Shown piece after piece: positions 1 to 54,555 of a stretch of 54,555 bases of DNA. Made by a program: the position numbers and the translations under genes. How positions within the stretch are numbered: the stretch's first letter is position 1; every line of letters starts with the position of its first letter. The notes under the pieces are model-generated. The model saw only the letters and a list, made by a program, of their open reading frames with translations, did no database searches and was not told where the DNA came from. This DNA is from Hysterium pulicare CBS 123377 (taxonomy: Eukaryota > Ascomycota > Dothideomycetes > Hysteriales > Hysteriaceae): positions 1 through 54,555 of the forward strand of contig AJFK01000914.1 in NCBI GenBank assembly GCA_000467715.1. The letters are read 5' to 3'.

Positions 1-40
1 ACCCCCCCTACCACCCCTGCCTCCCCTACCACCCCTGGCC
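1..40. repeat. Low-complexity CCCCTACCACC repeat at left edge
   Basis: Short C-rich tandem units (CCCCTACCACCCCTGCCT and variants) encode the RGG tail of the flanking minus-strand gene. The window begins inside the repeat, so this may be an assembly break. Confidence 0.6.
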
Positions 41-651
41 CTTCCCCTAGCCGGCAAGACAGTTGGATCCATTCGGACTAGGTGCAGGTCTACGTTGGTA
101 TTTAGGTGGATAGCGTACGCGAACCATTTGTTGCGTGTCGGGTCACTATCCATAGCCTGGCGGATATATTCGTACGCCACCTGTCTGCCGAAAAAGTTCC
201 AGAGGAGGGCCTGGATTCCGTTGCAGATTCTCGTAGCCTCCGCCTCGTAGACGATGCGTTGGGCGCGGATGGCGTTGTTGATGCCGCCCTGCAAATTGTT
301 AGCATATGCTATTCATTCATGGGCAAGGATTTTACTTACGTAGGTCGAGGCAACGACGAGGGGGTGGACAGCCGTGCTGTTGAGGCTGTTGGTTGTCATC
401 GCGTCCACTAAGGAGATTAGCATTGAGTTGAGCTAAGATAAGGCATTCTTACCAGGACTAGCTGCCAATATGGGGCCATATACGTGGACCCAGTGGGCGA
501 TGCCTTGGGCAGTTGTGACGCCGGGGTGCTGGGCGACAAAGGCAATGAGCGCGAGATAGTCTTCGTTCCAGCGTTGCTGGTTAGTCGTGGAGAGAGGCGC
601 GGGGTATTGAGGGGGGGCAACGGCGGTGGGGACGACATTGAGGTTGTTCAT
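1..651 (-). CDS. Partial three-exon gene with RGG-repeat tail, unknown function
   Basis: Starts at ATG 651. Exons are 651..453, 407..340 and 288..1, with introns of 45 nt (GTAAGA..CTTAG) and 51 nt (GTAAGT..TTGCAG). The spliced frame stays open for 185 codons and runs off the left edge. The N-terminus is Pro/Ala/Thr-rich (MNNLNVVPTAV...). A middle stretch of about 70 residues is rich in aromatic and helical residues (LLWNFFGRQVAYEYIRQAM). The visible end is ARGRARGG followed by repeated RGG, a signature of RNA-binding or condensate-forming tails. I do not recognise the family. The gene sits beside repeats, so an element-encoded RNA-binding (gag-like) protein is one possibility, but no reverse transcriptase or zinc knuckle is in view. 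The splice sites and the uninterrupted joined frame make a real gene likely; its function is unknown. Confidence 0.6.
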
Positions 652-700
652 CTTTGCGATTTGAGGTCGAGTGCTCTCGCGAATTCTGAGTAGTTACGTT

Positions 701-1170
701 GACGAGTCGAGGGATGGGTGCGGTGCGGGCTTCTTGAGCAGTGGCACTGTCACCTAGTGAACGTTGCTGGTAGACCTTGCCGCTAGGAATCTTGATTGGA
801 GGCGGGAAAGAGAGTGGTGCACTGCAACGAAATCCTTGTTGGTGACGAGGTATGGTGATGAGTCGAGGGTTGACCGCCGTAAAACTGGTAGGAAATTCGG
901 TTTGAAGAGAGAGATAGATGGATGTGGACAGCAAAGAGTCTGTTGTTGGCGTTGTTGTGGTATTGCGAGGGTGAGAGCGAGGCAGAAACGTTTCGAGTCG
1001 AGGGTTGAGCGCCGTAGAAGTTGCTTTTTCTGTCAGGGAGCGGACTTCCAGGTAGATGTTGTTGGTAGCAAAGTCACTCGATGAGAGAAATAGATGGATG
1101 TGGTCAGAAACGAGACTGTGTTCGCGGTGTTGTGGTGTTGCGAGGGAGAGGACGCGGCAGAAAAGTTTGA
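701..1170. repeat. Diverged direct repeat, about 135-177 bp period
   Basis: The segment GAGTCGAGGGTTGACCGCCGTA near 860 recurs near 995 as GAGTCGAGGGTTGAGCGCCGTA, and a shorter copy (GACGAGTCGAGGGATGG) lies at 701. The segment at about 907-993 (agatagatggatgtgg..., then ttgtggtattgcgaggg, then gcagaaacgttt) recurs at about 1084-1168 with roughly 80-85 percent identity by eye. The copies differ by an internal indel of about 40 bp, which gives two different offsets. The repeat lies directly upstream (5') of the minus-strand RGG gene, so it could be a duplicated promoter or leader, or an LTR-like remnant. No terminal TG..CA or target-site duplication was found. Confidence 0.6.
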
Positions 1171-3259
1171 CAGAAAAGGCGGCGCGACTCTGTAAACAGG
1201 ACCAATGACGTAGGAGTATCACGTTGGCAAATGGGGCAATTAATGTGGAGTGATATGAGAAAGGTCCCCAGCCAATGGATCATCACTTTGCAACGGCGAC
1301 TAGTTCAATGGAAAGCTCAACAACGAAGCAAATTTGTGACTCTGGGTCCATTGAGACTTGTTGTTATTGGAATCTTGAATGAAGAAAACATGCCTCCTTA
1401 CAATGCTCCTGTTGAACTCCCTGAACACTCCGTCACCTTGAAGCCCGGGCTAGGTTCCTCCTCCCTGACGAGAAGACCTCCTAGCCTCGCCCCACCCTGT
1501 TTACACGCCATTGTTGTGGAGCTCTCTGACTCAGACTGGGTTTTCTGAAGACGCTGATAGCCTCAATGTCGCCGGCTGGGCCTCTTATGCCAGTTAGCAA
1601 GAACCTGTCAGAGGAAATGTCGTCAGAGTGCACTTAGGGCTTTGTCGATAGCCCCTTGGGTCTCTTCCACAAGCATCTCTAAAGCTTCTTCTATCAGTGC
1701 ATTGTGATGTGGTATAGTTCTTCGTCAATGATCTCGGTATTGATGGACTGCGGTGGCTCTTGTGGTTCGGCTGGTGCTGGGGCAAGAGCCTGTGCGTCAC
1801 CATTCACTTGAGAAGAGACACGACCATCATTGGTAGCAGCTTAAATGACAGTGGTAGCAGCGGCATTATCCTCAGCGGTCTACAAAGTGGAGCAAGCTAT
1901 CGCACTCGCCATGGGATACCAGCATCAAAAGTGCCAGTAGAGTTCGGACCACTACCATACAGGGCCTGGGCATTGGCTGCCGAGCATTAGAGACTGTACT
2001 GGGGGGCGGTAGTGGTCTGGAGAGCTGCCTCCTAACATCCTTTCCAGCGTATTGCGGCGCAGAATATCGGCGTCCGTAAGTGAATGGCGAGCTTAGATGG
2101 GGTAGTTGAGTTAAGGCGCCAGCTGCCATCTGCAGGGACCCGCGCGGTACCAGCTAGTTGACTGCTGGCTATCCCTAGCCGCGGCGGCGGTGTCCGCCCC
2201 ACTCTAGCGGGCCCTTCACTAACGTGCTACAACTACCCTTTACGCCAACCTTGGCACTACAGCTATCGGATCGCGAATGTCTACTCCACTTTACAGCAAC
2301 GACCTCAGCTATTATCGGTCACTACAATCCTCGACAGCAAGGATCATCCGCGCAACCGCCTCTTCTTACACGGCGGATTCCTGTATACAGCACCCCTCTA
2401 CAGGGGTTCTCTACAAAACGACTTCTCTCTACTGAGGTCAGTCCACTTTAATAGCCCTAGCTGCTATTAATAGTCCATTACTATCCCTTTGGTTCTATTA
2501 TTTAGGATGGTTAGTGAGCTAATAGATGGCGTCAATATCTTTAACCTCCATTACTGAAGTATCCGGCGCTCTACGACTCCCTTGGATTACGCGCGTTGAC
2601 GTTGAGTTTGTCCGCCCGCCCTCTCCCGGCTGCATCGCGTATCTTTGAAAGAAGCCGGACGATAACAGTCGGGAATCTGCGCGCTACAGCAAGAAGCCAT
2701 TTGCCGCTATAATGACAAATAGACTCGGTTGACAGGAGCATTTGGTGTCCCCGGAAACCCTCGAGGTGTACTACACCGACGACGAGTTGCGCGAGGCGAT
2801 TGATAGCGTCCTATTTGAGCGCAGGACGACGGATGCAGCACTGCGCCCGGAGGTGTCGGACGGGGTGGGGAGTTTGATAAGTAACAACATCCGAACCAAC
2901 GGCCAGAGGTAGGCTTAGGCCTTGGCTTATACGCAAGAGACAGAAATGGAATGGCTGACAAGATAAGGTGACGGCTTGAAGCAGGATCTCAGTGAACCCT
3001 AGATTGGAAAGCAAAGCTAGGCTCAGCTGAGACTCAAGAATGGAAGGAGGCAAAGTGATGATTGATTAGAGCGTCATGACTCAGGAGGGTGTCGATCCCC
3101 GAGGTCAGTATAGAGCTCGACCGTATTGAGAGGAAACGAAAGGAAACTGACGGCGGACTTTGCGCCCTCATACATACGGTGACGAGCCTAATGAAAGGAA
3201 GTTTAACAACAGGCACAGGACTACCTACGAGGCCTCAGCCAGGGAACAACGAATACGCG
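1171..3259. other. Gene-poor stretch, no supported gene
   Basis: Only short overlapping open frames of 60-105 codons occur, on both strands, mostly without ATG or recognisable domains. No tRNA, rRNA or transposase was recognised. A frame of about 75 codons at 2224..2451 (+) and one of 85 at 1872..2129 (-) are the longest; neither looks like a known protein. Confidence 0.5.
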
Positions 3260-4394
3260 CAACACCATGGGTATACGGCAATTGCAATTGAAGGACACCA
3301 ATACGCCATCAACGTGCGGTCGAGTTGCTAGAATATAGAAGGAAAGGTAAATACTCTGTACGAGGGAGAAGAGATTGGCTGACCATATGGCCTTCAGAGC
3401 AATAGGAGAAACCTCCCTACCTAGAGCCCGCTCACGACCAAACCTGCGACCCAAGCGTGCAAATAACAACGTTCAGGAGAGAAGACAAGGAAGGTTGTGA
3501 GCAATGAGCAAAAACATGAGCAAAAACGGCTAAGAGAAGGGAGCACTCGTCACACCATAGGCGCTCGGCATGCAGCAATCACAGCGAGGTCTTCTAGAGG
3601 ACCAGATCACGTAGGAGAAATGGGCTACCATGATGCCATTGGCATGATCGCGTAGAGATGAAGGAGAGAACAATGAGGTACTCGGCATACCATTGGTACT
3701 CGGCGTGCGGAAAACAACAGAAGAGGTCTTCAAACTTCTCGTCAGGCCATTAGCCTTCGGCGTGCGTCATGGGATTGGACAACGAAGGAATGCAGAGCTT
3801 TGGAAGGACCGACAACGTTCAATCAACTGGCATAGCAGGGAATATCTCGTCACACAATAGGTGCTCGGCATGCGCATCATTCAAGAGGAAAGATACCCTT
3901 CCTACATACCAATCACCTCCGCATACCCCCTGCCTCGGTCACTTTCCTCGAGCACTGACATCACGATGTACCTCTAGGGCAACCGGAATGAACGACAAGC
4001 GAAGCCTGATGATACAAGACGAAAGAAATAAGACTGCATAATCTGAGGATAACGATACTCGAAACACATCAATGCTTAGCGAAGGAAAATGTTACGAATC
4101 CCCGTTGGCGGCCGGCAAGCAACGAAAAGGCAAAGAGACGAAGCAGAAAGCTCGAGCGACAATCATGACAAATGAACACAGGAGTTACGAACACGAGACA
4201 CCATGGGCATCCGAAACGTTGCTGCCATGTAGGCAGATATTAGAAACACTATGGATCGAAGGCAAATCACCGGTGGAAGGAATACGTGGAGGTCCATATG
4301 TCTCCGAAGAAAGATCAAGACACGTTTGACTGGATGTATTGATAAACGCTTGAAAGGGGTATAAAGCAGTAGAGGTAGACGTTCAAGATAAATA

Positions 4395-4760
4395 GTCAGA
4401 GGCCCATTGGGCTTGACACTGAAAGTAGTGTAGATGTCCAAAACAATATGATCGAAATGAAGTTCAACGAAATAGATACCAACAGACTACTGCATCCTTA
4501 TAGACAGACTTGCCGTGCTACACGTCGGCTATTACTACGATGCGAAATATAATGTTGAATCTCTTATGACTATACTAGCATAGTAAAGGAAATATCTCAG
4601 GTCCCATCGGGCCTGGGCTCGGATATTCAAGACAGCAATTAAAGCAACATGCTTAAGTTTTGGAAGAATTACTTCAGTACCCATTGGGACTGGAATCTGC
4701 AATAATTGAGAGTGACTCTGAAAACAGGCCAAATACACATCAGAACCCATGGGGCCTGGC
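4395..4760 (+). repeat. Second hairpin family: CAGN-N-CCCATNGGG-N-CTG
   Basis: Copies at 4598 (CAGGTCCCATCGGGCCTG), 4675 (CAGTACCCATTGGGACTG) and 4741 (CAGAACCCATGGGGCCTG), plus one at 5287, share a CCC-ATN-GGG core, one unpaired position and an outer CAG/CTG stem. A related pair at 4395 and 6125 share a GGCCCAT core followed by GGCTTGAC. Spacing between the first three is 77 and 66 bp. Confidence 0.6.
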
Positions 4761-4935
4761 ACTGCTGGCAGGCCTCAGTGCCCAATTTTAGCTCATATGC
4801 AAAAGGATAAAACATCTATCTACGCCACGTAGAGCCCTCTACTAGCTCTATTAGCCCGTTAGCGCATCATTTTAGCCCTCTGTTAAGTATGAGCCAAAGA
4901 ATGATAATATCTAAATAGGAAAAAAAAAATATAAC

Positions 4936-5000
4936 AAAAAAAGTTTCTGATGTGACTCGAACAGTCATGCTCCTATTTAAACACATGAACACGTTAGCTT
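4936..5000 (-). ncRNA. Possible tRNA-derived (pol III) remnant
   Basis: On the minus strand an A-box-like AAGCTAACGTG (5000..4990) is followed 25-30 nt later by GACTGTTCGAGTC (4966..4954). That sequence has a 4-bp stem around GTTCGAG and matches a B box / T-arm. A run of T7 (4943..4936) follows, as expected of a pol III terminator. No acceptor stem can be closed and no credible anticodon arm is seen, so this is not a working tRNA. It may be a SINE-like fragment or chance. Confidence 0.25.
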
Positions 5001-6810
5001 ATTTCCCGAATGGTTGAAACGAAGACGATGCGATGCGAGTGAGTGAAGGGCCCCCCGAAGGTTAAAGGAAACTGTCAATAAAATTATATATATAGGTGAT
5101 CAGGACGCCTTCGCAAATGAAGTTTGAGTGGTGTGGAAGAACCAAGACTTTAGCGTCTCGCGTTCCAATGACCACCTGAAGAGTGGACAGTCATGCAATG
5201 CTACAAGGGAGTTGTGCATGACGTATTGGACAATTTCACGCATCGAGGCTTACCTAGGTACGAGCATGAACCCATCATCTATACATCAGCGCCCATAGGG
5301 CCTGGACTTAAACACGAATACGCCTCACGTAACGAATTAACGTTAACAAAGAGGCGGAATAAGCTATACGAAACTATCACACCAGGCTAATGGAGCCGTT
5401 CCAAGAAGAGTGAAAACAACTAGAACTCACCTGGTACTATTGTTTACCTCGCTTATTCTCTACTGGTTATTAAAGAAGTACGTCCCGGTCTATAATGCGC
5501 ATTCTTCGAGAGGGAGATTCATGATAGACACCTGAACAATGAACTTATACAGGTACACGAGAGGCCATGGGCCTTCGGACTGCTGACGAGAAACAAGATC
5601 ACCATAGGTGTTTGGCTACAAAATGAGGCAGAAAGGAGTCGATGCGGTCATGGTATTTGGAAATTAGAGCGACATGAGAGAGGATTACTTTGGGATCATC
5701 GATTCCCGGCAGATGATGCACAAACAGGAGGACTCCGTCAGTTGCCATTGGCGCCGGTGACCCAACGAAATGAAAGTACTCGAAACACCATCGATGTCCG
5801 ACAAGATCTGATACTCGTGCACCATAGATGCCGGGAAATAGTTGCAGTAAAAGGTATCGATGCGCCAATGGCACATGGTAGATCGAGAGACGCACAAAGA
5901 GAATCGACTTTATGATCATGCAAAGCTTGAACAACTGAGGTAACCGACGGCATGCGGAGATCGGACGGAGAAATACGACTAAGATCTCGTATCGAATTAA
6001 GACGAGCAATAAAATTCTTCCAGAACGGGCACCCCCGCGAGGCCGCCGTCGCTTCCCTTTCCGTCGACACTCGTAAAAAAAGCGGCAAGAAGCAGGACGG
6101 AAGGAGAGGGTTCAAAGATCAATAGTCATAGGCCCATGAGGCTTGACGTCTAGCTCAAAAGATGCATGGGAGAGAAAGGAAAGATGATATCTCGCAGCAC
6201 CATGCGTGTAAGAAGTGGACTCTCCGATGAAAAGGACTACTCGGCATGCCATAGGCACTCGGCGTGCATAAAGACCACGAAGGTATATCCCCATAGAACT
6301 TAGTGAGATTCAAGGATGCTGATAAGACTCCGAAAGCAACAAGATCATACCGCTCTGAACCAATCTTGAATTGAGAGGGCTTCACGACAAATCAACGTGA
6401 AGGGTCAAGGGATAAAACACCCAGAATGTGAATGATGGACTTGGTAGATATAAATGACATCGGAGAATAATGAAAGCTGACAGGATATTGCAGAAAAGCT
6501 AGATACGGGATGACCATGAAATATGATCTTTCAGGCATGGAGGAACGCAGCACACCATTCGAGATGAAGTTGGCCTGGCTATGACTTACCTTATGTCTAC
6601 CTCCCCTATGCTAACATATTATGCTGCCATACCTTATACTAACCTACCTTACGCTAATCGTCCTTTAGATTATGAAACATACTTGAACTTACTTAGAGAG
6701 TGAGCATATCTAACATGCGAGAAGTTACGGACGCGGCTACGAATGACAAGTGGATTACGTCTTTAAGGAAAGCATCGAATGACGGAGTTATCAGTGCAAA
6801 GAAACAATTC

Positions 6811-7190
6811 AGCGAGACGCCATGAGCGTTCGGCATTCAACAAGTTCACAAAGCAGATAGAGTACTCGACACATCATAGATGCTCGGCATGCTAGAGAAT
6901 CATGGGAATCCTCATCGTGCCATAGATACTCGGCGTACAACAATCATAGATACGCAAGAGACGTCACGACATACCATTGGTACTCGGCGTGCTAATGCAA
7001 CATGGAGATTCTCGTCATGCCATAGGCACTCGGCGTGCAGAAGTGACACGAACGTTCTCGTCATGCCATGGGCACTCGGCGTGCAACGATCACAAGCAGG
7101 AGCTTTCTCGGCATACCATGGGTACTCGGCGTGCTAGAGGTATAAGAGCAATCGGAGTACTCGTCGTGCCATGGGCACTCGGCGTGCAGA
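6811..7190 (+). repeat. Tandem hairpin array 1, about 50-bp period, eight units
   Basis: Eight palindromic cores are centred near 6823, 6877, 6923, 6977, 7023, 7069, 7119 and 7172 (steps of 46-54 bp). Most are preceded by CTCGTC or CTCGGC and followed by CTCGGCGTGC. Arms include CATC/GATG, TACC/GGTA (twice), TGCC/GGCA (twice) and GTGCC/GGCAC. Between units lie non-conserved spacers of about 15-20 bp. It resembles a CRISPR array superficially but lies in a fungal nuclear genome and the conserved part itself varies. Confidence 0.75.
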
Positions 7191-7551
7191 AAGCAAGAGA
7201 TAACGATAGGAAGGCGGAGAAAGACGATATATCATATTCCAGAGGAGAACAGCTCAAAGAAGTTCAGGTGGAAAGCAAAAGATACACCCTACCTTTCTTA
7301 CCTGCGCCAGGATGATCTCCGTTCCATGGCACCTGCCTTCAACTGATAGTACTTTCTCCTCATCGACTATCGACAAGCGATCTTTCGTCTTCCAAGAAGC
7401 ACACCACAAACATCGACGACTGAATAAAGAGTCTAGAATGCAGATAGGATGAAGATTGTGCATCAGACTGGCTTGAAGATTGACGCGCGTAAAAAGACAT
7501 CGGCAGAGTTCAGCTTGGGAGAAGTCCAAGGAGATATGATTCACAGAGCAA

Positions 7552-7927
7552 GAGTACTCGACGTGCCATAGGCGTTCGGCGTGCATAATCAATACTTGGG
7601 AGAGAAAAAAGAGGAAGCAATGAGTACTCTACGCACCATGGGTGCTCGGCGTGCATAATCAACTCTGCGGAGATGAAACCGGAGAAGCGGCGGAGGAGTA
7701 CTCGGCACGCCATAGGCGCTCGGCGTTCGAAATCAACACTCTGGGGAGGAAAAGGCAAAAGAAGAGTACTCCACAGATAGGTGCTCGGCATGCATAATCA
7801 ACACCCGAAAGACAAAAACGAGGAAGAAAGGAGTACTCGGCACACCATAGGTGCTCGGCGTGCATAATCAAGGAGTAAGAAAGAGGGAAAAGGAGAGTAC
7901 TCGTCACACCATAGGTGTTTGGCGTGC
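7552..7927 (+). repeat. Tandem hairpin array 2, about 69-bp period, six units
   Basis: Units start with GAGTACT at 7552, 7622, 7696, 7764, 7831 and 7895 (steps 70, 74, 68, 67, 64). Each holds GAGTACTCG, a covarying hairpin (for example GCACC-ATG-GGTGC at 7632, CGCC-ATA-GGCG at 7708, CACC-ATA-GGTG at 7843) and CTCGGCGTGC; most continue with ATAATCAA. A purine-rich, unconserved spacer of about 30 nt follows. Unit 4 is damaged (CACAGATAGGTG). Confidence 0.8.
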
Positions 7928-7966
7928 AGCAGCATGAATGACCAGCAGTTATTGTTGAAGTATGCA

Positions 7967-8130
7967 TGACTGCTCAGCCGCAATCGGCGGGCCAGACTGA
8001 TTGAAACGAATGAATGCTCTACCACCATTGGTGGGCCATTTGAGAGAGAATGACTGCTCAACTACCATAGGTAGGCCAAGGAAGAGAGATTGACTGCTCA
8101 ACTACCATAGGTAGGCCAAGGAAGAGAAGG
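7967..8130 (+). repeat. Tandem hairpin array 3, 40-44-bp period, four units
   Basis: Units begin with TGACTGCTCA or its variant at 7967, 8011, 8051 and 8091 and end in GGGCCA or TAGGCCA. The hairpins are GCCG-CAAT-CGGC, CCACC-ATT-GGTGG and twice CTACC-ATA-GGTAG. The last two units are nearly identical over about 37 bp. This is the same architectural theme as arrays 1 and 2 but with a different conserved flank (TGACTGCTCA in place of GTACTCG; GCC in place of CTCGGCGTGC). Confidence 0.75.
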
Positions 8131-9500
8131 AAGCTGGCATTCGAGGTCTCACGCATCAAAAGAGCCGCGGCTCTTGAAGAAAGGAGACTTGGATGACGGA
8201 AGGAAAAGTGACAAGGGAGGAGGATTGAAGCAGAAAGCTAAAGATGGACTAATGAATGATGAAAGAAAAAGGATATATGGAAACCCACATCGCCGGCTCA
8301 TATGGTCTTTACTTACTTTGAAACAGCTCATCCCTTCCCCGAGCTTCGACGTCGTCTTTCAGGGGACAAAATAGCTGGCAAAGTTGAAAGCCCCCGGTTC
8401 AAACGAAAGATTTTGTTATGCTGCAAATCCAAAGGTCGGCCTTGGAAGGGTTCGGACATTTGCGGAAGCCATGGACGATCCGGAGCGAAAGGTTTTGTAA
8501 CTTGTCATAGTACCGCAGGGCTGCGCTGAAGCAGGTGGGATATTCTGATTCCCATCCCTTAGCCAGACTCGTTGAATCCGCAATTCTGAGGATGATGCTC
8601 CCTAATGGGGTGGCATGGCTCTGGACATATCCTTAGGCAAATGAATTCAGGGGCCAATTCAATATGGCTTATGAGACAATGCGGAACATCTCAAGACTAT
8701 TGCTGGTTCGCCGTATAACGATGACAAATTTGCCAAATCAAGATGTGTCACTGGACTATGAGAGGGCAGTCATATACACCACAAAGTTGCAGTATGGTAC
8801 CGGTTGGGAGTGTCAAAAGGCCAGCGGGTGCAAAGGCTCATCCGTAGCCGGAATTTTCACACAAGTGGAGGCAGAGTGGCATCTCCGAAAGCTGAAAAAA
8901 AGCAGTTTGCTGGATGATGAAAGAGGTTGGCGATTCAAACAGCATTGATCATCCTCCCCGTAGATAGATGAAGGATGAAGATCCGAGGAGAAGTCAATGG
9001 CAAAAGGAGGGCATAGCCTTTGAGGCAAAAAGCGACCGAGAGGGCTGGAAATGCCTCATGACAGCGCGGAAGTCAGCTTTTGTGTGGCACTCATTGCCGT
9101 TGATCTGATGCTCGAATGTCTTTCAATTGTGATATCACGTAGAGCCTCCTGAGAGCGATCTGTCAAATGCATGGGCACGATTGTTGAGCGCTCAACTGCG
9201 AGCATCCTCGGGGCCTCCAGAAGTCGAGATCAACCTTTGATGTGCTGATACTACGTGCTGCTTGCAGAGACTGATGCATACCGGAAAAGTTTATTTCCGA
9301 TTCTGGCCATTTCTGGCAAGTTTTCGCGGGTTTGTTGTTTTTGAGCCATGCCAGTGACCGGACCTTTGTCTACTGAAGTTTGTTCGCACCAAATCTATTC
9401 CGATGCCCTGGACAAACAACGTCTCCAAATCGTGCGAGGCCTCTTTCAGGAGACGCTTGTTGCGAAGTGGCCCGTGCTCGCTATCATGAGGTTGCTCGTT
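8131..9500. other. Gene-poor stretch with one small ATG frame
   Basis: The only ATG-initiated frame of note is 8664..8948 (+), 94 codons, with a few cysteines (GTGWECQKASGCKG) and a basic C-terminal half. No family is recognised and codon usage is not distinctive. The rest shows no repeat or RNA gene that I can identify. Confidence 0.3.
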
Positions 9501-10835
9501 TGGTGTTGAGCTTCGTCCAACTCCCCACGATCTTCAACGACAACACAACGACCTCTGCAAGTCCATACTCTTGCTCGAAACACAGGAGGTAAGAGCAATA
9601 CGATCGCGAGAGGCTGTACGAGAACGTCGCCAGCATCATGCGGCCCAGAAGGACAAAGCCAGAACCGTTTGCACTGCTGGAAGGTCGACCAGCTGGGCAC
9701 ACTTGCAGCTTGAGAAGCACCACACACCAACACCAATGGCTTGCGAGGATGCTTAGAACTTCACGAGACGATACGATGCACCTTCCCTCCATCAGACACT
9801 GTAGAAGAGTCGACAAGATGCTTGAGAGCCACCATGGCGATGGCGGAGCGGGCTGCACCTCCGCTATCTTCACTCACCACGCGACGACTGCGATCGCCGC
9901 AACCAAGGGAGGTAAAGGCATCACATCGTCCTGGCTTGCGAGCCGCAATAGAGATCGACGGAGTGTAGCTTCTAGATGATACCCTTGCTTGGTCGCACCC
10001 GGAGAGCGAAATCGCTCTTTCAGCGACGAGGACACCGCCGGCTTCCTGACTCGCTATGCCACGATGGTAGACAGCAGACTCAAGGCCCGATTGCCTATCG
10101 CATTGTCTTGCTTCGCCGACCGGGATACGGATCATCGGCGTGGCCAACATGAGGTGCCAACAAAGGATCGTAAACATGTGTCATCCGAATAACGCGCGGC
10201 GAACCAGACACGCACCCGCTAACACACGACGCAAACGACACCGAAACCAACGCGACTCATGCAGAGACTGTGCTTCGATAGTAAAGGGTCGTCGAGGAGT
10301 CTTGCGAGGAAGAGAGAATGGCCATATCAACTGTTACCAGGCCCGCCTCGCGTCTGAGCGCCAGGGCTCAGTGACAACTATGCAAAGGCAGACCCCCACA
10401 GACGTGCGAATCATCATTCAAAATTCGGGTAGATCGGAGGCGTAGGAGGAAGACAAATCCATGAAGCCATGGGTTCCCGTAGAGGCAGCGGACAAGAGTC
10501 TCCCTTGACGCAAGTTCGCTCCAAACTACAGTAGAAGGCGATGCTCTACCAGGGCCGGATCGAAGTCCATGGCGCATGACGATGAACCGACAGCTTTGAT
10601 GCAGCGAATCATCAGGACGGGCACCAGGCAGAGGGCCAAAGTCCTTCAGTACAAACGTGTACGGGCCCAGTTGAGATAGAACAATGATACCGGAGGGGCA
10701 TTTGCCCAGTCGAAAGGGCGTAAGGATCCAGTGACAGGCAAGTTCGAGAGAGCCGGCATACGCAAGCTCTCCGTCAAACATCCTGGCAATGCATATACTG
10801 ACATGCAAAGTAGTTGATATACTGCGTGAAGCCAA
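9501..10835 (+). pseudogene. Probable decayed coding region, family unknown
   Basis: Several stop-free stretches of 60-110 codons in different plus-strand frames look protein-like but do not join. About 9503..9756 is rich in Glu/Arg/Gln (LLLETQEVRAIRSREAVRER), suggesting a helical segment. About 9741..9968 (VEESTRCLRATMAMAERAAP) is in another frame. The minus strand also has long open frames here (139 codons ending at 9761 and 156 codons ending at 10368). I cannot tell which strand was coding. No domain is recognised; relics of a broken gene are the most economical reading. Confidence 0.25.
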
Positions 10836-11651
10836 GTGACGGCATTTCGACCACGACCAACATCGGAGGAACTCAATAATCAGTCTCCTGGAAGTCGAAG
10901 AAAAAACGACAAGCGCTCAAGTCGAACCGGCGCGTATAACATTCTATCGGAAGCCAATGTTAAAGTTGTTAGAACGGTCCAGGAGGAGCATTCAGTTTCA
11001 TCTGCGGGAGACCTTCCAATAGAGGAGAGGCACGATATCCTGGAAGCAAAGGCTGCTGACTCCATGCGGCATAGCCAATCCCTACCCACCTTCGATGTCA
11101 CCGTCACTCGATCGAATCTTTCCGAGTGGGAAGCAGAAGCCCATTGTTATCTCGAACTGAGCACGAGCAGCTCGGCAGTAACAATCATACCGTGTGCAAA
11201 CTCAACCGAGATGATCAAGTCTGAGGAATGATCAAATGGAGCGGCCCAACATATGCTCTCAGGCTTTCCCGGGAATGTTGACGACCAAAACTGGCCCGTT
11301 CGCTCGTGCGAGACCGATCCCACGGAGAACAGACAGACAACAACACCAAGACCAAGACCAAAACGGGAAGAAGATGGCTCGGCCAATTCACAAAGGAGGC
11401 TGATAAGAGTCGGACATAAGAGTCGGACAGCTGGTGGCGTTGGAAGCAAGAGGCATCTCGCGGAGGTAGAGTCTGACTGCAACACTCTTTTCCTTTCCAA
11501 CATCGGGCATGAGAGTGCTCTCGATTCGACTCCAAGCATCGTCCCGAAGATTCAAGAAGTGCCGGTCGGAGAACAGACTTGTGCAATAGAAGCTGTGAGT
11601 AAAACGAGAAAAGAAGCTTGGAATACCCCTCGATACAGGCCAGAAAGCTGA
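10836..11651 (+). pseudogene. 272-codon open frame interrupted by a single TGA
   Basis: The frame is open from 10836 to the stop ending at 11651 except for one TGA at 11229-11231. Both halves look like a disordered, polar fungal protein: the first with VRTVQEEHSVSSAGDLPIEE, the second with ENRQTTTPRPRPKREEDG and a basic linker. There is no ATG near 10836, so it may be an internal exon. An alternative intron (GTAACA at 11178 to CTCTCAG at 11262, 85 nt) would remove the TGA but shifts the frame. Readthrough, intron or inactivating mutation cannot be separated by eye. It may be the N-terminal part of the FHA-containing relic immediately downstream. Confidence 0.35.
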
Positions 11652-11770
11652 TACGAGTTTGAAGTCTGATTTGTCTCCATGGATGTACCATAGCTTCAAG
11701 TCAACAACATACTTGGAGTTCGGCCAGCATCGTTGCTAGTCCCAAGCTATATGTAAGGCATGATTGGGAA

Positions 11771-11788
11771 GAGGTGATCGATCACCTC
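11771..11788. promoter_or_regulatory. Perfect 18-bp palindrome GAGGTGATCGATCACCTC
   Basis: Two 9-bp half-sites, GAGGTGATC and GATCACCTC, abut without a spacer. A symmetrical protein-binding site is possible; an untranslated hairpin or chance within decayed sequence is also possible. Confidence 0.3.
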
Positions 11789-11989
11789 TGATCAATTTCC
11801 ATGCACACATACTTCGTCGACTGCGGTCCTGAATCATCCTTGAGGCATGAAGAGGCCTGATGAACCATGAGGCGTAGGGAGATCTGAGACTCCACGTGAT
11901 CAGGGGACCCTGCATCGGTCGGAGATCGACAGTCCAGATAAGAAAATGCAGTCATGATTGAGCGGATATGCTGACAGAGGAGCAGGTGA

Positions 11990-13094
11990 TCTTCACGTCG
12001 AAGATTCCAATTTGCCTCACAACAGGGAGAGACGCATCCCATTGGAGACGTAAGCGTGCTGCTAAATGCTCCTGCAGATTTTGCCGATGTTTGGGAGATG
12101 TACAGTCCTAAGAGATGGGAGACTGGCAGAGTCCGATGTTCTACTTTTCCAAAGCAAAAGCAAGGAAAAAGTGTTCGTTGTCGACGATGATCCGGAGGTA
12201 TCCTTTGCCCAGTTCCGACTTGCAGTCTGATGACTAACGAAACTCGGCAGGATATCAGAAGACGATTCAAATGTCATAAAACAGACAAAGATCCACCTAG
12301 TCTGTCGACAATGCTGACCTTCTGAGCCCGCAGTTCTCCATCCTCGGTCGGAAGTATGTACTCATGCCGAAGGCGAAGAATGTTCAGCTGGAGTCTTCCA
12401 AGCCCGACCACTGTTCGATAAAATACCAGGTATGAATCCAGTCTGATGATATGTATAGGATACTATAACACGACACATCAGTGCGATCTTAGGCGGTTAA
12501 GAATGGTCGAATATGATGCTCAGCTATGGATGGTTCCTAGCACTTACAATTAGTAAGATAGCTTCGAATGTTTGAGAAGAGGTGCTTACCATAGTGTTCA
12601 GGTCCAATAGTCACGTCTTCGGATCGAACGATAGATGCTGCCGTCGTCCGTGGTTGAGGACAAGAAGGCAGCATACCCCAAGGTGTATATCTCCAGGAGA
12701 GCACGACAATAGTTTTTGGGGTACTCGGCTGCCTCATATTCAAAAGCCAGTCCACTTGACAATAAATTGCAATTGTATGCAAGCAGAGGCAAAGATACTC
12801 GGTCCACGCTGTTTGGAAAGGTCTGTCATGAACGACTGTCAAATAGGTCAGTACAAAATGTCAACAAGATGACAAGGTCTCAGATACTTACCGTTTTCCT
12901 TAGTTGATCTTGGAGACGTTGTTCATGTATGCACAATACAGGACCCGAGTCCAATCAATCCTAGGTCATGGGCATCAGACATCGATGTGCATTGCACCAT
13001 AGCCGTCAAGGTGGAGTGCTTCCAACTATTCCGCAGCATCACAAGGCTTCCTCGAGCATCCGCAAAAGGAGCGCATATGTGTACACGGACATGA
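11990..13094 (+). pseudogene. Broken multi-exon gene with FHA-like domain
   Basis: Exon-like pieces in order: 11990..12190 (FASQQGETHPIGDVSVLLNA, then DFADVWEMYSPKRWETG); an overlapping frame ending at 12197 in FVVDDDPE; an intron 12198..12250 with GTATCC, CTAAC branch point and CAG; exon 12334..12429 after CCGCAG, beginning FSILGRKYVLMP and ending DHCSIKYQ before GTATGA; exon 12482..12553 (CDLRRLRMVEYDAQLWMVPS); exon about 12903..13094 (VDLGDVVHV...). The order GR, then H-x-x-I, then L..STY, then L..GDVV is the layout of a forkhead-associated phosphothreonine-binding domain. Stops, a frame change near 12140 and a poor splice site at 12318 argue that the gene is no longer intact. Three in-frame stops lie just upstream (about 11940-11989) within otherwise protein-like sequence. 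Confidence 0.4.
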
Positions 13095-13308
13095 AAGAGA
13101 TGTAGGGATGAATGTAACAAGGTCGACGATGCTGGGTGTTGTTAGCATGTGCCATCGGAGCTGTCAACCCGCCTTATAGACTTACCGTTTCCTATCCTCG
13201 TAGCTTTCTACGATCATTTCACTCTTAACATTTGTCAGTTGCACTGCCGACAGCCATGGTTGTTGCTTCCTCTCCGTTGGCCTAGGGTGTGAAGTGAGGT
13301 AGGTGTGA

Positions 13309-13819
13309 CCTTATTTGACCTCACTCGTCGCCGAGGATTTGCAGCGACTCGAAAAAGACTATTTCCCTTCGCCCCTTGTGTTCCACTCTGAGCACAAGAT
13401 GTACAGAAGACCCGAGGTCGTTCATTCGTCAGGTTGGAAGTCTCAAGCCGAAAGGCTGTTGTCGTTCCAACAGGAGGTCTCGAGAGGCAGGAGCAACAGA
13501 GAGGTAAGCCATCTCAGGAAAACCAAGCACAGCCATCTCATCGATTGCACCTATGCAAGAGTCGCTTGTGATGATGGGCTGTGTGGTTGTGGAGGTGAGG
13601 TTGAAGGTCTGAGGTGGTTCGCGCGGAGGAGCGAAAGTTGACGACGAGGACCTCAGCGCAGCAGACATCGCCTTGCTGGAACTCTTGCTGTCGTCAGCGG
13701 GTAAGAAGAGCCAAAAGAACACCTGGAAGATGTCCCGGACCCAACTCTCAGCCAGCAGAGAGTCGTTGAGGCGGGCAGCGAAAGAGCTCACTGCGGAAGC
13801 CGAAACCCCCTATCTCTGA
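13309..13819 (+). CDS. Candidate 3' coding exons, unknown protein (possibly same broken gene)
   Basis: Two protein-like blocks lie on the plus strand. The first, 13309..about 13503, contains LQRLEKDYFPSPLVFHSEHK and ends in RGRSNRE before a GTAAGC donor. The second, 13613..13819, contains DDEDLSAADIALLELLLSSA, then a Lys/Arg-rich helix and the stop TGA at 13817. An intron between them is plausible but its acceptor is uncertain. The opposite strand has a 121-codon open frame (13791..13429) without an ATG, which I regard as a shadow. The block may be the C-terminus of the FHA-like relic or an independent small gene. Confidence 0.35.
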
Positions 13820-14144
13820 TTCTCAGCGGCAGGGGCTGCCTGGGTGTCAGTAACTCGCCGAGGAGGTTAATCTGGAGAGTATCAATGCTTTTGCAACAAG
13901 CAATTCACACGCTACGACTTTTCGTTGTGGTGATGGTCGTGGTGCGGCCGGTGATGATTCATTTTTGGTGTTGTGGAAATACCTAGGTAGAGTGGTTTAG
14001 GAGTTTCTTTGGCGCCCCCCATTGAAAGCCAGGAAGCACGGCCTCAATCGACTGCAACGCCGTCAGATGGGCAACCTCTTCGTTCTTGCCCTCTAGTTCT
14101 CTGTATTGGCTGCAAAGACCTGGGCAAGGCAGCTGCTGCCAGTC

Positions 14145-17091
14145 ATGTCCACCAGAGATCTTGTTATCCTCTCCTCCTCCCCTCCAATGCCCTGGATGGG
14201 GACGGCCTTAGCGACTCGAGAATGCACACCCCCGAGCGGCCAACAACGCGTCGGCATGTCCTCTTTGTCGCTCGGGCTACCGTCTCCGCGAGGCCTGATA
14301 AAGCCAAAGCCAAGCGGCGCGTTGCGAAGTGGCTCACGAGCTGCACATGTACCTCAGGATGCAATTGCAGGGTTTGCCACTGCTGCAAGTCTGGTGCGGA
14401 GCAACCAACTGGCTCTCGAAGCCGTGGACCCATTTCTAGATGGGGATCGACAACAACAGATGCAGGACTCGAGTTCTCATGCAGATACTAATGATACAGC
14501 GGCTAAGAAGCCATCCAAGAGAGCTACGAAGCGCTCAACCTCCAAAGACAGCAATCCCGCGGCAAGGAGACCAAAGCAGAGAAAACAGAGGTCAATCACA
14601 CAACCCCCCGACAAAGACCAGACGCCGCTACAGGATGCCGAACCACTTGTAGTTGTACGATCTTCCCACAAAGTCATTTCCACCGCAGCGGAAACCTCGA
14701 ATACCAAGCCAGCAAAGCCGCGAAAGCCAAGGGCGAAGAAGGAGAAGACGGAGGAGACGCAGACAAAGACGAATCGGGGCAAAACTACAAAGCCCCAGAG
14801 TGGTGCTCGCTCTACCAAAGATCTGGGACTTGTAGCATCTGGACAACGGTTAGGGGCAAAGTCTACAGGAGTAGTTTCGTCGCATTTCCAGCACGACGTG
14901 TCGGCAAATGGGGACACTAGGTACAAAGATACCTTCCCGCTATCTGCTGATGGCATTTTGGCGACGGATAGGGTTGAGACTGTAACTAGGGGTGAGGAAG
15001 AGAGTGCGGCGAAAGATGGCAAGCCTCGTGCTTCACGAAGACGGAAGTCGAATGGCATTTCAAAGGCTCCACTAGCTATTGATATCGCTGTTGGGCGGAG
15101 AGTGGACTGGACACCTCCGAAGGATACCAATGTCATACACGTACAGGCGGGTTCTTTGGGCAAGGAGAATCACCCTCCCACAATACAGCAAGAGAAATCT
15201 ACTTTCACGAATTTGCTTGGCAACTTCTCCTATCCACAAACCTCTGAATCGACTTCAGCGGCTGCTTCAAGGCCTACGTCTAGAGATGGAGTGACAAAGC
15301 GGCGAAAAATTGACGTAAGATTATCCAACCTCTTCCACTTGCAATTCGGGTCAATGCTGATGATACTTGCAGCTTGTTGATGTTCCAGGGAAACCGCCAA
15401 CCTCGAGGAATCCTTCGCCGGAGAAGATCAAAGCGCCAAAAAAGAAAGCAAGGACAATCACAGACTTGGTAACGGCTCAATACAACACCAGCGATTCTAA
15501 AGCCGTTCCTGCGCCAGAGGTCAGTGCGTTCTTCGCACCACGTAACGACGCGCAATTAGGTGATGCCCCTCGGCCTTCTAAGAAGAAACCGCCACGAGAA
15601 AAATCACCATCGAAACAAAGCTCGAAAGCAGAAGCGAACAAGAAGTCCAAGGCCAAGACCACATCCAAACCAAAGCTTGTTGCAACGAAGTTACTGTCTC
15701 CGGAATCTGCCGCGCTTCGGTTGAATAAGCAGGACCTTCTCTTTGGCACTTCGAGCCAACTTGCACGCGAAGAGTCTCCGGCTTTGCTCCGGGACCTTCA
15801 AAATGCGATTCGAGAATCGGAGACGGAGGCTGCTATTCTTGAAGAGAGCGCCATAGTATCAAGTGAAACACTGAGCACATCCCGACTCGGTACGAGTTTG
15901 TCAGTCGTCAAAGCAAGTCGAGGTCTGTGGTCGGTAAGTGCACGAGATTCGGAGAACAGTCTCTTGGACAAGGATGAGCTCATCTACGTGCCTGATAAGC
16001 ATCCCCAATCTCATATTGGCTTGCTTGTTGACGGAACTCATGAAGAAAGTTTCGCCGACATTGACGACTTTAAAGAGCCTCAGGACTCTCTGGTAGTTAC
16101 GACCGAATCCGCTTCAACTAGACATGAAGAACCAGAGAGCCCTGTTTCGCTGCCTCGGCAACTTCCTTCAGATTCGCTGTCATTTCAGGATATAGACCAG
16201 TTCGAGTATGAAGAGCCGCAAATGCAGACCATAAGCGATGTCAGTTTTCAAGACATAGATGATTTCGTAACCAATCTTCCTCCAGCCAAAACTTCAAGTC
16301 GAGATCGCATTCAAGCATCCAGCTCAAAGAGACCGCCCAACACTCCCAGCAAAGACGCCCCTCCGAAGAGACGGCGTGGTCGCATGCCCAAGCCCGCCAA
16401 TTCCCAGAATGCACCACCAGTTGTAGGAAGAGCCGATGCGGTAAGAGCACCGAACACGAAAATCACTTCTCTTCGTAAAGCACCGAGTACCCCTGCAAAA
16501 CGTGAGAAGAGATTCACACACATCGATGAGATATCCGACTCAGAAGCTGAGTCACCACTCTCGCCTACCCCACCACGCTTATCTCGCATCAGTGTTCCTA
16601 AGCCACTTGATCTTCGACCAAGTCAAGAACAACCCTTGGAGGGTGGAGATGGCTTTGAAGCACCAATCCGTACCTTCAAGATCAGGCTAAGCGATCTCGC
16701 ATGGGATGGCATGAAGCCTGCCATTTTCGCCGAGGTCACTAAGCGGGTCAAGTCACAACCAAACACCACCGATCTGAGTCGTCCCAGTTGGTACGAGAAG
16801 ATCCTGATGTATGATCCCATCGTGCTTGAAGACTTCACGGCATGGTTGAATGGGAAAGGTGTGAGAGCTTACAAGAAGGCTACTGTGAAGCAAGTCAAGG
16901 AGGATATGAAGGCGCGAAAGGATACGTATGTTCACGATCCTTATGATGGGACAGTGGCGAAGGAAGATATGGTGGCTGTGGTTGAGAAGGAGATTGAGGC
17001 TTGGATGGTGCAGCAGTGGTGTCAAGAGAAAAGCGTGTGTTGTATCTCAAAAGAGAAGATTAAAAGTGGGCCGAGGAGGCAGATGTATTGA
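14145..17091 (+). CDS. SLX4: SLX4, structure-specific endonuclease scaffold subunit
   Basis: Two exons, 14145..15314 and 15373..17091, with a 58-nt intron (GTAAGA..TTGCAG), encode 962 aa. The start MSTRDLVILSSSPP is typical of fungal SLX4. SLX4 binds and activates the GIY-YIG nuclease SLX1 and helps resolve branched DNA during replication and recombination in the nucleus. The first two thirds are disordered and basic (KKPSKR, RAKKEKTEE) with acidic-aromatic repeats SFQDIDQFEYEE and SFQDIDDFV near residues 660-690. An acidic SDSEAE patch lies near 780. The conserved C-terminal SLX1-binding region spans about 825-962, with RPSWYEKILMYDPIVLEDFT, a W-containing amphipathic stretch and EAWMVQQWCQEKSVCC. 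Fungal SLX4 proteins are usually 700-900 aa, so this is slightly long. The assignment is firm. Confidence 0.93.
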
Positions 17092-18351
17092 GAGCGTTGG
17101 GCTGGCGGAACAGATATGAAGCGAAATGCATTAAGGTATCTTTCAGACAGAGGTCGCAGTTATGCGATAAAAGATGACATGTACATGCGATGTTGACTAT
17201 TGACTTGCTCTCGAAGCGCAGTATCCTTCACCAGCAAGAGCAACACGAGCCGCAACAAATTGCAAAGACCATCAACGAAAGATGCGAGTCTCCAGGCCTG
17301 CCAGCATCGAGTCTTACCAGTTCCAGAAAGTGTTGCATTCAGTGTGCAAGAAAACGTTTCCCAATACGGCAAGTCTCTCAAAATGTGTTGATGACTGCAA
17401 AAAGGGCGAATGCATAGGGCTGCGTTAGTGCGGGGTAGCAACGCTAGGACACGCCAACACGTGAAGGGCGAAAGGCTTGGCAGAGGGTCCATCTCCCGGC
17501 CGAGAGATTACCACTGTCATGGGATTTCGCCCAGAGGTGAAGGCAGGCAGCCAAGATATGTATGAGCTGGTTGTTGCTGGGGAGAAGGTGGAAAGTACTC
17601 TAACTTTTCATTTTCTCGTCCGTCTTGGATGCTTTCTGCAGCGATCCGCGTCATGCAAACCGTCCTCGTTCGTCCTCGTTCACTAACTACAGCCTTACTC
17701 ACCGCGTAGCTTATTGAGGCTTTGCTTCCTTGGCGATATGTTTGTACGGCCGGACCAATCAAGGATGACTCTCTACTACTTGGCATGAAGAGACGACGAG
17801 CATTCGCAGCCACCCCTTCGCCTCACCCAATCCCCACTCCTCTCTTAATCAGGCACAGATGCTCAGCCTCAAACTCCTCCCCATCTTACGCGGCAACTGA
17901 AACTCGAACGGGCGTCTCTCGGGTGATACCATGACTCGGTAAGCCGTCCCGCCTACATGCCGGCCGTATACCGGTCGAGATGATTGGGAATTTCTACAAG
18001 CCAAGCCCTGGATACTAACATGTGCATAAAGAGGTTGGGGACTGCCAAGGGTATACGGACGCCGTACTCTCATGTTTGAGGTAGATCCTTTCGGAAAAGG
18101 ATGTCAGCTCGAAGTATTGGCGTTTCCTTATTATTGGGGCGGGAGCCTTCATCGAAAATATAAGATTGTCTCTGTGTCTTGATCGGATACTTTTTTTGGT
18201 CGTTGTCGATTACAAATTCTTCAAATCTTACCTTTCCTCTTTTCGGTCAATATACATTTCAATGCTTTGATCGATCGGATAGGAATCTACTTCTTGAGGC
18301 TTCCTCGCTGCCATATCTACTGGCCCAAACTATACGCCCTTCCTTCGCAAA
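17092..18351. other. Intergenic region between SLX4 and the RTA1-like gene
   Basis: No supported gene. Short frames of 60-110 codons on either strand lack recognisable features. The last 250 bp are pyrimidine-rich (cttacctttcctcttttcgg) and probably form the promoter and leader of the downstream plus-strand gene. Confidence 0.5.
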
Positions 18352-20041
18352 ATGAGTACCATCACCTCAGCACCCGCTCTTCCCTCCAACTTCGCGATCC
18401 CCACAAGCACCACCTCCGCAACCGCCACATGCACGACTGCTGTGCGTGGGAAATATGGCTACGTGCCGCCGGATGCATGTAATGCGAATTGGAACTTCAA
18501 CCCTTCTTTCCAGGCTGCCGTTGCCTTTGCCTTCTTGTTCGGTATTGTGATGTTCGCACATATCTTCCAGAGCGTTTGGTATAAAAAGGTGCGTCGAGTC
18601 CGGGAGCGACGTTGGCGACTGATGGGACCAGCCCAGTATTTTGAGCTAACATTTCACGCAGAGATACGCATGGGTCTTGATCATGGGCGCGGCTTGGGAA
18701 CTTGCTAGTTTCGTCATTCGTGCGTTCGGAACGAGGAATCAGCAGAGCTTGACGCCGGTTATTGTGAGCCAGTTGTTGCTGCTATTAGCTCCGCTATGTG
18801 AGTTCGCGGTTTTTATCCTTCGCGATCACCATCTTCTTTGCAGGCCTACTATCTCTCCTTTCCCGTCCACTTCAGGATCCAAAATCTCCCATTCACATCT
18901 GCTTTCGCATCTCGTACCCATCATCGCACAGCCGATATCCCATTCCCCTCCCTCCCGGCCGTACCCTTCTCGTACAGATCGCATACCTCCTCGATGCCGT
19001 CAGATTTCCTCAATACTAACCGTCCTCCCAGGGATCAACGCATTCGCCTACATGACCCTCGGCCGCCTAGCCAACTACTTCCACCCCTACCAACGCGTCG
19101 GCCGCATCAAAGCCTCCTCAGTAGCAAAATACTTCGTCCTAGCCGACATCGTCTCTTTCCTCGTGCAAGCCACCGGCGGCGTCCTACTCTCGCCCAGCAG
19201 TAGTTCCAGCAAGCAGAAACTCGGGAAGAGTGTTTATATGGCTGGTGTTGGGATACAGGAGGGGTTCATTGTAAGTAATCGTACAGAGTGGGGGATTGGA
19301 TGCGGATGAGGCTAATGCTTGGGGTCGGATTTTAGGTGATATTCACAGCTTGCCTTATTCGATTCCAGATTGAGATGCGGCGACATGAAGCTAGAGGCGA
19401 GGTACGAATGGATAGGACGGGGTGGAGAAAACTAGTCTATGTTCTCTACGCTGTCTTGACTCTTATCTCCGTAAGTTCTGCATGCCCCCTACCCATCACT
19501 ACACCCTTCCCCTAACCTATAACCACACCTCGATACCACGCACAAATTACACGACTAATACTTGTGCGTCCCACAGATCCGCATCATCTACCGCCTAATC
19601 GAATACTCCTCCGGCACCTCCCAATCCAACCCCATCGTCTCCCACGAATGGTACACCTACGCCCTCGACGGCGTCCCCATGTTCCTCGCCATCCTCCTGC
19701 TCAATCTCTTCCACCCAGGCCGCGTTCTCATCGGTCCAGATAGCGAGTTCTCGTCCTCCAAAAATTCCAAAACCCCCAAATCTTCTAGACGCTCTTCGAA
19801 GGGCTCGAGAGTCGAGTATCAAGCTGCGCCTAGCGGTCAGAGACGCAGGAGTCGGAGGAGGAGTAGTGCGAGGAGGAGTGCGGAGAGGGGTGCGGGTGCG
19901 GGTGGGAGGAGGGAGCGTGGAGAGGGGAGGAGGGAGAGGGAGTATGCAACACAGCAGCAGCAGCAGCAGGGAAGTTGGGAGCCGATGAGGGATTTGGATT
20001 ATGATGCTGAGAGGAGGAGGGCGGCTGGAGAGAGGTGGTAG
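18352..20041 (+). CDS. RTA1-like seven-helix membrane protein
   Basis: Five exons: 18352..18588, 18662..18797, 19032..19270, 19336..19470 and 19577..20041, all GT..AG and in phase, giving 403 aa. After a Ser/Thr-rich N-terminus with TCTTAVRGKYGYVPPDACNA come seven predicted membrane helices. Family motifs include AAWELASFVIRAFGTRNQQS, INAFAYMTLGR, ADIVSFLVQATGG and the cytoplasmic-side RIIYRLIEYSSG. RTA1/RSB1-family proteins sit in fungal plasma or internal membranes and are linked to resistance to aminocholesterol and to sphingoid-base export; the substrate here is not known. The C-terminal ~110 residues are unusual: Ser/Arg/Gly-rich with a CAG tract encoding Gln6. Family members commonly have 280-350 aa, so the tail makes this one long. 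A 234-nt second intron is longer than its neighbours. Confidence 0.9.
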
Positions 20042-20770
20042 ACCCGAGGGTCTGAAACGAGAGATCGGAACTGGATCGGAGAAGAGGATGTTATCTTTCA
20101 TGATACGCACCGGGCTGCAGGGGATAAACACGTTGATGGCAGTTTGGGCTTTCCCTTTCAAATCTCCCTAATGTTCTAAAATAGCGAGACTACTTTCGAA
20201 TTGACTTTTAAGGTGGTACCTGATATTGATACTTTTTACGATCCAATATTCCTATCTAGACAACCAGTAACGAGTAAAGTAGCATCGGAGCGTCGGTCTT
20301 AGAATGGCATAAATCGTTCCAAAAGTTGAAGTATCCATCTTCTTTTTCACTCCGGAAACGAAGAAGCTTTGAGGGATTGGAATGTTTCTTAGTGAAACCT
20401 TTCTCGTGAGTTGCACATATGACTTTTCTATCCGATAGAATTTATGCTATATAATTAAGCAGACGGGCCTTCGAGATTTCGTCGTCCTAAGACAAGTCCC
20501 AATGGGTATGGAAGAGATTCATTTGGGGACGATACAAGGCTTGTGAAAAGATTTATGCAATTCATTGTCGACACGCGAATGACGCTCGACGTAGCCAACA
20601 AAACACTAGCCAAGGCCATGGTGTATGGCTACTTGTATATGGATGTAGACAGACTGAGGAGATAATATGCATTCTGCATTGTCAAACGATTATGCCTTCG
20701 TGACTACACTTAAAAGCGCTGCATCTGACCGATAAGGCTCTTCAATATCATCTCAAAGGATCTAAACCAA
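20042..20770. other. Intergenic, convergent 3' ends
   Basis: Lies between the 3' ends of a plus-strand and a minus-strand gene. AT-rich; no ORF, RNA or repeat recognised. Confidence 0.5.
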
Positions 20771-23539
20771 TCACTTCAACAACTTCCCACGGTTTGGACA
20801 AGTGAGTCCATGTTCGTCCCTATACCAATTATCATGACACTCATAGCATAGCACCATTTCGCATTGTCTCGAAACATGTGGCGGCGTCCCCTGTCGAGAT
20901 GACGGTTGCTGATGCGATTGATCTGTGCTAGTCGATTGTTCAGAAACACCGAAGGACTGAGATTCCCCAAGATCGTGACGCTTAAGAAGCTGGATTACTG
21001 CGCGACTTTTGGCCACTGATGCCGGCGTAAGCCCGTTGAAATCCCCGGGATCGGGCTTCGTGTCTTTGTGCTTCAGAAGCCACCTTACAACACCTACGCA
21101 TCCGTTACGAGCTGCGAAGTATAACGCTGTTCGTCCGTTCATCTCCCTCACATTGATATCTACGTCTGGGTGTGTCAACAAGAGTTTAACAACCGGGATT
21201 TTTCTTTCTTTCGCTGCCCATAGGAGAGGTGTCATTCCTTGTATATCCTTGACGTTAACGTTAATATCTTTCTGCTGGAGAAGGAGCTCCACTGCTGTCC
21301 GATTACCCGCCCACGCTGCCCAAGTCAACGCTGTCTGCCCATTCAGATTACTGGAATTTACATCGATGTCTTTCCGGGCTAACAGAAGCTGCACGAGTTC
21401 CATATGAAATGCAAGTATCGCTGCCGCGAGTGGACTTTGACTGTTGCTATCACAAATGTTGACATTCACATTTTGATGTGACAAAAGCAATTCCGCCGTA
21501 GCCCAATCTCCTAAACTCGATGCCCAGCGTAGTGGAGTTCGGCCTTGATTATCTTGACAGTTGATATCGATGTCCGTCTGCTCTACAAGGCTTCGAACTA
21601 TAGCAACATGTCCGGTTCTTGTGGCCCACAACAAGGAACGTTCCTGCGACCGTACTAACTCTTGCATTTTGTCCTCGTTTTCGGGTTTTGCGCTCGCCTG
21701 CCAAGTGCTGGGTTGAAATTGATCCATTATGGTGGACTTTCCAGCAACCAGCGGATTCAAGCTTGGGGATGCGAAGTCAGGTTGTCTCCCAGCCTGTATT
21801 TGCATCGAAGATGGTGCTGCAAATAACGTATCATCGCCGGGTTGGTCGACGACATCGCTTTGGTCGAAGTCTCGCCTATGATAGAGTCGAACCTCAGCCT
21901 TAGAAAATACTCCCCGTATCCGAGCATTCGGCTGCATGTTCAGTACTAACGGATCTGGGGGAGCGATGTTCTCTGATTTCGTATGCTGCTCAAGTCTCAT
22001 GGTCACATTTGATGGTGACCAAGTTGTGTGGGCGATGTTTTGACGAGACTGTGAAAATGCTGTTTTCGTCGCACTATAAGCCGTCCATCTTGTCTTTCGG
22101 CTTTTAATCTTTCTTTTACGAAGCATCAATCGTACTCGCTTGAATGCCATGGGCGTTTCGTCTTGCTCATCGAAAGCGGGGCGCTTTTTTGGTGGAGATG
22201 GTCCGAATGCTGGCCTGAGAAAACCACTCGATCCGAATTGTGGCATTTCTTTCCATGATGATGTTGCGGGCTTCGGGATTTGGGGCTCGACTTCTTCGAT
22301 TTCGATGATACGTCTATATGACATCCCGCACCCATCACTATAAGGTTACGTCAGTCCTGTTTTCGTTCTCGAGGGTGTGCACTTACCATACGGTATCCTT
22401 GTCCTGATATGTGCTATTAGATGGGTGTTGACATCGAGGGCATGAGCTTATGCTGGTTTCTTGTTCTCTTCCGGCAGTACCCTCGAAGATCAAGCTCATG
22501 TCTACCTTCTGCCCAGGGAGGAAAGACATGTCGAAAGATCTAGAGCGATGAATTTCGCCTCTTGTTGCTTGTTCCTGCAGGACATATTCCCTTCTCTTGA
22601 CTTTACTGAAGCCAGGTGCGTCTCGAAAGCGGAGTTCTAGTATTGCATCGAACATTTCCCATGAAGTAATAAACTGCAGGTGGACAGGTGCAATGCGGCC
22701 AATTGCGTCTTCGAGGATGAATGGCTCCTGGATCAGCGTCCGCTCAAGATGACTTGGAAGCGACGCCTGAATGGAAAGAACTGCCCGATACGTAGCAATG
22801 TTTATAAAGAAGACTCTCTTGACAAGGTCTTTCAGCCCCGCTCCTAGATCACGAAGCCACTCTAAACGCAGAGAATCCAGCACTCTTTTCGATGTTGATT
22901 GGTTGTCGGAAAGAAGTCGATTGTTTTCGTCAAGTCTGTTTCGGATCTCGACAAGAGTGGATTCGTGCTTTGTGGGGGTATCGCTAGTAACGCTCTGGCT
23001 TGTTGCCACATGTTTATATATCCGTTCCTCGTTTAGCTTGATCAAATTGCTGTAGTGAAAGTCAGTATTTGACAAGATAATCACAGGCAGAGGCGGACAA
23101 ACACGCTAGCTGTCGCCAAAAGCATGTTCATGGCAGTACTATGAGCTGCGACTTCAGCGCGAAACCTCGTAATTTCATCTTTCTGAGTCATTTGCCATTG
23201 GATCTTCCTAGCAGTTCTACTGAGAATCCCGCTAGAGGCTCCTTCCTTAAGGCTCTTGTCGTACTTGGTAAGCTTCTTTGTGAATGCTTCGACGCATATT
23301 CCACAAGCTTCGACAGTGCGACGAGCAGTCTCACAGAGCGCCGTTAACTCTTGAGTATTTTGGTGCCTTCTCGAAAGTTGCTCAATCTCTAGCAAGGCCC
23401 GATCCAGGATCCAAAGCTCACGAATAACCTCCTGGTACTCCGCAGCTGAGCCTCTACTCTGGTCCAGTGCATCAACCACGTCTTTTACAAGTAGGGATAC
23501 GGATATAATGTCACCAACAGATCCGAAAGTAATGGGCAT
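20771..23539 (-). CDS. ULD-ankyrin repeat protein with C-terminal Cys/His motif
   Basis: Three exons: 23539..23103, 23049..22387 and 22337..20771, with introns of 53 and 49 nt, give 888 aa. The first donor is GTTTGT, needed to keep phase. Residues 1-150 match the helical N-terminal region common in fungal NLR/ankyrin-type proteins (MPITFGSVGDIISVSLLVKD). About 235-330 is a fungal ubiquitin-like (ULD) domain, with PFILEDAIGRIAPVHLQFIT and LPGQKVDMSLIFEG. A CPRC pair and a CDGCG motif follow, the second created by the exon 2/3 junction. A basic patch near 430 (KRVRLMLRKRKIKSRKTR) looks like a nuclear localisation signal. About seven ankyrin repeats occupy 605-830. The C-terminus ends in a Cys-rich motif (CEMVLCYECHDNWYRDEHGL). 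Likely a protein-interaction or immune-like receptor protein; no NACHT or other nucleotide-binding loop is visible. Confidence 0.85.
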
Positions 23540-24252
23540 CCTGAGTTACCTTGCTCAGCCTGATCCGGTGAGCAGGGTTGAGTGTGAACGTGATCGACTT
23601 CCAAGTTTCCTAGTTTCTGCATAGAAAGAAATAAGGCGATAGTATAGCCTTTTTGACGGAGTATAAAAGACGGCAGTGCGGTGGATGAGAACAAAGTTGA
23701 ATGTGGGATCGATTCATGGTGGAGGTGTCAACGCGCGAGGTTGAAACGAAGATCGATGAGGCAGTGCGCGCTAATCCAGAAGAAGATGACACAGCCTCCC
23801 CATCTTTTAAAAACTGGGCTGAGGCTTAAACCAGCTGGAGGATCAGCGTGACTATGTCTCAAGCGAAGAACGGGCCGTCGGTATTGGTAGTTCAATGATC
23901 GCGGCAAGATTTCCTGTAAAGTAAGTAATACCGCAACCTTGTATCTGAGATTCAACTTCACACGTCCCCGAGTGGGACCTCCAAGTCTCCCAATTTCCCC
24001 AAACTTGGGTCAAAACACCAACTTCTATCAAAACATGGGTAGAAGGATAGTTCTAGGCATGACATACAAGTCAGACGATTCACAGGAGCAGAAATCATCC
24101 AGTTCTAAGTGTGTAGATTTAGTTTTCATATGTTATACATACGATACATAATCCACTTCCCCAAAATACTCCCCCGCCATCTCGCACATTCGTAAATCCC
24201 TTACCCAAACCATGTATACCCACACCAGACTTCCCATTTCTACGGTACTAGC
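23540..24252. other. Intergenic, upstream region of the ULD-ankyrin gene
   Basis: Holds the presumed promoter of the minus-strand gene starting at 23539 and the 3' flank of the permease. No ORF or RNA of note. Confidence 0.5.
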
Positions 24253-26220
24253 CTAGAACAGCCCACCGATGAAGCCCTTAGGATAATCCGTCCACTTCTT
24301 AGGCCTATTCGACTCCAAGCCCTGAATACTCGCCCTTCGCTGAGCTTCCGGGATCCCTTCCCCAGAAAACTGGAATTGACCCTCGCGCATGCCAGTATAG
24401 AGATCAACGTCTTTTGCGCGAACGAAGAGCGGACGATGAGATGGGTAGTAGAACCAGGAGTAGGTTTTCCAGATGCAGTAGAGGAGGATGATGAGTGGGA
24501 GGGCGATGTAGGCGCTGAAGAAGGCTTCGGCATTTGGACTACCACCAATGGGCTACGAGGATGTTAGTCGATATTTCAGCTTTGAGTGTTCGGAGATATA
24601 GCGTGTGGGTTAACTTACCCAGAGAGCGACATAGAATTGAGCGGCAAGACACATGAAGTTGAGGAAGACACCGACCCAGCTGCCGATGACTCCAAAGGCA
24701 GCGCGGAATGGCAGTTCCTCGATCGAATGGCCCCTCATTTTCCATACCCTTCGGAAGCGGATATGAGCCAGACAGATACTTCCGTAGACGAAGAAGTTGG
24801 CGATACCGGAGAGAGCGAGGAGCCAGCCGAAGATGATACCACCGGTCGAGGAAGCTTCGTTGATGAACGCAAGAAGACCGAACAAGAGTTGAAGGATGAT
24901 GGTCGGAATCGGACGTCCTTTCTTGTCAACGTAGGCAAGGAATTTTGGTGCCATGCCCTGGGCTGCCATAGCCTGGATCGTGCGGGTGGAGGCATAGGTT
25001 GCGGAATTGGCGACACTGATAACGGCAACCGTGATGACTGCATTGAAGACGGATGGGAGACCTTTCACTCCGGCAAGTTCAATGGCGAGCACGAAAGGAG
25101 AGGCCTTGGTGTTTGCGCCGGAAGCTCCGAGCAAAACGTCGGAGCTGGCAGGGACAATCAGACCAAGAATGAATAAGTTGACGATGTAGAAGAAGGAAAT
25201 ACGCCAGAAAACTTGTTTAGTCGCCTTAGGGATTTGACGAACGGGGTCCGCAGACTCAGCAGCAGCCAGACCAGTGAGTTCCGTTCCGCCGTAGGCAAAC
25301 GATGCGGTGACGAACACAGTGCAGAAGCCCTTGAATCCGTTTCGGAAAGCTTGCTCGGGAGAATGCCAGTATCTAGCTCCGATGTAGCCTCGGTTATCTG
25401 TTGGGACACCTCCACAGTTGACAATGATACCAAAGATAATGAAGCCTGCGCAAGCGGTGATCTTGATCATACTGAGGATGAATTCAACCTCACCATAACC
25501 ACGGACACCAAAGAACTGGATGATAGTCAAAACAGTCAAGAAGACAGCAATCCAGATCTGCAAAGAAGGTTAGACAACCGTTACTCAAAAGCATCAGATT
25601 GATCAATTTCGTACCCCGATGTTGTACGTGTGCCAAAAGTCGATTGTGAGACCAGCAGCTGTAATTTCGAAAGGGAGAATGGTAAGCCATTGGATAGCAT
25701 AATCCCAACCCATAGCAAAGCCCCTGAATGAGTGTGAGATATTTTTCGTGTAATTCAGGAAGCAAACCTACCATGAGGGGTCGATGAAGCGGACAATGTA
25801 TTGATAAAACGCTCCGTTCACGGGATACATGACGGCCAGTTCTCCGAGCGCTTGCATCATCAGAAGCATCATGACACCGATGATCATGAAACAAATCAGC
25901 TGTCACATATTAGTTTGCTACTGTAACATACGAGGCAAAGTAGGGAGCCGTACCAAGCTGCCAGGGCCGCCATTGCGTAACGCTCCTCCAGAGCCTACGA
26001 AAAGACCAGCCCCGATAGCCCCTCCAATGGCAATCATTTGCATGTGGCGACCATGAAGATTGCGCTTCAACGCATTCGTATCCTCATTGACAATAAGCTC
26101 ATTCCGCGGATCGAACTGGCTTCCCCGTCGGTGGTCCTTGAAGGTAGAGGAGACTCGTGGGTGCGCATCCTTCTCGAGGTCCAGACCAACACCATGATTG
26201 TATGCCGGCGTAGGCTCCAT
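24253..26220 (-). CDS. Amino-acid permease, AAT family (APC superfamily)
   Basis: Five exons, 26220..25954, 25899..25772, 25723..25615, 25557..24619 and 24552..24253, give 580 aa. All junctions are GT..AG and keep phase. The protein has a charged cytosolic N-terminus of about 65 residues and twelve membrane helices. The signature of helix 1 is MIAIGGAIGAGLFVGSGGAL. Then come QALGELAVMYPVNGAF, FAMGWDYAIQW, FAYGGTELTGLAAAESADP and a hydrophilic C-tail ending PKKWTDYPKGFIGGLF. It should import amino acids with protons across the plasma membrane. The layout resembles yeast GAP1/DIP5-type and Trichoderma INDA1-type permeases; substrate range cannot be read from sequence. Length is normal for the family. 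Confidence 0.93.
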
Positions 26221-27164
26221 GATGACGGTAAATATGAATATGAATTGCGAAGAGAAAGGCTTCCGGAGGGGAAGTCAGAGCTTGCAAAGAGGAGGAGGAA
26301 GCTTGGAAGACGTCCAAAATTGCGAACCGAGGTGGCCATGTCCATCTTTATGAAGCTGCAGTTGCAAGCTGCAGCTGCCCCAAGCATCCTAGTCTGTAGC
26401 CCCGTTATCTTGGTAGCGTATACATGGATCGTGTTGCTCACCGAAGCTACGACCAGAACGACAAGATGATTGGACTCTAGCGGCTATTCCATTAAATCAC
26501 AACGTACTATCAGGAAGGTGGGATGATTATCCGGCGATTCCAGCCCTCGAATCACCAGGATAGTCGACTTTTCTGATCTAGAATACTTCTCTGCATTGGT
26601 ACCGCGCTGCCCGACGGCGCGCCCAGCTTGGCGAAAGCGATGGGCCAAGGAAGCCAAAAAGGTTAATTGCGCATCACTTTGACAGCTCTAGTACGTACCC
26701 TCCATTGTACGACAGGTCCTCTGAAGATGGCCTACATAGCGCGCAGTGATCAACTCCGCTGCCCGAAATGAAAGATCTGAGAAAGGCGGAAGCCGGTAAC
26801 ACAACTTGATTGCAAGAACCGAGCTAGAGCATGTCGATACGTCTCCCAGTGTTCTCCCGAAGCCAAACGAACAAACTTGGTGCTGATTGAGCCATCTACA
26901 TCTTGACCAACCTGTCAGTGACGCATTTGCAGATGGACCCTGCTGATAAGAACGCGAAAAGATATCAATAATAGAAAGTAGAAACGAACATTGACTTGAA
27001 GGGGGCAAAGACAGAACGCGACGAACGACTAGTGAGGGAGAATTTCCCACCATTCCAAATCGCAACTAAAGCGTAGCACGTCCCGTTTGGTACGCAAACG
27101 GCGAACAGCTCCCAAACAGGCAGCTCGTCGGCGGTACGATGTCTCTGGGGTAGCCGGGCCATCG
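26221..27164. other. Intergenic, upstream of the permease gene
   Basis: Contains the presumed permease promoter. A minus-strand open frame at 26688..27065 lacks domain features and is not supported. Confidence 0.45.
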
Positions 27165-27270
27165 GGGGATCCGGTTACCTGGAAAATTGAAAGCCCAGCT
27201 GCAAACGACCTTCTGCAGGGGGAGATGCTTAAGTTTGACCTACCGCTCTACCACTAGACTGCGATTCCTT
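27165..27270 (-). tRNA. tRNA-like fragment (D-arm / A-box), not intact
   Basis: The minus strand at about 27268..27240 reads GGAATCGCAGTCTAGTGGTA followed by GAGCGGTAGG, closely resembling the 5' half of a eukaryotic tRNA with a perfect D-loop/A-box core (TAGTGGTAGAGC). A GTAGG...CCTGC stem can be formed downstream with an enlarged loop, as in an intron-containing tRNA. No TTCNANNCC T-arm or matching acceptor stem is convincing. It is either a truncated tRNA copy or an intron-bearing tRNA that I cannot fold by eye. Confidence 0.3.
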
Positions 27271-28590
27271 TGGCCTTCTTGAAATGCGCCATTATTCGTA
27301 AAGACCTTCGAATCGTTGGTGAAATGATGGCGATAGGTGGGAAGATACAACCTGGCGGCACAGTGCTATTGTGGCTGTCGGCAAAACTGTGCTCGCCTGT
27401 TAAATATCACCGATCTGATCATCAACGATCGAGACAGTGGTCACGACTGGTGTCTAAAGCGGTCAGCAACAGGTGGTGCGGGAGATGCCAAATGATGGGG
27501 ATTACTGAGAGATCACTGACGAAGGCTGATGGGAGGAAGTCAAAATAAGGCTCACATGTCTAGGTAGGATCTCGCTCACGTGATCGTACACGCTGCCTTC
27601 TGTCGTCCACAGATCGCCCGAGCCTTCTCCACACCACTAAACCATTCAAGGCAATATGCGATTATACTTAGGTAAACGAATTTTAAGGTGTCTCAGCCAC
27701 AATTCGCATAAGAATACGTAGGTTCAATATCTCTATATTCAAGTCTCTGGATCATGTTTTGGTCATGATTTCCCGGGAGATCTGTACAGTAGTCGAAGAT
27801 CAAGCTACCAACTTCGCTACTTCCAAACTCTCATTCCTTACCTTTCAAAAATATCAGCTCCAGTAATTGTAGCTGAAGGAATCGCATCATCAACGCGTCA
27901 GACTCTTGATACAGAGACTCCATGCCCAATGCCATATCAACGCTCGAGTAGGCGGGCATTCATCAGCCAATTCACGTTGAACTTACCAACGCTAATCAAC
28001 TATGCTAAACTTTCAATCCTCCAGATTTAAGTATTCCAAACACATATCCCCGTCTCCTCTTCCTCCAACCCTCCAACAGCAGAAACCCCGAAATCCACCT
28101 TATTAAACCAAGCACATAACTTCAGCCATTTCGACGCCCAATCTACCCAACCTATCTTCCAACCCATCTTGCAACCCACTCCTGCCATCCAATCCCCCGG
28201 CTCCAACTCTCCACATCATTCGAGGTCAGACAGAAGCTATGCTACATGTACCAACCGACCACCAATCCCACAGACCGGAAGAGAAGTGAACGAACTCTCC
28301 TCGTCATCTTCGCATGCAGCAATGCAAATCCGGTAGATGATAAAATAAATCTAAGACAGCGTATCTCGAATATGATCCCCTCCAAAGGAATATATCGTTA
28401 AAGAAACAGATTTCCATCGCTCCTAAGAATTGGGTTCATAAGACATCCTATCAAAAGTTTCCGATCGTAGGGATGCGGCAACTTCTCGATTTCTCAACCT
28501 CGACTCCATTCCCAATAAGCATTCCTTTCCACTCACCGCCATTTCTGTGCCATCCCCTTCACGTGCCGACCCTTTCTTTCCTTACAAGCA
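27271..28590. other. Intergenic, no supported gene
   Basis: AT-rich, with a 92-codon plus-strand frame at 27270..27548 of no recognisable character. No repeat or RNA identified. Confidence 0.45.
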
Positions 28591-28591
28591 G

Positions 28592-28597
28592 TATAAA
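28592..28597 (+). promoter_or_regulatory. TATA box (TATAAA)
   Basis: GTATAAATTCC lies 49 nt before the ATG at 28641, followed by a C/T-rich leader ending in CATCAACCATGTC, a good fungal start context. Confidence 0.4.
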
Positions 28598-28640
28598 TTC
28601 CCTCCTCGCCCTCAACACCTTCCTACCCTCTTCATCAACC

Positions 28641-28814
28641 ATGTCATCCAACCTCCCAGAGTTCGCATCTTCAAAGTGCGGACACGGATGTCCAACTTAT
28701 GGGAAAATGGAATGCAAGTATCCGCTGGGTTGGGAGAGCTCCTTCATTTTAGGAGGGTTATCTACTTCATGGTGCCGGTGTCGGATTTTGCTTTTTGAGA
28801 GGACCAAAGCTTGA
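28641..28814 (+). CDS. Small hypothetical protein, Cys-containing
   Basis: The 57-codon frame starts MSSNLPEFASSKCGHGCPTY and ends FERTKA. It is preceded by a TATA box, a pyrimidine-rich leader and a CAACCATG start context. Five cysteines include two CxxxC-type pairs. It has no signal peptide, so it is not an obvious secreted effector. No family is recognised. An intron that would change the C-terminus cannot be excluded. Confidence 0.35.
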   Translation: MSSNLPEFASSKCGHGCPTYGKMECKYPLGWESSFILGGLSTSWCRCRILLFERTKA

Positions 28815-29362
28815 AACGCAAACTGGTGATGGGGTTTAAAATGGGAGTCTTCGCAATCCGGTGAGGACATGGCCGGGGAAGGCTTGATTGGTACACATCA
28901 GCAGAAACAGGAAGGAATGATGATGACTGGCAATGTATATCCCCAGATATATTCATTTCAAGTAGTGATGATGAGAAGAGCATGATGCGAATCAGTTGCA
29001 TTGATGGAAGCTACTGAACATCTTCATCACAAAGCCTCAACCATCCCCTGCCAGAAATCTTCCCAACATACATTCTGGAGAAACCATCCACCCCACCTCC
29101 AATGAGGCAACCCCCAAAGCCACAACACCCAACCCAGCTGCGAGATGAACCATAGGATCCATCCTGAGAACTGCAGTGATGCGAGTGAGTCTCCATTTCA
29201 GATGACGCTTGCGGAGTCGAAGACCAGAGACTCAGAGAAGGCTGTCATCGGCAATGGAATTGTAGGATCATCGTCGGGTAGCCTCGGCGTTTCAAGGACT
29301 GGTACAGAGCTCAAGTGAGACGCGTACATGGTGAGGAGAGGATTGTGAATATGGATGCAGAG

Positions 29363-29428
29363 GATGAGAATCGATTGTGTCTCAGAGCCGAAGGAGGTGC
29401 CGCCGAGCATGAGAATCGATTGTATCTC
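29363..29428 (+). repeat. Direct repeat of a 20-bp element, 46-bp offset
   Basis: GATGAGAATCGATTGTGTCTC at 29363 recurs as CATGAGAATCGATTGTATCTC at about 29408. It lies in a minus-strand open frame of about 80 codons (29446..29198) that I do not otherwise support. Confidence 0.5.
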
Positions 29429-29429
29429 C

Positions 29430-29717
29430 GTTGTGGACTGCCTCATATTAGTTCATGCTACTCCAAAGAAGGATGAAGTTGGGACATACCAAGGCCCAGA
29501 CATAGGAAAAGAAGTCGTGGGATGGTCGATGATCTGCTCTGGCACACATGACGGTGTACGTTTATGAGCGGCAGAGGCTAGATCATGGAAATTGATCACA
29601 CTCAGTCGTGGACTGTGTGACAAATTAGTTCAAACTGCTTGGCAGAGTGATAGAGTAGGGCTTACCAAGACACCAAGCCATAGGAAAAAAAGTCGTGGGA
29701 TTGTCGGTGGTCTAGTC
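29430..29717 (+). repeat. Diverged duplication of an about 112-bp segment
   Basis: Copy 1 (29430-29543) and copy 2 (29606-29717) both run GTGGACTG, ATTAGTTCA, TACCAAG, CATAGGAAAA, AGTCGTGGGAT, GGTC with conserved spacing and moderate identity between. Offset is about 175 bp. Both are non-coding as far as I can see. Confidence 0.55.
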
Positions 29718-29735
29718 AGAGGACGATGAAAGTGG

Positions 29736-30568
29736 AATGTGGCCAGTGTGTGAGAGGACTAGCTCAGAGGCTAGACCATAGCAAGGTAGAACCCCCCGTG
29801 TGTGGACGTTCTAGTCGTCCAATCCAGACATGGAAGTAGAGTGAACTGACGTAGTGGTCGGTCAATCGTGAGGTGACTCAGGAGATCCCATCATGCGAGT
29901 CGTATGGCGAAAGCGGAGGAAGGAGGAGCAGACCATGAGAGTTTTGCAAGTCTCGAGAGTGAAGGAGGAGGAAAAAGATCATGGGTAAGACGTATGCACA
30001 TGATCAGGAGACATGTTTCCTCCAGCATGAGACAAAGTGCCTCGATACTGTGAAGCGCCGAAAGAGTGGCAGTGGAGTGTGGGAGGAAGAAAGGAAAATC
30101 AGAAAAGCGAGGAGAAAGTTCTCTATTTAAGGGCGGCCGCCTGACGTGTTCAGCAGATTAGGTCACAGCTACGGAAGGTGTCGTCGGGTGCCGGGGATAG
30201 TCTGATTGGTCGGGTGGGGGACTGGTAGGTCAGGCACGGCGGTGGGAAGGCCACACCGCTGCATTGGGAAACATGGAGATGCTCTGTATCTACGATATGG
30301 CTTTGGGGTCGGTCTGCAGAGTCGGATTGAGCTTTGGGAAAAGGGATAAAGCCAGTTCGCGTCCGTGAGAGCTATCGGAGGGACATTCACGTTGGTGAAG
30401 CTGGCTGTGGGTTCGCAGTCTATAGCTTCAATGAGGCCTCCTCAAAATCAGGATGGGAAAGAATAATCAATGTTGAGCAGCAAAGTTGTGACTTCCATAT
30501 TGCAGACATCGTCACTCATCTAATTCTGTTGTCACTGCATCAATAAATACATTTCCCGTCACAACAGT
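29736..30568. other. Intergenic, no supported gene
   Basis: Purine-rich on the plus strand; short frames only. Confidence 0.45.
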
Positions 30569-30820
30569 TCACCTCCCCACCAGGATCTCCTCAAAACTCA
30601 GATCCTTAATGGCGCTTCCGCCGTATGCATAGAACTCAATCTTTATCTAGCCTTCATCGTCAAAATCAGACGGCGGGAAATCGGAAGATTCGTGACCGGC
30701 GTGACTGCATCAAGGGCGGTAGGATGGGCAACCCTTGCCCGATATACCAATGCGAAGCCATCGCATTTGAGAACGAGGGTCTTAGAGCAGGTGCTGCTGC
30801 TCGAGAGTAAAAGTAATGAT
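30569..30820 (-). pseudogene. Short coding relic, C-terminal end of an unknown protein
   Basis: Minus-strand 30646..30569, after a TAG acceptor, reads IKIEFYAYGGSAIKDLSFEE and then ILVGR and a stop. That looks like a genuine conserved C-terminus. Upstream pieces in two other frames (SDFPPSDFDDEG and CDGFALVYRARVAHPTALDA) do not join to it without a frame change. No upstream exon of the expected size follows beyond 30830, so the gene is truncated. Family not recognised. Confidence 0.35.
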
Positions 30821-31023
30821 GCAACAATAATTCTTAAAGTTAAAACATAGTGATGAAGCGAATGTCAGAAATTAAGGTCCTGCCCCGGATGCACCAGTGC
30901 TACGAATGAAGACGCCAAAAATGCAGTTGTAACGTGATGCTAGCAGTGCGCAGTAGGTGAGTCATGGCTAGGTTTCAGGGAGACGTGGCTGTGGTAGAAT
31001 GGATCCGAGGGAAGGGAGCATTG

Positions 31024-32625
31024 TCATGACTGGACTTCCTGCTTCTTGGACTGCTCCAGGGCCTCAGGCTCAGGACTACGCTCTACGCCCTCCATCGAGC
31101 CGTCATCTGTCTTGTCCTCCGCTTTCGTCGGTGGCTTGGAAAACGGTGTCCTGTCCGCATTGGTGGGAGTACCAAGTAGATCCTTCGGATACGGCTCCAA
31201 GTCTTTGGTGCTGGTCGAGAACGTTGATATTATCGGTGTGTATCTCTCACCATACCCGCTCAAGTCCCTCTTGTGATCTGCCTGTGTCGGCGTTCTAGCC
31301 TCAGGCCCAGCAGAGAGTGGTGACATGAGTCCACCATTATTCGCACTATCTTCCACACCGCCATTCATCAGCCCATTCCAGCCACCTTCAATATCACGAA
31401 GTAAGCGCACATATTCCTCAGGCACCAGACCACTTTCACCGGTCTTTGGATCCTGTGCAACAAGCCAACCTTGACCATGTCGGTACGACACTAATATGAC
31501 TTGCCCCTCAATGAGCGGTAATTCGTTATCATTTTCTCGGGCGAAGTCAAACAGCGCAACAGCCTTGCCGTGCATTTCTTCTTCGGGCGAGGCGATAGTG
31601 AACTGGTAGTCGCGGGAGAAACGGCTCTCGTCATGAGCGTAGTCCTCCGGTGAGGACGAATCTGACATTTCCTCATCCGAAGCGTATCCTGGCGCTTCTT
31701 CATCTGCGTATGTTCTTCGAGGCAGTGTGGCGGCAAAGTGAGAGTCCCGCCGCGAGTCGGAGGTCGGTACGGAAAGGCCGGTCATGGCCTGGTCCCGATT
31801 GTTGGGTGGATAAGTGATGTATTCCCCGCCAGGTCCATTTGCAGATTCGTCGATGTCATTGATATAGTATATCTGACTTCCATCTCCGTTTGTGCCTGCA
31901 TATGAACCCCGATGATGCTCCTGAGGATATCCTCTCCGGCCTCGGGTCTGATCGAAGTCTACCACGTTCGATTTGTGCTTCTTGTGCCGTACACTGGTTA
32001 CTACGGGACTGTGGATATCTTCGTCTTCGCTCCATGGCGGCCCATCTCCGTAAGAAGTTTGTGGTAATTTTTCTCCCGGTTCCTCCCATGTACCAGCTGA
32101 CCAGCCTCCCACCTCACCCTGCCAAGCGACTGGCGGAGGATCTGAAAGTCTCCGGCCAACTTCACTAGCGGGTGTGGATATGCCGGAGGGTTGCTCGGGT
32201 AGCGGGCCGTAGAATAATGGGTGTAAAGGGCCATATGCGAAATCGCGGACCAGTGAGTATGGCAGGCTTGAGTGAAAGATGGGAAATGCGGTGGATTGAG
32301 GTCGAGATCGTAAAGAATGGGTGTTTGAAGTGTTCGAGAAAGTAGAGAGGGTAGAGAGGCGTTTGCTCGCATTGTTCGCATAGGAGTATGCTCGGTCTAG
32401 TTTCGCTTTCGAAGGCGGCGATGTTATCAAAGGAGGTAAAGAGGTGCGATTTGCACTCGGTGGGAATGGGGATCCAGGTTCGCTCCGTGGCGATAGCACA
32501 TCCGCCGCCATGCTTGATCGGTTCGAACGTCGTCGCGCTCGCCTTGCTTCTTTTGCGTCCTCTAATCGTCTTGTATCTGCGGTCTTGTCGGCGATGAGAG
32601 GATCGCGATTCTGTGAGTCGGGCAT
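31024..32625 (-). CDS. SH3-domain adaptor, Nbp2-like
   Basis: A single exon of 533 aa starts at ATG 32625. The N-terminal 340 residues are disordered and Ser/Pro-rich, with DKTADTRRLEDAKEARRARR at the start. One SH3 domain lies at about 347-407 (GKAVALFDFARENDNELPL, ALYDF-type motif, GWLVA, GLVPEEYVRLL). The tail is acidic and Ser/Thr-rich. Domain sequence and position match Pezizomycotina homologues of yeast Nbp2. In yeast Nbp2 links the phosphatase Ptc1 to the Pbs2/Hog1 stress pathway and cell-wall signalling. That function is inferred from the family; binding partners are not visible. Confidence 0.75.
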   Translation of the reverse strand: MPDSQNRDPLIADKTADTRRLEDAKEARRARRRSNRSSMAADVLSPRSEPGSPFPPSANRTSLPPLITSPPSKAKLDRAYSYANNASKRLSTLSTFSNTSNTHSLRSRPQSTAFPIFHSSLPYSLVRDFAYGPLHPLFYGPLPEQPSGISTPASEVGRRLSDPPPVAWQGEVGGWSAGTWEEPGEKLPQTSYGDGPPWSEDEDIHSPVVTSVRHKKHKSNVVDFDQTRGRRGYPQEHHRGSYAGTNGDGSQIYYINDIDESANGPGGEYITYPPNNRDQAMTGLSVPTSDSRRDSHFAATLPRRTYADEEAPGYASDEEMSDSSSPEDYAHDESRFSRDYQFTIASPEEEMHGKAVALFDFARENDNELPLIEGQVILVSYRHGQGWLVAQDPKTGESGLVPEEYVRLLRDIEGGWNGLMNGGVEDSANNGGLMSPLSAGPEARTPTQADHKRDLSGYGERYTPIISTFSTSTKDLEPYPKDLLGTPTNADRTPFSKPPTKAEDKTDDGSMEGVERSPEPEALEQSKKQEVQS

Positions 32626-34701
32626 GCGAGTATTGTGTTCTTTGATCGCGAATACCTGGAAGTCAACAATGGATAAGCAGATGTATTAACTATTCAACAC
32701 AGATAAATCGTATGAATATGAGTATGCAGATGGCCGCGCGCGTGTAAGTAGTATCAACTGTGAGCGGCGCAAATGCCGAGGGCGAATGTCGTGGACAGGT
32801 GGTGAGTAACAAATGATGGGGGCCGGCGCAAAGGGTGCAGTTGTTGCGGCCTTGTGAGCCAAATCAGATCTCAGCTCCCGGAGGCTGGTACCTGGCAGGC
32901 GGCTCGGTGCGAGAGGGTATGGCTGAGATGAGGCTCTTGCGCAATTGTTGGGTGGGTGTTTGGAGGGTTGGTTCGTTGGGAAGATCACCAATGGATGGAA
33001 GAACAGCGCTTGAACGTACTTCTGGAAAACAATAATGCGGTATCAATGCGCAGGTTTACTGGCACGACCGGGTGCTTGGAATGAGGTTATTCGCGACAGG
33101 ACGCTCGTCGGAAGCGCTGGCCGGGGGGTAGAAGTAGAGCCCTGGCGCTTAACTGGGCCCAGTGAAAGAACGATAAGGATAAGTGTTAGGCGACGCTGAA
33201 TGTTTTCGCGAGGTGTTTAACAGGAGAAGAGGATCGGTATAGTATATCGGAGTTAAAAGTCGGTGTGGTGGTGATTGAATCGTCCAGACAGGTGCGTGGT
33301 GGATTGCTGGGTCGGCAGCATCTATTTTTAACTCGATTTCGAGGGGACGAGGCAGCTAGAGACCGATTGGCTGTTTCAGATGAGGCAGGTCGGAGTGGTG
33401 AATGGGAAGAGAGGACGAATTCATAGCAACAACGACGATGTTCAGTCGCAAGAGACAGGACAGCAATGTGATCTGGAGCTGGAGTCTCTAGAGAATCTGG
33501 GGCTGGCTGGGGTCCGGGCGTGGGAGGTAGTAATAATATCGAAGTCTCGTGGTCGGTGGTCTATTTGGCGCCGCTCACGGACACCTTGACCTTGGACCGT
33601 TCTTGGGACATGAAACACTCTAACGCAAAAGGATTTTTCAGAGAAGCCCCGCCTGCGACATGTCGGCGGTGAATGTGAAGATAGTGCCCCTCACTATTCA
33701 CCATCAACAAAGACCATGTGCATTGAATGGGATTCTATCTCGAGCAGCCTACGTCGTACATGGCCAGGCTCCGGCCACGTTTGAGCGGGTTTCATACGGT
33801 ACTTCGACGCTTGGCTACCTGTTGGATCTTGGTTAAGGCAGCCGGTCGCCCAAGAACTGGCTGTTGGACCAGGGGCTTGGTTGTGGGATCTGCCCTTAGC
33901 GGGAGTAATCTGAGCCGGAGGGGGCCCAGTGTTGGCCTGTCGTGCTCTGTTTTAGAGGGCATGTCACGCATACCAATCCACCATATCACCAATGCTATAG
34001 AGACTGCAAGTATCATAGCTTTTCAGGAACAGGAATCCAGTCCCGACAATGCACTGAATCAAGGACGAGATCAGATGTCTCCCTGCCCTGTGTTCCACGC
34101 CGAACAGACCTCGAGGCCGCATTTCGATCGTGTCTTCCCGAAGCATGGGAGAGAATGAGATCTGGTGTGGTGGTTTAGCCGTAAGGTTACGCATATCGGA
34201 GCATTAATAAGCGTAACATTGAGCCTCTCCCGCAGCGAGGAAAACTCCAACACCAAGCTCTCGCTCCCCACGACTTTCTCGCACACGCGGCATTAAATGC
34301 AACTTCGAACAACAGCATAAATACCCGGTCTCGCACCCACCCTCGTGATCAAGTTTCTGACCTCGCCAAACATCTTATACCCAATCTATCCCGCGTTTAC
34401 CGGGTGAGTCGTGCTTCCACTGTGCCTCAAGTTTTCTTTCAGACTGCATCCTTCCGTCGATGCGAGATGATGAACACCACTTATTGGAGCTGTCTTATAT
34501 CCCACGGGAATGCCGACCTCAATTATACGCACTGAAAATTCTGATTCACGCTTTCCAATATACTTGCTGTCATTATGTCTCAGAAAGTCTCAAGCTAACA
34601 GACGGGGGAAGATTTTGTAGATTCACCCACTCTTCATCTGCAAGCGGCCGTCGCGCCTTCCCACATCCATCAAACCTTAATCCAGCTTCACCTTCTTCGC
34701 C
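32626..34701. other. Intergenic between divergent Nbp2-like and SSU72 genes
   Basis: About 2 kb separating divergent starts, so it holds both promoters and leaders. A minus-strand pyrimidine-rich stretch precedes 32625. CATAAATACC at about 34316 and CT-rich sequence before 34702 fit the SSU72 promoter. No supported ORF; the frame at 33727..34158 lacks features. Confidence 0.5.
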
Positions 34702-35835
34702 ATGTCTGCCGATCCTCGTCTCGCTCGATCGCGAGCTCATCAACAACAGCCAACACCCGTCCCTCCTCCACCCCCACCGCCACCACCGATGGAAGCAGTA
34801 CCCGACTCCACCAAGATGGGGCTCGATGGCACGAACGATGAACGATCACAACAACCAGAGAGCGAGACGGTGCCAGAAGGCTTCAAGTTGAAATTTTGCA
34901 CCGTATGTGCGAGTAATAACAATCGGTATGTTCACCTCCATGACATCTACATAGCGAGATCCTATGCAAAATCATCATCACCAATACGATCCACTTCTTC
35001 TCGAGATATAGCTATTTACTTCGTGATTTGCGTGATACCTTTTCCCGCCCCATCGCCCCACAACCATTTTCCCCAGTTCCCTCATCTCCATCTTCACCAT
35101 CTCCCTCTCACCCTCATACCCAACCCAAGCACCCTCCATAAAACAATCCAACTAACACGCCCCACCCCCAGCTCAATGGAAGCCCACCTCCGCCTCTCCA
35201 CCGCCTCTCTCCCCACCCTCTCCTTCGGCACCGGCAGCCTCGTCCGCCTCCCCGGCCCCTCAATCCACCAACCCAACATCTACCACTTCAACAGCACAAC
35301 CTACCGCGCCATGCACTCAGAGCTGGAATCCCAAAACGCCTCCCTCTACGCCGCCAACGGCATCCTCAACATGCTCTCGCGCAACACAGCCATCAAAAAC
35401 TACCCGGAGCGCTTCCAGGACTGGGTCCCCGGCATGCCGCGACTCGACCACGTGCAGAGCGGCGACAAGGGCGCAAGGGGCACCGAGGGCGGCATCGTCG
35501 ATTGCGTCATTACGTGCGAGGAACGCTGCTTCGATGCCGTGCTCGAGGATCTGCATAACAAGGGTGGGCGCCTGAATAGACCGGTTCACGTGTTCAATGT
35601 CGATATTAAGGATAATCACGAGGAGGCGCTCGTGGGCGGGCGCGCCATTCTGGATCTCGCGATGAGGTTGAATGAGTGTGCGAAGCGGGAGAGGGAGAGG
35701 GCCGGCACCGAGGCGTGGGATGTTGGGGGTGGGAGGGCCAGGGGCGGGTTCGATGAGAAGGTGCCGGAGATTTTGGCAGAGTGGCAGGAGAGGTGGCCTG
35801 GGTTGCCGGCGCTTTGGAGTTTGGCGTGGTTTTAG
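34702..35835 (+). CDS. SSU72: SSU72, RNA polymerase II CTD Ser5 phosphatase
   Basis: Exons 34702..34925 and 35172..35835 around a 246-nt intron give 295 aa. SSU72 removes phosphate from Ser5/Ser7 of the RNA polymerase II C-terminal domain in the cleavage-polyadenylation complex, in the nucleus. The CX5R catalytic loop is CASNNNR at residues 69-75, in [17 protein letters not shown]; the intron splits the Arg codon (CG|C). Conserved downstream blocks are [19 protein letters not shown] and [21 protein letters not shown] non-conserved extension of about 60 residues precedes the core and contains P9. A Gly/Arg-rich insert lies near residue 255. Normal family length is about 200 aa; the excess is this extension and insert, as in other filamentous ascomycetes. 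Confidence 0.95.
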
Positions 35836-36387
35836 AGGTTGGGGTGGGAGGGTCTTGGGAAGGGCTTCTGAAGGACGGAAGTCATCATCATGCGGGTGTA
35901 CTTTTGACATTAGTTTTGATATCTGGGCAGGCGGGTGGGCATAGCGATGGCGTTACAGAGCACGGTGGGTACTACTAGAGATACCACAACAACATCTTCT
36001 CAATCTCCATATAATCCGACTTTCCTAAACTCTGATATTGAGCAGAGTCTCCTCGAGCTACCTTCCCATGCCTTAAGCCCTACGCTAAAACGACCACAAA
36101 AACAATCTCGAAATCCGCCATAATGCATATCCCGACCATGAGGAAGTACTGGTATCCACCAAACGCCGTAACAAAACATCCCCCTCAAACCTGGCTTTCT
36201 CCCTGGAGACTTCCGGCATTTGAACATGCTACTCCATTTGAAAGGGAACAGAAGAATACATATGGGGAAGTTGGGGCGATGGAGCATGCTATGCTGATGG
36301 GAAATCGACAAGCGCACTTTCTTACCTGCAAGAATAACAAGGCGTAAAGCTAGAAGACGTGGCGGAGAGGGTACGGATTCGACTGTT
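35836..36387. other. Intergenic, convergent 3' ends
   Basis: Between the stop codons of SSU72 (+) and the next minus-strand gene. No ORF with features and no RNA recognised. Confidence 0.5.
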
Positions 36388-39300
36388 TCAAATCTTCCTC
36401 TTAAACGTAATTTTGCGTTCGATCTGCGTCGCAGCCGGCAGCGCATCCGCGAAACGATCGCGTTCTACCAATCACACATTAGCTCCAAAAAACAGCCGAG
36501 GTGCTGTGTAGAAGACTCACCATCCTTACTCTCAAACCCCAGAACAATATCATCATGTTCCCCGGGATACTCCACAACATCCACACAAACAAACCTTCTC
36601 TTGATACCCGCCCAACCCCCTCGAACCCCCTCCTCCCTCCCCATCTTGCCCTCACCCTTCCGTTCCTCAACCGGCAGCGCGAACTTCGCGTCCACAAGTC
36701 TAACACAGTACTTCGCCCCGCTCCCGCCCTTATCATTCTTCTCGAACACATCCGTCGATTTGAGGACGAAGTTCATGGCGTCGGCGTGGCTGAAATCCGT
36801 GAAGAAGGCCAGGAGTTGCACGATGGAGTCTTCGACTACGATTTGCAAGCGCACATTGGTGGAGGTCCATTGTTTGTAGATGGGGACGACCATTCTGCGG
36901 CGCGCGATGCTGAAGTTGGACGATATGCCGTCGTATTTGACGTGGAAGCCTGTGATGGCGGTTTCGAAGGCGTGGAGGTCTGGTAGCGAGTTGAAGGTGA
37001 GGGTGCGGAGAGTGGAGGTTGTGGTTAGGGTGCGTAGGAGCTCGGCGAGAGCGTCGGGGAGGCCTGGTTCGGCGTGTGCGGTGTCGATGGCTATGCTGAA
37101 GTCTTCTTGGGGGTTGCGAAGGATGAGGATTTCGGGCATGTTGGAGGTTGGGAGGCGGAGGAGAAGTTCGCCGGGGCCTAGATATCGATTAGTCTCCTTA
37201 TCGTGTCTTAAATTTTACATTATGTGCTGTTGTCGATTTTTAACGGATGAGAGGGTGTTGCTTACTCAGATTCATCCTATCTGTCAAACTCCCACACCCG
37301 TGCCTCGCGACTACTCTCAGACTCTCGCTTAACACCGTTTGCGCTGCATCCATATTTCCAGCCACAGGGTCTGTATTTAACGTCTTAACATCCTGCCACT
37401 GCAATCTCTTCAACACATATTTTCCTGAATGCGAGAATCCCTCCGCTTGATCTGCCGATTCGATATTGAATCCCTTTAATGGCACTTTCGCAAAAACCGT
37501 CTCGTTCGGAGAGATATTCATGCCCGTCAAAGTGCCAAAGAGCATATTCCGTTCTTTGCCATCGTTGAAAACTAGGAAAAGATTGCACACTTTCGGTTTT
37601 TGATCGGGTGAGTGTTCTTTGGTGCGGATAATCAAGGCGGGGAATCCACCTTCTGCGGTGTCGGATGTGAAGTCGAAGTTTAGAGGATCTTGCTTGCAGA
37701 GATCGTGGTTTATGCAACTAAGCGTGCGGTTCTTTGGATTCGTGACGACAAGCATACGGTATCCGCGATGTAGACGTCTCTTGCCAGAGCCTTCGGCGCT
37801 CCTTTCGCATTTCTCGAAGACGATGGTACGGCATCTTTTCACTCGCTCGGGTGGGAATGCTTGAGGATTTGTGGGGTCTTTGTATTGGAAATCTCGGAGA
37901 GTAAGGTCGAATGCAATACGTTCGTTCTCTTGTGGCCGGAGCTGCGCTCCCACTTTATTCGTGTGCTCGACGATAGCCCATACGCTACGGAAATCGGGTT
38001 CGCTGAAATCAATGCTGACCATGTATCCACGAGGTAGACGAATGTACATCCCACGAGCCTTGACCTTCCATTTGACATCATCCCAGGTGGGACCAGCTTT
38101 CGGGTTTTCTTGGATATGGATATTGACAAGCTCATTTTCGCTGCATATGGAGAGCTTGACGCCCAATTCTTCCCGCGGACGAAGCACAGAAAGAACGCAT
38201 GGCATCGCGACACGGTCTGTATCTGCGTCTTCCGTGGCCAGTGACACTTGGACAAACATGCGAAAATAACAGAAATCGGTTTTTGTATCGCCAAGTGGCA
38301 TGGACATTGCAGGATTCAACTTCCGTTGGTCCTGCCCATCCATTGTCAACGACTTGGACATATTTCCCGATAGCGCTGCCTGAGCATCCGGGGCGAAATT
38401 TGGATATTGAATCCAGACCGTCTGGTCCTGGCCTTGAATCAATGCTTGAGTTGGCGGCATGGCATGATGTCGCCTCATCGAACCTAGCAAGAGCTTAAGA
38501 TAAGACATCACCACATCGTAGACTTCGTAGATTTCTGCCATAGCTATATCTCCCGCGTCTCTAGCTGCTCGATATTGATTTTCCATCTTATAATCACCAT
38601 ACTTTCTCAAAGCCGGATGATTTTGGACTATCTCTGTAAGAATCCACCAGGCCTTAGCAAGGTCGACATGAGGCTGGGTCAGTAGCTGATGATGGGCGGC
38701 GGGATCTCCTTTAGGTCTGCTTCGAATGTGGCTCTCCATTCCAGCACGTCCACGCAGAAACCACCAAATCGATGCTCGAAGCCACTGCATGGGAGAATAG
38801 TCGAAGAGCGGCCGCGATAGTTCTGCTGTGAGTCGGAAGATACCTTGCATGTGTGTGACACGGTCCGCAAAATCCGCAAATGCAGCATCTCCTTGAGCTC
38901 TAGTATCGGAACGAGCTAGATGAGGAACAGCATGCATCCCAGGATCCTGATTTTGCTTAGGAACAACATGCATCCCAGGATCTTGATTTTGCGCAGGAAC
39001 AATATGCATTCCCGGATCTTGATTCTGCTTAGGAACAACATGCATTCCCGGATCTTGTCTGACCGGTGACGCGATTCGCATACCCGGGTCCTGAGTTGTC
39101 GGTACAGGCTGTTTCATCGGAGTAGGAATCGCTGGCGGCGGGGCCACGACAGGGAAATAACCAGGAGAGTTTCCATAGGCAGATATCGGCGTGGGTTGGA
39201 CTTGGAAAGAGTTGAGAGTCGAGGCGGAATGGGGATCAACTGGATGGGCTGTCATGGGCGGTGGTTGACCATGTGACATTGACTGATTGGCGGAAGAGGA

Positions 39301-40716
39301 AGATGAAGGCCGTGCGGTGGTATCAAGCGAGGGAGTGGGTAAGGCTTTACGAATGGGCGGGTCTTGCGAGGGTTTTCGAGCGTGGGAACGGTGAGCGTTT
39401 GATTCAGTCTGAGGTGGAGTTGGTGCTTCGTATGAGAGGGTTGGAGGAGGAAATTGCGGTCGAAGCTGTTGGGTTGGCTGCGCTGTAGGATGTTCAAACG
39501 GCGACCTTGGAGGTTCTGACACTCGCCCTATGGGATACGGCTTCGGAGGGGATCCGACATTGAACGAGTTCGTAGTTGAAGAAGAGTCTCTTCTCGTCGA
39601 CTCAAGATCTGGATGCTGATGCTTCGCGGCAAGGTGCAATGCTGCCCCTTCTTCAGCCCGCATCTGATGTATGACCCGGGCCGAGAATGAATTGGGATCC
39701 GCGGGTTCACTCTGAAGATAGTGTTTCTTGAAATCCAGAGGAGAGCTATCGTCGTCCCAGCTCTTGTCCATTTCTGGTAGCCTGGGAGCATCGCCGGAGC
39801 GCGGAAGAGGTGGCTCCTCATCATCCGAATCAGCCATATGGTCACTCCAACCTGTCTGCGTCCTTTTCAGCTGCTTAGGTACAAAGTCATCCTCTTCCTG
39901 AATGGTAGGTTCTTTCTTTATTGGATGCGGTGAGAAACCACTCTCGGACTCAAATGAATAAGTAGAATCCAAGCTTGGTCTCCCCTGGATTTCTTCCGTC
40001 ACAAATCCTGTAGGTGCTCTTTGCAATGGCTTCGGTCGCTGTGCTAGACCCATTGGGCCCAGTCGTTCTGGCGGTGGTGGTGGCGGGGGAGCAGCATGCG
40101 AGTTGATGTTTCCCATTTGCATCTTCTGCTGCAAAGGCGGAGACATCTCGCCTGCAGAAGTCACATGCCTCTTGACTCCGTCCATGTTCCCAGAACTATG
40201 CTGAACCTGACTCCGCAATCCCAATTGCATATCATCCCGATGTGTTTGTAAACCTGCCGAGTCCAATGCTGTCCCTCCTAGACTCGCCTTCCTTCTCGAC
40301 ACCTCAATTGACGGAACCTCCGACTCATCTCCACCTTCACCAATGATGTCCGGCGCCGTCCTTGCAAAAGAAACAGTAAGATTCAACTTGCGTCTCGGTT
40401 TCGCATTCTCACTCCCGCGCATAGAGCTCGGAAGCCCCGATACGCCAGGACTCGGCGTCCTCCCCGCAATATCATGAGCGCCAGGCCATCTCTGAGCAGC
40501 CGCAACATCGATTCTCGGCTTCAGGGCATTGCCTCCATGATTTGTCGCCAGTTGCTGGGAATGCAGTTGAGACTTTTCGATTGAGGGTTTCAGGAAGTCG
40601 GCGACGTCGTTGTCTGAATTCAACTTCTGCTCTGTGTCTTTGGCAGGTATAGGGTCCTCCTTTCCAAACATCTTCCCCCGCCAGCGGGACTTTCGACTTG
40701 TGGCGGCGTCGGCCAT
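36388..40716 (-). CDS. Conserved fungal protein, 1394 aa, unknown function
   Basis: Exons 40716..37266, 37177..36521 and 36464..36388 join in phase (introns of 89 and 56 nt). The start MADAATSRKSRWRGKMFGKE is the first ATG of the frame and fits conserved fungal proteins of this architecture. Residues 1-610 are disordered with polyproline (P7), RRKLNLTVSFARTAPDII and five copies of a 12-residue repeat beginning QDPGM (about 540-600). Residues about 610-1150 are folded: a helical block (FADFADRVTHMQGIFRLTAE), beta-rich segments with RLPRGYMVSIDFSEPDFRSV, and HGCGSLTDRMNL at the exon end. The final 240 residues contain RRRMVVPIYKQWTS and VDVVEYPGEHDDIVLGFES, resembling a PH-like fold. I know of no assigned function. 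The low-complexity N-terminus suggests a cortical or signalling scaffold, which is only an inference. Confidence 0.82.
38928..39095 (-). repeat. 36-bp coding minisatellite (12-residue QDPGM repeat)
   Basis: In-frame units begin at about 38931, 38967, 39003, 39039 and 39078 (steps 36, 36, 36, 39). They encode QDPGMHVVPKQN and close variants inside the disordered region of the 1394-aa protein. Unit 1-4 nucleotide identity is high, which suggests recent expansion or homogenisation. Confidence 0.8.
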
Positions 40717-42129
40717 GGTGTGGTGTAGAGTCGTACAAGGTAGTGGAATGGGGTAGGAGGGCACGCGACGTCGAGCTGAGTGGAAGGGTGGGGAGGTGGG
40801 CGGCTTCTGCGACAAATTCGACTCGTTTCATGCGTTCATGGGAGGGGGGGTTGGTTGTAAGTAAAAGGAGAGAAGAAGAAGACGGCAACTTCTAGGCTGC
40901 ACAGCAGGCAGAGAGGTCGAGAGAAAGTAGATTAGCAGACTTGGTATTGGTACTTGGGGTTAGCCAGGTCCAGACGACCCCAGCCGTTATCGTGCAGCTG
41001 GTGATTGTGGTGTTGGCGGGTGCTTGGGAGCGTGTAAACCGACGCCAGTCTAACTGAACCGAGCTCGGCGATCAAGCCGATGCGGTAGAGAGGGCGCTTC
41101 CCGAGGCTGAAATAGGACTCAATAAATGCAGATGCAGAAGGTGGAAAGAGAAAAGAGATGAACACTGCCAATGCCAAAGGTGAAATGTGTAGCGAATTCA
41201 CCGGGTGGGAAGCTTGTTCGCCATCACCATCAGTTGCCAGCAGCCAGCCACGACAAGCAGAAAAGCTAGACGGATTGCGTTGGGCATATTTACGCGGTCC
41301 TGCCAATCAATACCTACAACCACTTCAATTCTTGATGTTGGTTTCAACGGCATCCAAATCGAAGACGAACACATCATGCCTGTCTATATGTGTTTCAAAA
41401 ACAGTCTATCGTCGCCGTAGAAAACCCCCGTCAAGATCAAGGCCCATTCAAATTAACGGCCTCTCCCCGCCATCGCGAATCACTAAATGGCCTGAGCTGT
41501 GCCACCATCAAATAAGGGAGCCCTCCTCCATTCTCCACCCACGACCCGTCGCCGTCGCAACTTATGTAGGTATCTATGGTATGCCTGTATTTTTGCGCAA
41601 GCAATGCACCTGTATGTCAGACCTCTTTGCAAACCCATCCATCTTTGCATCTTCAACACTTATATAAATATGAGAAACCTGAACAGCTTTCGACTTGCCC
41701 CCATCCGCCAGCCAGCCCCCAACTCCTAACCCCTGCGGCCTTATCTACTCAACCAATTCGCCGGTTGCTACTCTGACTTAGCGAAACGTGAGATCCAAGA
41801 CATCCAAGACGCTGTCTCACGCATGTCATTGTACTTATCAAAGGAGCGGGGAAAAGTCCTCGCTTGGTTTTTTAATAGCTTCTATGGCTAATAATAAACG
41901 ATGCTTACATGAACGCCCCGTCTCGATAAAATAGTGAGCTAAGAGAGCCACGATGACCTGAGATCTAAGGAACACCGGTCCTCTTCCATCCTGACTCGAT
42001 TAGAAGAGGGGCGCTAGTCTTTACAACTGAAAGAACCTCCTGATATTCGATTCATGTGTATGTCGCAGCCCGGGTCTAAGACATGTTTATCCAGGTTGGT
42101 AGATGTGCTTCTCAAGACTACACAGTACC
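40717..42129. other. Intergenic, upstream of the 1394-aa gene
   Basis: Contains the presumed minus-strand promoter and leader next to 40716. Several short frames around 41.2-41.8 kb have no features. Confidence 0.45.
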
Positions 42130-43825
42130 AAAGCGCATCACCCTAAAGAGCGTTCAAACTCCTTGTCAGTCGACACGCTACAATAATGCTCCGCCTTCCA
42201 TCTATGCCTCGACTGCCAGCCCGCACCCTCCAACTCTCGAAGCCGGAAAACCCTGCCTTCCCGAAAGACATCAGGCGGTACCACTGGTTCCCTATTGAGC
42301 ATATCCTAGCATGTCGCCTCTCCCGCCATGATGATGATCCCCACGCAAGACGAGTCATCCCTACTTTGGCGATACACCATGTTCCAATCCAGCGACGTCG
42401 AGGGCGGGGTGTAGGACGGTGCGCTCAGAGCATCGATTCTCTGCTCCAGCCAATTCATGTTGATGGCGTCGACTACTCTGCGCAGAGCCGGGTCGCGCGT
42501 CTCGAAAGCCTCCTCGAGATCGCGGTGATAGCCCGCCATTCTCTCCACCGGTTGCCGAAGACGGTGTACTGGTCCAAGAGACGATCGTCGAAGCGGATGT
42601 GGAAGCGGTATGTGGGATCCGATTGCGGGGTTAGGAGTGATAGCGCCATATGCACGTATCGCATGCGTGGAGGACAGTAGATGGTGATGCAGGGCGACTT
42701 TACCTGCGGCGGGACGATGATTGTTTTCATCATCCGAGAAGACGTGATCCGGTTTGCGAGTGTGATTCGAGGGAATCCTTGGACGGGGTGGAAGTGTTTG
42801 TCTGTACTAGGCAACCATGCTTTTAATGTGGATGTGCTGCACAGAACAAGCACCTCTGTGAGCTTATCCTCGTGCGGACCGTCTGGCGCGGGTGAGCATT
42901 TCGTATTGACATGCAGAAGGAGATCAGACTCACTGAAGGATTGCAATCTGGGAGCATCTTGGCTTCGAAATGTAAGCTGCTGGTTCAGGACTCTATCGAC
43001 ATTTCTGCGAGCTTGATTCTGAAACTGTTGATCGCGCCGACCGAGCTGGCTTCTGTTCGACCGTGATCAACGTCCATCCACTCGTGGATATCCACACGTC
43101 TCGCAGAAGTCATGTGGTTCAAGTCACCCAAATACGAGCTACTAGCGCTCGCAGAGCTCTTCCAGTCCATGTCGGAACACGTACTCTCAATGACCTTCAA
43201 CGTGCGCAAGTCCGGGATAGATTCCGTCTCCTGTCTAATGAGCTGTCCCCTGAGAACCATGGTCCTAGCCGAAGTTGTAACCAGGCTCAACCCATCAAGC
43301 AGGTCCTTGAGATTCTGAATCAACCCAGCGAACTTCTTCGAGCCTCGAATAGTCCACCGCGTCCTAGCCCCCAACCCAGCTTTCCCATGATGCTCGGAAA
43401 GTCGTGTCTGGAACTGTACTATCGGCGAGCTTTCGAACGAAGCCGAGCAAATCACGCTCCCTTCGATGGTCCCATTACTCGCCGCCTCTTACCTCCTAGC
43501 GATGGATTCAAGCCCATATTTAGACTTCAGGGCATCGGCCTCGTTGAACAGCTTCTGAACACTTCCAAGGATCCGCTCGACCTGCACTCGAGTCTCGGGC
43601 TCGTCTAGGAGCGCATCTCTATTCGGGTCCGGTCGCAGAATCCCCACAGCCTCGCCCCATATCATTAATCGCCGTTTCTCAATGCTGAGTCTTACTATCA
43701 AAAGCTCGTAGTCTGCCCCGAGATTTTCCCTACTTCGATCAGATCGAAGCATTGTACACAGAGTGAAAAGGCTGGCTAGAGCTACCGCGTCGATTGGTCA
43801 GGCTGATGGGCTCGACCGGGACCAT
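42130..43825 (-). pseudogene. Decayed HeLo-domain (prion-inhibition type) gene
   Basis: ATG at 43825. The segment 43752..43489 carries HeLo-type motifs (GADYELLIVRLSIEKRRL, MIWGEAVGIL, ALLDEPETRVQVERILGSV, LFNEADALKSKYGL). HeLo domains occur at the N-terminus of HET-s-like heterokaryon-incompatibility proteins. Family motifs upstream of 43752 lie in three different frames: breaks at about 43794, 43753 and 43725, each in a short run or dinucleotide repeat. A TAA at 43489 precedes a continuing protein-like frame to about 43040, where the frame changes again; a further shift lies near 42540. The 3' part (42470-43030) reads NQARRNVDRVLNQQLTF and DPTYRFHIRFDDRLLDQY. Multiple lesions indicate a pseudogene; clustered sequencing errors or hidden introns are the alternative. 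Confidence 0.6.
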
Positions 43826-44699
43826 TGTTGTTGGCAAAATTTCTCAAATCGCCACTAGGGGTTGGGTTGGTCGAGGAGATGTAATTAAGGCAGAGCAATA
43901 CCGCTGAAATCGCAATGAATAGTGGTAGTCGTACATAGTAGAATATTGCGCGCCTGGGGACGGTTGATCATGCAGCAGATAAGTAGCTGAAATGGAGTGG
44001 CTTGTGGCTTAGCAGCCAAAGTGGGCTGTGCATATCTCTTGATTCGAAAAGGCTTGGTTATATCCATACCTCCAGCTATCTTGAAAGCCACCATTGTTGC
44101 AGACGTCCATACTGATCCCTCTGTTTCCTGTTCGAATTTAGATTGCTGCTAACCCAGACTTACGGGATGCTTGAAGTGTGAGCCGCCATTAAAGGCAGGA
44201 AGCAGACTTCTGAATCTTCAAACAAAGACACAGTAAAATAATCTCATCTCATGTATTCATCACCTCCTACCATCCGCTGTAGCCTTATTCATATTCATAT
44301 AATACAACAACACTCTTCATCCTCCGATATTTCCATCGTCCCCAAAACCCCCAAAGTCCAAAGGCAAAAAAGAAGAAGAAAAAGAGAAGGGAATCGTATC
44401 GTAGCATCCAAAAACCAGCCGTGAATCATAAATTCGTCAAGAATTCCTGAATCCGGGAGAACCCCCGATTCCAGCCCAGCCGTACGTTTCCAAAATGGCA
44501 AATCAGATTGCGATAAGGGAAAGAGGAAGGGAAAGGGGTATGGTAAGGGTGAATAACTTCAAAAAAGAAAGTGAGCAAACAAGATAACGCCCCGATTTTC
44601 CAAATCCAACCCAATGAAACCTCGTATATGCGTACTTGCAAGCTAACAATGAAGTACTCGTTACGCAAAAGCAAAAAAAAAGATCCCAATATCTGCAAA
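43826..44699. other. Intergenic, 3' flank of the 1115-aa gene
   Basis: No supported gene. A-rich stretches at 44360-44400 and 44550-44700 probably belong to the 3' UTR of the minus-strand gene ending at 44700. Confidence 0.45.
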
Positions 44700-47600
44700 C
44701 TAAGCAGCAATCGGACTCTCCACATAATACCTCGGTCCAATACTCCGCCTAATAGCCTCCCGTCTCTTCTCCGCATTCCTCTCCCACTTCCTCTCCCTCC
44801 TCTCCTTCAACTTCTCTTTCACGCCCGAAAGCCCTACATACTGAACTTGCATCCCCAACCCAGGGATCGTTTTGCCTTTCCGCCATTCATCTCTTCGGCC
44901 CACTCGCATGTGCCGTTTGTAGGTCCCGGAACTCCATTGCGGGCCGTAGGCGCTGGATCCCGCCAAGCTCGTTGGGAAAGTGGGTGATTGGACCATGATT
45001 TTTGGTCGGGATGAGCGGCGCTTTAAAGAGGAGACGTCGATGTAATGACGTCGCTTGTTTGTACCCGCACGCTCTACGCCGAGTGAATTTCCGATCAGGA
45101 AGCCTCCGTTGCCTTTAAACCCATTGGTGAGTCTTCGTCCAAGCACGCCTAAGCCCATCTTCGGTGCAGCTGCGACTTCAACTTCGGGTATCTCGCTTGT
45201 GTCTCCACCTGCTGGTAAGATGCCGTCGTCTTCACTTTCACTATCGCTGTCCTCGAACCCCTCCCAGAATCCACGGGGCCGCCAGAAAGGGTGTAGACTG
45301 CCATCTTCCTCGTTAACGTTCGGGACTTGGTGTTGCCGGTGGGCAACATGAGAATCACTAGCACCACGACGGTGGTTGCTAGATGTGCGTGCTAGTAGTG
45401 GAGCGATGACATTGTCGGAATAACGGCGAGCACGTTGAACTAGAGACAGGCGGCGAACGGGACGCGAATCCGTGCGTATTGGAGGACCAGGTGGGAGTTG
45501 ACGCTCAAGTTCTTCGGCTGGGGTGGGTGGGATGAATTGGATGATGGGAGGCTCTGGGGCTTGGCGGGGATTCTTGAGGGGAGAGTCGACCGCACCAGCA
45601 GCGAGAAAAGACGTTTGAAGCGGTGGTGTGGATGGTTCAAACGTAAGCGTTGGTTGCGGGGGCAGGAGCGGCTCCGAATTTCGCCTTTCGAAAGAAGGGG
45701 GTGATGACGGGACATCAGAACCATTCGTGATTTGACGACGCACGTGAGGTAGAGTGTTTGAGCGGGCCACTTGCTGAACTACGAGGAGAGAGTGGTTGTT
45801 ATGCGGATAGATGCTCACCGCCGTCGCCTCGCTAACTTCGAGAGCCTCATTGGTCTCAGAGAAAGCTGACAGTTGAGAGAAGGGAGTAGATTGCGAGAAA
45901 AGGTGCCTCGCCATCGCATGCTCTTCTGCCCGAGAACTAGCCCTATCAAAGCTGACTCGTCGGTGATCCTCGGGATGAAGCGATGACCATTCTACACTTT
46001 GTCGTGGCAGATCTTCTATGGTAACTCGAGAAGCAGAAGACCGTTCCTGAGTCATGCTTGGGCGTCTCTCTTCTGATGGGCTACGTATTGAAGCAGGAGG
46101 TTCTCTAATTGTAGGGACAGTCTCCGAAGATGTTGTTCTCTGCTGTTGCGGAGGTGCCTGCGGCTTCTTTGTGCTTTCTTCAGGGAGTTCTTCGGGGGCG
46201 GACAATTGCTGGCTGGCACTCTGAACTCGGTGCGCTACCGGTGGATGGCCGTGGGGTTCAGATTCCGGGTTCAAACTAAGCGAGTGCTGTCCATCAGCGT
46301 CATTCACTGAACCTTTAGGAAGTTCTGGTAGAGACTTCATGAGATTCAGAGGACTCAGAGGGCTTGAAACATCGTCTGAAACTCGCTTCTTCCGCCGCAA
46401 CCGAGGAGACGTGGGGGTTGCTTCTTGAGATGATGGAATCGCAGTTTCGGTCCTCGATGTCACGATTGGGGCAATATCACGATGGTTTTCTCTTGGTTTC
46501 TTAGGGCTTTCCGGTGGAGAGAGTTCTAGGAACGTCCTAGGCTCGGAGTAAGTCATTGGCGCAGTCCTCGTAGCCTCGGGCGCAGAGACTATTCGCTTGT
46601 GTTGACTGATATCGTTCCGGTGGGTGCGGGAGAGTGACTGCACCCGTCCTGGCTTGCTGCTCTTTATTTCCGCCGGTGGCTGAAGAGGACTAGAGACTAT
46701 CCTCAAGGGCGACGCCGTCCGTGGTATACTATCGTAATCGTGCCTGAAAGCAGATCTTGGCGTGGTGAAAGGATCTGTTGCGGAAGCATCCGAATCGCCG
46801 CTATTCCTATGTTTCCTATCGGGTATGCGCGACCTCTTATGGACTAGTCGATGCAGTGAAATGTCTTCAGAGTTAAGTGAGTTTCGGTTCGAGCGGGTCA
46901 CAGGGCTGCGTTCGGCAGAGGAACCACCATCTGATCGGAGAGCAAGGTTCCTTCCAGTATGACGAAGGGTCTGTCTTCGCCGTGGAGGCGTTATTATGAC
47001 CATGGCTTCCACTATGGTGGAGTTTGTAGACGCTGAGGAGAGTCGTTTTGGGTCGACGTTTCCATCTCGAAGTTGCTCGTTGAGCATGTTGTTGACCTCC
47101 GCCGGCCATCCAATAGAATGAGCAAAACTGTCTACAGATGGTGTCTGTGGGCTGTTGTTGCTGTCCTCGACACGTTCGCGCAAACCGGCGGATTGTCGGA
47201 CGGTAGATGCTGTCCCTGATGACGTGGTGTCCAAGGAATCCAAATTCTTCTGCTTTTTCGACCCTCGCTTTCTGCGGATTGTGACATTCCTCATTAGATT
47301 GGTATCCCATTCCCGATCCGGAACAGCGTCTACATCAAAGTAATCGCCCTTCTTTTCCTCGTTCTCGTTGTTCACATCCTTCATCCTGTCCGGTGTTCGG
47401 TTTGTCGGAGTAGCGTCGTCATCTACTTCAAAAGCCAGACCCAGCCCTCTGTCTTCCTCTACTATGCTAAGCCTATCTTCCATTGGCAGATGTGTCCGAC
47501 TTCCCCCGTCCGACGACAGCTGATCTTCTCTTGCTGTTTTGAACGACTCAGCTCTTGAGGATGGATATGCGTATATTTGTGGCCGTTCAAGATTTGTCAT

Positions 47601-48047
47601 AGACTCTGTGGTTCTAGGTGGACTGGGATCTGGAGTTGGGGGACTTCTCTGATTGATCGGAGTGCTGAGAGATGGAGTCTTTGAAATCAACGACGACACG
47701 ACGCCGTCAGCGTGAGGAGGGGGGCTGAAGTTGGCAGGAGGGGCAAGATCCTGTGAATTCGACGGCGGTGTTGGAGGTAACCCAGTATCTGCACCATTCG
47801 GAAGACTTGGAGATGGAAATGCTTCTGGATCTTGGGAGCTGAACTGAGAAGACGTCTCATCGTCGCTTGGAGACCCTGCCGATCTGATTGGGGCCGCCGC
47901 GGGGAACACACTGTAGTAGTCGTTGCTCCTGCGTGGCAAAGCCTTGTGCGATTTTAGTAGCGGAGCCTCATGAAAAGATGATTCCAGTAAGGAATATGCT
48001 TGATCTGGACGTGGACCTGGCATGGTGGAAAGACCTATAGTGCTCAT
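44700..48047 (-). CDS. Large disordered fungal protein, 1115 aa, unknown function
   Basis: A single uninterrupted exon runs from ATG 48047 to TAG at 44700. Almost the whole chain is low-complexity and Ser/Pro/Arg-rich with many SP/TP sites (TPPSNSQD, SPPTPDPSPPRTTES), so it is a candidate kinase substrate. Short ordered islands include HSLLVVQQVARSNTLPHVRR and GSLHPFWRPRGFWEGFEDSD. The C-terminal ~100 residues (GMQVQYVGLSGVKEKLKERR, then a basic helix and IRRSIGPRYYVESP) look conserved and may form a coiled coil. No domain of known function is visible. Intron-free length of 3.35 kb and strong codon continuity make it certainly coding. Confidence 0.85.
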   Translation of the reverse strand: MSTIGLSTMPGPRPDQAYSLLESSFHEAPLLKSHKALPRRSNDYYSVFPAAAPIRSAGSPSDDETSSQFSSQDPEAFPSPSLPNGADTGLPPTPPSNSQDLAPPANFSPPPHADGVVSSLISKTPSLSTPINQRSPPTPDPSPPRTTESMTNLERPQIYAYPSSRAESFKTAREDQLSSDGGSRTHLPMEDRLSIVEEDRGLGLAFEVDDDATPTNRTPDRMKDVNNENEEKKGDYFDVDAVPDREWDTNLMRNVTIRRKRGSKKQKNLDSLDTTSSGTASTVRQSAGLRERVEDSNNSPQTPSVDSFAHSIGWPAEVNNMLNEQLRDGNVDPKRLSSASTNSTIVEAMVIITPPRRRQTLRHTGRNLALRSDGGSSAERSPVTRSNRNSLNSEDISLHRLVHKRSRIPDRKHRNSGDSDASATDPFTTPRSAFRHDYDSIPRTASPLRIVSSPLQPPAEIKSSKPGRVQSLSRTHRNDISQHKRIVSAPEATRTAPMTYSEPRTFLELSPPESPKKPRENHRDIAPIVTSRTETAIPSSQEATPTSPRLRRKKRVSDDVSSPLSPLNLMKSLPELPKGSVNDADGQHSLSLNPESEPHGHPPVAHRVQSASQQLSAPEELPEESTKKPQAPPQQQRTTSSETVPTIREPPASIRSPSEERRPSMTQERSSASRVTIEDLPRQSVEWSSLHPEDHRRVSFDRASSRAEEHAMARHLFSQSTPFSQLSAFSETNEALEVSEATAVSIYPHNNHSLLVVQQVARSNTLPHVRRQITNGSDVPSSPPSFERRNSEPLLPPQPTLTFEPSTPPLQTSFLAAGAVDSPLKNPRQAPEPPIIQFIPPTPAEELERQLPPGPPIRTDSRPVRRLSLVQRARRYSDNVIAPLLARTSSNHRRGASDSHVAHRQHQVPNVNEEDGSLHPFWRPRGFWEGFEDSDSESEDDGILPAGGDTSEIPEVEVAAAPKMGLGVLGRRLTNGFKGNGGFLIGNSLGVERAGTNKRRHYIDVSSLKRRSSRPKIMVQSPTFPTSLAGSSAYGPQWSSGTYKRHMRVGRRDEWRKGKTIPGLGMQVQYVGLSGVKEKLKERRERKWERNAEKRREAIRRSIGPRYYVESPIAA

Positions 48048-50087
48048 GGGACAGCGGCGGAGATGCGCGTCTGAATCTCAGTGCAAATCTAAGTCTCCGA
48101 CCTCCAATCAATATCGCAGTATCCTGAGGCTCATGCTCATCCCTGTACTAATCAGACGTCAGTCTCCTCGCGATGGTGAATCGCGAAAGATGAAGTCATC
48201 CAGCAATCTTGAACCCTCGTTGTCGATGTTCAATACTCTCGCCTCCCAGATTCTCTATGTTGGCACCACAGCAGAATGCGCAACGCTGCCCTCGTTGTCA
48301 GATGGTTGTATTGTAGGCGCCGCGGGATGCAGACTCGGTTTCGGAGTTGACAGTTGCGTCGCAAGGAATAGCTTGACGGTGTTCGAGGAGGCTGGGTGGA
48401 CGACTCTTCGCAGGTTATCGGTGAGGTGAGGAAGTCCTTGCGGGAGGATTTCTGGGATCTATTTTGGGCGAAGAGTGAATGGGCCAGTAGGAGTGATGGA
48501 AGTCGGTGGTTGGAGGCAAGGTGCAAGGTGCAAGGTGTCGAGTGGCCGAGATCACTGGTGCGAATAATGACGGAGGCCGGCCTGAGCGCTGAGGGCGAAG
48601 CTCTTGGGCGCGAAGACAGTGATACAGCGGGCGACGATGCAGAAAGATAGGAGACTGTAGTGAGAGATGGAGTGCGACACCGGGTTTGAAGTCGGCTTCC
48701 AGAAGATGAATCAGAGGTGTTCTCTGGAGATGGGGGGGAGGCCGGACGAGCGATTGAGCGCCGACCTCATGGATGGAAAAGCCGGGCAGCTTGCATTGGA
48801 AGGTCGCGATGACGCCGCCTGCCGCGACCAACCACAGCCCGCGCTACAAGTCAACCCCCAACCCGCGCCATCTCCAAGCTGCCTCTGCCACTCGATGCAG
48901 TCCTGAATTGTCTTTGTATGCATCCACGCCCCAATCATCGAATACACCGACCCAGACTACTGCACTCCGTCCTTGATTATCACGCATCGTGCCTCCGTCA
49001 TGTGTCCGCTACCTACTTCATTCTTCAACTACCTTGCGCCCGCGAGGAGACCCATTGCATCGCGATAGGTACCAACTTTTCATTCACCGGCATGCGCTTT
49101 GCCTCAAATCTTCTCTCTCGTCTCCAAATTTCACTGCATTTTCGTTGCAAGCCCAAGCCACTGCCAACTCATCTGCAGCTGAAGTAACGGCGTACGGCAG
49201 GCTCGATGTCTTGCATGGCGTAAATGATATCCGAATCCTCTCTACTTGTGCCCGATGCCTTAGAAAAGGCGATAGGACTCTCAGAACCTTCCTCAGAACC
49301 ACTAACATCGAGCAACCTCCGCCGTCGTCACAAACTTTGTTAAACTCGATATAAAGTCGAGCATGCTCTTAGAAAATCTCAACGGAAACATATGCATACA
49401 CATCATGAAACCTCTTTCGTGGCGTCAGTTTCCGGTCAAACTCGAGTTCCTAGGCACTATCGCACCACATCCACCACTACATACGAGGACGTCCGAAGAA
49501 GCTCTGTGGCGAAAGCCACTCATGAAAGCAGCTCAAAATTCCCTGAGAGACATGGCGCAAAGTTCATACGTGTATTGTAGGGTGGCCTGATTGAAGACAA
49601 AGTTAAGTTTAAAACAGAACATTATTTCTTGGCCTACTTCAAGAGTTTCCATCATCCCTCAGCTCCTAGTCGTGCATGTCTCATGAAAGCATAGAGGAAG
49701 GTGGTATGCAAGTTCGTGCAAAGCGGTTCCATTCTGAGCCGTCTAGTTTCCCTCCATTTTGAACCTGTGACGTTTGACTTCCTTCAATGTCACACAGAAA
49801 GTTCGCCGAAGTCATAACACCTAATTCCTTGGTTTAAGAAGTCAGATGCATTTTTTCACTCATAGCTCCAAGGATCGTCGAACACACGCCGACAGATTCC
49901 GCCAAAACTATACCAAGACAGCGGTGTCGGCTGTCTTTACGGGCATATTACAAATCATGGTGCTTATTGACTTATAAAATCCATGCCATTCCAGGATCTT
50001 TCCCTCTACTGCACACCACACGGTCTTAGTCCATCAACTTTGCTTAGTTCAGAATCCTATGGTTTGTTGAAGCACTTTGGGATCATT
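48048..50087. other. Intergenic, no supported gene
   Basis: The first several hundred bases hold the promoter and leader of the minus-strand gene at 48047. Open frames of up to 138 codons on both strands (for example 48415..48831 minus) have shadow-like composition. A C/A-rich frame at 48918..49187 (+) is not convincing. Confidence 0.45.
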
Positions 50088-50803
50088 TCAAGTACTCTTG
50101 CGGTCAGGGCTTATGAGAGGAATCACTTGGATTCTTAAAATCGTTATTGGGAAGAGAGACATGCTGTCAACTACTTCCTTCCACACTAACCATGTGTACA
50201 AAGAGCGGTGGAGCTTCTGTGCTAATACACAGCGATTGCCCGGAACACGCTTGAAGTGAAGATCAAGATCACAAGCTATAACAACGGTACAAGGCAGCTC
50301 CACATCAGTATGATGATGATCAGCGTCTTCACATGTGAGAAACAATTTCGAACATCAAACACTCGACCTCGTTTCACCGGTCAACCACCCCTCCGGCCTC
50401 GGCGATGGAGATCGCCTGAACCATCAGTACTGGGAGGCATACCCGGGACATGGTGTTCTTCCAAAGATGCACTTGGAATGCTTTCCGCCATAGAATGGGA
50501 TCCGAACCTCATAGTATCAACAGCCCACATACGTTGGAAGTATTTGATCTATTGAATACTATCCAAGGCCACCAGACAGGCCATGAAAGTTTTTTTCGTG
50601 GGATTTTGGCTCCCAAAGACTTGATGCTGTGAGCAGATGAACAATTTGAAGTAGGGCCGAGAGATATCTTTATACCCACGGCGCTGCAGACTTCTGTCTG
50701 CAAGCTCGTGAACATTCAAGTATAAGGTAAGCGGTGAGAACTCAGGATCCTGACCGATAACAACCATGCTAGGCTGCCGAAGCACGTGAACCTCATTCTC
50801 TCT
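50088..50803 (-). pseudogene. Coding relic in two frames, unknown protein
   Basis: Minus-strand 50803..50381 is one frame of about 140 codons broken only by TAG at 50551..50549. Before it: SMVVIGQDPEFSPLTLYLNV and RRGYKDISRPYFKLFICSQH; after it: IKYFQRMWAVDTMRFGSHSM. A second frame, about 50345..50088, reads LFLTCEDADHHHTDVELPCT, then HRSLYTWLVWKEVVDSM, and ends at a TGA. The character is protein-like, but no ATG, splice sites or family could be fixed. A CAG or CAA to TAG change would explain the stop. Confidence 0.35.
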
Positions 50804-51699
50804 CCGCAGCTACCAGTCTATAAAGGCACCTCTCCGGCCCGACTTTCCCATCTTATCGACCAATTCGAAGCTTCCAACGGCGTCAGGACCAAATAGGGAA
50901 CTTGAAGCTTTTATGGCTGCATAACCCATTGAGGGAGTATTTGCATGTTTTCTGACTGCTACCAATTCCCGAAATCAAACCAAACAAAGCACGGAAGCAA
51001 GAATCATGGGTGTTGTTGGAGCTTGGACGCGAAAAGAGGAACAGAGCACAGTCGATGGGGTGGTCGTGGGGAATTAGGGATTTTTAGCGGTTGGCAGCTA
51101 TGCAAGCGGTGATGAACTCCTTGGAAGAACGGCGAGGATGCACTTCGACACGAATGGTATGGCTTCTAACTTAGAGAGTCAAAGAAATCGAACATCTGAC
51201 CCGCAGAATCATCATTTCACTACAAAACCCGCTCATCTACCTTATTTACCCGTCCTTCCTGGGCTCTCTCGGCACTAGGCATGATCTTTTCACAACTGAG
51301 TATCGGACCCCGCCATAACGACGTATCTTTTCAGACCTATTTTTTCTGGTTGCTTCTCCACAGGAGTCAAATAATGATCATTACTATCATCGCTATTACA
51401 TCATCAATAGGGATCGACTTCACACATGTTTTTCGACTACCCCATGCCGCTCTCGACAACCTCCTCTCTCCACTCATTTATTGTAATGCTTCCAGGATAT
51501 TGAATGCCCTATTACGCTCTGGGTTCTCGCAAGAGCACGACGTTTTCCGCGATCGGTCTCAGAAACACCATGCTTAGGTGTAGTGGTGGCTTTTGTTGCA
51601 GCCTCACCAGCTCGCTAGCCGACCCATATAGTTTGGAGCAACAGACTTTTAGTTCCAGGCAGTGCGAGATTGGTGAGGTGGAGAGTTGAGGAGATAAAG
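50804..51699. other. Intergenic, no supported gene
   Basis: A TCTATAAAGG box at about 50818 is followed by a C-rich leader but no long frame. Otherwise nothing identified. Confidence 0.4.
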
Positions 51700-51955
51700 A
51701 GGAGGGTTTATATACATGCTGGCGTGGAAGAAGACTTCGGAATGACTTAGTAAGCCGAGCTCTGATCACGCTTATAGATTGAATATGTCCATCTCCAGTA
51801 AGTCTCTGTTCTACGTCGTAGTTTGCGAGACCTAACGTCTTTTGGTAGGATTCCGTAAACCAGCCCTCCGGACCACAATACGTTCGACGAATGATTGATT
51901 TCCATCATCAGGATTCAAGCAATGATGATCATCTGCAAAGGTCTCGCCGCTGATC

Positions 51956-52147
51956 ATGTCCAATGCTGCTGGAGCGGCATCCGCAAAATTTCCCAGGACC
52001 TCACCATCCAAGCTAGTCCCATCCATTGGTGATCCACATGACCCCCTTCTCACCAACGCTATTCGCGGTGAAATCTCCAAACAAGAAGAGAGAGACACCC
52101 ATTATTTCCAGCAGCGGGATTTTTTGGGACTCCATAGTCCAGCCTAG
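51956..52147 (+). CDS. Small hypothetical frame, 63 codons
   Basis: ATG-initiated frame MSNAAGAASAKFPRTSPSKL... ending in FLGLHSPA. It lies between TTAGTAA blocks 1 and 2. No family, no signal peptide. The opposite strand also has an open frame of about 88 codons, so strand assignment is weak. Confidence 0.25.
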   Translation: MSNAAGAASAKFPRTSPSKLVPSIGDPHDPLLTNAIRGEISKQEERDTHYFQQRDFLGLHSPA

Positions 52148-52332
52148 GTTCGAGATCTAATCTAGAAATCTTGATACCAGGACTTCGATCCACGGGTTCT
52201 TGAATCGTGTGGATTTCGACATTAGGGGTAAAGGAAGGGACGTTTTTATACCTGGGGGATGAAGAAAGGTTGAAGGTGAGTTAGTAAGCTCTCCGAGTCG
52301 GATCACCTGCGCATCAAGTATCCTCTCTCTTC

Positions 52333-52340
52333 TATATAAA
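52333..52340 (+). promoter_or_regulatory. TATA box (TATATAAA)
   Basis: Lies 45 nt before the ATG at 52385, followed by a pyrimidine-rich leader; consistent with an RNA polymerase II core promoter. Confidence 0.45.
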
Positions 52341-52384
52341 TTCATCTCTTCGCGACGTAAACTTCTTCTCCTCATTACTCTAGA

Positions 52385-52657
52385 ATGAATAGGGATCCTG
52401 CAAACGAGAAGAATCCCAAAGGTTCTATCGCAATCTTTCGATGCGCCAAACACATACCGAAAGTATATGATGTCTTTGTCGACCGCTGGGACGTTTGCAA
52501 AGCCAATGGACTAACCAGAAGTCGGAACATGAGAGTGTTATTTGCTCGGGAGACCAGATTTCCTCGGCCGGATTCTCGGCCTGAATATACTACGCATCAT
52601 TATGTTGAAATGGTGATATGCATTTTCAAGGGATTTTCAACCATCCTCTCTCTTTAG
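52385..52657 (+). CDS. Small hypothetical protein, 90 aa
   Basis: Starts MNRDPANEKNPKGSIAIFRC and ends FKGFSTILSL. A good TATA box 45 nt upstream and a CTACTC-type leader support transcription. The middle (VYDVFVDRWDVCKANGLTRS) is plausible globular protein. No family recognised. It is the best-supported small frame in the repeated 51.7-54.3 kb region. Confidence 0.4.
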   Translation: MNRDPANEKNPKGSIAIFRCAKHIPKVYDVFVDRWDVCKANGLTRSRNMRVLFARETRFPRPDSRPEYTTHHYVEMVICIFKGFSTILSL

Positions 52658-53171
52658 TCCAGCAGCAGGCTCAGAGGAAGGTGTTTTAGTAACATCCCCA
52701 AGGCGCATCACGAGTATCTTTGGTCTCTTCTCTGCAATATGAAAACATCTCCTCACTAGGGAATTTTCTCTTTCTCACTACTCTAGCGCAACATTGCACT
52801 GGGAAGAACTAAAAGCTCTACTACTTCTTTTCCATGGACCAACGTCAGGGAACAGATACGGCCATGAGCCTGCTGGTCGCGGAGCGGCTGTAAAACTAAA
52901 ATCAGCCAAGAAAACAGCGAATGTGGGAGGGATGGCTTTCGATCTAAAGATCCAGAACTCCAAGCGTCATTGTCAATAATGGTGATCTCTATTACCGAGG
53001 AAACCCATCAACTATCCTCTATGTATAGATCGGTAGAAGAATCGTCGGATGTGACTTAGTAATCTCTCCGAGAAGCCAATTCGTTTCTTTTTGGATATAA
53101 AACCGCCTCTTCAATAAGGATATTTCTCCTTCGCGCTACTCGGGCACGGTCCTGGATATCCTGGGTCCAAA

Positions 53172-53297
53172 ATGTCCTCATTGAACAAAATATGGTTCAA
53201 GATCTCGGCATCAACCATTCATGTCTTTTCCGGGAGCGTTGGCTCTGTGAAATCAAGACACGAATTTAGGTCTATCATGAGAGAGATGCCGACATAG
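53172..53297 (+). CDS. Small hypothetical frame, 41 aa
   Basis: MSSLNKIWFKISASTIHVFS... ends at TAG 53297, about 75 nt downstream of a TATA-like GATATAAAAC in the fourth block copy. Position relative to the block is similar to that of the 90-aa frame, but the proteins share no obvious sequence. Confidence 0.25.
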   Translation: MSSLNKIWFKISASTIHVFSGSVGSVKSRHEFRSIMREMPT

Positions 53298-53683
53298 GCC
53301 ATGCGCGGCTTTGGCAAAGTTCTCGGCTACCATATGTTCTTCATCACTACCGTCAAGCCATAATGGAGCCCATCACCGTTGAAACCTCTTGCTCAACTCC
53401 TGATTCTGAGCCAGTTTCTACAACTTCCTCCATTCATGACCGGTAGCACTCATAGCGCTGGAAGCAGACCATACGACGACGAAATAGTTGAAGATAACAG
53501 ACTTTCCCATTGAACATTTGAAAACCTGTGTGACAATTCATGTTTTAAGCTTCCACTCTAGCTCGCTGACCATGCTTGATAGTAACTTCTCTTTTTGGAA
53601 CCAGAAGGGCAGAATTGTGCATTTGTGAAGGATTGAAAGGTTGAGGGATTCGAAGTTGATATACCTTTGATCCTAGAGAATGC

Positions 53684-54260
53684 TTAGTAAGATCCAGGCA
53701 TCAAAATATGTGTAAGCTGATACTCCATTCCAAGGTTCCTTCCATGGTGTCTTCCAAGATTCTTTCCAGAATCGAAACACTTTCTCAATTCTTCCACAAT
53801 CCAGGCACAACACCTCAATGGAAAGCCCAAAAAAGAATTTAACTTCGCTACCCAATGGTCTAGAATCGTGCCCGAGGTCATTCTTATGTCTCTGCGGGCG
53901 GCTGTGGGCGACCTTGGAAATGAATCAAGTACCTCAGCAACATGGCTACAGGAACGGCAAAGGCGCCCCAACACAGAATTCTAGGTTGTTGATATATTGC
54001 AGCATCACTGCCAAGCGATGATGATTTCCACCACGAATGATACCACTAACTCTCCACAACACTGGCACCATGTCTCTGCCAATTCTAAGCCCTGCAGTGG
54101 ACCCCGGTCTCTGTGACGGCTCATGCATATACTCTTAGATATTGATCTAAAAGCTCATTCATGAGATCGTCATCGATCCTCCGCACAAGCTCGCCAAAAA
54201 TGGAAGGTAAATGCCGCTTCGTTTTGGAATTAGAAGCGCGGGAGCTTTTTTGTAAAAGCT
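53684..54260 (-). pseudogene. Coding relic in three frames, unknown protein
   Basis: Downstream of the minus-strand TATATAAAA at about 54290, three protein-like stretches follow in different frames. The first has SIFGELVRRIDDDLMNELLD; the second (54128..53946) has IGRDMVPVLWRVSGIIRGGN; the third (53974..53684) has LDHWVAKLNSFLGFPLRCC. Either short introns or indels separate them. No family recognised. Confidence 0.3.
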
Positions 54261-54378
54261 GACCGGGCGGAGGGAGAGAAGTTTTATATACCCATCATTG
54301 CGGAAATATTGGGGCCGACTTAACAAAATCGGTTCTACGATTCACGTGCACGCCATACCCTTCCCTTCGTTCTCCAAC

Positions 54379-54555
54379 ATGAAAGCATCTTCTCGCGACC
54401 CAGCCTTGGGCTTCATCCACAAGTTCCCCCTAGATCCATATCGTGTATCCAGAAAGCCAGCAAAAGTCATTTCAATGTGCCCAAAAAAGGTAGACGCTGG
54501 ACCTATGTCTCCGCGCGGGTTGGAAGCTCTCAAAAATCGGAAGCAAAAAAAAAAA
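54379..54555 (+). CDS. Partial hypothetical frame open at right edge
   Basis: ATG at 54379 in a CAACATGAAA context opens MKASSRDPALGFIHKFPLDP and runs 59 codons without a stop into the terminal A run. It lies after the sixth TTAGTAA block, as the 90-aa frame lies after the second. No family recognised; the end is cut by the window. Confidence 0.35.
   Translation, partial: MKASSRDPALGFIHKFPLDPYRVSRKPAKVISMCPKKVDAGPMSPRGLEALKNRKQKKK

Follow-up and report, generated by a model that had tools for sequence, protein, structure and literature searches.

Arrays of covarying hairpins at several loci of Hysterium pulicare, probably formed in a minus-strand RNA

The window analysed here is the whole 54,555-nucleotide stretch of contig AJFK01000914.1 of Hysterium pulicare CBS 123377 (C549 in the genome comparisons below), and it carries an array of short hairpins at 3253-8123, with the minus strand as the RNA sense. 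Elsewhere in the window, an open frame at 1-312 (minus strand) ends in RGG repeats at the contig end; it is without a Pfam match and has a relative, 69% identical, at the start of contig C494. Additionally, a 36-bp tandem repeat at 38923-39094 encodes QDPGMHxVPxQN-like repeats within a 1191-aa frame (37240-40815, minus strand). The gene set of the genome includes Slx4, Ssu72 and an amino-acid permease.

Eight tandem hairpins with exchanged arms had been described at 6811-7190 in a sequence-only reading, and they are present, with core starts at 6820, 6874, 6920, 6974, 7020, 7066, 7116 and 7169 and a spacing between these starts of 46-54 bp. Read on the minus strand, seven of the eight have all five inner pairs formed, either Watson-Crick or G.U. 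The first unit (6808-6838) includes an inner U.G pair and is otherwise paired, the second (6862-6892) has the arms CATC/GATG with all pairs formed, and the third (6908-6938, core 6920), with a single A.C mismatch, is the sole damaged unit of the eight. The arms are TACC/GGTA in the fourth (6962-6992) and seventh (7104-7134), TGCC/GGCA in the fifth (7008-7038) and sixth (7054-7084) and GTGCC/GGCAC in the eighth (7157-7187), and the named arm exchanges are thus real. The features that had been taken as constant are less strict: the flanks are conserved but not fixed, being most divergent in the units with cores at 6820 and 6920, and the core CCATNGG occurs in just five of the eight.

These eight units are only part of a 5-kb array. 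The plus strand of the window carries 43 CCATNGG cores, 27 of them within 3265-8105, besides variant-core units, five of which entered the alignment A1 described below. All 27 units, whose core reads CCNATGG in the RNA sense, form the pair next to the core (pair 1). Beside the eight units lies a block at 7543-7928 (cores 7566, 7636, 7710, 7845 and 7909) with a period of about 70 bp, and at 8008-8127 there is a 40-bp tandem of three units, two with the arms CTACC/GGTAG and one with CCACC/GGTGG. On the other side, a unit at 6237-6267 (core 6249) has the arms TGCC/GGCA, and the stretch 3532-3874 includes units with cores at 3555, 3636 and 3690 and variant units near 3747 and 3855. Sparser units occupy 4189-5835 (cores 4201, 4404, 4604, 4681, 4747, 5293, 5565, 5602 and 5745; variant cores 5788 and 5822), several of them pairing less well than those of the dense blocks. 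All of these units are on the minus strand.

Over the array as a whole the spacing is irregular, and some local copies have the spacer in common as well as the hairpin; the palindrome-targeting mobile element that had been proposed as one origin is without positive evidence. Flanking inverted or long direct repeats of the array were not found in window 1-14000, where the one distant repeat pair consists of 37 nt at 70% (positions 4140 and 8227). By eye, a tRNA-like stretch lies beside a long A/T run at about 4915-5070, perhaps a SINE inside the array; ARAGORN reported no tRNA there.

The array is non-coding, with no open frame running through it. No start-codon frame of at least 150 aa overlaps it, the longest listed stop-to-stop frame has 170 codons, and ten stop-to-stop frames searched against Pfam gave no family above the cut-off. 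In Rfam 15 the window has no match at the gathering score, and its positions 1-12000 have none even with E allowed up to 2; in the loci L018, L019, L055, L057 and L077 the sole hit is an HDV-like ribozyme below threshold, which lies outside the hairpins. Pyrimidines abound on the RNA strand and peak just beside the units, at a fraction of 0.6-0.8.

Related units occur at other loci of the same genome. When the genome was searched with a pattern of flanks and core, at most two mismatches being allowed, 69 matches were obtained vs 7 with the reversed control. The 39 of them with no or one mismatch are confined to five contigs, C549 (the window), C493, C250, C288 and C213. The other 30 have two mismatches, and 13 of these fall on other contigs, little above the control level. 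Four arrays and one solitary unit are found on the five contigs, and counting by core only (CCNATGG in the RNA sense, inside the array stretches) gives at least 105 units over five loci: 27 in the window, 41 on C493, 20 on C250, 16 on C288 and one on C213. These locus and unit numbers are a lower bound since the pattern searches score the best candidates only, and the stretches read were 7.2 kb on C250, 5.8 kb on C288 and 3 kb on C213, where the single unit lies. On C493, 41 of the 55 CCATNGG cores lie in 18456-25068.

A 30-nt stretch of one unit is the same in the window and on C493. Further, a block of about 100 nt is common to C250 (one copy, r3063-3157), C493 (one copy, r5927-6022) and C288 (three copies, r2191-2287, 2374-2470 and 2890-2987; all in RNA-sense coordinates), and these three loci have a common order of hairpins, block, GTGTAAG-type repeats, donor-like motifs and again hairpins. 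The block was not detected in the window, where the best E was 0.81. Otherwise the loci align with one another in hairpin stretches and in little else, the pattern expected if units are more strongly constrained than spacers. Most likely, the loci represent a small RNA family. Their position relative to telomeres was addressed with the pattern (TTAGGG)4, which had no match anywhere in the genome and is hence uninformative on location.

The hairpins are far more frequent in the arrays than composition would predict. Hairpins with four Watson-Crick pairs and an N-A-T loop number 77 in the 19.6 kb of the four arrays vs 4.8 +- 2.3 in dinucleotide shuffles (maximum 13 in 200), and of the 124 four-pair triloop hairpins in the arrays, 77 have the loop AAT, TAT, CAT or GAT. 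On the RNA strand the density of the N-A-T hairpins reaches 3.93 per kb, vs 0.15 per kb on the opposite strand; in 25 other loci of 3 kb each, a non-random sample fetched as weak pattern matches (those outside the arrays among the 30 loci of the weak-match search), it is 0.24 per kb. At the 30 CCATNGG cores that the window contig and C493 carry beyond their arrays, the next bases pair no more than after shuffling.

The claim that the arms change in a compensating manner was assessed with two sets of units, all of them from one genome, so that the conservation described is among the copies within it. Alignment A1 comprises 78 distinct units from the window and C493, 66 chosen by core (68 less two duplicates) and 12 with variant cores. 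The five-pair structure is formed in 94.6% of its cells vs 76.1% after shuffling, with 82 double-change cells vs 22.5, figures that include the 12 variant-core units taken, from 17 paired candidates, because they pair; the five candidates left out include the two with a plus-strand wobble. Structures slid along A1 are paired in 32-51% of cells, none above 51%. The second set consists of the 105 core-only units, chosen irrespective of pairing. Here pair 1 is formed in 102 units vs 47.2 +- 4.5 after shuffling (maximum 64) and pair 2 in 95 vs 59.9 +- 3.4 (maximum 72). Among 103 distinct units (104 less one duplicate), pair 1 occurs as all four Watson-Crick types (G-C 30, A-T 27, T-A 14, C-G 12), and the five-prime arm occurs as 12 dinucleotide types in which both pairs are Watson-Crick.

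Separated from the inner pairs by a short internal loop, the outer pair -5/+6 also covaries, being formed in 76 of the 105 units vs 52.0 +- 4.2 after shuffling (maximum 68), with 48 G-C and 20 C-G; pairs -4/+5 and -6/+7 have no excess over shuffling in the same units. The pairing is a property of the individual unit: the outer pairs are both formed in 90 of 100 cases within the unit vs 48 of 100 with the arm of the next unit, and where neighbouring arms differ (n=73, adjacent units only) the corresponding numbers are 66 and 23.

Shared descent of the copies was taken into account with a tree null, in which the inferred changes of each column were placed at random on a FastTree tree in 300 runs. 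The null reached at most 83 of 103 units paired vs 100 observed for pair 1 and 94 for pair 2, while pair 3 lies inside it (77 of 103 paired, null maximum 80 in 300 runs). The claim of covariation above phylogenetic background thus stands for pairs 1 and 2 and not for pair 3, by a simplified control that is rough, since the short sequences tested, with their stems, were themselves used to build the tree, and that is not R-scape. We conclude with high confidence that the hairpins are a structured RNA kept by selection through double compensating changes.

A mutational process could also yield double changes. Template switching at quasi-palindromes restores perfect DNA palindromes without selection and can change both arms in one step, and in the tree reconstruction both sides of pair 1 did change on one branch 19 times. 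Such a process would not fix the loop, the flanks or the orientation, and the two strands should behave alike under it, yet a clear wobble excess is found only as minus-strand G.U, as set out below; we regard template switching as very unlikely.

The strand of the selected molecule can be read from the imperfect pairs. A pair that is one transition away from Watson-Crick is G.T or A.C depending on the strand, and RNA helices tolerate G.U but not A.C. Read on the minus strand, pair 1 includes 17 G.U and one A.C among the 103 units, and pair 2 eight G.U and four A.C. With composition controlled by shuffling whole arrays, there are 40 hairpins with a single G.U vs 10.5 +- 3.4 and 12 with a single A.C vs 7.2 +- 2.6, and the wobble test on column margins alone gave P = 0.004 for pair 1 vs 0.30 for pair 2. 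Given the tolerance of RNA helices for G.U and not A.C, the selected form is most likely minus-strand RNA, and we conclude that the selected molecule is probably an RNA of this strand and not a DNA dyad. The wobble test led us to abandon both plus-strand RNA and a DNA dyad as readings of the hairpins.

A dyad bound by a homodimer had been among the first proposals, and the core CC-NNN-GG is indeed symmetrical and nearly fixed. However, the half-site bases vary freely, in the 12 dinucleotide types given above, while the pairing stays, the flanks are asymmetrical and the wobbles are asymmetric between the strands. This explanation is disfavoured to the point of being highly improbable.

Thermodynamic folding in a 121-nt context covered 94 of the 105 units, those with four formed pairs beside the loop, and gave a mean predicted stem probability of 0.48 on the RNA strand, 0.39 on the other strand and 0.40 with shuffled flanks. 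The stems are short and their predicted probability is moderate. For some units, folding prefers a longer alternative stem, GCACGCC/GGCGTGC; this stem is possible with a subset of the arm types only, and it was rejected as the common structure. Repeated hairpins on one strand could in principle be a small-RNA precursor. Known Dicer substrates are far longer than stems of about five pairs with a triloop, and we consider a precursor role extremely doubtful.

The spacers between the hairpins have a signal of their own. With the hairpins masked, the top enriched hexamers of the RNA strand are GGTAAG and GGTAGG, and the 5'-splice-site-like motif GGTARG occurs 39 times on this strand vs 5.8 +- 2.2 in dinucleotide shuffles or 8.5 +- 2.9 under an order-2 Markov model. 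The excess is smaller on the other strand (14 vs 6.0 +- 2.3 shuffled), and the 25 background loci have 57 on both strands together vs 44.9 +- 7.3; CAGGTARG occurs six times vs 0.4. The motifs lie mostly away from the hairpins, at a median of 154 nt to the nearest, with two of the 39 within 25 nt, and they fit five to eight of the nine positions of the U1-complementary consensus. Donor-like motifs alternate with hairpin blocks and are in places in tandem, with four in 33 nt at C250. In the window, minus-strand examples are two GGTARG motifs between hairpin blocks at 7288-7302, two at 6585-6648 (6643-6648 and 6585-6590), a GGTAAG at 5249-5254 and a GGTAGG at 3416-3421. The stronger GGTARG signal on the minus strand is further support for that strand, and neither splicing nor U1 binding is proven thereby. 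The earlier suggestion of a transcribed hairpin is accordingly supported as to structure, by the wobble asymmetry, the GGTARG strand bias and the covariation at pairs 1 and 2, with the minus strand as the one that would be transcribed.

The same motifs could be real donors. The transcript would then have several exons and exceptionally long introns, and hairpins within these introns would act in splicing, for instance by bringing splice sites closer together. The strong enrichment of GGTARG and CAGGTARG on the RNA strand and the alternation of donors with hairpin blocks agree with this, and more predicted structure has been described in long introns of Aspergillus, according to passages of PMC2467506. 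The branch-point-like CTRAC, however, is not enriched in the arrays (13 vs 24.9 +- 4.6 with dinucleotide and 19.1 +- 4.1 with order-2 Markov controls; it is low in the background loci too, 205 vs 263.2), acceptor-like motifs are neither clearly enriched nor clearly avoided, the donors occur in tandem, and the array frames tested have no Pfam domain above the cut-off. We view introns as an unlikely setting. An apparent avoidance of splice acceptors, strong vs mononucleotide shuffles, was largely lost with order-2 Markov controls and in the background loci, and was discarded.

A candidate HDV-like ribozyme (C250:11529-11611, that is L055:443-525) precedes the C250 array on the RNA strand, at its 5' side, and the next good hairpin units begin within about 100 nt of it. 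Two Rfam models of HDV type match it below threshold (27.3 of 37 and 20.7 of 44 bits), and it is found by a purpose-built HDV descriptor that gives 0.1 hits per shuffled 54.6-kb strand and that also gave two poorer matches, in L019 (C493) and L022. Folded without pseudoknots, the candidate is not unusually stable (z -1.42). A second copy at C497:4235-4330 (L189:35-130) has U-A in place of C-G in P2, with pairing kept, and no such hairpins were found in the 1.07 kb read after it. Five further, weaker matches to the ribozyme core occur in the genome vs one control match. With Rfam, no HDV-like element was found at the window, C493 or C288, and the candidate is thus seen at one of the four arrays.

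Such a ribozyme would fit a reading of the arrays as internal sequence of a large family of non-autonomous retroelements, propagated through RNA and perhaps freed at the 5' end by ribozyme cleavage. The position of the candidate on the same strand as the C250 hairpins, the double change in P2 of the C497 copy and the common order of elements at three loci are in favour. The rarity of the ribozyme among the arrays, the C497 copy without following hairpins, the scarcity of alignment outside hairpins and block, and the missing flanking repeats in window 1-14000 speak against a retroelement, which we judge improbable.

On balance we favour, by a modest degree, one or more long, pyrimidine-rich, non-coding minus-strand RNAs whose repeated hairpins would be multivalent protein-binding sites; transcription, the binding partner and the scaffold role are all inferred. 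The repeats would be the DNA of such an RNA, and each unit of the transcript would form a hairpin in which two nearly fixed C-G pairs close an N-A-U triloop. Outward of this core, two to three pairs would be free in sequence with pairing kept, with the conserved flanks CCGAG before and CGAGUA after and one further covarying pair past the short internal loop. The loop and flanks are conserved in sequence and the stem only as a stem, and the unit is therefore likely to be a recognition element for an RNA-binding protein; more generally, a protein or an RNA could recognise loop and flanks on the required stem. Repetition of the hairpins suggests multivalent binding, and many copies of one element could make the RNA a scaffold or a sponge for an RNA-binding protein, while the GGTARG motifs may bind U1 snRNP and keep the RNA in the nucleus. 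More tentatively, and with a small chance of being right, the loci could represent a new class of fungal architectural RNA, with multi-kb transcripts in which hairpin blocks alternate with unspliced U1 sites, where U1 would anchor the RNA at chromatin and the hairpins would gather one protein.

The Xist A-repeat and PNCTR offer parallels in working, and we claim membership in neither. The A-repeat of mammalian Xist consists of tandem short hairpins with a conserved loop and U-rich linkers, and structure over sequence is inferred to matter in it (passages of PMC5742192). The H. pulicare arrays have tandem hairpins, a conserved loop and pyrimidine-rich linkers in common with it, and differ, as far as these passages describe Xist, in number (7.5-8.5 copies vs about a hundred here over several loci), in the loop (an AUCG tetraloop vs an NAU triloop here) and in pairing, since several Xist models pair different repeats while arms here pair within the unit more than with the adjacent one. 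Human PNCTR is a pyrimidine-rich lncRNA with hundreds of pyrimidine-tract protein sites that sequesters PTBP1 (parts of PMC6224606). It resembles the arrays as a long pyrimidine-rich RNA with many repeated sites, protein binding here being putative, and its sites are linear short tandem repeats, the word "hairpin" being absent from the main text of PMC6224606, whereas the conserved feature here is a hairpin.

In the passages of PMC12354759 on Arabidopsis MUSHER, a U1-tethered chromatin lncRNA has four putative U1 sites and no splicing detected; those passages mention no hairpin array, and the resemblance lies solely in the excess of 5' splice-site motifs, U1 binding and nuclear retention here being putative. 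The predicted intronic hairpins of Aspergillus, denser in long introns, are bulgy, about 60 bp long and in introns averaging 183 bp (passages of PMC2467506), in contrast to arrays of one short unit here. No description of fungal or hairpin repeats of this form was found in the literature covered, which included few subscription papers, and a term search of the main text of the 2025 fungal lncRNA review PMC12566771 found no word beginning hairpin, stem-loop or palindrom.

With about a hundred copies, a free stem and conserved loop and flanks, the arrays represent a natural mutagenesis experiment on strand, pairs and bases. Should the RNA prove to be transcribed and bound, fungi would have a scaffold RNA of repeated hairpins comparable to the Xist A-repeat, and pull-down would be a way to its protein partner.

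The hairpin pattern was also searched in other collections. It occurs in 11 viral stretches with one match each, taken as chance, and in 93 prokaryotic stretches, with one match each in the 80 stretches listed, likewise taken as chance. Five contigs of the Rhodospirillales genome URHD0017 (L126, L129, L131, L142 and L162) have one match each among the matches listed, all near the end of a sequence piece, and these are probably an unrelated bacterial repeat.

Two further features of the H. pulicare loci were noted. On visual inspection, the C250 array contains short tandem repeats of the TCGTAGTATCCTG and CGTAGTTTCCTTACCGT types at about 14640-15070. A second apparently structured element (GGGAGGGCCC...GGAGGGGYYCAC..., GGAGGGG...) is found in two copies on C250 (about 15124-15214 and 15360-15446), on C288 (r1240) and on C497 (L189 about 325-400); a search with one C250 copy matched only itself. 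The C250 copies of this element fold with a closing helix CCCAAC/GUUGGG or CCCAAU/AUUGGG.
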